The translations under genes were made by a program, and so were the position numbers. From positions 1 to 42,457 of IMG/VR virus record IMGVR_UViG_3300035701_001993: a stretch of 42,457 nucleotides of DNA; one strand, 5' to 3'. This document shows, one piece after another, positions 1 through 42,457 of this stretch; within the stretch, counting starts at the first letter, position 1, and every line of letters begins with the position of its first letter. This DNA comes from a virus. The notes under the pieces were generated by a model. That model saw only the letters and a program-made list of their open reading frames with translations. It was not told the DNA's origin and did not search any database.

Positions 1-67
1 TATTCATCCTTTCTATCAGTATACTCCGATTGCCAAGATAAAATATTAATGTTTTATTAGAGTTTTA

Positions 68-373
68 TTAATTATGATGAGTACAAGCTGTGGTTAATTC
101 ACCAGTTTGTGCTGTAAATTGAGGTTCTTTGGTATGTGGTTGTGAATTATATGCAGAGATTATTTGAGGGTCAGTAACACGCAAATTGGTATTACTATTA
201 TATAATGCATATTCAGTATTTGTCCACGTAACTCTATAAGGAGTTCCACCCCAATACCAATAGGAATGACTATGTCCACCCCACTCTCTATCACATTTTA
301 CACAATATACTACATCACAATGTTCACAATATTTTAAGTCATGTAAACAATGACTATGATTATGTCTGCTCAT
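68..373 (-). CDS. Small Cys/His-rich hypothetical protein
   Basis: This 101-residue protein is not recognised. Its first third is very rich in Cys and His: H-x-H-x-H-C near residues 5-10, then C-x2-C-x4-C-x2-C at about residues 16-28, then H-x-H. That pattern suggests a zinc-binding fold. The C-terminal two thirds are polar and rich in Thr and Asn, with no visible motif. It is the last complete gene of the leftward arm and its start overlaps the stop of the preceding gene by 14 bp. A purine-rich site followed by ATG on the minus strand at position 7 hints at another gene running off the left edge, but too little of it is present to call. Function unknown. Confidence 0.6.
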   Translation of the reverse strand: MSRHNHSHCLHDLKYCEHCDVVYCVKCDREWGGHSHSYWYWGGTPYRVTWTNTEYALYNSNTNLRVTDPQIISAYNSQPHTKEPQFTAQTGELTTACTHHN

Positions 374-722
374 CTTTTACAACCCATCTCCTGTTTTTTT
401 TTATTTCTTCATAATGTTCATCACATAAAGTTAATATCCAACCTAAGTCTTCTCTTAATTTCCCTTCTTTACCGCATTGTTCACAAATAGTATAGCTATC
501 TTCTTCTGCTTGGTCTATGACATCAAACTCTTCTGTAGTAGCCCCACCTACATAAAATCTAAGCCCACCAAATTTTTCTTTAACCTGTAATACCTGAGTT
601 TCTGGTCTAAGATTATCATAGATTTTATCTAAAAGAGAAGCCCAACCTTTACCAACATCAGACTTAGCTTCTTCTCTTGTTATGCTATATCTATATCTGT
701 CATCATCAAAAATAGTATTCAT
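360..722 (-). CDS. Conserved phage hypothetical protein with a zinc-knuckle-like motif
   Basis: This 120-residue protein has a central VKEKFGGLRFYV segment that I recognise from many uncharacterised phage proteins. It is followed by a C-E-Q-C-G pair around residue 80 and a further C-x2-H-Y about 20 residues later, which could bind one metal ion. The start overlaps the stop of the upstream GMP reductase-like gene (ATGA arrangement), so translation is probably coupled. No enzymatic motif is visible and its role is unknown. Confidence that it is a real gene is high because of the KEKFGGLRFY signature and the tight packing. Confidence 0.7.
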   Translation of the reverse strand: MNTIFDDDRYRYSITREEAKSDVGKGWASLLDKIYDNLRPETQVLQVKEKFGGLRFYVGGATTEEFDVIDQAEEDSYTICEQCGKEGKLREDLGWILTLCDEHYEEIKKNRRWVVKDEQT

Positions 723-1696
723 AATTTTTTAATACTCCCTGTTCCTGTTTCTACCCATGCTGCATTTTTCTGCAGCTCTTTTATATTTTTAGCATTGAGA
801 TATGTAAAAGCACTTTTCATACCCCATGTATATTCTGAAATTAAATCTGCTAATGATATATCCTTTATTACTTCCTTCTCTAATCCTTCCACAGATTTTA
901 CCGAATGGTAATACTCTTCCTGCAATTTTCTAGATGCCTGTCCATATATTATACCATTATTTGCAGATTCATACGTCCTAGCAAAAGGTGTTCCCATCAT
1001 AATCAAATCTGCTCCCATAGCTAATGCTTTAACAGCATCACCTGAGTTTCTAATACCACCATCACATACGATATATGCATCTATATTACCACAGTTATCT
1101 ATAGCTGTCAACTGTGGAACACCTACACCAGTTACATTTCTAGTCGTACATAATGCTCCATTTCCTATACCTACACGAACCATATCTACACCAGCATCTA
1201 CAAGTTTTTTTGCAGAATCATAAGTAGCTACATTTCCTGTCATAAGAAGAGTTTTATAATGATAAAGTTCAATAGTACTTTTAATTTCATGAGCATATTT
1301 TCTAAGTGAATCTATGTTACCATTAGCCACATCAATACATATAATAGATGGATTATAATTTAAAAGCATATTGTACCATTTATCATTTAAGGCTACAGAA
1401 ATTCCCCAATTTTTACACTCATCACGCATAGATTTTATGATTTTAACTACTTCACCATAATTATCTTGAGTATCTCTTTCAAAAAATCTATGTAAAATTC
1501 CTATTCCACCTAAATGTGATATTTCAATTATTAATTCTGGTGAAATAATTCCTTTCATGGGAGATGCTATAATAGGAAATTCTAATTTTAATGCACCTAA
1601 TTGTATTGATAAATCTACATCATCTCTACTATCAATTTTAGAAACCTTTGGCTCTAAAAGTAAATCATCAAAATCATAACCTTTAGTTACTTTCAT
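719..1696 (-). CDS. IMP dehydrogenase / GMP reductase family protein
   Basis: This 325-residue (beta/alpha)8 enzyme of purine nucleotide interconversion has an N-terminal FDDLLLEP motif and a catalytic loop GIGNGALCTTRNVTGVG with the nucleophilic Cys at about residue 183. A CDGGI phosphate-binding segment and MGTPFA follow. There is no CBS (Bateman) insertion. The mobile-flap region is short and I do not see the Arg-Tyr dyad of IMP dehydrogenases. The length and the TGVG after the Cys match GMP reductase better (GMP + NADPH to IMP + NH3), but IMP dehydrogenase activity is not excluded. The gene sits beside a HAD nucleotidase and an APRT-like gene and overlaps both neighbours by 4 bp. Its start has an AAGGAG site. 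Purine control during infection is an inference. Confidence 0.85.
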   Translation of the reverse strand: MKVTKGYDFDDLLLEPKVSKIDSRDDVDLSIQLGALKLEFPIIASPMKGIISPELIIEISHLGGIGILHRFFERDTQDNYGEVVKIIKSMRDECKNWGISVALNDKWYNMLLNYNPSIICIDVANGNIDSLRKYAHEIKSTIELYHYKTLLMTGNVATYDSAKKLVDAGVDMVRVGIGNGALCTTRNVTGVGVPQLTAIDNCGNIDAYIVCDGGIRNSGDAVKALAMGADLIMMGTPFARTYESANNGIIYGQASRKLQEEYYHSVKSVEGLEKEVIKDISLADLISEYTWGMKSAFTYLNAKNIKELQKNAAWVETGTGSIKKL

Positions 1697-2211
1697 CTCT
1701 TATTAAACTCCTTCCAACTAGTTAATCTAAACCCAGGCCAATTTTCATTTACATTCCAAGGTTGATTATATAGAATAGCTTTACCATTAAAATCCCAACA
1801 ATTTTTAGGCCTATCATCTACTATAAAATCTGCTCTAATTAAAGATTTATCTTTACATTCAATATAATCATCTAATTTATCAATGAAGTTATACTTTTGA
1901 AGCCAGTTATACTTAGCTCCAGATGCCCCAAGAGTTGAATTAGTAACATATATTACTCTAAAATATGCTTGACGAAACCAATTAATTCCATCTAATGCAC
2001 CTTCAATTGGAGGAACTTCATCATAAATAGTTGGGTCTTCTATATATTCATATATCTTTATACCACATTCAGGCTTAACTAATTTATGAACATCCCAATC
2101 TGTCCAATCTTCCTTAGTCATAGTATCATTATAATCTCTATTATATCTAGATAACCATGCTGTTTCTAGTGCAGCTAATACACCATCTACATCAATTGCG
2201 ATTATTTTCAT
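1693..2211 (-). CDS. HAD-superfamily 5'(3')-deoxyribonucleotidase-like protein
   Basis: This 172-residue protein shows HAD phosphatase motifs: motif I DVDGVLA with the nucleophile and acid/base Asp at residues 7 and 9, motif II TNS near residue 92, and a late K...FIVDDRP segment supplying the Lys and the Mg-binding Asp pair. Size and motif layout fit the NT5C-type 5'(3')-deoxyribonucleotidases common in phages, which dephosphorylate (deoxy)nucleoside monophosphates. It overlaps the GMP reductase-like gene by 4 bp (ATGA) and is preceded by GAAAAGG. In context it probably trims a specific (deoxy)nucleotide pool. The exact substrate cannot be read from the sequence. Confidence 0.8.
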   Translation of the reverse strand: MKIIAIDVDGVLAALETAWLSRYNRDYNDTMTKEDWTDWDVHKLVKPECGIKIYEYIEDPTIYDEVPPIEGALDGINWFRQAYFRVIYVTNSTLGASGAKYNWLQKYNFIDKLDDYIECKDKSLIRADFIVDDRPKNCWDFNGKAILYNQPWNVNENWPGFRLTSWKEFNKR

Positions 2212-2320
2212 CCTTTTCTCTCTCCTTTTCTTTTATCATTGTAGCAACATACAAAATAATAATTCCTAAAAATAAAAAAGTAATTCCACATATTAAATAT
2301 ACCCAATCTGCATTAGGCAT
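2192..2320 (-). CDS. Small single-pass membrane protein
   Basis: This 42-residue reading frame fills the gap between the phosphoribosyltransferase and nucleotidase genes. It starts MPNADWVYLICG and has one strongly hydrophobic segment (about residues 7-28) followed by a charged tail of Lys, Glu, Arg and Asp. Its ATG overlaps the stop of the upstream gene (ATGCCTAA), and its own TGA lies about 20 bp inside the next gene. Both features suit translational coupling. The topology suggests an outside N-terminus and a cytoplasmic C-terminus by the positive-inside rule. Function unknown; phage membrane micro-proteins can be host-takeover factors or antiholin-like. Confidence 0.55.
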   Translation of the reverse strand: MPNADWVYLICGITFLFLGIIILYVATMIKEKEREKDENNRN

Positions 2321-2954
2321 TTTTTACCAACTTTATAATAGGTAATATACCTAAACTATATGTAGGAAGTGTTGGCATATAATCACCTTCAATTGCCATA
2401 GATATACAACCTACAATTCTACCACCAGCCATAGATACTATTTTTTCACAAGCCTTTAATGTTGCTCCAGATGAAATAACATCATCTATGAATACTAATT
2501 TTTTATTACTTATATTTACTAAATCTTTATTATCTAAATATAATTCTTCATCACCTGTTGTTATAGTTTTTATCTTAGCACTTAATACTTTAGCTCCCAT
2601 ATAAGGCTTACAAGATTTACGAAAAATTACATAAGATTTATCTTCTTGATAAGCAATTTCATATACTAGTGGAATTGATTTACCTTCAGCAGATACAAAA
2701 CCATCTGCATCTATACCAAATTTTGTATTAAATCCATCTATTAATTCTGATGCATATTTTTTTATTGTACGAGCATCCCCTCCCATTATATTTAATACAT
2801 AAATAATAGTATCATCATTTACTTTTAAAGCAGGTAGTCTAAGTGTAGAACTTCCAAATTTAAATTCTCTTAAATTTTGATATACATAATGAGTTGGAAC
2901 ATATTCCACTCCATATACAGGCTGCAAATAAGGTGCAGGTGCTCCGTGTGTCAT
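2313..2954 (-). CDS. Adenine phosphoribosyltransferase-like protein
   Basis: This 213-residue type I phosphoribosyltransferase has the PRPP-binding signature FIDDVISSGAT at about residues 155-165. Upstream segments FRKSCKPYMG and TGDEELYLD resemble the APRT blocks RKPGKLP and TDxLEI. APRT converts adenine + PRPP to AMP + PPi. The N-terminal 50 residues do not match anything I recognise and may be a hood or partner region. It lies next to a nucleotidase and a GMP reductase/IMP dehydrogenase family gene, forming a purine cassette. The start follows the preceding stop by one base, with GGGAAGA upstream. Base specificity (adenine, hypoxanthine or another purine) is uncertain. Confidence 0.75.
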   Translation of the reverse strand: MTHGAPAPYLQPVYGVEYVPTHYVYQNLREFKFGSSTLRLPALKVNDDTIIYVLNIMGGDARTIKKYASELIDGFNTKFGIDADGFVSAEGKSIPLVYEIAYQEDKSYVIFRKSCKPYMGAKVLSAKIKTITTGDEELYLDNKDLVNISNKKLVFIDDVISSGATLKACEKIVSMAGGRIVGCISMAIEGDYMPTLPTYSLGILPIIKLVKNA

Positions 2955-2955
2955 T

Positions 2956-3216
2956 TTATTCTTCCCACAATTCTGGATGTTTTTCTCTAATCCAACATAT
3001 CATAGCATTACCAACAATCTTTAACCAAGGTACAGGAATGTCTTTACTAAAATATTGGTCAAAGTAATCATTGAATTTCATAACTGTACGTTCTTCCTGT
3101 CCAAGATGAGTACGATTTAACCATGTATCTCCCCAACGTTTCTCATCTTCTACTAATTGTATTGTCAATGCTTCTACAAATTCTCCCATAAAATCTGTTA
3201 CTTTATCTGTACTCAT
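2956..3216 (-). CDS. Conserved phage hypothetical protein
   Basis: This 86-residue, Trp-rich, acidic, soluble protein contains RWGDTWLNR and PWLKIVGNAMICWIREKHPEL segments. I associate these with small uncharacterised phage proteins near nucleotide metabolism genes. No catalytic motif is visible. It has a strong AAAGGAG site and an ATGA overlap with the preceding gene. A nucleotide pyrophosphohydrolase-type helical fold would fit its position, but that is speculation. Confidence 0.65.
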   Translation of the reverse strand: MSTDKVTDFMGEFVEALTIQLVEDEKRWGDTWLNRTHLGQEERTVMKFNDYFDQYFSKDIPVPWLKIVGNAMICWIREKHPELWEE

Positions 3217-3440
3217 TTTTCATCTCCTTTAAAATATCCATGAATAAATGCTGTATTATCAGCTTCCCAAACAATATCTCCTACATAAAATAACCAATCT
3301 TTAAGATATTTATTCCTATGTAGATATGCTTTTTCATAGGCATCTTCTAAATTTTTAGCCTTAACTATTCTTATCTCAACATCTTCACACCCCATCGGGC
3401 ATGGTCTATGAAATTCCATAACAAATAACTTTTCTTCCAT
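3213..3440 (-). CDS. Hypothetical protein
   Basis: This 75-residue protein starts MEEKLFVMEF. The frame is open further upstream, but that part lies inside a tRNA gene. The ATG at 3440 sits just after an AAAGGATG site, so it is the better start. The protein contains C-P-M-G-C near residue 15 and an amphipathic KNLEDAYEKAY helix. It ends in GYFKGDEK. It is the first protein gene transcribed after the first tRNA group. Function unknown. Confidence 0.6.
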   Translation of the reverse strand: MEEKLFVMEFHRPCPMGCEDVEIRIVKAKNLEDAYEKAYLHRNKYLKDWLFYVGDIVWEADNTAFIHGYFKGDEK

Positions 3441-3457
3441 ACATCCATCCTTTCTGA

Positions 3458-3529
3458 TGGGAATGGCGGGAATCGAACCCGCATTGGAGGGTCGAAGGCC
3501 TTCTATACTGACCATTATATGACATTCCC
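3458..3529 (-). tRNA. tRNA-Glu(UUC)-like, with atypical anticodon loop
   Basis: Read on the minus strand from 3529: acceptor GGGAATG pairs with CATTCCC (7 bp), the D arm is ATAT/GTAT with GG in the loop, the T arm is GCGGG-TTCGATT-CCCGC, and the variable loop is 4 nt. The anticodon stem GAAGG/CCCTC has one A-C mismatch and the loop is CCTTCGA. That places UUC (Glu) at positions 34-36, but position 33 is C instead of the near-universal U and 37 is G. No CCA is encoded. It is probably a diverged or decaying tRNA; the isotype is tentative. Confidence 0.65.
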
Positions 3530-3532
3530 AAG

Positions 3533-3607
3533 TAGCGGGAGAAGGAATCGAACCTTCCTAATTTGGCTTATGAAACCAAGCTGGAACCACCTCCAGTCCA
3601 TCCCGCA
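3533..3607 (-). tRNA. tRNA-Met(CAU)
   Basis: Read on the minus strand from 3607: acceptor TGCGGGA/TCCCGCT has pairs 2-7 intact but a T-T mismatch at 1-72. The D hairpin is CTGG-AGGTGGTT-CCAG, the anticodon arm TTGGT-TTCATAA-GCCAA gives anticodon CAU, and the T arm is GAAGG-TTCGATT-CCTTC. The unpaired 1-72 position is an initiator-like trait. Four nt instead of two separate the acceptor from the D stem. CAU could also be an Ile tRNA if C34 is modified to lysidine. The 3' CCA is not encoded. Confidence 0.8.
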
Positions 3608-3612
3608 TAAGG

Positions 3613-3686
3613 CATCCTCGGTGAGACTCGAACTCACAACCATCAGCTTAGAAGGCTGGTGCTCTAGTCCATTGAGCTACGAGGAC
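3613..3686 (-). tRNA. tRNA-Arg(UCU)
   Basis: Read on the minus strand from 3686: acceptor GTCCTCG/CGAGGAT (7 bp with one G-T), D arm GCTC/GAGC, anticodon arm CCAGC-CTTCTAA-GCTGA with anticodon UCU reading AGA, variable loop TGGTT, T arm GTGAG-TTCGAGT-CTCAC. The discriminator is G and no complete CCA is encoded. Arg is encoded mainly by AGA throughout this window, so this tRNA plausibly supplements a host poor in that tRNA. Its first 10 bases overlap the end of the upstream radical SAM gene. Confidence 0.93.
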
Positions 3687-4816
3687 GTATTCCATTTCTC
3701 CCAATCTTCATCAGACATCTTTAACTGCCTGTACTTCTTTGATGCTACTGCTTCTTCAAAAGTATACTTCTTATAACAACCAGCGAATAACCAGTAAAAT
3801 CTAAATGCAGTAGTCAAATTCTTTGTCCAATACTTTCCTACAAACATATCTTTTTTTCTATCCAAAGAATAAAGTGATGAATATCTTTGTGGATAAGGTC
3901 TTACACCCAATTTTAAAACTTCGTTCATTCTATAATGTGCTTCTTGTGGAGTATCTGTAAAATTATATAGCACAAATGCTTTCATAACTGTAGGTTTTAC
4001 TCCAGCTTGTAACAGCATCTTTACCTTATCTTGAAATAGTCCATCTTCTTCTATCCTATCAAATGCCACTGTTAAACCACCACCAGCTACATACTTTAAT
4101 TTACCTAACAATTTAGCATACTCTTCATCTACATATTTTACATCTATTCCATTGTTAAAGAGCACAGGTTTATTGATTTCGTGTAATGTTTTTAATACTT
4201 CTATTACATGCTCTCTTGGAGCAGAAGTAAGATTATTATCACTAACCATAATCCTTTTCTTAGGAGTATTGTATAATAATTCTCTCCAAAAGGAATTAAT
4301 CCATAACTTTTCTTTCTCTTCTATTCTCCACACAGCACAGTAAGCACATTTATTCATGCATCCTCTGGTAGTAAAGATAGTAAAATAATCCTTCCATTCA
4401 TCTGTGATACCCCAATCTAAATCTGTAGGAAAACAGGTATCTAATACTCTTGAATAACCTACAAATATTTTAGCTTTGGGATACCTTTCTTCAAACCATT
4501 TTGGTCTTAGTGACGCAAAGATACCGCCTATTAGAACATTTGCACCAGGATTTAATTCGTAAATCCTATCTAAACTTTCTTGTACCTTCTTACTCTCATA
4601 GGTAAAAAGAGTAGTAATACAAATCAAATCACAGGCTTCACCATTATACTCTCTAAGGTAGTTCAAATGGATTGGGTACTTCCATTGTTTTAGAATATAA
4701 GTTATTATTTTAGCTAAACCCGATGGAATATATTTTCTCTTATAATCAGGCTCAAAAAGAATTATATCCTTACTACTCCTTAATATTTCTAACATCTCTT
4801 GCTCACTAACAATCAT
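3677..4816 (-). CDS. Radical SAM protein with B12-binding-like N-terminal domain
   Basis: This 379-residue protein has an N-terminal Rossmann-like region (about residues 15-130, including PSGLAKIITYILKQ and LIGGIFAS) resembling the cobalamin-binding domains of class B radical SAM enzymes. I do not see the DxHxxG cobalamin-ligand motif. The radical SAM core follows, with the 4Fe-4S motif RGCMNKCAYC (Cys at about 153, 157 and 160). Such enzymes use SAM and a 5'-deoxyadenosyl radical for methylations, rearrangements or thiolations; the substrate here is unknown. Its start overlaps the stop of a small Cys-containing gene (ATGA). Its stop TAG lies inside the tRNA-Arg gene. A second, distinct protein of this superfamily lies at 34326-35627. 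Confidence 0.85.
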   Translation of the reverse strand: MIVSEQEMLEILRSSKDIILFEPDYKRKYIPSGLAKIITYILKQWKYPIHLNYLREYNGEACDLICITTLFTYESKKVQESLDRIYELNPGANVLIGGIFASLRPKWFEERYPKAKIFVGYSRVLDTCFPTDLDWGITDEWKDYFTIFTTRGCMNKCAYCAVWRIEEKEKLWINSFWRELLYNTPKKRIMVSDNNLTSAPREHVIEVLKTLHEINKPVLFNNGIDVKYVDEEYAKLLGKLKYVAGGGLTVAFDRIEEDGLFQDKVKMLLQAGVKPTVMKAFVLYNFTDTPQEAHYRMNEVLKLGVRPYPQRYSSLYSLDRKKDMFVGKYWTKNLTTAFRFYWLFAGCYKKYTFEEAVASKKYRQLKMSDEDWEKWNTSS

Positions 4817-4989
4817 TTTTTCTTACCCTTTCCTTTATATTCTACCATAGGTATATTAAAAAAACATGAGTAATACCTTAGAGATTTATGAAAGTAACAG
4901 TAATCAGCATCTTCACATGGAATTTTACTTGACATCATTCTAAATACCACATGCTTAGGTAATTGTGAGATGTTATCTAGAAGTATCAT
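4813..4989 (-). CDS. Small Cys-containing protein paired with the radical SAM gene
   Basis: This 58-residue protein starts MILLDNISQL. The chosen ATG overlaps the stop of the preceding gene (ATGA); a start 30 bp further up is possible but has a poorly spaced ribosome site. Three cysteines lie in the central segment (C-E-D-A-D-Y-C, then a C after an aromatic stretch), and the tail is basic (KGKGKKK). It overlaps the radical SAM start by 4 bp, so the two are probably made together. It could be a small partner, an iron-sulfur or metal carrier, or a substrate peptide; none of these can be shown from sequence. Confidence 0.55.
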   Translation of the reverse strand: MILLDNISQLPKHVVFRMMSSKIPCEDADYCYFHKSLRYYSCFFNIPMVEYKGKGKKK

Positions 4990-5153
4990 TCTTCTACTTC
5001 TTCTGTATGTATAGGGCATCCTTCAGTATACCAAAAAACAGGCTTACCAGTTTTTTTATCTATGTATGCACCTTTTCCATATTCATTATCTAATACAGGG
5101 CAAGTACATCCTAATTCTCTTGCTTCTTTGCTGCCAGGATTTGGTACATTCAT
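4986..5153 (-). CDS. Small conserved phage protein (NPGSxEA family)
   Basis: This 55-residue protein starts MNVPNPGSKEARELGCTCPV and ends with a W-Y-T-E-G-C-P-I-H segment. I recognise the NPGS-x-EA-x(3)-GC-x-CPVxDN...CP(I/L)H pattern from many short phage proteins of unknown function. The three Cys and one His could bind one metal ion. It is the first gene after the tRNA-Thr and overlaps the next small gene by 4 bp. No clear Shine-Dalgarno site is visible ahead of the ATG, so it may depend on coupling or on RNA processing of the tRNA just upstream. Confidence 0.75.
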   Translation of the reverse strand: MNVPNPGSKEARELGCTCPVLDNEYGKGAYIDKKTGKPVFWYTEGCPIHTEEVEE

Positions 5154-5156
5154 AAG

Positions 5157-5228
5157 AGCCTCCTCTAAGACTCGAACTTAGTTTCCGAGTTTACAAAACC
5201 CGTACATCACCATATATGTTTAGGAGGC
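5157..5228 (-). tRNA. tRNA-Thr(UGU)
   Basis: Read on the minus strand from 5228: acceptor GCCTCCT/AGGAGGC (7 bp), D arm ACAT-ATATGGTG-ATGT, anticodon arm CGGGT-TTTGTAA-ACTCG with anticodon UGU reading ACA, 4-nt variable loop, T arm CTAAG-TTCGAGT-CTTAG. All arms are well formed. CCA is not encoded. ACA is a common Thr codon in the structural genes here. Confidence 0.9.
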
Positions 5229-5245
5229 CATAGGAGCGCCCTAAG

Positions 5246-5320
5246 TGGAGGTGGTGGGAGTTGAACCCACGTTCCGCTACGTGGATGAACCCATCTGCGA
5301 GCGGCGAACCCGTCACCCCC
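5246..5320 (-). ncRNA. tRNA-like element lacking normal D and anticodon arms
   Basis: Read on the minus strand from 5320, the 75-nt element has a 7-bp acceptor-like stem GGGGGTG/CACCTCC and a perfect T arm GTGGG-TTCAACT-CCCAC, placed exactly as in a tRNA. Between them, no D arm and no 7-nt anticodon loop with U33 can be drawn. The best alternative is one stem CCGCT/AGCGG enclosing a GATG-GGTT-CATC hairpin. GGGTTC occurs three times. It is directly upstream of tRNA-Thr. It may be a degenerate tRNA, a tRNA with a fold I could not solve, or a tRNA mimic. Confidence 0.4.
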
Positions 5321-5325
5321 GAATA

Positions 5326-5916
5326 TTAGAAAGTATACATATACGTAATATTTAATCCCCATTGAGATGCCATAGCATCAGCGATACCTTGATAAGTACG
5401 ACTTCTTTCTTTCCATCTATTGGGTGAGGGGGCTAGATTATTTTGACCAGTTGGAGTTTGATTAGCATACCTGTCTTTAACTAAGACTTTAGTTGGCTTT
5501 AATAATGGTAAATTTTTCAACCATAAGCACGTTTTCTTTGATGCATCTTCTCCAAACATCCAAGGTTGGATTATCTGGTCAGGCTTATGAATTTTAGTGG
5601 AGATTATACCTACAGGATTTTCAAGACATATCATATCAATTGGAGCATCTAAAAGAAGCTTTATAAACCCCAATGCTTCTTCTTGTTCCACCTGTTTAGT
5701 TTTAAAATACCTAGCCCCACTCACCGCTAAGTGTGTACAGGGGGGATGGGCAATCATCATATCCCATCCATCATATAAAATATCACGAATATCTCCTTGA
5801 TAATGGTTTCCCACTATTTCAGTTGGAAGTAAATCACACGACCATACATCATGTCCAAGTAATGCAAATGCATTTCTTACTACTCCACTAAATTCACAAG
5901 CCACTAAAACTTTCAT
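5326..5916 (-). CDS. DNA cytosine-5 methyltransferase-like protein
   Basis: This 196-residue protein begins MKVLVACEFSG, a SAM-binding motif I of the C5-methyltransferase type. It continues with HPPCTHLAVSG (motif IV, catalytic Cys at about residue 60) and LENPVG (motif VI-like, about residue 98). It is much shorter than full m5C methyltransferases (over 300 residues) and lacks an obvious target-recognition region and motifs IX-X. Compact relatives like this are frequent in phages and usually annotated as DNA methyltransferases. It may self-modify phage DNA against host restriction; target and activity are unproven. The start overlaps the upstream stop (ATGA). Confidence 0.75.
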   Translation of the reverse strand: MKVLVACEFSGVVRNAFALLGHDVWSCDLLPTEIVGNHYQGDIRDILYDGWDMMIAHPPCTHLAVSGARYFKTKQVEQEEALGFIKLLLDAPIDMICLENPVGIISTKIHKPDQIIQPWMFGEDASKKTCLWLKNLPLLKPTKVLVKDRYANQTPTGQNNLAPSPNRWKERSRTYQGIADAMASQWGLNITYMYTF

Positions 5917-6155
5917 TCCAATTCCTTATCTTCAACTGCTTTGATTTCTACATCATAAAAGTTATAATCTAGAATGGATTGTAATTCTCTTTTAACTCTA
6001 TCATACTGCTCTAGAATATCCTTATTGGATTCAAAGGCATAACTGTTCTGTATTACAACATTTTTCATTAAATCCATCTCCATTTTATACCTTTTAAGCA
6101 ACTTAATCATGTAATTTCTAATTGCATGTACATTTCCTACACGTTCATCAGTCAT
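5913..6155 (-). CDS. Hypothetical helical protein
   Basis: This 80-residue protein is charged and probably largely alpha-helical, with heptad-like spacing in KRYKMEMDLMKNVVIQ and in EQYDRVKRELQSIL. No recognised motif is present. The AAGGTGATACAATG context supports the start, and it overlaps the methyltransferase-like gene by 4 bp. The shared translation suggests a helper of the methyltransferase or simply packing. Function unknown. Confidence 0.55.
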   Translation of the reverse strand: MTDERVGNVHAIRNYMIKLLKRYKMEMDLMKNVVIQNSYAFESNKDILEQYDRVKRELQSILDYNFYDVEIKAVEDKELE

Positions 6156-6167
6156 TGTATCACCTTT

Positions 6168-6401
6168 TTATGATTCTGTCAAGTAATTTGCGGTTATTTT
6201 CTGCCCTTTAGGTAATAGATGACCTCCATGTGTCAAATAAACATCAGCTATCAACCCCCATAAACCTTCTGGAACTAGCATCTTACCCTTATCATCTCCA
6301 AAAATAGGAAATTTTATTCCTGTGATAGATTTATATTTTTTATCTGTACATTGTTTATAAAATGTAACTATTCTCTGGTCATCTATTACCTTGTAATTCA
6401 T
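6168..6401 (-). CDS. Hypothetical protein
   Basis: This 77-residue protein is mixed alpha/beta by eye, with no transmembrane segment or recognised motif. It has a Gly-rich loop (LTHGGHLLPKG) near the C-terminus. A clear AAGGGAG site precedes the ATG. It follows the small membrane protein gene by one base, so the two are co-transcribed. Confidence 0.55.
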   Translation of the reverse strand: MNYKVIDDQRIVTFYKQCTDKKYKSITGIKFPIFGDDKGKMLVPEGLWGLIADVYLTHGGHLLPKGQKITANYLTES

Positions 6402-6402
6402 T

Positions 6403-6720
6403 TTAGCTCCCTTTCAATAATCCATTCTTACCTAAAACAGATTCCGTACCTTTAAACCATGCAAAATAAATTGTAGATACACCAAACACCATAAAGAAGA
6501 TATTTGGAAATGTTGCTAAAGTTACAGTCTGCCAGTTTATTAAGTTTGCTAATGTTAATTCTAACACAGCAAATGCAGCAGATACCACACCTGTAAGTAA
6601 CAATGCCCATCTGTCTACAAGTTTAAATTGATTTTTTAACCATTGTGTAAAGGGACTACCTAAAATAGCAATAATCCCAAATACAACATACTTTAATACT
6701 TCACTCCAAGTTGCGTTCAT
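6403..6720 (-). CDS. Three-helix membrane protein, holin-like
   Basis: This 105-residue protein has three hydrophobic segments at about residues 8-27, 37-58 and 63-87, and a basic C-terminus (GKNGLLKGS). Size and topology resemble class I phage holins, which form lesions in the cytoplasmic membrane. However, no endolysin is adjacent and it sits in the early leftward arm, so another membrane role (superinfection exclusion, antiholin) is equally possible. GAAGGAG precedes the ATG, which overlaps the upstream stop (ATGA). Confidence 0.6.
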   Translation of the reverse strand: MNATWSEVLKYVVFGIIAILGSPFTQWLKNQFKLVDRWALLLTGVVSAAFAVLELTLANLINWQTVTLATFPNIFFMVFGVSTIYFAWFKGTESVLGKNGLLKGS

Positions 6721-6941
6721 ATTAACTCTCCTTCTACAAAGTTTGCTTTTGTTACAAATGTAGTTTTTTTATTAGGTAATTGACACTCCTTACATAATTC
6801 ATATAACTTTAATTCTCCATCAGATGCCATAGCAAATTTTTTAGCATCCAGACCACACCTTGATTTACCACTACTACATATGTGCAAAATATTTTTATCA
6901 TCAAGTAAATAATAATACGTTTTAAAATCCTCTGTATTCAT
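6717..6941 (-). CDS. Hypothetical protein with four cysteines
   Basis: This 74-residue protein carries C-S-S-G-K-S-R-C and, about 28 residues later, C-K-E-C. That spacing could form a single zinc site. It begins with an aromatic stretch (KTYYYLLDD). The start has a GGAG site. It overlaps the holin-like gene by 4 bp. Not recognised. Confidence 0.55.
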   Translation of the reverse strand: MNTEDFKTYYYLLDDKNILHICSSGKSRCGLDAKKFAMASDGELKLYELCKECQLPNKKTTFVTKANFVEGELI

Positions 6942-6943
6942 GT

Positions 6944-7156
6944 CTACTCCGTGTGTAATTCTTCTAATAAACCTTCTATAATTTTATGATTTATTAAATC
7001 ATTCTTCATCATATACTTCAATAATACCACTAAGGTATCCTTACTGATAATAATAGAATTATCAGTAAGGATGAATACCCTAGAATCAGAACTTTTCCTT
7101 ATGACTAATGTATCTGTATTTGGTAATAAAGTAACAGAAATACTATCTTTTTTCAT
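6944..7156 (-). CDS. Hypothetical protein
   Basis: This 70-residue protein has an N-terminal half of short beta-strand-like stretches (ISVTLLPN, TLVIRKS, RVFIL) and an acidic helical C-terminus. It is unrecognised. The start lies two bases after the preceding stop, with no strong ribosome site of its own, so coupled translation is likely. Confidence 0.5.
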   Translation of the reverse strand: MKKDSISVTLLPNTDTLVIRKSSDSRVFILTDNSIIISKDTLVVLLKYMMKNDLINHKIIEGLLEELHTE

Positions 7157-7157
7157 A

Positions 7158-7511
7158 TTATGTAGCTAAAACTTTAGGGTAATTAGCCTCATTTTCTAAA
7201 GATTTAATCATTCTTTCTCCCATTTCAACTACAAATTCGGGAGAATTAATATAGTTATTAATGGATACCATCACAGTAGCTATAGCAGAATCTGAATTAA
7301 CATCATACCCAACTACTCCCATCTCTAACTCCCCCCAATGGTCACCATCTACAGAAGAACCAACCTGTACTTTTCCAGTAGCTTTCCAATCTTTCTCTTT
7401 AAGTTTAACTGAAGATATAGTCAAAGATAGATAATGACCTTTTAAATTCTTAATTATTTCTGCATATTTTTCCAAAACTTCATTTTTTTCTACAGACTTT
7501 TTCTGTCCCAT
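7158..7511 (-). CDS. Hypothetical protein
   Basis: This 117-residue soluble protein has a charged N-terminal helix, a central region with alternating strands (LSLTISSVKLKEKDWKATG) and a helical C-terminus. No known motif is seen. A GAGGAG site precedes the ATG, and the start overlaps the exonuclease gene by 22 bp. It could modulate the exonuclease, but nothing in the sequence shows this. Confidence 0.55.
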   Translation of the reverse strand: MGQKKSVEKNEVLEKYAEIIKNLKGHYLSLTISSVKLKEKDWKATGKVQVGSSVDGDHWGELEMGVVGYDVNSDSAIATVMVSINNYINSPEFVVEMGERMIKSLENEANYPKVLAT

Positions 7512-8125
7512 TTTGTGTACTCCTCTATTCTTTTGTGTAATTTTTCTAAGATTATTACATCTTGTTCATTATGAAATAAAATTTCACGTAATGCTGCCAC
7601 ATCTCCATACTGAGCTATAAACCATATTTCGGGGTCTAGGGGTGTTTTACCTGCTATTCCTAAGAAATTAGTTATAACTCCCAAACTTTTCCTATGTGTA
7701 GCAAATAATTTTTTTGCTTTAAAGTACAAATCCCAATGAAAAATACTACCATACTTAGGAAAAGCTAACCTATATTTTTCTGCTCTCGTTCTTAAAAATG
7801 GTACATCAAAATATGTTCCATAGTATGTTACTATTATATCTACATTTTCTAAGGTATCTAATAATTCCTTAACAATTCTTTTATCAAATGTTCCACTCTC
7901 TAAATCTTTCTTAGTTATAACTGCTGAATAAATATGTTTATCATTTTTATATTTTAAACACCAAGATAAAACTATACCAAAATTTGCTTTTAAATCACTA
8001 GTCTCTATATCCAAATATGCAATTCTTTTGTCATCCCACCAATCATATTTTATTAAACCTTTCTTAAAGCAATTTGGATGAGTTTTAATTGTGTGTCTAT
8101 GTATACAACGTTGTTCACTCATCAT
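7490..8125 (-). CDS. RNase H-like 3'-5' exonuclease (YprB/DnaQ-fold type)
   Basis: This 211-residue protein has a DEDD-type exonuclease layout. AYLDIETSDL supplies the first Asp-Glu, TYYGTYFDVPFLRTR the second Asp, and HNEQDVIILEKLHKR the final Asp with an upstream His. Central SLGVITNFLGI fits the helical part of RNase_H_2 (YprB-like) domains. The first 35 residues hold Cys and His (RCIHRHTIKTHPNC), perhaps a metal-binding extension. It probably degrades single-stranded ends in replication or recombination, and it sits in the leftward replication operon with the Cas4-like nuclease. The ATG at 8122 is an equally good start. Confidence 0.8.
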   Translation of the reverse strand: MMSEQRCIHRHTIKTHPNCFKKGLIKYDWWDDKRIAYLDIETSDLKANFGIVLSWCLKYKNDKHIYSAVITKKDLESGTFDKRIVKELLDTLENVDIIVTYYGTYFDVPFLRTRAEKYRLAFPKYGSIFHWDLYFKAKKLFATHRKSLGVITNFLGIAGKTPLDPEIWFIAQYGDVAALREILFHNEQDVIILEKLHKRIEEYTKWDRKSL

Positions 8126-8507
8126 CTTTTATTATTCCTTCTTTTCTAAAGATTTCACTAATGTCTTTAACACCAATACTACTATCTACAGACTGTACTC
8201 TATCAAAAAAAGCTGCATCTGAAAATTCTCCGCCAAGAACAAAAGCTATTCTATCAGTAATTTTATCAAATACTAAAGAAACGGTTTGTCTTTTTACACC
8301 TAGCATCCTAGAAATTTCAGCATAATTAAATCCCATATAAACGGCAGATAATATATCCTTTTCAGCTTCTGATAATAATCCAGACTTATCTAGATTTTGT
8401 ACACATTTTTGGATTAATAAACAGTTATTATAATCCTCTGCATTGATGTTATGGTTTTCCATAATATAAGGCATCTGTCTTACGTATTCTTCAATTACCC
8501 AACTCAT
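8115..8507 (-). CDS. Sigma-70 region 4-like / HTH transcription regulator
   Basis: This 130-residue protein has a central block, about residues 45-88, that reads as a sigma-70 region 4-type helix-turn-helix: LSEAEKDILSAVYMGFNYAEISRMLGVKR followed by a second amphipathic helix. The layout resembles phage ArpU-like and sigma-like activators of late genes. No region 2 is visible, so it is not a complete sigma factor. It probably redirects host RNA polymerase during infection; the target promoter is unknown. It overlaps the Cas4-like gene by 17 bp and the exonuclease gene by 11 bp. Confidence 0.7.
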   Translation of the reverse strand: MSWVIEEYVRQMPYIMENHNINAEDYNNCLLIQKCVQNLDKSGLLSEAEKDILSAVYMGFNYAEISRMLGVKRQTVSLVFDKITDRIAFVLGGEFSDAAFFDRVQSVDSSIGVKDISEIFRKEGIIKDDE

Positions 8508-9198
8508 AGTCTAACCAACATGCTCCTCTATAAAAACATTTTTTACAGTTATATCCGAATAGACGAGGGTAAAATCCATCTTTTGTATCTAGTTTATATG
8601 CAATTTCGCTTATCAACTGCTTATAAGTATACCACATATCTTCACGAATGTCAATAGGGAATAACTCACCAGAATACAAATGACCATAATAAACCTTTGG
8701 CTTAATATGATACAATGACTCATATGCCCAATGATACACATAAAACTGTATATCCTGTAATTCATATAAATCTGGTGGCTGCATGCCTGATTTCCAATCA
8801 TAAACTGAATCACTTTCTCTATCTATTCTATCTATTTTTCCAACTATATTAACTCCGTATCTATCCCAAGGAATCTTAAAAGTTTTTTCTATGTAATCAT
8901 TACTTCTTAAAGGTAACTTAGTCTCTATATTAGTATAATAATTATGAAGCATCTTAAACGATTCTAATTCATCTGCTTCTGATGAATCTATATAAGCACC
9001 TCCGTCTGTACGATATTTATTATGCACATATAAAATTGCATCATCTTCATTATTACACTTCTCAATTGCCTCATGAATAACACTACCCTTGAATATATAC
9101 TTATTTCCTACAAAAGCTTGTTTCTTATGCACACGATACCAATATATTTTAGGGCATTGTAAATAATCTTTAATTGCTGATACACTTAAATATAACAT
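8491..9198 (-). CDS. Cas4-like PD-(D/E)XK nuclease with 4Fe-4S cysteines
   Basis: This 235-residue protein starts LSVSAIKDYLQCPKIYWYR with the first cluster Cys at about residue 15. KGSVIHEAIE (His42) follows, then the nuclease core GKIDRID (Asp123) and YDWKSG (Asp134, Lys136), QFYVYHW (QhxxY motif), and a C-terminal C-x2-C-x5-C triad (about 218, 221, 227). This is the Cas4/AddB nuclease arrangement, where four Cys hold a 4Fe-4S cluster. Stand-alone phage Cas4-like proteins are thought to be recombination exonucleases. No CRISPR array or cas1 is nearby. It lies between recombination genes and the HTH regulator. Confidence 0.85.
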   Translation of the reverse strand: MLYLSVSAIKDYLQCPKIYWYRVHKKQAFVGNKYIFKGSVIHEAIEKCNNEDDAILYVHNKYRTDGGAYIDSSEADELESFKMLHNYYTNIETKLPLRSNDYIEKTFKIPWDRYGVNIVGKIDRIDRESDSVYDWKSGMQPPDLYELQDIQFYVYHWAYESLYHIKPKVYYGHLYSGELFPIDIREDMWYTYKQLISEIAYKLDTKDGFYPRLFGYNCKKCFYRGACWLDYELGN

Positions 9199-9569
9199 TA
9201 TTCTAAGTATGCTCCTCTCTCGTTAGCACTTTGAGTTCTCCATACATTTATCATCTCTTGATAAACCTTAAACAAAGCTTCATCTTCTTTTAAATTTCCA
9301 GTAGCATTAGCTATTTCTACTCTTAACTTCATAAGATATTCTCTCTGCTCTACACTTAACCCTAACACATGGTAAGTATCAGATATATGTGCATTACTAG
9401 GTGATTTACCACCTACAAAATATGTGGGGTTAGAAGTAACTACATTAGTTATTTCAGCTAGTGTAACTTCTAGGGTAGCTTCTGATAACATTATTTGTGT
9501 TTTTTCATTTCCCATCTTCGAAGCTAACTTAATCATATCGTCAAAATCTGGTAATTCAACCTTCTTCAT
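9198..9569 (-). CDS. Hypothetical protein
   Basis: This 123-residue protein begins MKKVELPDFDDMIKL. The ATG at 9569 has AAGGAG seven bases away, so it is preferred over an in-frame ATG six bases upstream. The sequence is largely helical with no recognised domain. It overlaps the Cas4-like start by 1 bp (TAATG), suggesting coupled translation and perhaps a shared pathway. Function unknown. Confidence 0.55.
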   Translation of the reverse strand: MKKVELPDFDDMIKLASKMGNEKTQIMLSEATLEVTLAEITNVVTSNPTYFVGGKSPSNAHISDTYHVLGLSVEQREYLMKLRVEIANATGNLKEDEALFKVYQEMINVWRTQSANERGAYLE

Positions 9570-10044
9570 AATCATACTCCTTTAAAAATTCTACAAAATC
9601 ATAGTATTTATTTATATTATTTATAATATTTTTTGCAGCTTCTGTTGCTATAGGCACAGATAAAATATCATTTATACTAGTAGATAATTCAACAAAAGTC
9701 ATCCCATCCTCATATACATACATAGGATTAAAATCTAATGAAAAATCTAATATAACCATACCCCACGTATTAGCTATTTCATAAACTATTTGGGAAGGTA
9801 TTGATAATCTATTTGCTATACTAGATGCAGACAAACCTTCCGCTATCAATTTTAATACGCCTATGTCAGCTTTTAATGTGATTAAATATATATCATATCC
9901 AGAAGATTCAGACAAAACTTTTGATATAATATCCCAAGATGAAAATCTCTTGTTTGGATATTTCTCAGCCAATTCATCTGCCTTTTTAAGACATAAACCT
10001 TTTAATTTACTTACTTCCTCCTTATCAACTCTCTTGTTTTTCAT
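9556..10044 (-). CDS. Hypothetical protein with a possible helix-turn-helix
   Basis: This 162-residue protein is not recognised as a family. Around residues 62-82, VLKLIAEGLSASSIANRLSI fits the spacing of a sigma-4/resolvase-like helix-turn-helix, so DNA binding is plausible. The N-terminus is very basic (MKNKRVDKEEVSKLKG). It overlaps both neighbours by about 14-20 bp. It may be a regulator or a replication accessory protein. Confidence 0.5.
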   Translation of the reverse strand: MKNKRVDKEEVSKLKGLCLKKADELAEKYPNKRFSSWDIISKVLSESSGYDIYLITLKADIGVLKLIAEGLSASSIANRLSIPSQIVYEIANTWGMVILDFSLDFNPMYVYEDGMTFVELSTSINDILSVPIATEAAKNIINNINKYYDFVEFLKEYDYEEG

Positions 10045-10459
10045 ATAATTCTAATAATTCCTCATGCATACTTTCTACAAAATTCATTAATTTATCCCAA
10101 GTTTCAAAATCCATAGCTATAATATGTCTTACACCTGTCCTTGCTTTTTCAAACTTAAGTAACACAACTGGTATAGCATAATTCTCATTAGCTTCCATTT
10201 TAATCTTATCAAACCATTCCTTACGTACTTGCATTTGTGTTCCACCATACCCTACCTTAGCCTCTGCTACAATATCAATTGGAAGAAATTCATAATCTCC
10301 AACTAAATCTCCTTTAAGAAATGGCAAATCCAAAATTGTACCTAATGCTCCTGAACCTGGATTTCTTCTCCAAGTATTGGGATAGTTTTCATTCAATTCA
10401 TTTACAGCATCCCGTTCCCAACGTGTTCCTTTATCTTTATTCTTGTTATTTGACATCAT
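10025..10459 (-). CDS. Holliday-junction-resolvase-like PD-(D/E)XK nuclease
   Basis: This 144-residue protein contains KGTRWERDAVNEL at the N-terminus (Glu of the first helix), RRNPGSGALGT, FLKGDLVGDY and IVAEAKVGYGG. The layout E...(G/S)...D...E-x-K is that of RecU/Hjc-type resolvases and related phage nucleases. It would cut branched DNA before packaging. The ATG at 10459 (or 10456) has AGGTGA at good distance; the in-frame GTG at 10468 does not. It overlaps the small zinc-ribbon gene upstream by 14 bp and lies directly downstream of the helicase block. Confidence 0.75.
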   Translation of the reverse strand: MMSNNKNKDKGTRWERDAVNELNENYPNTWRRNPGSGALGTILDLPFLKGDLVGDYEFLPIDIVAEAKVGYGGTQMQVRKEWFDKIKMEANENYAIPVVLLKFEKARTGVRHIIAMDFETWDKLMNFVESMHEELLELYEKQES

Positions 10460-10637
10460 ATTCTTCACCTAAATCTACAGCAGAAACCGTTATTAACCAT
10501 CTTTGACCACAGTTTGGGCATGTTATTAGGTTTACTTCATTACAATTTTGTATATATTGTCCACAATAACAATGTAATTCTACATCAACATTTAGATACC
10601 AAACTCCAGTTTGTTTTGATTTATCAACTGCCATCAT
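10446..10637 (-). CDS. Small zinc-ribbon protein
   Basis: This 63-residue protein has C-Y-C-G near residue 23 and T-C-P-N-C-G-Q near residue 40, giving a likely four-Cys zinc ribbon with one extra Cys between. The start is one of two adjacent ATGs (10637 or 10634) inside the end of the helicase gene. Its stop overlaps the resolvase-like gene. Zinc ribbons of this size often mediate protein or DNA contacts; no partner is shown. Confidence 0.6.
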   Translation of the reverse strand: MMAVDKSKQTGVWYLNVDVELHCYCGQYIQNCNEVNLITCPNCGQRWLITVSAVDLGEEYDVK

Positions 10638-11946
10638 CTTTTATAATTTCCAACTCTCTAGGAACATTTTCTTCGTCAAATACAGTTACAGTACTACCAT
10701 CAAAGTTTAATAAGTAAGTATTTGGAACACTATTCCTAGCTTTTCTTACAATAAATTCTACCTTTCCAGCATCAGGAGAGTTGGCTCTATATAATTCATC
10801 TCTATATAACCCTACCATATAATCTCCATCCTCTTCCAAATAACCAGCCTGCCTCAAATCATACATCTGAGGTCTTTTGTCATTTCTTTCTTCTAATTTT
10901 CTATTTAACTGTGACAAAACAACAGTAGTTATTCCTAATTCACCAGACAAAAGTTTTAAACTTCTAGACAGTCTTCCTAACTCTTGTAAACTTTCATCTG
11001 AACGTGGAACAAGCAATTGAATATAATCTATACCAACTATTCTAATTTTTTTCAGTTGATGATATTTTCTAATAGTTGATAATAAATAATTCTCATCACC
11101 TGTCCAGTTATTATCTATATAAATTGGTAAACTTTGTAAGAATTTACCACATGTTTCTAATTTAATTAATTCTATATCACTTAAATAGCCACTTCTAATA
11201 CTAAAATAAGGTACTCTACTGACCATTGATAGAAGTCTTTCGTTAATATTACTAAGATACATCTCTCTATTAACCAGTAAAACTGGTATATCATTTCTAG
11301 CAGCATCTAAAAGACTAGTATGCAAAAATGTAGTTTTACCCATAGAAGGTCTAGCACCTATATACCACAACTCACCAGCACAAAATCCAGTTGTATCTCT
11401 ATCTATACTAGGAAATCCTGTACTAATACCCTGTATACCAGGATTTTTCATTCTTTCTTTAATCATATTCATAGTATTATCTACTATATCACCTAGATAT
11501 ACTACTTCTTCATGAGAGCCTATAATAGATAAACCATCTAAAAATTTAGATGTTCTAGATATAACTACTGAAGGGTCATTTTTTTCTACTAGTTTAACTA
11601 ATCTATTGCCTAATTTAACTAGCTCTCTAGATTTATAACTGTCAGAGATGGCAGACACATACTCAAAAAGATGATTTTCATCAACTTCTTTTAACATTAA
11701 TTCACTTATATACTCATCCCCGCCAATAGCAAGGTAACTGCCATCTCTAACAAGCTCATTCTTTACCAATAATCTAGATGGCTCAATCCCCCTACGAGCC
11801 ATCTTAAGCATTGTTCTATATATGGTTTGGTTGTTATCTCCAGCTAACATAGGTGGAGTAACTTTATCCATTACTGAATACAGCAAGATACCATTCTTTA
11901 GCAATAGAGACAGAAATGCCTCGTCAATTTCTTCGTTATTCATCAT
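10624..11946 (-). CDS. Replicative DNA helicase, DnaB type
   Basis: This 440-residue protein has an N-terminal helical domain (residues 1-110), a linker, and a RecA-fold ATPase. The Walker A motif is GARPSMGKTT at about residues 198-206, Walker B is GIDYIQLL, then VVLSQLNRKLEERNDKRPQ (motif H3 region with the sensor Gln) and LRQAGYLEEDGD, matching the LRESGxIEQDAD block of DnaB. It is the hexameric 5'-3' fork helicase. No separate primase or helicase loader is recognised in the window. The start has only a weak ribosome site inside the upstream stop, so translation is probably coupled. Confidence 0.93.
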   Translation of the reverse strand: MMNNEEIDEAFLSLLLKNGILLYSVMDKVTPPMLAGDNNQTIYRTMLKMARRGIEPSRLLVKNELVRDGSYLAIGGDEYISELMLKEVDENHLFEYVSAISDSYKSRELVKLGNRLVKLVEKNDPSVVISRTSKFLDGLSIIGSHEEVVYLGDIVDNTMNMIKERMKNPGIQGISTGFPSIDRDTTGFCAGELWYIGARPSMGKTTFLHTSLLDAARNDIPVLLVNREMYLSNINERLLSMVSRVPYFSIRSGYLSDIELIKLETCGKFLQSLPIYIDNNWTGDENYLLSTIRKYHQLKKIRIVGIDYIQLLVPRSDESLQELGRLSRSLKLLSGELGITTVVLSQLNRKLEERNDKRPQMYDLRQAGYLEEDGDYMVGLYRDELYRANSPDAGKVEFIVRKARNSVPNTYLLNFDGSTVTVFDEENVPRELEIIKDDGS

Positions 11947-12172
11947 TCTTAGACTTTAAATATTTTTCTAATTCGTAACCCTTTTCTATTACAGCTTCAT
12001 AAATAGATTTTTGCATAAAACTAAACCCTGCCATAGCATCCAGCATGGCTTCCAAAACTTCATCAGCAGTAAGTAAACCTCCATTTAATGCTGTATAAGT
12101 TACTTCTACAACATCACCCATACCATTTGAATATTTACAACTTAAACTTGCAGCTTCTGATTCTTTTACCAT
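11936..12172 (-). CDS. Hypothetical protein
   Basis: This 78-residue protein starts MVKESEAASLSCKY. The ATG at 12172 is preceded by TAGGAGAAATAAA, which fixes the start; the frame is open 14 codons further up without a site. The C-terminal half is helical (ADEVLEAMLDAMAGFSFM, then YELEKYLKSK). It overlaps the helicase start by 11 bp. A helicase accessory role is possible from position only. Confidence 0.6.
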   Translation of the reverse strand: MVKESEAASLSCKYSNGMGDVVEVTYTALNGGLLTADEVLEAMLDAMAGFSFMQKSIYEAVIEKGYELEKYLKSKNDE

Positions 12173-12182
12173 TTTATTTCTC

Positions 12183-12482
12183 CTATCCAATTTGTTTAAG
12201 TGTTGTTTCTCCACTAATTTTATCTACTTCCATAATATATCTAAATTTATCTACGGTATCTACTGCAATTCTACTTACTTTAATCCAACCCTGTTTTCCA
12301 GATTGTTTCCAAGGATTGGGATTAGTAATTGGAACCCAACCATCATGCTCTAGTGCATAGTCTACAACTAACTGTACAGGTGGATTATCCACATACACAT
12401 AACCAATATCTTTACCATGTAATCCAGCAGCATCTTTAATTGGGCCTGCACCAATAACTAGTACATCTTTTTCATTTGACAT
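12183..12482 (-). CDS. Hypothetical protein
   Basis: This 99-residue protein starts MSNEKDVLVIGAGPIKDAAG. The GAGP stretch recalls a nucleotide-binding loop but the protein is too short for a Rossmann enzyme. It includes GWVPITNPNPWKQSG and GWIKVSRI segments. TAGGAG precedes the ATG. It is the first gene downstream of the structured RNA candidate at 12505-12623, so that RNA may influence its expression. Function unknown. Confidence 0.6.
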   Translation of the reverse strand: MSNEKDVLVIGAGPIKDAAGLHGKDIGYVYVDNPPVQLVVDYALEHDGWVPITNPNPWKQSGKQGWIKVSRIAVDTVDKFRYIMEVDKISGETTLKQIG

Positions 12483-12504
12483 AATATTTTCTCCTATATT
12501 ATTG

Positions 12505-12623
12505 GAGTGGGGTAGGAAATTACATCCATTTTTTACTTACTTCTAGAACCTTTCTACATGCCTCGGTTCGGTTGCCTTTTCCGTCATGCGACTAGAAGTA
12601 TTACGCCTTTAACGCTCCCACTC
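12505..12623 (-). ncRNA. Structured RNA candidate between SSB-like gene and 12183-12482
   Basis: The 153-bp gap has no open frame but folds well on the minus strand. An outer 7-bp stem GAGTGGG/CCCACTC (12617-12623 with 12505-12511) encloses an 8-bp stem ACTTCTAG/CTAGAAGT (12592-12599 with 12539-12546). Inside are a GCATG/CATGT pairing and a C-rich, purine-rich core with CGG and AACCG. An AACC/GGTT contact could make a pseudoknot. The region is richer in G+C than its flanks. It could be a cis-regulatory leader, a self-cleaving or processed RNA, or a small trans-acting RNA. I do not recognise the class. Confidence 0.55.
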
Positions 12624-12635
12624 ATTATTTAATTA

Positions 12636-13466
12636 TTAATCTTCTTCTAACCCATCAAAAAGTCTTTCAATGGAATCTTCTACATCTTCTGCAACATCAC
12701 TTGCTACAATTTCTAATTCTTTAGTATCTTTAGAAACTTTTCTAGCCTCAAAAATATCTTGAAGTGATATACCATTTAGAAGTTTTACAATCTCTCCAGC
12801 AGACATCTTCATAGGAACTTTCTCTAAGTTGTAAATCTCTTCTTCTTTAACTTCTACAACATCATTAAGCTGTGGTTGAGCTACAGCACTCACAGTCATC
12901 TGCCTTCCCTTACCAGTAGCAGTTAAAATAATATCATAGTTAGTAAGACCAATTCTTTCACCTTCTTCATTACGGATAGTATCATGAATACCATTCAACT
13001 GTCCAAATAATGTTGAGCCACGTTCTAATACTTCCACAGTGTTTAAAGCTGTAGATTTTATTGTTGATAAATCCTCACCACTTTCTGGATGCTGTACAGG
13101 AAACTTACCATCTGAACCTGCATATACAACCTTACCAGTAGCTGAAATCTTAACCTTTGTTCTATTTAAAACATTTACTAAATATCTATTCTGTCTTCCA
13201 ATAATACCAGAAACTTCGTTGTAAGGTGTGTCAGGATTAGCATTAGCTAATTTTTTATTATTTTCACAGATTGGACATTCATCTTCCAGACAAACTAAAC
13301 TTACTCTTTGTTTGGGTAAATAATGTTTAGAAACTCTGTAAGCAGATTCACTTAAAATTCTAATTCTTACAGGATACCCAGGAATAATCTTTAAAAACTT
13401 TGTAGGTTTAAATTCCCTTTTAGTATCATCATATACAGGTATATCAGCAAACAAATTGTCATTCAT
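12636..13466 (-). CDS. Single-stranded DNA-binding protein, gp32-like
   Basis: This 276-residue protein has an OB-fold-like core: FKPTKFLKIIPGYPVRIRIL, then a C-L-E-D-E-C-P-I-C zinc-type cluster near residue 60, then strands through residue 190. A long acidic C-terminal tail (DVAEDVEDSIERLFDGLEED) follows. Basic/aromatic core, embedded Cys cluster and acidic tail are the traits of T4 gp32-type ssDNA-binding proteins that coat replication intermediates and recruit partners through the tail. It lies between RecA and the helicase. TAGGAG precedes the ATG. Confidence 0.75.
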   Translation of the reverse strand: MNDNLFADIPVYDDTKREFKPTKFLKIIPGYPVRIRILSESAYRVSKHYLPKQRVSLVCLEDECPICENNKKLANANPDTPYNEVSGIIGRQNRYLVNVLNRTKVKISATGKVVYAGSDGKFPVQHPESGEDLSTIKSTALNTVEVLERGSTLFGQLNGIHDTIRNEEGERIGLTNYDIILTATGKGRQMTVSAVAQPQLNDVVEVKEEEIYNLEKVPMKMSAGEIVKLLNGISLQDIFEARKVSKDTKELEIVASDVAEDVEDSIERLFDGLEED

Positions 13467-13477
13467 AGTATTTTCTC

Positions 13478-13813
13478 CTATTCAACTTTTAGTGGAAGGT
13501 CTTCTAGTGAGTTATCCTCAACTGATTTCCCATTCATTACTAGCTTTAGTTTTTTAATCTCGGCATCTCTTAATGCCTCCAATGCTTCTACTGCTTTGTC
13601 TATATCAGTCATTGTATGTGGATATTTAGACATTAGCAATATATATTTACGGTAAGCGATTTCAAAACCTACCAATTGTAAAAACCTAACCTGTGATGTA
13701 AATTCAGGTTTTAACATAAGACGTTCATCTACTCCATCTATTACATCCTCCATAGTGGCATGTTTATATTCTCCCAATGTGTAACGTCTGTCTGTTCTAA
13801 TCGTTCCTTTCAT
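13478..13813 (-). CDS. Hypothetical protein
   Basis: This 111-residue protein starts MKGTIRTDRRY. ATG 13813 lies after an AGGAAGGAAG site. It is predicted mostly helical (VEALEALRDAEIKKLKLVM) with no recognised motif. It is located between recA and the ssDNA-binding protein gene and overlaps recA by 17 bp, so a recombination mediator role is possible, but nothing in the sequence shows it. Confidence 0.55.
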   Translation of the reverse strand: MKGTIRTDRRYTLGEYKHATMEDVIDGVDERLMLKPEFTSQVRFLQLVGFEIAYRKYILLMSKYPHTMTDIDKAVEALEALRDAEIKKLKLVMNGKSVEDNSLEDLPLKVE

Positions 13814-14816
13814 CAACTTCCTTCCTTTCTGCCCTAATAGGCGGATATTTAACTCCAGCAGTATTATAACATGTATTTACTATTTTGTCAAGGACTTCAG
13901 GATATTCAATTAAATGCTCGATAGATTTAACTATGCCTTGAGCAAGTGTCTTTTCTTCAAAAGAAAAATAAGGGCCTCTGCTTTTTATTACTCCAAGTAA
14001 TGAACCAAAATTAAGTACATCTCTAAAATAATCAATTCCCTTGCCATAGATAAGATTGGTTTCTGCCTGTCTGTAAGGTATACCCATCTTATTTTTCTTG
14101 ATAACAAAGTTAATCATATTCCCAATATCTACTCCACCATCTTCAATAGTTTTACTTTTAGATAAATAAATCCTTAGTGATGTATAATGTTTCAAAGCAT
14201 AGCCAGCAGGGGTAGTATACCCACCTACATATGCACCAATATTAGCCCTAATCTGATTAGTGATTACAAATATTGATTCACTTTCCCTAATCTTAGCTTT
14301 AGTTTTCTTAAGAAATTGGTTAGTCAATCTTGGACTAAGCCCAATAGATTGCTTACCATAGTCTTTATCCATCTCTTCTTCTGGTGCAATTGAAGCTACT
14401 GAGTCAAAAATAACACATCTATACCCACCATCTATTCCAGCTTCTGCTATACCAAATGCATCCTCCGCAGTAGTAGGTTGAACAATAATAAAATCTCCTG
14501 TACCATAACAATCACTTAATAACAATTTAGCATATTTTAAATCCACACTATTCTCTACGTCTACATATAAAACTTTAAGTCCATTCTTTATTGCATTTCT
14601 AGCAATTGTTAAACTAAGGGTAGTTTTACCACCAGATTCAGGCCCATATATCTCAGTATATCTACCTACAGGTATACCACCTATGCCAGTTGATACATCT
14701 ATAGCTAAAGAGCCTGTAGATACTGTGGGATGTCCTTCTGGATATTCTCTAATAAGAATATCATCACCATATTTATCTTGTAATTCCTGTAACAAATCCT
14801 TACTCTTTTTTATCAT
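13797..14816 (-). CDS. RecA-family recombinase
   Basis: This 339-residue protein has the Walker A motif GPESGGKTTL at about residues 58-67 and the neighbouring STGSLAIDVSTGIGGIPVGR block of RecA. Later segments are YVDVENS, VIFDSVASIAPEEEMD (Walker B) and FVITNQIRANIG (L2-adjacent region). It polymerises on ssDNA and promotes strand exchange. It is close to bacterial RecA but shorter than most (about 350), lacking an extended acidic C-terminus. It lies in the replication operon between the polymerase and ssDNA-binding genes; GGAG precedes the start. Confidence 0.92.
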   Translation of the reverse strand: MIKKSKDLLQELQDKYGDDILIREYPEGHPTVSTGSLAIDVSTGIGGIPVGRYTEIYGPESGGKTTLSLTIARNAIKNGLKVLYVDVENSVDLKYAKLLLSDCYGTGDFIIVQPTTAEDAFGIAEAGIDGGYRCVIFDSVASIAPEEEMDKDYGKQSIGLSPRLTNQFLKKTKAKIRESESIFVITNQIRANIGAYVGGYTTPAGYALKHYTSLRIYLSKSKTIEDGGVDIGNMINFVIKKNKMGIPYRQAETNLIYGKGIDYFRDVLNFGSLLGVIKSRGPYFSFEEKTLAQGIVKSIEHLIEYPEVLDKIVNTCYNTAGVKYPPIRAERKEVDERND

Positions 14817-15000
14817 TCATTTTCTCCAATTCCCATTCATGAAATGCTCCACCAAATGCAGTATCTAATATATATACCATCCAACGTTTTCCATATCTTT
14901 CATGCTTTATATCTGCAACAGTAGTTATTGTTCCTTTTCTTACAGCATCATAAGGACTTTTAATTACTTTTACTTTATCTCCTACCTTAAATTTAGTCAT
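14800..15000 (-). CDS. Small SH3/KOW-like hypothetical protein
   Basis: This 66-residue protein is basic and beta-rich. The opening KFKVGDKVKVIKSPYDAVRKGTI reads like a KOW/SH3-barrel segment, as found in small nucleic-acid or ribosome-binding proteins. Its end overlaps recA by 17 bp. Precise role unknown. Confidence 0.6.
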   Translation of the reverse strand: MTKFKVGDKVKVIKSPYDAVRKGTITTVADIKHERYGKRWMVYILDTAFGGAFHEWELEKMNDKKE

Positions 15001-15448
15001 TTATTCCCAATTTCTTGAATATATCTTGAATTTTATGCCAATCATTTATATCCTCTTCCACTTCTATTACTGCCAATCCTCTCAGCAAATCTATCGCATC
15101 TACAGCAAGCTCTAGAGAATCATTGGAGGTACCAAGTTGTTGAGCAAGGTTATCATGCGCTGCTTTCCACTCATCCAACTGTTTATGGATGGCATCTGCA
15201 TTTCCTATCCAAGTATCACGCTGGGCGATTAGTTCCACTTTGTCATCTTGCAATTCAATTAACTGCTTACGTAGAGCATATATTTCCATCCCCTGATATT
15301 GAATAGATGCTTGTGCCTGAGTTAATGCGGACTGCAAATCGTCGCGCTCTACCATTAGCTTATCATTTGCCAAGTTCAATTTCATAATTATGTTCTCTTT
15401 ATGGTCTACTAACCACCTAAGTTGAACCAAATCATCATCTTCACTCAT
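14993..15448 (-). CDS. Coiled-coil hypothetical protein
   Basis: This 151-residue protein has a long heptad-rich coiled coil over about residues 15-110 (many Leu, Gln, Lys and Asp) and a short folded C-terminus ending in IFKKLGIND. It is visibly richer in G and C than its neighbours (frequent GC-ending codons), like the next two genes upstream, suggesting this three-gene segment came from another source. The ATG sits inside a 30-bp repeated junction that also forms the stop of the upstream gene. Function unknown. Confidence 0.6.
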   Translation of the reverse strand: MSEDDDLVQLRWLVDHKENIIMKLNLANDKLMVERDDLQSALTQAQASIQYQGMEIYALRKQLIELQDDKVELIAQRDTWIGNADAIHKQLDEWKAAHDNLAQQLGTSNDSLELAVDAIDLLRGLAVIEVEEDINDWHKIQDIFKKLGIND

Positions 15449-15470
15449 CTTTGCCTTCCTTCTCGATTTC
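15441..15470. repeat. Direct repeat, copy A
   Basis: This 30-bp sequence recurs at 15670-15699 with one mismatch, 229 bp apart. Each copy spans the stop codon of one small gene and the start of the next on the minus strand (GGCAAAGATGAGTGA), and encodes the shared tail KDE. It brackets the 15441-15677 gene, so that gene could be gained or lost by recombination between copies. Confidence 0.85.
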
Positions 15471-15677
15471 AGGTTCGCACCAGCAGCCCATCGTTGGACT
15501 TGTGCTATGTATTCCTAAACTACGCATGATTGCGAATAACAATGAACTGTTTTCCCAATCGTGTCCCTTATCGCACATAAAATAATAACTGTCATCAGAC
15601 TTATCGTGCTTCATCTCGCTGATAGTTTTATTCTCGCACGTTGGACAAAACTCCCAAATCAATATCTTGTCACTCAT
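15441..15677 (-). CDS. Small zinc-ribbon protein in a repeat-bounded module
   Basis: This 78-residue protein has F-C-P-T-C-E at residues 10-15 and M-C-D-K-G-H about 20 residues on, followed by a C-terminal C-W-C. It is likely a zinc ribbon. Its C-terminal residues KEGKDE are nearly the same as those of the neighbouring 15670-15918 gene because both end in the same 30-bp repeat. The base composition is less AT-rich than the replication genes around it. Function unknown. Confidence 0.6.
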   Translation of the reverse strand: MSDKILIWEFCPTCENKTISEMKHDKSDDSYYFMCDKGHDWENSSLLFAIMRSLGIHSTSPTMGCWCEPEIEKEGKDE

Positions 15678-15699
15678 CTTTGCCTACCTTCTCGATTTC
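15670..15699. repeat. Direct repeat, copy B
   Basis: Second copy of the 30-bp gene-junction repeat at 15441-15470 (29 of 30 identical). It holds the stop of the 15670-15918 gene and the start of the 15441-15677 gene. Confidence 0.85.
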
Positions 15700-15918
15700 T
15701 GCGAGGGCTTCGTCCATTTCACACCCATGACATGCGAAATGCTTAGTATGATTTGCATTGTGAGGTATGCGTCTCATCGCCTCCACCGCAATATCCAACT
15801 TGCGTTGCAACTCGTCACGTTCTGCTTTCCAAGAGTATAGAATATCGTACACTTGGTCACCACTAGTACCACGCTCAACTATTGCAAACCATTCATCAAG
15901 ACTAAATATTGTGCTCAT
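15670..15918 (-). CDS. Hypothetical protein with a C-terminal Cys/His cluster
   Basis: This 82-residue protein has a helical middle (WKAERDELQRKLDIAVEAMRR) that resembles part of the coiled coil in the 14993-15448 protein. It is followed by H-x(3)-H-F-A-C-H-G-C, a probable metal site. The tail EKVGKDE is shared with the next gene through the 30-bp repeat. A GGAGATATAA site precedes the ATG. It belongs to the same GC-richer segment. Function unknown. Confidence 0.6.
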   Translation of the reverse strand: MSTIFSLDEWFAIVERGTSGDQVYDILYSWKAERDELQRKLDIAVEAMRRIPHNANHTKHFACHGCEMDEALAEIEKVGKDE

Positions 15919-15931
15919 TTATATCTCCTTT

Positions 15932-16150
15932 TTATTTATTAAACCATATAACATATCTATGTCTAATGTCATTACTAATTATATTCTTACATATATTTGA
16001 TGGTATTGCTTCTTCTTCATGCCAATATACTCTACCATCAGAATAATACCCACTACCATCATAATCAGTAACATACCCTTCATTACACAAATTTATAAAA
16101 TCTTGTACGCTTACTAAATCTCCAAACTCAGGCAATAATAATTCTATCAT
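15932..16150 (-). CDS. Hypothetical protein
   Basis: This 72-residue protein starts MIELLLPEFGDLV. The ATG at 16150 is served by GGAG overlapping the end of the polymerase gene; an in-frame ATG 24 bp upstream is less well placed. The centre is rich in Asp, Gly and Tyr (DYDGSGYYSDGRVYW). Directly downstream of the polymerase and co-transcribed with it. Not recognised. Confidence 0.6.
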   Translation of the reverse strand: MIELLLPEFGDLVSVQDFINLCNEGYVTDYDGSGYYSDGRVYWHEEEAIPSNICKNIISNDIRHRYVIWFNK

Positions 16151-16151
16151 A

Positions 16152-18032
16152 TTATTTACTCCAATGTGTATCAATTGATACTGTGTGTCCTTCTGGAATT
16201 ATCTTTAGATAATCTTCTCCAGCTTTCTTTAAGCATTTATTAATAAAATCTGTTGCTTCTTCCTTAATATCTTCTTTAAATTCTACTACAATTTCATCAT
16301 GCACAGTAAGTAATGGTCTTAGAGTATCATATCCAAATGGATTATCATAATATAAATATACTAATGCTTTCTTAATCATATCTGCAGATGTTCCTTGTGG
16401 TAAATGATTAACTCCTTGCCTTCTAGCTTTATTTAATTCTTTATACTGGTCTTGACTTTTAGGGTCAAGCATAAAGGTTAAAAATCTACGCCTTCCTCCG
16501 AGTGTAACACTATAGCCTTTCTTTAAGCATAAATCACCAAACTTAATTATAAAATATTTAAGTACATTAAACTGTGTAAAGTATCTAGTAAGATATTCTT
16601 TAGCTTCATCTTCTGGTATTCTAAAGTTATAAGCCATTCCTCTAGCTGATGTTCCATATACCACAGCAAAATTCAGATGTTTTCCTACTGCTCTTTGTGA
16701 TTTAGTAACAGTATCATAGGGCACTTGGAATATGTGAGAAGCTGTGACTCTATGTAAGTCTTGCCCATTTTTAAAAGCATCAATAAATTTAGGCTCTCTA
16801 CTAGCTTCACCAATAATTCTTAATTCAATATTAGAATAATCACAAGTAGCTAATAAGTATCCATCTCTAGCTACAAAGGGAGAACGGTATGCTTCATCAG
16901 CTACAATATTCTGTAAGTTAGGGGCATCCGATGAAAATCTACCTGTAGCTGCTCCTAATTGATTAAGATTAGTATGTATAGCATGTGTATCAGGATTAAT
17001 ATGTTTAAGAAATTCTTCACCAAATGATGTTACTTTCTTTATAGCGTGTCTATAGTCTAATAGATATGCAATAATTTCATGTCCTTCTCTATATGCTTCC
17101 ATCTCTTTAGCGTTAGTAGTCTCTAGGGGAACTCCCAATTTTCTAAGGATAAACTTAGCCTGTACATGACTACCAAAATTAATCAAAGGGATAACTTCTG
17201 ATTTTATTTCATCTTTCGTAGTAACATTAGTCAGTCTTTCTTTCTCAGCTTTCTTAAAAGCTGCTTTAACAGGGTAGTGAATATTAGTAAATACATCTAA
17301 AGCATTGGAATATTTACCTGCATATTTATCAAAACTTTTTTCTAATAAAATCATTAAATCCTGTTTAGCATTATCAGCATCTAGTCTAGCATGCACAGAT
17401 GCTTCACGCCATTTAGCTACATCCAATAAAATACCAGTATGTTCCATCATAGTAATTACTGGAAGTAATTTCATTTCTAACTCCCAAGTATTATATTGAT
17501 TACGTTTATGCAATAAATCTTGCAAAATTGGCCTGAGTTTAAGCAATAACTTAGCATCAGTTTCCGCATATTCAATTTGTTCGGGAGTAAAATTATTGTC
17601 CAGTTTATTAATAAAGGTTTCACGAAGTTCTTTATCTAATTCAATATGCAAATATTTCTTAACCAATGTCTGTAAAGATACAAATATAGACCCTGCTCCT
17701 ATGTAGGATAAAATCTCTGCTAACATAGTATCAAATACATTAGTAAATAAAACTCCATAATTATGATAAATAAATTTAATATCAAATTTGGAGTTATGAC
17801 TAATTACTAATAGATTTCTATCTCTTATTAGTTCTAATACATAGGTAATTATTCTATCAGGTGTGTTTCCAGCATTAAAGGTAAAAACTTCTTTTCCAGT
17901 AGCTATCTGAACTAATAAAATCCTATCATTAAATACATTTAAACCACTAGTTTCAATATCTAATCCTATCTCAGTCAGGGATTTATCTTGTATAGCCATT
18001 ATAACATCTTTAAAACTATCAGTTATTTCCAT
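16152..18032 (-). CDS. Family A DNA polymerase with 3'-5' exonuclease
   Basis: This 626-residue protein has a proofreading exonuclease domain: LDIETSGL (Exo I, Asp25/Glu27), ISHNSKFDIKF (Exo II, Asp84) and YAETDAKLLLKL (Exo III, Tyr155/Asp159). A polymerase domain follows: TGRFSSDAPNLQN, motif A CDYSNIELRI (Asp398), motif B around R447-K451-F455 with Y459, and motif C LLTVHDEIVVEF (His578-Asp579-Glu580). There is no 5'-3' exonuclease domain, as is usual in phages. It replicates the phage genome. Motif B has NFA where NFG is usual. It is the first gene of the leftward operon, with AAAGGATTACAAATG at its start and a promoter about 70 bp upstream. Confidence 0.95.
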   Translation of the reverse strand: MEITDSFKDVIMAIQDKSLTEIGLDIETSGLNVFNDRILLVQIATGKEVFTFNAGNTPDRIITYVLELIRDRNLLVISHNSKFDIKFIYHNYGVLFTNVFDTMLAEILSYIGAGSIFVSLQTLVKKYLHIELDKELRETFINKLDNNFTPEQIEYAETDAKLLLKLRPILQDLLHKRNQYNTWELEMKLLPVITMMEHTGILLDVAKWREASVHARLDADNAKQDLMILLEKSFDKYAGKYSNALDVFTNIHYPVKAAFKKAEKERLTNVTTKDEIKSEVIPLINFGSHVQAKFILRKLGVPLETTNAKEMEAYREGHEIIAYLLDYRHAIKKVTSFGEEFLKHINPDTHAIHTNLNQLGAATGRFSSDAPNLQNIVADEAYRSPFVARDGYLLATCDYSNIELRIIGEASREPKFIDAFKNGQDLHRVTASHIFQVPYDTVTKSQRAVGKHLNFAVVYGTSARGMAYNFRIPEDEAKEYLTRYFTQFNVLKYFIIKFGDLCLKKGYSVTLGGRRRFLTFMLDPKSQDQYKELNKARRQGVNHLPQGTSADMIKKALVYLYYDNPFGYDTLRPLLTVHDEIVVEFKEDIKEEATDFINKCLKKAGEDYLKIIPEGHTVSIDTHWSK

Positions 18033-18072
18033 TTGTAATCCTTTACTATGACCTATTATTGTATGTCTATTA

Positions 18073-18092
18073 GTAGTCCCTTCGGGCGACTG
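18073..18092. other. UUCG/CGAA-loop hairpin in the leftward leader
   Basis: On the plus strand AGTCCC-TTCG-GGCGACT forms a stem of six pairs with one bulged C and a UUCG tetraloop; on the minus strand it is the matching hairpin with a CGAA loop. It lies just downstream of the leftward promoter, inside the 5' leader of the polymerase mRNA. It may stabilise the early transcript. It lacks a U-tract on the minus strand, so it is not a normal terminator there. Confidence 0.5.
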
Positions 18093-18100
18093 GCTTTAAT

Positions 18101-18129
18101 ATTATACCACTGAACTCTTTTAAAGTCAA
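18101..18129 (-). promoter_or_regulatory. Leftward sigma70-type promoter for the replication arm
   Basis: On the minus strand TTGACT (18129-18124) and TATAAT (18106-18101) are separated by exactly 17 bp, close to the full consensus. It drives the DNA polymerase gene and probably the whole leftward operon. It is divergent from the promoter at 18180-18208, about 50 bp between -35 boxes. Confidence 0.88.
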
Positions 18130-18179
18130 GGGTATTTGATTAATGTTTGATTAGAAACCAATTCAATCCTGAAATCCTC

Positions 18180-18208
18180 TTGACAATCTTCATGTTGTGT
18201 GATATAAT
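18180..18208 (+). promoter_or_regulatory. Rightward consensus sigma70 promoter
   Basis: TTGACA (18180-18185) and TATAAT (18203-18208) are separated by 17 bp, a perfect consensus. AAGGAG and ATG (18231) follow. It drives the small genes from 18231 and may be an early promoter using unmodified host polymerase. Confidence 0.92.
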
Positions 18209-18230
18209 ATTAGAAAATAAGGAGATTAAA

Positions 18231-18431
18231 ATGACAGAAAACTTAGAAAGATTTGAAAAATTTTTAAAGAACAAACAACAATTTTTAAAAGATATGCTTT
18301 TGGTAGTTCATGATAAAGAAGCGATTGTTTCATTTCAAATCCAACTTGACCTTTTGGATGATATTATACACCATTATGATGTTCTTGTCAAGGGGGAGCT
18401 ATCTGGTGGAATGGGGGTTAAATATGAGTAG
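18231..18431 (+). CDS. Hypothetical protein, first rightward gene
   Basis: This 66-residue protein starts MTENLERFEKFLKNKQQ. The start is fixed by AAGGAG eight bases upstream and by the consensus promoter just before it; open frame upstream of this lies inside the promoter. Helical and charged with Leu/Ile heptads, it is probably a small oligomer. As the first gene from a strong promoter it could be a host-takeover or regulatory protein. No motif recognised. Confidence 0.65.
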   Translation: MTENLERFEKFLKNKQQFLKDMLLVVHDKEAIVSFQIQLDLLDDIIHHYDVLVKGELSGGMGVKYE

Positions 18432-18564
18432 GGATGTAGAATTTGATGAAGATGCCATTTGTGATGGATGTGGTAGAAAAGGTGCTTTTGATTTCTTAGG
18501 AGATTTTTATTGTGCTGATTGCTTAGCAGATATGTTTGCACCCTTAGAGGAGGAAGATGGTTGA
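18424..18564 (+). CDS. Small acidic zinc-ribbon protein
   Basis: This 46-residue protein starts MSRDVEFDEDAIC. C-D-G-C-G and C-A-D-C, 14 residues apart, form a classic four-Cys zinc ribbon in an otherwise acidic protein. ATG 18424 is preceded by GGGGG and overlaps the upstream gene by 8 bp. A partner or regulatory role is probable but unproven. Confidence 0.6.
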   Translation: MSRDVEFDEDAICDGCGRKGAFDFLGDFYCADCLADMFAPLEEEDG

Positions 18565-18779
18565 AAACCAAACTTAGATGTTTTTACTGTGGAAAATTAT
18601 ATACAACCGAACCAAAAGCAAGGGAATGTGAAAATTCACATGATGTTTTATTTGTGCCGATTTTAAGAGAGGATTTAAATCGGCTTGTAAATTTTATAGC
18701 TACAGGAGATAAGTCATTATTAAACGAAAGACTATCTAGAACATTATTTAGATATTTTAGGAATGAATCATCAAATTAA
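18561..18779 (+). CDS. Small zinc-finger-like protein
   Basis: This 72-residue protein starts at a TTG (18561) that overlaps the preceding stop as TTGA and follows GGAGGAAGATGG; the frame upstream has no ribosome site. C-F-Y-C near the N-terminus and C-E-N-S-H about 17 residues later give a C2-CH metal site similar to single zinc fingers. The C-terminus is basic (SRTLFRYFRN). It might bind nucleic acid. Confidence 0.55.
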   Translation: MKTKLRCFYCGKLYTTEPKARECENSHDVLFVPILREDLNRLVNFIATGDKSLLNERLSRTLFRYFRNESSN

Positions 18780-18780
18780 A

Positions 18781-18820
18781 TTAATGAAAATAATCATTAA
18801 TAGAGAGATTATGTTATAAT
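18781..18820 (+). promoter_or_regulatory. Extended -10 promoter with an operator-like palindrome
   Basis: TATAAT at 18815-18820 is preceded by TG with one base between (extended -10). There is no good -35 box. In its place, 18781-18800 holds the inverted repeat TTAATGA-6 nt-TCATTAA. That layout suggests a promoter that relies on an activator, or is blocked by a repressor, bound at the palindrome. It precedes the genes leading to the virion proteins. The sigma-4-like protein at 8115-8507 is one candidate regulator. Confidence 0.5.
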
Positions 18821-18833
18821 TTTAGGAGAAAAT

Positions 18834-19064
18834 GTGAGTAAAAATATAGATATAAGTGAATTTTATGGAAACTTAAAAATAGATGATGTCATAAACAGAG
18901 TATCATTTGAACCTTACAAGGGTGATAAATTTCCAAGTTATTATTCCCAACTGACCAAGCCTATTGAAGATAAAGAAGTTTGTCCAGAATGTGGTGATGA
19001 AATAACAAGGAATGGTAGATGTAGGACTTGTTATTCTTGTGGATGGAGTAGTTGTGATTTATAA
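18834..19064 (+). CDS. Hypothetical protein with C-terminal zinc ribbon
   Basis: This 76-residue protein starts at GTG (18834) with TAGGAG well spaced. The first 45 residues are acidic and unstructured-looking (MSKNIDISEFYGNLK). The C-terminus has C-P-E-C-G-D, then C-R-T-C-Y-S-C-G-W, like the zinc ribbons at the ends of some ribonucleotide reductases and phage proteins. No reductase is seen here. Its stop is followed directly by the next ATG. Confidence 0.6.
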   Translation: MSKNIDISEFYGNLKIDDVINRVSFEPYKGDKFPSYYSQLTKPIEDKEVCPECGDEITRNGRCRTCYSCGWSSCDL

Positions 19065-19736
19065 ATGGACAGGCAAAGATTATATATACCAAGTAAAAAA
19101 CGTACAAGAAATCTAGCTCAATATAAAGGAATGACAGAGGAAGAATTTACAGAATTTTGGGAAGAACGTTATGGGGAAGTAGCAGAAGATGACCAAGAAA
19201 TTCTGGAAGAATTAAAACAAAGGATAAAAGAAAGGTTAGATGAGCTAGAAAAAGATTACGATTTTAGTGATATGAAAGCTAATGATATGATGCAACTAGA
19301 ATCATTAATCTTAGCTATGTTACAATTAGATGATTTAGAAAAGGACGTGTACAAAAAAAGGAATGATTTATCTGATTCCAATGTCTTAGTTTTAGAAAAA
19401 TTAAATAAGATGTTATCTCAATTAAGAGCAGACATCTCCACTATTTCAGAAGATTTACAGCTATCTAAGAAAATTAGGAATAAGAACAAGGATGTTAGTG
19501 TTGTACAAAGGTGGGAAGAATTATCTAGAAAAGCATCCGAGTTTTATAAACAAAAGATGCTGTACATATTTTGTCCAGATTGTAGAATGTTATTAGCTAC
19601 TGTTTGGTTACAATATCCAGATGTAGAAAAAAACAAACTAACTGTATTCTGTGACAGATGTAAAACAAAACATGAAATAACTTTATATGAGTTATACAAC
19701 TTGGGCAATAAAAATTTGCCTGATGTTACCATATAA
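19065..19736 (+). CDS. Coiled-coil protein with C-terminal zinc ribbon
   Basis: This 223-residue protein has a basic N-terminus (IPSKKRTRNLAQYKG), then acidic helices with heptads across residues 25-150, and C-P-D-C...C-D-R-C at about residues 171-200, a zinc-ribbon pair. The basic start, helical oligomerising middle and position at the beginning of the structural block would suit a small terminase or a transcription factor, but I do not recognise the family and terL is 17 kb away. Its ATG follows the preceding stop without a gap. Confidence 0.6.
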   Translation: MDRQRLYIPSKKRTRNLAQYKGMTEEEFTEFWEERYGEVAEDDQEILEELKQRIKERLDELEKDYDFSDMKANDMMQLESLILAMLQLDDLEKDVYKKRNDLSDSNVLVLEKLNKMLSQLRADISTISEDLQLSKKIRNKNKDVSVVQRWEELSRKASEFYKQKMLYIFCPDCRMLLATVWLQYPDVEKNKLTVFCDRCKTKHEITLYELYNLGNKNLPDVTI

Positions 19737-19761
19737 ATAAATTTTAGGAGATTAAAATAAT

Positions 19762-20364
19762 ATGGCTACTTTTTATTGGGAATATTTTGGTGGTGCAGGC
19801 CCAGCTTGGACTGACATGTCTACCAATACCATTGTGTTTGCTGGTAGTAATACTGATTTAACAGTTCCTGTTACAGTAGGAACCTGGCAAGATGGCACTC
19901 ATATGGGTAATGATGACCCAGGAACAGACCAATGTGGTGCTCAACATATGAGAAATATTAAGTATGTAACATCTGGTCAGTTTGACCAAGGTTTTGGTAC
20001 ATATTTCTTAAGCATGGGTCAGATTGCTGCTAGTGGTTGTACTGTTAGAGTTAGATTTACAGATGCTTCTCCTGTAGCAATTACAAGTGCCCGTCTTTAT
20101 GCATTTGATGGTTCTACTGTTACTACTAGAGCTACTGATGTAGAAGTATTTGGTTGGGAAAGACAACCATCTGGTATTATGACTTGGTCTAATGTTAATG
20201 ACTATTCTGCTGCTCAAGGTGGAGATAATGCTGGTCAAAGACTAGATTTATTGAATCAAGCTGCTTCTACAGAACATCATTACTATATTGTATTATCAGC
20301 TAGACCAGAATCAGTCGGTGCTAAGACTTCATTTGATTTCGGCGTTGCTTTAACTTATTCATAA
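19762..20364 (+). CDS. Putative virion structural protein
   Basis: This 200-residue protein is Gly/Thr/Ser-rich and beta-stranded (FYWEYFGGAGPAWTDM, ending FDFGVALTYS), with few charges and no cytoplasmic enzyme motif. The composition and the location ahead of the fibre genes suggest a tail, baseplate or decoration protein. A strong TTAGGAG site precedes the ATG. Family not recognised. Confidence 0.6.
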   Translation: MATFYWEYFGGAGPAWTDMSTNTIVFAGSNTDLTVPVTVGTWQDGTHMGNDDPGTDQCGAQHMRNIKYVTSGQFDQGFGTYFLSMGQIAASGCTVRVRFTDASPVAITSARLYAFDGSTVTTRATDVEVFGWERQPSGIMTWSNVNDYSAAQGGDNAGQRLDLLNQAASTEHHYYIVLSARPESVGAKTSFDFGVALTYS

Positions 20365-20386
20365 ACTAAAAGTTAGGAAGGGATGT

Positions 20387-20767
20387 ATGGAAAAATTTCA
20401 AGGATGGACAGCAACATTATCAAACGGTGAAAATGTATGGGAATCTCCACCAGTTCCTGGTGAGAGATATGCATGGCAAAAATTAATAACTCGTTTAAAT
20501 AATGAAAATTTAAAAATTACAAGTTTGCGTGTACAAAGAGGTAGAGTAACTCTTCATGCCTTATCACAGAAAACCTGTGATGGATACTATCAAGCCTATG
20601 ACAAACATAAAGCATTAATCTCTGGAGAAGAAACACTTAGACAGGGATGTGGTTCTGTAATAGGTGATAAAGTATTTATCCAATGGATAGATGAAAATGG
20701 TAATGTATGGTCTGATATTAGACCTTTTGGAATGGAAAAACCTCATACTACACTTAGAGATACTTAA
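20387..20767 (+). CDS. Hypothetical protein, possibly virion-associated
   Basis: This 126-residue protein has two segments that look like beta sandwich strands (ITSLRVQRGRVTLHAL; KVFIQWIDENGNVW) and an FQGWTATLSNGENVWE start. The central GYYQAYDKHKALISGEETLRQG recalls small proteins encoded beside phage tail genes. GGAAGGGATGT precedes the ATG. Function unknown. Confidence 0.55.
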   Translation: MEKFQGWTATLSNGENVWESPPVPGERYAWQKLITRLNNENLKITSLRVQRGRVTLHALSQKTCDGYYQAYDKHKALISGEETLRQGCGSVIGDKVFIQWIDENGNVWSDIRPFGMEKPHTTLRDT

Positions 20768-20795
20768 TTAATTAATTTACAATTGAATATAACCT

Positions 20796-20867
20796 CGCTA
20801 GATTAGTCTAGTGCTCTGGTCATCTTTCCTCCGTGTCGGACAGTATTGCTGTCTGTAGCGGGGGATG
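20796..20867 (+). ncRNA. Structured leader RNA candidate upstream of the first fibre gene
   Basis: The 116-bp gap has no gene but several stems. CTAG-ATTAGT-CTAG at 20798-20811 extends by two pairs. CGGACAG-TATTG-CTGTCTG (20837-20855) is nested in CCTCCG/CGGGGG (20828-20833 with 20859-20864), flanked by CAT/ATG (20821-20823 with 20865-20867). The block ends just before the TTAGGAG site of the 20884 gene. It could control translation of the fibre gene, act as a processing site, or be an independent RNA. It has no U-tract, so a simple terminator is unlikely. Confidence 0.5.
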
Positions 20868-20883
20868 TTTGTTAGGAGAATAA

Positions 20884-22575
20884 ATGGCTCAATTTGGATA
20901 CCCAACTTCAGATATAACAGCAGGCAACTGGACAAATGTAGGAGGCCCAACTACTCATTATGAATGTTTGGATGAAGTTTCCTATAGTGATAGTGACTAT
21001 TGCCAACTCAATAACTATTCATCAGATACTTTTGAAGTTAGGCTAAATACACTTACCGACCCTGTAAGTTCGTCAAACCATGTTGTGCACCTTAGAGTAC
21101 AAAAGGTTGGTACAGGAACAATCAACCTTACCTGTTATCTTGTCCAGAATACAACTGTCTTAGTAACACAATCTCTCACACTTACGACTAGTTGGGCTGA
21201 TGTAAGTTTTACTCTTACAGGTGCTCAGGCTGATTCTATTACTGATTATACTAACTTGAGACTTAGATTCACAGGAACAGCAGGCTCTTCAAGCAGATAT
21301 GTAAGAGTTTCATGGGCTAACTTAGAAGTCCCTAATGGGCCTGCAATAACCTCTAAGTCTGCATATATGAGAGGTGCAGTAGAAGCTAGATATACAGCAG
21401 GATTCGCAGATTTTCCGTCTATAACTATTTTAGATAATTTTAATAGAGCTTCTTTAGGTAGTCAATGGGTAGTAAATGCTGGAAGCCCCTCTATATATAA
21501 CAACTCTGTATTAAATCTAGCTGGTGCTGATATTCAATATGCTTCTGGAGTTTCGTGGCCTGTTGAATTTTTTATGACCATTTCTGGTTTTCCTACAGAC
21601 CCACAATTTTATCAAGTTTATTTAGATTATAATTTACATAACGGTACAGGGTCTACTAAAACCACGTACCGTTATTCTTTTGGATTTATTCATAATGATG
21701 GTGCTTTAAATGGTGTAGAACTACAAAAGTCTGTTAATGATGGTGCATTTACTAATATAATAACAACTGGAGCATATACATGGCCTAATGGAACTCCATC
21801 AGTAAAATTTGGACTTAGGCATTTAGATAATGGTAATATTTATATATATCTAAATAAAGGTTCTGGTTGGGAATTGACAAAGACAGGTAATGATTCATCA
21901 ATTATAGCATCAGGTTGGTGGAGATTACAGGGTGGTACTGATACAGGTAATGAATACTTTGATGATTTTGCATTAGGACATCCTCAACTTGGAAATGGTG
22001 GAAGACCAGCATATGTAAGAGGTGGTACAGTCGCAACACCTACTGTTAGACATGCTTATATCAATGGTAAAACAGCAGGCACTTCTGTAACAACTAGTAA
22101 ATCAGCCTATACAAAAGGAAGAGCATCTTCAACATATAGCAAATCAGCATTTGTTTTAGGATTAGATAATCGTTATTATCCAAGCATTGATATTTCAGCA
22201 TCTGGTGTATGGAGAAATGAATTAAAAGGCACTACTAATTTATATCAAAGTATAGATGAACCTTTGCCAGCAAATGATAATGATTATATTTATCCTGATA
22301 TTCTTTTTACTGGAAATTATTATGAATGTAAGTTAGGTAATCCATTATCAACTCCAGGAAGTGGAGCAGTAGTATTATTTTGGAGAGGTAATGACCAAAC
22401 TGGATTGGGTTCAAAAGCTAAAGTAGAATTAAGACAAGGAATAACTGTATTAGCATCTGGTCAGCAAATATTAACATCTGTACCAACAACTTATTATATA
22501 CAATTAACTCCAGCACAAAGAACAAATATTAGTGATTGGAGTGATTTAAGAGTAAGAATAATTGTTGCATCATAA
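20884..22575 (+). CDS. Tail fibre / adhesin-like protein with SKSAY modules
   Basis: This 563-residue protein has an N-terminal beta-sandwich module (about 1-155), then a SKSAY-type module (ITSKSAYMRGAVEA). A LamG/concanavalin-like domain spans about 180-365 (LDNFNRASLGSQW...). Four further SKSAY-type modules follow around 375-430, and a second beta-sandwich occupies about 435-563, homologous by eye to the N-terminal one. Such sandwiches usually bind glycans. It is probably an elongated virion appendage. It shares both module types with the next two genes. TTAGGAG precedes the ATG, downstream of a structured leader. Confidence 0.75.
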   Translation: MAQFGYPTSDITAGNWTNVGGPTTHYECLDEVSYSDSDYCQLNNYSSDTFEVRLNTLTDPVSSSNHVVHLRVQKVGTGTINLTCYLVQNTTVLVTQSLTLTTSWADVSFTLTGAQADSITDYTNLRLRFTGTAGSSSRYVRVSWANLEVPNGPAITSKSAYMRGAVEARYTAGFADFPSITILDNFNRASLGSQWVVNAGSPSIYNNSVLNLAGADIQYASGVSWPVEFFMTISGFPTDPQFYQVYLDYNLHNGTGSTKTTYRYSFGFIHNDGALNGVELQKSVNDGAFTNIITTGAYTWPNGTPSVKFGLRHLDNGNIYIYLNKGSGWELTKTGNDSSIIASGWWRLQGGTDTGNEYFDDFALGHPQLGNGGRPAYVRGGTVATPTVRHAYINGKTAGTSVTTSKSAYTKGRASSTYSKSAFVLGLDNRYYPSIDISASGVWRNELKGTTNLYQSIDEPLPANDNDYIYPDILFTGNYYECKLGNPLSTPGSGAVVLFWRGNDQTGLGSKAKVELRQGITVLASGQQILTSVPTTYYIQLTPAQRTNISDWSDLRVRIIVAS

Positions 22576-22584
22576 GGATTTATT

Positions 22585-24237
22585 ATGTCATATTATACTA
22601 AAGTAAATTATTTTACACTAAATACTTCTAAAGAACAAGGAGATGTTGAAGTTATAACAGGTCTTGGATTTAGACCAAAGTTAATTTTCTTTTGGGAAAT
22701 GTATTATACTGCTCCAATTAATATTTGGCATAGTGGTGATTTTGATTACTGTTATGGTGTATGTAATGATGCAGGGGAGCAGGGAGTTATAAGTGGAAGA
22801 ACACGCCAACACCAGAATAGTACATCTCTTAGTTCTCAAAGAATGATGGATAACGCTTGTTTACAAACATATACTTGGGCTTCTGCTGGTAATTACTCAG
22901 CTAAAATAATGTCACTTGTTTCGACAGATAATGATGGGTTTACCCTTAGATATATGATAAATTGTAATGACGCACATAGTAAAACTTGGTTTTTAGCTAT
23001 TGGTGGAGATGAACTAAAGCAAACTAAAATTAGTTATTTTGATTATCCAGCAACTACTGGATTATTTAGTATAACTAATACATTATTTAAACCAGATGCG
23101 TTAATAATATATAATAATTTGGCAGCACATAGAGTATCTACAGGAAGTCATATTTATACGTCTATAGGGTGGGCTTCTGCTCCTAATAGACAATCAGTTG
23201 TAAGTTGGTTTAATCAATCTGGAGTAGGAATATCTAATACTTCAAGATATGGGTCTGATTCAGATATTATGGGATGTGCAGGAACTTCAAGTCTTGTTGG
23301 AAGAGCGTCTTTATATAAATTTGATAAGAGTGGATTTACTTTAAATAAATTAAGTGGGAGTGGGGGGAAAGCAATTTATGTTGCTATGCGTGGTGGTAAA
23401 TATCGTGTAGGAAGTTTGCTTACCCGTATGGATACTGGTGATATTATAGAAAATATTGGGTATAAGCCAGGTGCAGTTATGTTTGCTAGTGCTAATATGC
23501 CAAAAAGTAGTGCAGGTGTTCAATCAGACCACGCTCAATTTAGTTTTGGAGCAGCTACTTCTTCTGGTTCTACAGCAGCACATAATATATATATACCTGA
23601 TGGATGGGATGAAGTATGGAACTGGTATGCAGTTAATGATAATGCAGTATATACTAATAAATCCCCTGCATCTGGAAGAATGTATGTTAAAGTATTAGAT
23701 AATACTGGATTTACCTGTACAATGGCAACAGCAGATACAGCACAAAATTGGATTTCATATTTTTCTTTTGCTCCTACATCATCAGGAACTACACAACGTA
23801 AGGCTTATGTATTAGGTGGTGGACAATCTTTACTTCCAGATTCTGACGTTTATGCAGATTCATGGACAAATTCTGCTAGTGGAACAACTATTTTATATCC
23901 ATATTTAAGAGATAATAATCCATCAACTTATATTACATATGTAAATATGCCAGTTGGAAGTGGAACATTTGAAGTTGGATTATCTAATCCAACAGACATA
24001 GTAGAATCAGGTGAGTGGTATTTAGAATATATGGCATGTATTAGAGATAGCATAGCATCAGGTCTTTTGCAAACTGAATTATTACAAGGTTCTTTATCAA
24101 TAGCTTCAGGCATTACAGTAATTGGGCCTTCTTCAACTCCAAGTTTATATAGATATTATCTTACTGGAAATGAAATAGCCCAAGTTACAAATTTAAATGA
24201 TTTGAGAATTAGAATGACTGTATTAGGAATACAATAA
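22585..24237 (+). CDS. Tail fibre / adhesin-like protein with repeated GFxPK domains
   Basis: This 550-residue protein holds three diverged copies of a domain whose signature is (V/I)xxLGFRPKLIFFW. They begin at about residues 20, 150 (LFKPDALIIY) and 280 (IGYKPGAVMFA), and each ends with a GFT(L/C) strand. I know this domain type from uncharacterised phage appendages. One SKSAY-like module (TQRKAYVLGG) follows, then a C-terminal beta-sandwich homologous to the end of the 20884-22575 protein. Likely a receptor-binding or fibre component. AAGGATTTATTATG gives the start. Confidence 0.75.
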   Translation: MSYYTKVNYFTLNTSKEQGDVEVITGLGFRPKLIFFWEMYYTAPINIWHSGDFDYCYGVCNDAGEQGVISGRTRQHQNSTSLSSQRMMDNACLQTYTWASAGNYSAKIMSLVSTDNDGFTLRYMINCNDAHSKTWFLAIGGDELKQTKISYFDYPATTGLFSITNTLFKPDALIIYNNLAAHRVSTGSHIYTSIGWASAPNRQSVVSWFNQSGVGISNTSRYGSDSDIMGCAGTSSLVGRASLYKFDKSGFTLNKLSGSGGKAIYVAMRGGKYRVGSLLTRMDTGDIIENIGYKPGAVMFASANMPKSSAGVQSDHAQFSFGAATSSGSTAAHNIYIPDGWDEVWNWYAVNDNAVYTNKSPASGRMYVKVLDNTGFTCTMATADTAQNWISYFSFAPTSSGTTQRKAYVLGGGQSLLPDSDVYADSWTNSASGTTILYPYLRDNNPSTYITYVNMPVGSGTFEVGLSNPTDIVESGEWYLEYMACIRDSIASGLLQTELLQGSLSIASGITVIGPSSTPSLYRYYLTGNEIAQVTNLNDLRIRMTVLGIQ

Positions 24238-24238
24238 T

Positions 24239-27200
24239 ATGGCAGGAAACCAGATAACACCATTCTTAATGTTTGGATGGGACTATGGTGCAGGTGATGG
24301 CACAGGCATTGACCTACATTCTTATCATACTAGTTGGGGCTGGCTTGAACTAGATACTATTATAAAACATGGTAGTGGAACTGGTTCTGCATCTCTTATG
24401 AATGTAGGTGGTTTATTAACTTATACATTTGCTTTACTACAACCAGAGGCTGACCCAAATATTTTAGTTGGTTCTGTATATTTAAGATGGGATGATTTAG
24501 CAGGATATTTTGAAAATGACCCTCCAAGTACTAGTTGGGGCGCTGATTATAGGGAATTTACTTCTGATAATTCTATATTTTCAATTGCTTTAGCTGCTGG
24601 AACAAGTATAACTTTTAATGTAAGCCATACTACACATAAAATATATATTAACTCTGATACAAATCAATGTGATGTAGTTTTAGATAATTTTCTAGGAACA
24701 TGGGTAAAGTTAGATTTTAAAATAGATTGTTCAACTGGATATACATATGTTAATTACAAAGTTAATGGGGTTACAGGGCCTCAGTATATAATTCAACAGA
24801 CAGCTACAACCATAACAGAACTTCTACTCGATAATAATACTTATTGTAAAATTTGGTATGATGACTTTGTACTTAGTAAAACTGCTAGTGATTATCCTAT
24901 TGCTCCATATAAATTTATATCAATAAGACCAAATGCAGATGGCACACATAATAATGCTATTAATACACTAGAAAATCAGTCTGGTGGAGATATTGATGGA
25001 AGTTCAATTTATGCATACCCTCTTGTGGGAAAAGATGTATCAGGGGATGCTCCTACTATATATATTCGTCAAAATCTTAGTGGAAATACTAAATATGTAG
25101 AAGTTCAGCTTGAAGATATTGTTGATATTAGTGTTATGGGTGCTTGTGCTAATTTACACCATGATGATAATAATCAAGCATATCCAGCAGATGAAGCTTT
25201 TGCAGGTTGTATTGTAAGAGATTCAGATGGACAAGTTACTGAAGTTTTAGGAGGCCCTAGTAATCAAGTAAACTATGTTGCTTCATTTTCTGGTAGTCTA
25301 GTAGCAATAGCTAAACCATCTGGTGGTTGGACAAAAGATTATGTCAATAGTTTAAGAGCACGTTTTGGATACATGACAAGTGCTTCAACTTGTAATCCTT
25401 GGTGGGTAGAGTTTTTTGTAAATGTAATAGTTGAATTAAAAGCATCTCCAGCAATTGCTGAAGCTAAATTAGTCATTCCAAAATATGCTGGAGCAGGTGT
25501 TTCTGCATCTTCACAATCAGCATATATTTATGGTGTAGAATCTACAGTTAAAAAACCAGCCTTTGTAAAAGGTCAGGCAGGGTTTAAGATAGAATGGGTA
25601 GCTCTTGGAACTCCTGCTCCATCTTTTCCAACATCTTCAACATCAAAAAGTGCTTATACCAAAGGTAGAAATACTACTTCTACTTCTAAATCTGCTTACA
25701 TGTTTGGTGGTGAGCCAAAAACTAGTAAATCTGCTTATGTACGTGGTATAGCTAATGTTTCATCCTATCGTTATGTATATATTAAAGGTATATCTTCAAC
25801 CTTAACTTCTAAACCTGCATATGTTAGGGGTGGTAATTCTGGAATTAGTAACAAATCTGCATTTGTAAAAGGAAAGAATACTGGTCTTGCATCTAAATCC
25901 GCATATATAAAAGGTGTTACAGGAGCTTTAACTAGTAAAACAGCTTATGTAAAAGGAAGAAATACTGGAGTTACAAATAAGCCAGCATATATCAGGGGTA
26001 AAAATACTGGTGTAACTTCTAAGGTGGCATTTGTAAAAGGCAAGGATAATACTTTAACTAGTAAATTTGCTTATATAAAAGGCAAGAATACTTCTATAAC
26101 TTCTAAGTCTGCATATCTCAGAGGTAGTATAAATATTACTACTTCTAAGTTTGCCTTCTTAAAGGGTAAAAGTAATATAGTTACTTCTAAATATGCATAT
26201 ATTAGAGGTAAGAATACTGGTGTTACTAATAAAGCAGCCTATGTAAGAGGAGCAACAGGGGCATTAACTTCTAAGGCAGCATACGTAAAAGGTAAAATTA
26301 CTTCTATAACTAGTAAGTCAGCTTATATATTTGGTATTGTACGTACTTCTAAATCTGCCTTTATTAGTGGTATTATTCGTACTTCTAAATCAGCATATAT
26401 CAAAGGTAAAAGTATTGGAGTTACAAATAAACCTGCCTATACAAGAGGTGCAACTGGAGCAACAACTTCAAAACAGGCATACATAAAAGGTAAGGATGTT
26501 TCTGTTACAAACAAATCAGCTTATATAAAAGGAAAGATTTCTACAGCTACTTCAAAAGCAGCTTATGTACGTGGACTGGCTGATGAAGAAACTGTTATTC
26601 ATGCATATGTAAAAGGTAAGCTTTCTACAACTACTTCTAAGTCAGCTTTTACAAAAGGTAAAATTACTCTTGTAACTAATAAGCCAGCATTTATCAAAGG
26701 TGGTGTGGTTATAACCACATCTAAGCAAGTATATATAGGAGGTAAAAATACAAGTGTAAGTAGTAAATCAGCCTTTATTAATGGACAGTCTGGTGGAATT
26801 ATTACATCAAAATCTGCCTATATTAAAGGTGTAAGTACAGCAATAACAAGTAGATATGCTTATGTTAAAGGTTGGAATACAGGATTATCCAGTAAGTCAG
26901 CGTTTATCAAAGGTAGAAATACATTAGTTGGAAATAAACCAGCGTTTATTCAAGGTAAGAATACTGGAGTTTCTTCCAAATCAGCATTTATCAGAGGAAA
27001 TTCTTTACTAGTAACTAATAAACCAGCTTTTACTAAAGGTTTATCAACAGGAATTACGTCTAAATCAGCATTTATACAAGGTAGTAATACATTAATTGGA
27101 AGTAAATCTGCTTATATTAATGGAACAGATATTACTTTATGCTCTAATAAAGCTAGAGACTTTTATACAACTCCAAATAGAATAGATTGGCCTAGTGTGT

Positions 27201-29128
27201 TTGATGTTACAGGGTCTCCTATAACAATTACTGCATGGATATGGGCAGATACTACTCCAGTTAATACACAATATATTTGGACTGCACATAGACCTGGGAA
27301 TACTGCATATGGTGCTGCATTTACTATATATGCAGGAACAAATAATTTAGATTTTTTTAGAAGTGGTACTGTATTACTTGATAGAATAACTACAGTTGGT
27401 TCAGTTCCAACTAAAACATGGCTTCATGTAGCAGTAACTCATACTGGTGTAATGACTGATTATAATACTATTCATATTTATAAAGATGGTATTGAACAGT
27501 CATATCTAACAGGAGTTAATGGTGCTGGTGAATATGTAGCTAGTGGTAGTTGGTCAATTGGTGGTCGTATTTATGATGCAGGAAGACAATTTGATGGTAG
27601 AATTGGTGAGGTTGCGGTATGGAATAGGATATTGTCGTCTGGTGAAATTTCATACTTATCTTCTCATACTGGTCAAATACATTCTGCTACATTCATCCCT
27701 AGTGGATTAATGTTTGCTGAACATCCATATATACCAGAAAACTTAGTAACTGAAGTAGATGGAACATTAACTGGAACATCTCTTACTTTAGGGCCTTGTT
27801 TAGATTATTTTGATTATACTAATAAGCCTGCATATATAAAAGGTATAGCTAATGCAGTAACAAATAAACAAGCTTTTGTTAGTGGTTATTCATCTAATGT
27901 AACTACTAAATCTGCGTATGTAAAAGGTAGAAGTAGCACATTAACAAATAAATCAGCCTACATACGTGGTTCTATAAATGTTCAAACTAATAAAGCTGCT
28001 TATTTGAAAGGTAGAACTAGTGATTTAACTTCTAAACCCGCTTATGTAAAAGGTAGACAATCTACAGTTACTTCAAAGTTTGCTTATACCAGAGGTTCAA
28101 CAAGTCAAGTTACTTCTAAATCAGCTTTTATTAAAGGTAGAAGTATTGGTATAACTTCTAAATTTGCTTATGTTGCTGGTAAACTCTCTATAACTACTTC
28201 TAAACCAGCATATGTTAGAGGCTCAACAAATCAAGTTACATCTAAACCAGCTTTTATCAAAGGTGGGATAGTTTCTACAAGTAACAAAGCAGCTTTTATC
28301 AAAGGCAGAACTAATGTTGTTACATCGAAGTCAGCTTTCATAAATGGTTATTCTGCTAATGCTACATCTATCCATGCATATATCAAAGGTAGAATTAATG
28401 TTGTAACAAATAAGGCTGCTTTTGTACAAGGTATAATAAGAACATCTAAATATGCTTACATAAAAGGTAGAGTATTTATATCTACTAATCAATCTGCATA
28501 TATAGTTGGTAAAAATACAGCAATTACTTCAAAATCTGCGTATATACGTGGAAAAATACTAGTAAATACACAAAAATCTGCATATTTGTCAGGAAAAAGT
28601 ACTATTCAAACCTTGACAAAAGCATATATATATGGTATAATAAGTACAAATACTAATAAACCAGCTTATATAAAAGGCAGAAGTGTTGGTACAATATCTA
28701 AGCCAGCTTATATATCTGGTAAAAGTTTAATAACTACATCTATTCATGCTTATACCAAAGGTGGTATAGCTGTAAGTAATTCTAAACCATCCTACATAAA
28801 AGGTAGGGGTGTAGTAAACACAGCAACACATGCTTATGTTAGAGGATATTTATCTAATGTAACATCCAAATCAGCTTACATATATGGTAATGTTATTACC
28901 AGAAGTTCTGTAAAAGCTTATATCTTTGGAACAACAGCTACATCAGAACATATAATTGAATGTGAAACTGTAATAAATACAAAGATAGATTGTAAGACAG
29001 TAATAAATACAGCCCTAGCAGCAGATGTAGAAGTAAATACTCAAATTAAAACCCATGCTGCTATAACTAATTTAATAGGATACGATGTTATCATAAATTC
29101 GATAATAAATAGGATTGTAAAAATATGA
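24239..29128 (+). CDS. Giant repetitive fibre protein (about 65 SKSAY modules)
   Basis: This 1629-residue protein has a LamG-like N-terminal domain (about 1-220, VYLRWDDLAGYF) and a beta-sandwich module (about 225-395). About 38 copies of a 14-residue module follow (about 425-965), with consensus [T/S][S/N]K-x-A-[Y/F]-[I/V/T]-[K/R]-G-x(5). A second LamG domain lies at about 970-1185 (TITAWIWADTTP; HIYKDGIEQ), then about 27 further modules (1195-1570) and a unique C-terminal tail of about 60 residues rich in Ile and Thr. The modules are basic and rich in Ser/Thr, with strictly spaced aromatics, suiting a long beta-structured fibre. Copy number could vary by recombination. It is directly upstream of the glycan cassette. 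Confidence 0.85.
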   Translation: MAGNQITPFLMFGWDYGAGDGTGIDLHSYHTSWGWLELDTIIKHGSGTGSASLMNVGGLLTYTFALLQPEADPNILVGSVYLRWDDLAGYFENDPPSTSWGADYREFTSDNSIFSIALAAGTSITFNVSHTTHKIYINSDTNQCDVVLDNFLGTWVKLDFKIDCSTGYTYVNYKVNGVTGPQYIIQQTATTITELLLDNNTYCKIWYDDFVLSKTASDYPIAPYKFISIRPNADGTHNNAINTLENQSGGDIDGSSIYAYPLVGKDVSGDAPTIYIRQNLSGNTKYVEVQLEDIVDISVMGACANLHHDDNNQAYPADEAFAGCIVRDSDGQVTEVLGGPSNQVNYVASFSGSLVAIAKPSGGWTKDYVNSLRARFGYMTSASTCNPWWVEFFVNVIVELKASPAIAEAKLVIPKYAGAGVSASSQSAYIYGVESTVKKPAFVKGQAGFKIEWVALGTPAPSFPTSSTSKSAYTKGRNTTSTSKSAYMFGGEPKTSKSAYVRGIANVSSYRYVYIKGISSTLTSKPAYVRGGNSGISNKSAFVKGKNTGLASKSAYIKGVTGALTSKTAYVKGRNTGVTNKPAYIRGKNTGVTSKVAFVKGKDNTLTSKFAYIKGKNTSITSKSAYLRGSINITTSKFAFLKGKSNIVTSKYAYIRGKNTGVTNKAAYVRGATGALTSKAAYVKGKITSITSKSAYIFGIVRTSKSAFISGIIRTSKSAYIKGKSIGVTNKPAYTRGATGATTSKQAYIKGKDVSVTNKSAYIKGKISTATSKAAYVRGLADEETVIHAYVKGKLSTTTSKSAFTKGKITLVTNKPAFIKGGVVITTSKQVYIGGKNTSVSSKSAFINGQSGGIITSKSAYIKGVSTAITSRYAYVKGWNTGLSSKSAFIKGRNTLVGNKPAFIQGKNTGVSSKSAFIRGNSLLVTNKPAFTKGLSTGITSKSAFIQGSNTLIGSKSAYINGTDITLCSNKARDFYTTPNRIDWPSVFDVTGSPITITAWIWADTTPVNTQYIWTAHRPGNTAYGAAFTIYAGTNNLDFFRSGTVLLDRITTVGSVPTKTWLHVAVTHTGVMTDYNTIHIYKDGIEQSYLTGVNGAGEYVASGSWSIGGRIYDAGRQFDGRIGEVAVWNRILSSGEISYLSSHTGQIHSATFIPSGLMFAEHPYIPENLVTEVDGTLTGTSLTLGPCLDYFDYTNKPAYIKGIANAVTNKQAFVSGYSSNVTTKSAYVKGRSSTLTNKSAYIRGSINVQTNKAAYLKGRTSDLTSKPAYVKGRQSTVTSKFAYTRGSTSQVTSKSAFIKGRSIGITSKFAYVAGKLSITTSKPAYVRGSTNQVTSKPAFIKGGIVSTSNKAAFIKGRTNVVTSKSAFINGYSANATSIHAYIKGRINVVTNKAAFVQGIIRTSKYAYIKGRVFISTNQSAYIVGKNTAITSKSAYIRGKILVNTQKSAYLSGKSTIQTLTKAYIYGIISTNTNKPAYIKGRSVGTISKPAYISGKSLITTSIHAYTKGGIAVSNSKPSYIKGRGVVNTATHAYVRGYLSNVTSKSAYIYGNVITRSSVKAYIFGTTATSEHIIECETVINTKIDCKTVINTALAADVEVNTQIKTHAAITNLIGYDVIINSIINRIVKI
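25505..27133 (+). repeat. Protein-level tandem repeat block 1 (42-bp unit, about 38 copies)
   Basis: The unit is 42 bp (14 codons). A few units are 36 bp (12 codons, for example those ending GIVR and GIIR) or one codon longer. The DNA copies are well diverged at third positions, so the array is old and held by selection on the protein, apart from patches such as KNTGV that recur almost unchanged. Confidence 0.85.
27814..28947 (+). repeat. Protein-level tandem repeat block 2 (42-bp unit, about 27 copies)
   Basis: The same module as block 1, resuming after the internal LamG domain. Variants replace the SK dipeptide (TSIHAY, TATHAY, TLTKAY) but keep the A-Y and G positions, showing which residues are structurally required. 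Confidence 0.85.
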
Positions 29129-29448
29129 CACATATTATAATTTTTAAAGCAGATTATGGTCATCTCTTAAAAGTAGAAGTAAATGAATATGATGAACTTA
29201 CTGGAGTAGAATCTCCTTCTAATTTAGCTCCATATACTTCTAAATGGATTATTGGTAAGAAACCAAATGATGAAGTTGTTTATCTGCCAGCAGTAGCTAG
29301 TGGAATAAATTATTTAATTTCAACTATTCCATCTGGGTTTTTATCATTAACAGGATTTTACCAGTTTACAGTAATATTAGAAAATGCACTACAAAGATTT
29401 CATTCAACAGAGTTTGGATTTGATGTAACAATACCAAAAGAACAATAA
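29125..29448 (+). CDS. Hypothetical protein, possibly virion-associated
   Basis: This 107-residue protein reads as a small beta-sandwich: IIIFKADYGHLLKVEV, YTSKWIIGKKPNDEVVYL, YQFTVILENALQRFHS. The layout resembles N-terminal attachment domains of baseplate or fibre proteins. Its ATG overlaps the stop of the giant fibre gene (ATGA), so it is coupled to it and may be its cap, chaperone or anchor. Not recognised by family. Confidence 0.6.
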   Translation: MTHIIIFKADYGHLLKVEVNEYDELTGVESPSNLAPYTSKWIIGKKPNDEVVYLPAVASGINYLISTIPSGFLSLTGFYQFTVILENALQRFHSTEFGFDVTIPKEQ

Positions 29449-29460
29449 GGAAGGGTGATT

Positions 29461-30714
29461 ATGGCACACAAAATTCAGAGTTCGTGTAGGATTTGTGGGG
29501 GAGGGTTAAGAAAAGTTTTAGATTTAGGAAATATATATCCATCTAATTTTGTTGATAAGACTGAAGGTAAAGCAGTTCCACTAGCCTTAGTGGAATGTAA
29601 ATCTTGTGGTCTTGTTCAACTTAAACATACAGTAGATTTAGATGAGATGTATAGAACATATTTCTACCAATCAGCTATTAATCCATCAATGGTAAAATCT
29701 TTACAAGATGTTGTAACTGATATTGAAAATACTATAAAGATTGAGGACTTAGATGTATTAGTAGATATTGGATGTAATGATGGGATAATGTTTAGTCTAT
29801 ATAAAAATAGAGTTGCTTATAGAGTAGGATATGACCCAGCTTTAAATTTAGCAGAGAAGGCTAAAAGTTATTGTACTACTTTTATTAATGATTATTTTTG
29901 TAAAGATACCTATATGTTTAATAAAGCAAAAGTAGTTACAGCTATTGCTATGTTTTATGATTTACCAGACCCAAATAAATTTGTTCGGGATGTAGTAGAT
30001 ATTTTAGCTGATGATGGTATATTTGTAATTCAATTTACAGACTTGCTTTCTATGTTGAAAATAAATGCTATTGATAATATTTGTCATGAACATTTAGAAT
30101 ATTATAAACTAAGTGATGTTAGAAATCTATTAGATAAGTTTGGATTAGATATTTTTAAGGTATCTTATAACAAAGTCAATGGTGGAAGTGTAAGGGTATT
30201 TGCTGGAAGAAATGAATACTATCCCATTGAAGGAAGTGTATTACAGGCTATAGCAGATGAAAGAGTTTACTTAGATAGTTTTGAAAATCCTATGAAAGCA
30301 TTTGCTGACCGTGTTAGTAATATAAAGAAAATTGTATTAGACTTTTTATGTAGAGCAGAAGATGCTGGAATTAGATTATATGGTATGGGAGCATCTACAA
30401 AAGGAAATACTTTACTTCAATATTTTGGGATTACAAAAAAATTAATACCAGTTATTGCTGAAGTAAATCCAGATAAATTTGGCAAGAAAACCATAGCTAC
30501 TAATATTCCAATTATAGCAGAAGAGCAAGCATTTAAAGAATATCCTGAAATGTTTTTTATACTTCCTTGGCATTTTGTAGAAGATTTTGTTATTAGAAAT
30601 AAAAAGTTTCTGGATGATGGAGGTGCATTTATTGTACCACTTCCAGAACCAGTTATTTATTATTTAGAGAATGGAGAACTAAAATGGACATCACTAGAAA
30701 AAGTATTGGGATGA
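29461..30714 (+). CDS. Zn-binding class I C-methyltransferase-like protein (NDP-sugar type)
   Basis: This 417-residue protein starts with a four-Cys zinc domain (SCRICGG at residues 6-12, then ECKSCGLVQL). A SAM-binding Rossmann domain follows (VDIGCNDGIMFSLYK) with a downstream EHLEYY segment. The C-terminal domain holds LYGMGASTKGNTLLQYFGI and IPIIAEEQAFKEYPEMFFIL. This three-part layout is that of TylC3-like NDP-hexose 3-C-methyltransferases and relatives in sugar clusters. It probably methylates a nucleotide-activated sugar. ATG 29461 is best spaced from GGAAGGG; an in-frame GTG lies six bases upstream. Confidence 0.82.
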   Translation: MAHKIQSSCRICGGGLRKVLDLGNIYPSNFVDKTEGKAVPLALVECKSCGLVQLKHTVDLDEMYRTYFYQSAINPSMVKSLQDVVTDIENTIKIEDLDVLVDIGCNDGIMFSLYKNRVAYRVGYDPALNLAEKAKSYCTTFINDYFCKDTYMFNKAKVVTAIAMFYDLPDPNKFVRDVVDILADDGIFVIQFTDLLSMLKINAIDNICHEHLEYYKLSDVRNLLDKFGLDIFKVSYNKVNGGSVRVFAGRNEYYPIEGSVLQAIADERVYLDSFENPMKAFADRVSNIKKIVLDFLCRAEDAGIRLYGMGASTKGNTLLQYFGITKKLIPVIAEVNPDKFGKKTIATNIPIIAEEQAFKEYPEMFFILPWHFVEDFVIRNKKFLDDGGAFIVPLPEPVIYYLENGELKWTSLEKVLG

Positions 30715-30944
30715 TTATTGATGAATTAATTACCACTAATCTTCGTTGTTGGATGGCTCAAGAAGATATTATGAATATAAATTTAACAACAAAGAAACGG
30801 TTAGATGCGGCTGAGAGAGCACAAATTATGAACGCAAAACGGTCTGCTTTGATAAAAGCTATTGATACAGAATTAGGTTATGGAGATATATCTACTACTT
30901 TAAAAACATATTATACATATGATGATGAGGAGAGGAAGAAATGA
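30684..30944 (+). CDS. Small protein of a glycan-cluster type
   Basis: This 86-residue helical protein contains SIGMIIDELITTNLRCWMAQED and, later, NAKRSALIKAIDTEL. I have seen this pattern in short proteins encoded within bacterial polysaccharide and nucleotide-sugar clusters, where their function is unclear. It overlaps the methyltransferase gene by 31 bp and the epimerase gene by 4 bp, fixing it in this operon. GGAG precedes the ATG. Confidence 0.65.
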   Translation: MDITRKSIGMIIDELITTNLRCWMAQEDIMNINLTTKKRLDAAERAQIMNAKRSALIKAIDTELGYGDISTTLKTYYTYDDEERKK

Positions 30945-31918
30945 CTAAAGCATTAGTAACAGGAGCAGGTGGGTTTATTGGATACCACCTTACAAATTAT
31001 TTAAAAGATATTGGATATTGGGTAAGAGGCGTAGATACTAAATATCCTAAGTATGGTGGAACTAGAGCAGATGAATTTTTAAAATTAGATTTAAAAGAAT
31101 TTGAAAATGCAGAAGTATCTACAGATGGGGTAGATTATGTATTTGGATTGGCTGCTGATATGGGTGGAATGGGATTTATTTCTAAAAATCATTCCATGAT
31201 TATGATTAATAATACATTAATGAATATGAATACATTAAGTGCTGCTAGAATAAATGGTGTAGAAAGATATTTCTTTTCATCATCTGCTTGTGTATATCCA
31301 GAATTTTTACAAGAAAAAACAGATGTTACACCTTTAAAAGAATCAGATGCTTATCCAGCACAGCCTCAAGATGGATATGGGTGGGAAAAACTAACAATGG
31401 AAAAGTTATGTCAATACCATAGACAAGAGTATGGTATGAATACTTATATTGCTAGATTTCATAATGTATATGGGCCTCAGGGAAGTTGGATAGGTGGTAG
31501 AGAAAAAGCTCCTGCAGCTTTGTGTAGAAAGATAGCTATGGCTAATTTATCAGCAAATCCAAATGTTGAGGTTTGGGGAGATGGAAAACAAACAAGGTCA
31601 TTCTGTTATGTTTCTGATATAGTAGAAGGCATTGTTAAATTAATTGAATCAGATTATCATGAACCTTTAAATATTGGTAGTGATAAGATGGTAACAATTG
31701 ATGAAGTAGCAGATATTATTGCTGAGATTGCTGGAATCAGGATTGAAAAAAATTATAATCTGGATGGTCCCCAAGGAGTTAGAGGAAGAAATTCTGATAA
31801 TACTAAAGTAAAAGAAATCTTAGGGTGGGAACCAAAAGTTTCTTTAGAAAATGGTTTACTTAGAACTTATGCTTGGATTTATGAACAGGTTAGGGAACAG
31901 GGATTAGTTTCAGTATGA
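30941..31918 (+). CDS. GDP-mannose 3,5-epimerase-like SDR enzyme
   Basis: This 325-residue extended short-chain dehydrogenase/reductase has VTGAGGFIG at the N-terminus (NAD-binding GxxGxxG, residues 8-14). AADMGGMGFISKNHSMIM is a hallmark of GDP-mannose 3,5-epimerases. It also has SSSACVYPEF, DGYGWEKL (catalytic Tyr-x3-Lys) and RFHNVYGPQGSW..GGREKAPAA. The resemblance to plant and bacterial GME is strong. The reaction turns GDP-D-mannose into GDP-L-galactose (or GDP-L-gulose). This gives the cassette a defined activated sugar. ATGA overlap with the previous gene and GAGGAGAGG upstream support the start. Confidence 0.9.
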   Translation: MTKALVTGAGGFIGYHLTNYLKDIGYWVRGVDTKYPKYGGTRADEFLKLDLKEFENAEVSTDGVDYVFGLAADMGGMGFISKNHSMIMINNTLMNMNTLSAARINGVERYFFSSSACVYPEFLQEKTDVTPLKESDAYPAQPQDGYGWEKLTMEKLCQYHRQEYGMNTYIARFHNVYGPQGSWIGGREKAPAALCRKIAMANLSANPNVEVWGDGKQTRSFCYVSDIVEGIVKLIESDYHEPLNIGSDKMVTIDEVADIIAEIAGIRIEKNYNLDGPQGVRGRNSDNTKVKEILGWEPKVSLENGLLRTYAWIYEQVREQGLVSV

Positions 31919-32760
31919 CTACCTATGGAGTATGTATAATTAGTAGGAACGATGACTATGGGCAAAATTTATTAGAAAGAGCTACCTATTGTTTAAATTC
32001 AATGATAGTAACTTATGATGAAGTTATGTATGTAGATTGGAATACAGACAATGATAAATTAACTATGGTAGAAGAAATACAAAATGATTTAATACATACA
32101 GGAAATTTTAAATGGATAAGGGTTACTCCAGAACAAGCTAAGGAGTGGACATGGAATGACCCAGAAGCACAAGTTGTATGTGAAACTCAAGCAAGAAATG
32201 TTGGATTAGCTAGAATGAAATCTGATTTTTTGGTTTCAACAAATATTGATTGTATTACTCCCAAAAGACATCATATAGAAAGAGTAGTAAATCCTGATGT
32301 ATTTTTTACTACAGGAGTTAGAACAATTTCTTTATATGTAGTTAGAGAATTAGGAGCAAGAATAGACCCAATTTCTTACATGAATGGTCTAGATGCTTTG
32401 GAAGGACAGTACCCACAGCAACCTCCAACAAGTGTACATTGGAATGATAAATATTCTTTAGTGAGTAATTGTGGAGATATGCAAATTGGGCATAGACAAA
32501 TATGGCATGATATGAAAGGCTTTGAAGAAAGATTTACTGGTAGAGCATATATGGATAGTAATGTTCAAATGAAATCTGTACTTGCTGGACATGGTTTAGC
32601 AGTAGATTGGAGTCTTCCTATTTGGCATATAGGACACGAAGCTGGATTTGGAGGAAGTGGTAAAATAAATAGTTGTGATGAAGCTTTTACAATGACACAA
32701 ACAACAAATCCAGACGCATGGGGACATACTGACATAGGATTGGAGATATATGACTTATGA
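31915..32760 (+). CDS. Glycosyltransferase-like protein (GT-A fold suspected)
   Basis: This 281-residue protein begins TTYGVCIISRNDDYGQNLLERA, with YVDWNTDNDK shortly after. ETQARNVGLARMKSDFLVSTNIDCITPKR resembles the A-R-N-x-G-x(6)-D-x-L-x(3)-D-x-D region of GT-A enzymes, with NID in place of DxD. A later GFEERFTGRAYMD matches the GGFDE..GWGxED-like acceptor/catalytic block. It probably transfers a sugar from an activated donor. Specificity unknown. ATGA overlaps on both sides. Confidence 0.7.
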   Translation: MTTYGVCIISRNDDYGQNLLERATYCLNSMIVTYDEVMYVDWNTDNDKLTMVEEIQNDLIHTGNFKWIRVTPEQAKEWTWNDPEAQVVCETQARNVGLARMKSDFLVSTNIDCITPKRHHIERVVNPDVFFTTGVRTISLYVVRELGARIDPISYMNGLDALEGQYPQQPPTSVHWNDKYSLVSNCGDMQIGHRQIWHDMKGFEERFTGRAYMDSNVQMKSVLAGHGLAVDWSLPIWHIGHEAGFGGSGKINSCDEAFTMTQTTNPDAWGHTDIGLEIYDL

Positions 32761-33686
32761 AAAAATTTATTGTTACAACAACTATTTATGAACCAACCCC
32801 AGCTACTTTGAAATATGCTGAGATGGAAGATTGGACATTTATTGTAGTGGGAGATTTAAAAACCCCACATGATAGTTATAAGAATCTAAATTTGATATAT
32901 TTATCTCCAGACGTACAACAATCTTTATATCCAAAAGTAAGTGAATTAATTGGTTGGAATTGTATCATGAGGAGAAATTTAGGATTTTTACATGCGTATA
33001 AATTAGGTGCAGATATTGTTGCTAGTATAGATGATGATAATATTCCATATGAAAATTGGGGAAAGGATGTAAGAGTAGGTACAGAGCAACTAGTTGATGT
33101 TTGGGATTGTAATTCTATAATAGCATTTGACCCAATGAAGATGACTAACTATTCTCACCTATGGCATAGAGGTTATCCAATAAGTCATTTATCCTTAGCT
33201 AGTGGATTACACTATGAAGGTAAACAAACTAAGAAAATTTTATTCCAAGCAGATTTATGGGATGGAGACCCCGATGTGGATGCAATTTGTAGACAAATGT
33301 ATTGGCCTGTAGATTTAAAATTAAAAGTAGATGCTCCATTTACATCAGAATTATACATGCCATTTAATAGTCAAAATACTTTTATTGCTAGAGAAGCTTT
33401 GCCTTATTATATGGTTTTACCACATGTAGGCAGAGTGGATGATATTTGGGGTGGGTATATAGCAGAATATCTTTTAGATACTAGACCACTATTTATGCCT
33501 CCTACTACATATCAAAAAAGAAATGAACAGTCTATAAAAAAGAATTTAGAAGATGAGATGTATGGTTACGTAAATACTTATGATTTTCTTTTTAATATTG
33601 AAGATTACGTTAGTTTCTTACCTAATAGAACAGCAAAAGCATTGATAGAATATAGGAATGAATATGATAGAATTGACAATAGCTAG
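32757..33686 (+). CDS. STELLO-like glycosyltransferase
   Basis: This 309-residue protein starts KKFIVTTTIYEPTPATLKYAEM and includes WTFIVVGDLKTPHDSY. The block IGWNCIMRRNLGFLHAYKLG then ADIVASIDDDNIPYENW carries the acidic DDD metal/nucleotide site. This is the arrangement of the DUF288/STELLO family (GT-A type), known in plants and nematodes and present in some bacterial and phage clusters. It sits between two other glycan-related genes with 4-bp and 23-bp overlaps. The sugar donor is not known. Confidence 0.75.
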   Translation: MKKFIVTTTIYEPTPATLKYAEMEDWTFIVVGDLKTPHDSYKNLNLIYLSPDVQQSLYPKVSELIGWNCIMRRNLGFLHAYKLGADIVASIDDDNIPYENWGKDVRVGTEQLVDVWDCNSIIAFDPMKMTNYSHLWHRGYPISHLSLASGLHYEGKQTKKILFQADLWDGDPDVDAICRQMYWPVDLKLKVDAPFTSELYMPFNSQNTFIAREALPYYMVLPHVGRVDDIWGGYIAEYLLDTRPLFMPPTTYQKRNEQSIKKNLEDEMYGYVNTYDFLFNIEDYVSFLPNRTAKALIEYRNEYDRIDNS

Positions 33687-34323
33687 AGATATAGATAGAA
33701 TAGTTTACAATGACTTTATATATAATCAACCTTGGATAAATATATTAGATATGTTATCAGTTAGTTGTATAGAAACTATAGTTGATATTGGTGCTTCAAG
33801 TGGCATAAGTTCTTTATGGTTATTAGGAAAATTACCCAATGTAAAAACTATTTATTGTTTTGAACCAGATTTAGAAAATTATAATATGTTACTTATAAAT
33901 TTATCAAAGTTTGAAGATAAGATAGTTCCACATAATTTGGGTATTTATTATGGAATGGAATCATCTAAGGTATATGGCATTGGTGATAATAGTCCACTAG
34001 GTTATTGTGTACAGACAATAAAAGATAGAACAGTTACTGAACATGTATTTACTGAATATGAAGGAAAGGTATTTAAATTGGCAGAGTTAGAATCAATAGT
34101 AAACTTTCCAGTAGATTTAATAAAAGTTGATATAGAAGGTTCTGAATATAATGTTATAGAAAATTCAACTATTTTAAAACAAGCAAGATATTTATTATTG
34201 TCTTTTCATAATCAATATGAATCATATGTTCAAGATTTTATAAAAACACATCTTAATAATTATGAAACTATATTTTTTGGTGGGTCAGGAGTTTATTTTG
34301 ATGTATTCTTGGAAAGGAAATAA
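33664..34323 (+). CDS. FkbM-family methyltransferase
   Basis: This 219-residue protein has VDIGASSGISSLWLLG as SAM-binding motif I, FEPDLENYNMLLINL as motif II, and FPVDLIKVDIEGSEYNVI as the hallmark FkbM segment. FkbM-type enzymes O-methylate sugars or other small hydroxyl groups and are frequent in glycan clusters. The ATG at 33664 has AGGA six bases upstream; an ATG six bases earlier is too close to it. It probably methylates the glycan built by its neighbours. Confidence 0.85.
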   Translation: MIELTIARDIDRIVYNDFIYNQPWINILDMLSVSCIETIVDIGASSGISSLWLLGKLPNVKTIYCFEPDLENYNMLLINLSKFEDKIVPHNLGIYYGMESSKVYGIGDNSPLGYCVQTIKDRTVTEHVFTEYEGKVFKLAELESIVNFPVDLIKVDIEGSEYNVIENSTILKQARYLLLSFHNQYESYVQDFIKTHLNNYETIFFGGSGVYFDVFLERK

Positions 34324-34325
34324 GT

Positions 34326-35627
34326 ATGTCAAGTATTGTATTTTTAGAGGATAAATTAAGAACAGATAAATTAGGAATTTTATATTTATCTAGAATACTT
34401 AAGGATGCTGGACATACAGTAGATTTAGTTCAGGCACATAAGGAAGAAATACCAGAAGCAGATTTTATTATGTGTTCTGTAATGTCTGGTGAACATGAAT
34501 GGTTCTTTAATAAATTAGCAGAGTTGAAAAAGACTAGAAAATTTACTGCAGTAGTTGGTGGGCCTCACTTTACCTTTTTCCCTGAAGCTGGATTGAAAGA
34601 TAAAAATATTGATTATGTAGTAGTAGGCCCTGGAGAAAATGTAATTTTAGATATAGTAAATGGGAAAATAACAACTAAATTAGTTCGTGGTAGTTTACCA
34701 AATATAGATTCTTTGTCTTCACCTGATAGGTCTATCCAGTATAAATATGATGATTTTGGAAAGGCAAGGATGAAAAGATTTATAGCAGGAAGATATTGTC
34801 TTTATAGTTGTACATACTGTTTCAATCATTTATTCAAGAAATTATACCAAGAACAAAAGAAAGATTTCTTTCAAAGAGTATCTCCAGAAAAAATGATAGA
34901 AGAAATATTGGAAGTAAAAAGAGATTATGGATTAGAATTAGTTTATTTCAATGATGATGATTTGGCATCTGATAAAGAATGGTTAGCAAAATTTTGTACA
35001 TTAATAAAGCAAACTGGATTACAGTATTGTGGTTCTGTTAGAGCTAATAGTATACTTGATAATAATATATTTGATACTTCCACTATAGAAATGATGGCTT
35101 ATTCTGGATGTGTATTTCTTAATATAGCATTAGAATCTGCTGTACCAGAAACACAAAAATTATTAAGACGTGGTTTTGTTACTAATGAACAAATAAGATT
35201 TGCCACTCAAGCCTGTGAATTTCATGGAATAAAAGTTAGACTTCAAAATATGATTGGTCTTCCTGTAGAAAATCCATTAGAAGATGCTCTTGAAACTTTA
35301 AAAATGAATCAAGAACTAGAACCTACAGATTCTTGGTGTGCTATATTTCAACCATTTCCAAGAACAGATTTATGGAAATACTGTTTAGATAAAGGATTAA
35401 TTACAGAAGAAACTCAGGCACAAGCGTTTTATGAACATACACCTTTGAATATTATTGATGCAGATAAAATTAATAGATTACATAAATGGTGGTTTTTTGC
35501 AATCAAATATCAATGGCCTATGGAATTAGTTAAAATACTTTTAGATACACCATTAACTAAAGAGCAAGAAATTAGAATACAAGACTATAGATGGGAAGTA
35601 GGAAAAACTTTATTATATGGAATGTAG
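34326..35627 (+). CDS. B12-binding-type radical SAM protein
   Basis: This 433-residue protein has an N-terminal cobalamin-binding-like Rossmann domain (about 1-130: LGILYLSRILKDAGHTVDLV, VVGGPHFTFFPE, VVVGPGE). The radical SAM core has RYCLYSCTYC with Cys at about 158, 162 and 165, followed by LVYFNDDDLASD and ALESAVPETQKLLRRG, typical of the superfamily. The DxHxxG cobalamin-ligand motif is not visible. Class B members methylate unactivated carbons or phosphinates. Within this sugar cassette, C-methylation or another radical edit of a sugar is a reasonable inference. GGAAAGGAAATAAGT precedes the ATG. Confidence 0.87.
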   Translation: MSSIVFLEDKLRTDKLGILYLSRILKDAGHTVDLVQAHKEEIPEADFIMCSVMSGEHEWFFNKLAELKKTRKFTAVVGGPHFTFFPEAGLKDKNIDYVVVGPGENVILDIVNGKITTKLVRGSLPNIDSLSSPDRSIQYKYDDFGKARMKRFIAGRYCLYSCTYCFNHLFKKLYQEQKKDFFQRVSPEKMIEEILEVKRDYGLELVYFNDDDLASDKEWLAKFCTLIKQTGLQYCGSVRANSILDNNIFDTSTIEMMAYSGCVFLNIALESAVPETQKLLRRGFVTNEQIRFATQACEFHGIKVRLQNMIGLPVENPLEDALETLKMNQELEPTDSWCAIFQPFPRTDLWKYCLDKGLITEETQAQAFYEHTPLNIIDADKINRLHKWWFFAIKYQWPMELVKILLDTPLTKEQEIRIQDYRWEVGKTLLYGM

Positions 35628-35635
35628 GAGAGGTT

Positions 35636-36373
35636 ATGAATAAAATAGCATGTAGTCATCCAGGAAAAATTGGGGATGCGGTTTACGCATTACCTGCCAT
35701 TAGAAAAGCATGTGAAATTAATAATACAACAGCAGATTTTTATACTAGTGATTATTGTAAACCTTTAAAGAAATTATTTGAGTATCAAAGTTGTATTAAT
35801 GAATTTTGTATACCAGATAATTATCATATTGAAAGGATGGATATGGGTGTTCAACCGTTTGTTATGCCTATAGATACTTCTGAATATGATAGAGTTTATC
35901 AAATGGGATTTAGATGGGTACCAGACAGAGCAATACCAGATTTTATAGCACTATCTGTTGGGATACCACTTCCTGTTGTTGTAGAATATGAATATCCAGA
36001 ATTTGATACTATGGATGAGCCTTTTATTGTGGTAGCACCCAGAGGTGAAACTTCGTATAAAGGATTATTTAATGATTTTATAAAAGTCTGTCCGCTTAAA
36101 TGTGTAGTTGTAGGTGGGTTTGGAGACTATACAGGATTTGGAATTGACTTAACAGGACAAGATTTACTAGAAACAACTACTTGGATTGCTAATTCAATAG
36201 GATTTTTTGGAATGATGTCATCTCAATTGGCATTAGCAAATGGATTTAATATTCCCAAGATAGCACCACATAACGGAATAAATTGGGATATGAGACATGT
36301 GATTTACAGCGATACTAATTTTTATCCTGTAAATCCAACAGTATCAGAAATTTTAAGGATTTTAAATATTTAG
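35636..36373 (+). CDS. GT9-like (heptosyltransferase-type) protein
   Basis: This 245-residue protein starts MNKIACSHPGKIGDAVYALPAIR, the N-terminal signature of glycosyltransferase family 9 (GT-B fold). VVAPRGETSYKG and VVVGGFGDYTG follow, then a C-terminal FFGMMSSQLALANGFNIPKI that matches the xGxxSxxxHLAxxxxxP donor-binding block. It is shorter than typical GT9 enzymes (about 320-350), so the N-terminal acceptor domain is reduced. ATG 35636 follows GGAGAGGTT; frame upstream of it lies in the previous gene. Confidence 0.75.
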   Translation: MNKIACSHPGKIGDAVYALPAIRKACEINNTTADFYTSDYCKPLKKLFEYQSCINEFCIPDNYHIERMDMGVQPFVMPIDTSEYDRVYQMGFRWVPDRAIPDFIALSVGIPLPVVVEYEYPEFDTMDEPFIVVAPRGETSYKGLFNDFIKVCPLKCVVVGGFGDYTGFGIDLTGQDLLETTTWIANSIGFFGMMSSQLALANGFNIPKIAPHNGINWDMRHVIYSDTNFYPVNPTVSEILRILNI

Positions 36374-36384
36374 GAGAGGTTAAT

Positions 36385-37077
36385 ATGAATGTAAACTTAT
36401 GTATACCAGTTTTAAAAAGATATGATTTATTAATTAAATGCCTTGAATCAGCAGAAGCTGGAACATTAAAACCAGAAAGATATTTTATTATTGATAATGG
36501 TAATAATCTTAATCTAGAATCATTTGATAAATTATATACAAATAAAGTATTTGTTGTAAAAGTTAGGCATAACTTAGGGGTAGCAAGAAGTTGGAATTGG
36601 TTTTTTGATAACGTACCCGATGAAATTGTACTATGTAATGATGATATAGAATTTTATGATGATTCTCTTGAAAAATTAATGAGTGGATATGATGAGAATT
36701 TTTCAATATATCCATCAGAAGGTTCAACTTCATTTTCTTTAATGGCATTTCCAAGAAAAATAATTAATGATGTTGGACATTTTGATGAATCTTTGTCCCC
36801 TTATTATGCTTATTTTGAAGATAATGATTATCATTACAGAATGTTATTAAAAGGATATACTATAAAGGATGTTCCTGGTTGTAGAGTTAAACATGAGAAT
36901 AGTGGAACTATGAAAATGTATACTCCTACAGAAATGAATATGCATCATCAAAAATTTAGAGAAGCAAGAGCTAGGTATCTTGACAAATGGGGCGGAGAGC
37001 CAGTTAAAGAAAAGTTCAAAATACCTTATAATGGAGTCCTACAAGATGGCACTACAAGAAAAGATAACACAGGATGA
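36385..37077 (+). CDS. Family 2-type glycosyltransferase
   Basis: This 230-residue GT-A protein starts NVNLCIPVLKRYDLLIKCLESAE and has FIIDNGNN. RHNLGVARSWNWFFDNV, typical of GT2 rhamnosyl- or galactosyl-transferase-like enzymes, follows, then VLCNDDIEF with NDD as the metal-binding DxD variant, then the acceptor-side HFDESLSPYYAYFEDNDYHYRM. It is short, with no membrane segment, so it is soluble. TAGGAGAGG precedes the ATG. Its 3' end overlaps the terminase start by 32 bp, joining the glycan cassette to the packaging genes in one transcript. Confidence 0.85.
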   Translation: MNVNLCIPVLKRYDLLIKCLESAEAGTLKPERYFIIDNGNNLNLESFDKLYTNKVFVVKVRHNLGVARSWNWFFDNVPDEIVLCNDDIEFYDDSLEKLMSGYDENFSIYPSEGSTSFSLMAFPRKIINDVGHFDESLSPYYAYFEDNDYHYRMLLKGYTIKDVPGCRVKHENSGTMKMYTPTEMNMHHQKFREARARYLDKWGGEPVKEKFKIPYNGVLQDGTTRKDNTG

Positions 37078-37339
37078 ATGGTGTCTATATGAAATACTAA
37101 AACACCCAATTTTGTTTGGAGAGTTTTATAGAAATATAGATGTTTTAAGACATGAAAATTTTGAATATACTAGATACCAAAGAGAATATTTGGGAGATTT
37201 TAATCATTATGTTTCACTTTGTTGTGGAAGAGCAGTAGGTAAAACAGTATCATTAACTGATTTTATTCTTTGGATATTAATTAATAATTTTTTCCCAACT
37301 GAATATATATATATACTGTTCCAAGTAAGACACATCTAG
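37046..37339 (+). CDS. Terminase large subunit, N-terminal fragment (frame interrupted)
   Basis: This 97-residue piece starts MALQEKITQDEW (ATG 37046, GGAG nine bases upstream). It contains the FEYTRYQREYL adenine-binding region and Walker A CCGRAVGKTVSL at about residues 59-70 of the ATPase. The frame then runs through an (AT)n tract and stops at 37337-37339. The rest of the protein continues in the other frame from 37303. Deleting one AT unit joins the two pieces without a break into one 511-residue protein of normal TerL size. TerL drives ATP-dependent DNA packaging and cuts concatemers. Confidence 0.85.
   Translation: MALQEKITQDEWCLYEILKHPILFGEFYRNIDVLRHENFEYTRYQREYLGDFNHYVSLCCGRAVGKTVSLTDFILWILINNFFPTEYIYILFQVRHI
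37303..37315 (+). repeat. (AT)6A dinucleotide tract at the terminase frame break
   Basis: Thirteen bases of alternating A and T lie exactly where the TerL frame changes. A stop (TGA at 37300) in the downstream frame limits the shift to within or just after this tract. A one-unit expansion explains the 2-bp surplus. Such tracts slip during replication and are also error-prone in some sequencing chemistries. Confidence 0.85.
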
Positions 37340-38583
37340 AACCAGTTTTTAATAGTCTTATTAAATATCTTAGAAGTAATACACTTTTAAAGAATTTTAT
37401 AGAACCAAAGAGAGGAATTAATTCATCCAGTTATACAATTACTTTACTTAATAATGCACAATTATTTTGTAAAATTGCTGGGCAATCTGGAACTGGTGTA
37501 AATGTTATTGGACATCACACCCCAATAATAATTTTAGATGAAGCTGGTTATTATCCTTGGGGAACATGGCTAGAGTTACAACCAGTTTTAAATACATGGG
37601 AAGATGGATTTAAATTATGGGTATCTGGTGTACCTACAGGGTTAAGAGAAGAATGTGTTTTATATTTAGCCGATGAAGTTAATGATGAATTTTCTCATCA
37701 TAGAACATCAGCCCATGAAAATCCTAGATATAGTGAAGATGACGAAGAAAAAAATATAAAACAATATGGCGGGGTAGAAAATGAAGATTATATTCATTTA
37801 GTTTTGGGAAGACATGGTTCTCCAACCTTTGCAGTATTTGATAGAAGATTAATGCAAATTGATTCTTATCCAACTTATAGACTTAGTTTATCTGGTATAG
37901 ATTATTCGTATAATGAAATTATAAGTAGATTAGCATTAATTCCAGGATTACCTCCACATGATTTAGTAATCATGGGTATAGACTTGGGGTATACAGAACC
38001 TACTTCAATCATGATACTTTATGAGAAAAATGGTATAATAAAAGAACATGCAAGAATTAATTTTTACAAAGTAGCCTATCCAACTCAAGAAAAATTGATA
38101 GATTATTTAGATACTAAATTTGGAAGACCAGAAGTAATAGGAATAGATTCAGGTAATGAAAAAGGTTTAACACAGCATTTACTAGAAGATGATACATATC
38201 TACATAAAAATTATGTAAAAAGATTATTTCCAGTTTCTTTTGGTTCTTGGATTGTTTTGGGAGAAAACTCTGAAGGTGAAGAGATTAAAACTAAAGTCAA
38301 ACCTCATAGTGTAACATTACTTCAAGAATATACTAACTCTCATAAGATGGTTTATTCATCTACTGATATGGAATTAGTTACAGAACTTGAAAGAATGACA
38401 TATACTAAAACTCCTCTTGGAGAAGTTGTTTATAAAACACTTACTCCAAAAGGTGGAAAAAGAGGAGATGACCATAATACTTCAGCCATGTTATGTGCAT
38501 CTGTAGCATATTTTATGTTAATAGTAGGACAGTTGTTTTCAAAACCACAAAAACCACTGGCTAAAAGTAGATGGGTAATATAA
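37303..38583 (+). CDS. Terminase large subunit, C-terminal fragment (frame interrupted)
   Basis: This fragment of about 426 residues continues TerL in the +1-coordinate frame. TVPSKTHLEPVFNSLIKYL follows the break, then Walker B IIILDEAGYYPW and the coupling motif WVSGVPTG. The nuclease domain has IMGIDLGYTEPTS (first Asp), EVIGIDSGNEKG (second Asp) and GDDHNTSAMLCA (last acidic pair) of the RNase H-like fold. There is no start codon and ribosome site suited to making only this part near the break. It is therefore best read as the second half of an interrupted gene, or one read by frameshifting or slippage. Portal follows 17 bp later. Confidence 0.85.
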   Translation: MYIYTVPSKTHLEPVFNSLIKYLRSNTLLKNFIEPKRGINSSSYTITLLNNAQLFCKIAGQSGTGVNVIGHHTPIIILDEAGYYPWGTWLELQPVLNTWEDGFKLWVSGVPTGLREECVLYLADEVNDEFSHHRTSAHENPRYSEDDEEKNIKQYGGVENEDYIHLVLGRHGSPTFAVFDRRLMQIDSYPTYRLSLSGIDYSYNEIISRLALIPGLPPHDLVIMGIDLGYTEPTSIMILYEKNGIIKEHARINFYKVAYPTQEKLIDYLDTKFGRPEVIGIDSGNEKGLTQHLLEDDTYLHKNYVKRLFPVSFGSWIVLGENSEGEEIKTKVKPHSVTLLQEYTNSHKMVYSSTDMELVTELERMTYTKTPLGEVVYKTLTPKGGKRGDDHNTSAMLCASVAYFMLIVGQLFSKPQKPLAKSRWVI

Positions 38584-38600
38584 ATTATGGAGAATATTAT

Positions 38601-40193
38601 ATGGATAATGATAAAATTAAACTAGTCAAGAAAGCAAAGGCAGCTTTTTTTGTACCACAGTCTAGTTATAGAAGTAATATTAGTGTTTGGGGTTCTGCTC
38701 AAGTAGATAAACTATCATTTGAAGACCATGATACCTTTGTTAAGATTGTAAAAGATTGTAGGTTTTTCTTTAGACATGAACCTATCGCTACTACTGTTGT
38801 AACAAAAATGGTCGGATTGGCTATTAATGATATTATTATTCCACAAGAAGAACTTTCTAAAACTGATTATCAAATTTATAAATCTTTAAGAAATGATGTT
38901 ATAAAGTTTATAAGAAAAGCATCTCTAGAATTTTTAACTACAGGTTTAGTGGTACCAGAAATAACTTTAACAACATTAAATAGGAAGCAATTAAGAGAAA
39001 AAGGAATACAAAGATTAGATTCACTTCTATATCCAACTAATATGTGGCTTAGAAATGCACAGGATATTATAATTAATAGACCATTTATTACAGATGAAGA
39101 GTCTTATTTTTTACAAATTCCTGATGATATTACAATGTTTATACAGACAAAGGGTACATATGAAGATGGGTCTAAAGATATAGAATTATATACTAAAATA
39201 GTAACTTTATATCCAGAATTTGTTGCACAAGTAGCGGCTGGAGATAAGAAAATATTACTTGATAATCCTTTGATTATAAAATCAACAATATTATCAGATT
39301 CACAATATCCAATTCCTTATCTATATCCAGGTTTAGAATCATTTAAACACAAAAGAAATTTAAAAAGAATGGATTATTCTATTGCTGCAAGAGTAATTAG
39401 TGCTATACTTCATGTAACTGCTGGTAATGATAACTTTCCATTGACAGAAGACCAAGAAGAAACATTAGATGATTTAGAACAAAAATTTCGCTGGAGAGAA
39501 GGATTTAGTACGGAGGAAGTTGAAAGAGTATTTACTTTATTTACTAACCATACTGTAACATTGAATTGGGTATTTCCAGATGTGGAAGCATTATTGAATG
39601 ATAAAAAATATGATGCAGTAAATAAAGATATTATATTAGCTTTGGGATTTCCTAGAATATTAATTACAGGTGAAACAGAACGGTCATTTACTTCTGACCC
39701 TGAAATAGCTACATTATCTCCCACAAGTACTATGGAAATTATGAGAGATGCTTTAATGCCTGTTATTCATAAAATATTTTATGAAGTAAAAGAACAAAAT
39801 GAATTAAAAAGTGACCTGCCTGATATAGAATTTACACCTATTAATTTATTAGGGTTAAGATTATATTACGAAGGTTTATCAAAATTATATGATACAGGAA
39901 ATCTATCTAGAACATCCTATGCAAAGTCTTATGGATATGATATATCAGAAGAATTTGCTAAAAAAGAAGAAGAAAAGAAAATGTTAAAAACTTATGGTTT
40001 AGATGAAGAAGTGCTTGCACCTGGAGGTAAAGAACAATTAACTATTAAAGATAATCAGATGCAAAAACAACAGAAAATAAAACAAGACCAAGTGATGGAA
40101 CAACAAAAATTAAAACAAGAAAATGATAATAAACAGGTTAAACAAGTTAAACCAGGCGCACCTGTTGGTAATGATAACGGTAAACAGGCATAA
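38601..40193 (+). CDS. Portal protein
   Basis: This 530-residue protein starts MDNDKIKLVKKAKAAFF (ATG 38601 after TGGAG). It has a helical, alpha/beta layout with DIELYTKIVTLYPEF, a LKRMDYSIAARVISAILHVTAGN stem-helix region, FPRILITGETERSFTS and a NLLGLRLYYEGLSKLYDTG segment. Location right after TerL and length fit a dodecameric portal, the DNA channel at one capsid vertex. The last 60 residues are low-complexity Gln/Lys (MQKQQKIKQDQVMEQQ), probably disordered and facing the capsid interior. Confidence 0.82.
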   Translation: MDNDKIKLVKKAKAAFFVPQSSYRSNISVWGSAQVDKLSFEDHDTFVKIVKDCRFFFRHEPIATTVVTKMVGLAINDIIIPQEELSKTDYQIYKSLRNDVIKFIRKASLEFLTTGLVVPEITLTTLNRKQLREKGIQRLDSLLYPTNMWLRNAQDIIINRPFITDEESYFLQIPDDITMFIQTKGTYEDGSKDIELYTKIVTLYPEFVAQVAAGDKKILLDNPLIIKSTILSDSQYPIPYLYPGLESFKHKRNLKRMDYSIAARVISAILHVTAGNDNFPLTEDQEETLDDLEQKFRWREGFSTEEVERVFTLFTNHTVTLNWVFPDVEALLNDKKYDAVNKDIILALGFPRILITGETERSFTSDPEIATLSPTSTMEIMRDALMPVIHKIFYEVKEQNELKSDLPDIEFTPINLLGLRLYYEGLSKLYDTGNLSRTSYAKSYGYDISEEFAKKEEEKKMLKTYGLDEEVLAPGGKEQLTIKDNQMQKQQKIKQDQVMEQQKLKQENDNKQVKQVKPGAPVGNDNGKQA

Positions 40194-40208
40194 AAGAGGT
40201 AAAATATT

Positions 40209-41225
40209 ATGAAAACAATCACGTTACAAGCTTTTGATGTAAAATTAATGATAGATAAATTGGAGATAGAAGAAATGGCAGCTTCGGCTTCCATATCTTT
40301 AAATCCAAATGTTGCTTGGATGAAATTCCTGCTTACTGATGATAAACATAATGCTAATAGGCAGAGAATACCAAGAGAAGAATTTGCAAATGTTTTAAGA
40401 ACGGGTTTATTCATGCCATTAAAAATGGCATACGGAGATATATCTGAAGGGCATGCTGATACATTCCCTTTGGGTGTTATGACTCATTTAAAAACTGAAG
40501 GCAATTCAATCCAGGCACTAGCGGCTCTTTGGGATAGAGAGAGACACGAAGATGTAGAGTTTCTCAGAAGTAGATACTCCGAGGGAAAGGGTATCAACAT
40601 TTCTTGGGAACTAACCTATACAGATGAAGAAAATGAAGATGATGGGGTGGCATTAAAAAATGTATCTATGAACGCTGCGACCATTGTAGGTATGCCAGCG
40701 TATCAAGGAAGAACTCCAGCACTTGCACTATCTTCTAAGGAAAAAGGAGATTCGATGGAAAACACGATTGAATTAACTGAACATGAAAGACTAATGAATG
40801 AGCAGAAACAACAGTATGAAACTAAAGTTTCTGAAATTCAAGCAAGTTTTGAAGAAGTTCAAACTGAATTAGTTACGTTAAAACCTCAGTTAGAGGATTT
40901 GACAAACTTTAAGAAAACTATTGAAGCTGCAGAAGCTAAGAAAGAAAAACTTGCTTCAATTAAACAAAAATTTGTGGATGCTAATCTTGAAATTACAGAT
41001 GAGTATTTCAACGAAAGAACGGAAGCTTTCGCAGGGATGTCTGATGAGCAACTAGAGTTCTTTATTCAAGAACTTGTAGCAGCTTTTGAAAAACCTTCTG
41101 ATAAGGATGGTAAAGCTACAGCGTCAATCAGCATTACTTCTAAGAAAGTTCCTCAAATAAATACACCTGATTCTGGTACAATTACACCAGCAGATATTGT
41201 AAAATATCTAAAAGAACAAAACTAA
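40209..41225 (+). CDS. Prohead protease / scaffold fusion-like protein
   Basis: This 338-residue protein has an N-terminal domain (about 1-180) with NVAWMKFLLTDDKHNANRQR, PLGVMTHLKTEG and MNAATIVGMPAYQGRTPAL. It reads like head maturation protease/DUF2213-type domains encoded just before capsid genes. The C-terminal part (about 190-338) is an acidic coiled coil (EIQASFEEVQTELVTLKPQL) typical of scaffolds. The order portal, protease/scaffold, decoration, capsid supports this. No complete Ser-His catalytic pair can be assigned with confidence. An internal start at 40755 may produce scaffold alone. Confidence 0.7.
   Translation: MKTITLQAFDVKLMIDKLEIEEMAASASISLNPNVAWMKFLLTDDKHNANRQRIPREEFANVLRTGLFMPLKMAYGDISEGHADTFPLGVMTHLKTEGNSIQALAALWDRERHEDVEFLRSRYSEGKGINISWELTYTDEENEDDGVALKNVSMNAATIVGMPAYQGRTPALALSSKEKGDSMENTIELTEHERLMNEQKQQYETKVSEIQASFEEVQTELVTLKPQLEDLTNFKKTIEAAEAKKEKLASIKQKFVDANLEITDEYFNERTEAFAGMSDEQLEFFIQELVAAFEKPSDKDGKATASISITSKKVPQINTPDSGTITPADIVKYLKEQN
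40755..41225 (+). CDS. Possible nested scaffold product
   Basis: In-frame ATG 40755 inside the protease/scaffold gene is preceded by a strong AAAAAGGAGA site with five bases between. It would yield a 156-residue protein, MENTIELTEHERLMNEQ..., consisting only of the acidic coiled-coil scaffold. Lambda (C/Nu3) and several other phages make their scaffold from such an internal start. Here it is inferred from the ribosome site and domain boundary alone. Confidence 0.5.
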   Translation: MENTIELTEHERLMNEQKQQYETKVSEIQASFEEVQTELVTLKPQLEDLTNFKKTIEAAEAKKEKLASIKQKFVDANLEITDEYFNERTEAFAGMSDEQLEFFIQELVAAFEKPSDKDGKATASISITSKKVPQINTPDSGTITPADIVKYLKEQN

Positions 41226-41240
41226 GGAGCGATATTAGCT

Positions 41241-41822
41241 ATGGAAATCAATAAATATACTGATATTATAGGTGTTATAGCCTGTGGTGACGTTGTAGAA
41301 GGCCGCATGGTTTTGCTTACTTCTCATGGCTCAAGCTATGATTTTGGCAGTAGAGCAGACTTGTTTGGTGTAAGAGTACCTGCAAGTGCATCTGAGGCCT
41401 TAAAAGCTAAGTACATTGTATCTTGGCCTGTAAGCAATTCACAAGTTACAGATGATATTAAAATGTTAGTCCCAATGCCTTCCTATGATTGGTCACTAAG
41501 ACAGGGTGGATTTGGTGCAGCGGGAAATGTCCCGTTCACATCAAAAATCTTCTTAACTTACCCTGGAAATCAAAATGGGGTAACAATCCCTTCGGGTTAT
41601 CAAGCTTTGGCATTTGACAAAGGCGTATTCACAGTACAATCTGGTGGATTTACATTCTCTGCTGCTATTATGGCGGCTGGTGCTCCTTTAAGAGTAAAGA
41701 ATGTCGCTGATGACACTTTAGCTGAGGCTGGTAAATTAGTTTACGATGCTGCATCTGGTATTATTGCTGTCGTTGAACGGTTTAATTCTGATGAGGGTTC
41801 TTTAACCTTCAGAACACTATAA
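41241..41822 (+). CDS. Putative capsid decoration / head protein
   Basis: This 193-residue protein begins MEINKYTDIIGVIACGDVVEGRMVLL and ends AAGKLVYDAASGIIAVVE-type beta strands (EAGKLVYDAASGIIAVVERF). The Gly/Ala/Val-rich beta layout and the position between scaffold and major capsid genes suggest a decoration or cement protein. Codon use is visibly less AT-biased than in the fibre and glycan genes, as is usual for abundant capsid proteins. AAGGAG precedes the ATG. Family not firmly recognised. Confidence 0.65.
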   Translation: MEINKYTDIIGVIACGDVVEGRMVLLTSHGSSYDFGSRADLFGVRVPASASEALKAKYIVSWPVSNSQVTDDIKMLVPMPSYDWSLRQGGFGAAGNVPFTSKIFLTYPGNQNGVTIPSGYQALAFDKGVFTVQSGGFTFSAAIMAAGAPLRVKNVADDTLAEAGKLVYDAASGIIAVVERFNSDEGSLTFRTL

Positions 41823-41840
41823 AAAAGGAGAATACTAATT

Positions 41841-42457
41841 ATGGCTGATGAAAAACAAATTCAAGAAGCTATTGCATCAATGGTGCAGGATAAAAGCCAA
41901 AGAGATGCGTTAGCAGAAATTATCGTTGAATACGTACAGCCTAACCATTTAACAGGACAGATTGTTGGTAATCTTTTAAACACTAGAGCTTTGAAACCTG
42001 GCGATAGCCTTGTAAAGAAAGTTAGAAGAGGCATTAGAGTTAGAACTTTAGTTCCTGGTGCAGTTCATCTCGCAAGTGAAATGACTGTTTCAGAAAGAAT
42101 CAACTATGTGTTAGATGGTGCTGACGTGAAAGTTACCTATAACGAGTGGGAAATGAATAGTGGTGAAATTGGCACTCTTCAAGAAATTAGAGCAGAAATG
42201 GCTGCAAAGTTACAAGATTATTTCTATAATAAAATCTTTACAGCTTTAGGTACCATTTGGACTGCTGGAAATACCCCCAACAACTATGTTTCTGTTGGTG
42301 GTGTATTGACTGATACTGCTTTAATTACCGCAATCAATAGAATTAACCAGACAACTTCTGGTGCGAAAGCTATTGTAGGTGCTCGCTCTGTTATTACTCC
42401 AATCTCTAAATTTGCTGGGTTCTGGAGTAAAGATGGTTCAAACTATACTGGCTCTCA
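41841..42457 (+). CDS. Major capsid protein, partial (runs off the right edge)
   Basis: Open frame from ATG 41841 (AAAAAAGGAGAATACTAATT upstream) to the window edge gives 205 residues: MADEKQIQEAIASMVQDK, LVKKVRRGIRVRTLVPG, ERINYVLDGADVKVTYNEW, IRAEMAAKLQDYFYNKIFTAL, AIVGARSVITPISKFAG. N-terminal helix, an extended basic arm, a long spine-like helix and location after the scaffold gene fit an HK97-fold major capsid protein. Codon use is less AT-biased, as expected for the most abundant virion protein. The C-terminus is missing. Confidence 0.75.
   Translation, partial: MADEKQIQEAIASMVQDKSQRDALAEIIVEYVQPNHLTGQIVGNLLNTRALKPGDSLVKKVRRGIRVRTLVPGAVHLASEMTVSERINYVLDGADVKVTYNEWEMNSGEIGTLQEIRAEMAAKLQDYFYNKIFTALGTIWTAGNTPNNYVSVGGVLTDTALITAINRINQTTSGAKAIVGARSVITPISKFAGFWSKDGSNYTGS

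Follow-up and report, generated by a model that had tools for sequence, protein, structure and literature searches.

What does a virus build from a protein in which one 14-residue unit recurs some 65 times? The question is raised by an open reading frame in the window, by which we mean the entire stretch of DNA analysed (42,457 bases of IMG/VR virus record IMGVR_UViG_3300035701_001993). Viral fibre shafts made of short repeats form a small group from which much about structure can be learned: triple beta-spirals, collagen-like shafts and beta-helices. If the register-locked module described here belongs with them, it would be a component new to virus adhesins and usable in the design of protein rods. 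Its copy number ranges from one to about 80 or more, it accepts whole inserted domains, and it keeps its core while its surface charge flips. It is present in 23 uncultivated virus contigs, the window included, and missing from annotation libraries.

Anatomy of the repeat gene

The repeat protein is encoded at 24239-29128 on the plus strand, as are all the parts listed here; the frame opens with ATG and specifies 1629 amino acids. Its N-terminal globular part (about aa 1-420; 24239-25498) comprises two segments without a Pfam match, both of which have homologues in a related contig, upstream of the array there (L060:8397-10760). There follow a first array of 38 units (25508-27139), a concanavalin A-like domain of the Laminin_G_3 family (PF13385; 27182-27652) lying between two units, a second array of 27 units (27818-28945), and a C-terminal segment, ECKTVINT...RIVKI (28946-29125), common to L014, L019, L024 and L026 of the same lineage. 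The Laminin_G_3 match, at aa 982-1138, has E = 5e-17 and 62.8 bits against a cut-off of 27.6.

An earlier note, made from the letters alone, had placed about 65 copies of a 14-residue module at 25505-28947, in near-constant register with a few 12-residue units and one inserted LamG domain. This description stands almost to the letter. The core regular expression finds 67 places, of which two fall within LamG and were discounted, leaving 65 units between 25508 and 28945, 38 before the domain and 27 after it. Apart from the LamG interruption, neighbouring units are spaced by 14 residues (56 cases), 12 (three), 13 (two), 15 (one) and 31 (one), so that spacings of exactly 14 make up 90%. The core pattern taken three in register is matched 33 times in the window and not once in 100 dinucleotide shuffles of it.

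Register and selection

Across the family the unit reads x-x-[K/Q]-x-[A/I/G]-[Y/F]-[L/I/V/T]-x-G-x(3-8). Spacings pooled over the first set of loci are again dominated by 14 residues (722 cases), with 35 of 15, 28 of 12, 10 of 13 and 9 of 17. Position 6 is Y or F in 99% of units, position 9 is G in 98% and position 5 is A in 82%, figures that are descriptive only, as the regular expression pre-selects these three positions; L, I, T or V occupies position 7. Where a unit has 12, 13, 15 or 17 residues, the difference from 14 is always located C-terminal to the glycine. Composition outside the core varies widely, the array's isoelectric point ranging from 10.5 for the window to 4.1-4.2 for L012, L029 and L015.

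Two units use the same codon for the same residue with a probability of 0.53; the protein's own codon usage predicts 0.50. Synonymous sites are thus saturated, and the protein pattern is therefore under selection, as the earlier note had concluded from synonymous divergence; the fixed A-Y/F-x-x-G and the restriction of indels to one loop bear this out. Recent tandem expansion of the array was considered and rejected, since similarity between units does not depend on the distance separating them and the units map almost one-to-one to those of the close relative L001. The one exception, to this as to the divergence of codons, is a 126-nt tandem duplication of three units inside the second array (28007-28264, plus strand; 76% matches).

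Distribution of the module

Degenerate-codon patterns spelling three units, spaced by 42 nt, picked out 17 virus records in addition to the window; a 49-row profile (A1) matches all 17. In all, 22 other IMG/VR contigs carry the repeat, with as many as about 80 or more units in a run, a wide spread that the first reading of the sequence had missed. Three sub-lineages emerged through the neighbour-protein search described below: L198 (1713 aa), with 84 pairs of cores spaced by 14 residues and the unit D-N-Q-P-I-Y-L-A-G; L192/L194, with D-T-Q-P-I-Y-L-K-G; and L187, with D-S-Q-P-G-Y-L-V-G. Position 5 may therefore be A, I or G. A later pattern scan for the I/V form returned four contigs, all of them already in the neighbour-search set.

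The same kind of pattern applied to 84,980 prokaryote genomes yielded seven stretches, none with an extended array of the unit. Among 50,697 GenBank phage records, tblastn queries made of the full-length protein and of three arrays or their ends matched the LamG domain alone, and the two upstream neighbour proteins found no match in GenBank phages. A PDB sequence search with the protein and the 49-row profile gave nothing credible, and no Pfam, NCBIfam or PHROG model covers the 14-residue unit. Pfam E-values on such repeats can badly mislead: in L198 a tRNase model reaches E = 1.9e-10 with no passing stretch. The earlier note's remark that it knew of no described family with this unit thus survives comparison with these collections, and with PDB folds as well. 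Judged by its sequence, the module is a previously unnamed family, found among the sequences searched only in uncultivated viruses.

Two other repeats were noticed. The first pattern scan brought up a different viral protein, at L018:2247-3392 (plus strand), with YadA-head-like 14-residue repeats (NTASGTGAFAFGRE...). A 7.2-kb viral contig has a 1502-residue open frame (L025:2704-7209, minus strand) packed with AAFAFANGVSTNTT and similar repeats, which seem to be one more type that is still uncharacterised.

Domain insertion and isolated units

The earlier note had proposed comparing copy number among close relatives. In L001, a contig whose identity to the window is 94-96% over long stretches, the array counts 64 units against the window's 65 and has no LamG. 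From about aa 1261 onwards, as far as the C terminus, the two repeat proteins and their DNA are identical; upstream of that point the proteins share 75-100% protein identity per 60-residue block. The LamG bead has therefore been gained or lost between two units, with recombination nearby. Other domains occupy equivalent places elsewhere: DUF6298 and Collagen_bind_2 are enclosed by arrays in L187, and a weak Chondroitinase B match, below cut-off, lies between arrays in L015. Laminin_G_3 in the window and the DUF6298-Collagen_bind_2 pair in L187 belong to the class of carbohydrate-binding or carbohydrate-cleaving domains.

The unit also occurs singly. A 563-aa protein encoded just upstream (20884-22575, plus strand) carries a recurrent 130-aa domain at both ends, joined via isolated or irregular SKSAY units: a single one at aa 156 (nt 21349-21390) and a cluster within 21988-22167. 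The 550-aa protein that follows (22585-24237, plus strand) ends with the same domain, preceded by one degenerate unit (RKAYVLGGG). This domain closes several neighbouring proteins, without a Pfam match where scanned. Searching with a unit profile calibrated on shuffled proteins, we found isolated single units outside array proteins only in genes of the repeat module, between globular domains: at aa 156 of the 20884-22575 product, aa 52 of L046:10127, aa 216 and 482 of L060:6524, and in some L057/L058 proteins. One unit thus suffices as a connector, and 65 would make a shaft.

Genomic neighbourhood

Two conserved genes lie upstream, encoding a 200-aa protein found upstream of repeat genes across lineages (19762-20364, plus strand) and a 126-aa protein (20387-20767, plus strand). 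Both keep about 40-66% identity beside repeat genes of very different composition. When the 200-aa family served as query (the A5 search), the repeat itself being unused, 18 loci were returned, 14 of them usable in having at least 2.5 kb downstream. A repeat gene stands downstream of the 200-aa gene in 12 of these 14; a thirteenth contig, L191, has the repeat at its other end (L027, L036), which brings the contigs with the repeat to 13 of 14, and the usable locus L196 is without a repeat gene.

Directly 3' of the array gene is a gene for a 107-aa protein (29125-29448, plus strand), conserved (~61%) at the equivalent site in L047, L060 and L061. Then come a sugar/methyl modification cassette (29455-37077, plus strand: C-methyltransferase, NAD epimerase, FkbM methyltransferase, B12/radical SAM and GT2), terL and the portal gene. 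The cassette, which has a similar equivalent in two contigs of the same lineage, L047 and L061, is lineage-specific and probably outside the repeat system. Upstream, on the opposite strand, are genes for DNA polymerase A, UvsX and DnaB. Just 5' of the arrays in relatives are genes for right-handed beta-helix proteins and for a tail-fibre/baseplate-like protein. The repeat gene accordingly sits in a structural gene region with tail-fibre-like neighbours, as do genes of the receptor-binding and tail-appendage class. Such a setting is usual for receptor-binding and depolymerase genes, and for this reason we favour an adhesin.

Some features of these genomes were recorded in passing. In the window, terL, the large terminase gene (about 36938-38583, plus strand), is interrupted: it differs by one base from the intact gene L044:260-1903, to which it is otherwise 99.7% identical, and the split may be a sequencing error or a real frameshift. 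A repeat-bearing relative, L045 (the first 18 kb of IMGVR_UViG_3300035659_000020), has about 20 tRNA genes on one strand, and the window has four. A 78-nt RNA at 5243-5320 (minus strand) matches Rfam tmRNA RF00023 with 47.9 bits, in its tRNA-like domain only, with 322 model positions replaced by 27 nt. At least 120 viral contigs (L063-L182) match a pattern written for these arms, mostly over 74-81 nt, the conservation of the acceptor and T arms being partly by construction as the pattern fixes both; ARAGORN called a tRNA in 6 of 120 among the arm-pattern matches listed. This is possibly a widespread phage-encoded mini-tmRNA-like RNA; the literature searched had nothing on it.

Fold of the unit and alternative readings

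The earlier note had suggested a solenoid or beta-stack to which each unit adds one rung. An AlphaFold2 monomer of ten window units, modelled with the 49-row alignment, has pLDDT 65 and pTM 0.50 and shows one 7-residue strand per unit, starting at A5. Ten L012 units gave pLDDT 68 in the best model (others down to 45) and pTM 0.49, with two short strands per unit. Low in confidence, both models are all-beta and place a strand at A-[YF]-[IV]-x-G, but they disagree on strands per unit. Foldseek found no match below E = 0.6 for either model in the PDB, or for the L012 model in BFVD; the weak, non-significant matches are mostly parallel beta-solenoids. Monomer predictions of obligate trimers may mislead, as the authors of the BpaC study point out (PMC9543794). 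A beta nature of the 14-residue unit is plausible.

For a monomeric beta-solenoid or beta-roll, in which each unit is one turn and the array a continuous rod, the 14-residue period with its fixed small, aromatic and glycine core, the two short strands per unit of the L012 model and the leaning of the weak fold matches would all be expected. Such a rod should also show a side-chain ladder. Correlating side chains between adjacent units, a procedure blind at the core positions, which hardly vary, we saw position 3 alone stand out (z = 5 for hydropathy, among several hundred tests); the expected ladder is therefore not evident. With the stacking signal absent at most positions, single units existing in isolation, which a cooperative solenoid leaves unexplained, models that disagree and match nothing significantly, and the one Pfam hint of a beta-roll stronger in permuted units (see below), the one-rung-per-unit proposal of the earlier note, taken as a monomeric solenoid, is one that we regard as possible but less likely than not.

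Low pLDDT, below 70, might instead signify that the array is an entropic spacer, disordered for the most part, which separates lectin-like domains, with the motif as a low-complexity linker. The S/T/K/G-rich composition, the linker-like role of isolated units and the freedom with which surface charge and composition vary, from pI 10.5 to 4.1, agree with this; but a strict 14-residue register maintained despite saturated synonymous sites, an aromatic residue and a glycine that hardly ever vary, and the restriction of indels to a single loop across many contigs indicate an ordered element. We rate a spacer of this sort as less probable than the solenoid.

Less probable again, and by some way, is a mucin-like stalk whose serines and threonines are glycosylated by products of the adjacent sugar cassette. 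Ser and Thr together form about 26% of the window array, and GT2, epimerase and sugar C-methyltransferase genes do lie between the repeat gene and terL. Over the family, however, Ser/Thr is not kept, position 1 often being D and position 2 often N. The GT2 match is confined to the window's lineage and is absent from the repeat-bearing G002, G004, G006, G011, G013, G014 and G016, some of these records being fragments; glycosylation is therefore not general.

An ice-binding, antifreeze-like beta-roll can be dismissed as a claim from sequence, with a probability close to nil: LbR_Ice_bind (PF21300) matches 7 of 49 arrays weakly, at best with E = 1.8e-4 and 22.0 bits, below the curated cut-off of 30, and two of ten controls, in which positions were shuffled within the unit with period and composition kept, match better (8.8e-7 and 5.2e-5; up to 29.4 bits), the similarity being therefore an artefact of period and composition.

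A proposed shaft for a virion-surface adhesin

The reading we prefer, with a probability of roughly 0.6, is that the repeat protein is a virion-surface adhesin of a tailed phage, a fibre, spike or tail appendage, with the 14-residue unit as its shaft or connector. We base it on the 65 in-register units with saturated synonymous sites and length variation only after the glycine; on L001, which keeps its array without LamG, and the other domains between arrays in L187 and L015; on the isolated units joining globular domains (window ORF 20884-22575, L046:10127, L060:6524); on the beta-helix and tail-fibre/baseplate-like neighbours in relatives, with terL and portal 3' in the window; on the recovery of the repeat gene by the upstream-neighbour search (12 of 14 loci, and one elsewhere on its contig); and on the all-beta character of both AlphaFold2 models. 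Against it we count the low scores and divergence of those models, the lack of a PDB or viral fold match, and the ladder signal at position 3 only.

According to this adhesin reading, each unit would consist of a conserved core of about nine residues, x-x-K/Q-x-A-Y-L/I-x-G, and, behind it, a turn of 3-8 residues that tolerates changes of length; the core is probably a beta-strand that stops at the glycine. Units in series, anywhere from a single one to about 80 or more, would determine how far from the virion the globular carbohydrate-active domains stand, presumably within an oligomeric fibre that binds glycans or the host. An array of 65 units would measure about 31 nm as a solenoid rising 0.48 nm per rung, and about 85 nm if it rose about 1.3 nm per repeat in the manner of a triple beta-spiral. 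LamG or, in relatives, enzyme-like domains would be inserted bead-like between units, and their gain or loss would leave the array undisturbed.

We propose more tentatively, and think it rather doubtful, that the A-[Y/F]-[L/I]-x-G module represents a new beta-fibre architecture, an independently folding step that can serve as a connector or as a rod of at least 80 units, accepts domains anywhere, and is restricted to a single clade, or to several, among uncultivated tailed viruses. The motif itself can be used to find adhesion modules in uncultivated viruses.

Comparison with known systems

One candidate relative was set aside on its scores: the T4 gp37 trimerisation region (PF20744) matches 6 of 49 arrays, at best with E = 0.0008 and on the window array with 16.4 bits against a cut-off of 21.7, a quality like that of unrelated control matches. 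The ice-binding beta-roll of Lolium perenne has 14-15 residues per turn and is rich in Thr, Ser and Val (PF21300; PMC5744647), but its NxVxG motif is not the one conserved in the window repeat.

The heads of YadA and BpaC, trimeric autotransporters, are left-handed parallel beta-rolls of 14-residue repeats, up to 42 of them in BpaC (PMC9543794). The window protein resembles them in period, in the length of its arrays and as a putative surface adhesin. It differs in its motif and in having no autotransporter barrel. Its low-confidence monomer models gave no fold match, and the YadA head Pfam model matched neither the window protein nor the 49 arrays at E <= 0.1.

The shaft of the adenovirus fibre is a triple beta-spiral of 15-residue repeats (PMC7248032), whereas the period here is 14, and its Pfam model likewise had no match at E <= 0.1 in the window protein or the 49 arrays. 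Unlike those of the adenovirus fibre, the globular domains of the window protein are N-terminal and mid-array, not at the tip only, and single units act as linkers. The plan is nevertheless alike: a putative viral attachment protein with a shaft of short tandem repeats, variable in copy number, and a globular binding domain. In crAssphage, a protein with tandem BACON domains has a suspected carbohydrate-binding function (PMC6949934); its repeats are whole domains rather than 14-residue units, but it too is a phage protein that combines tandem repetition with suspected carbohydrate binding.
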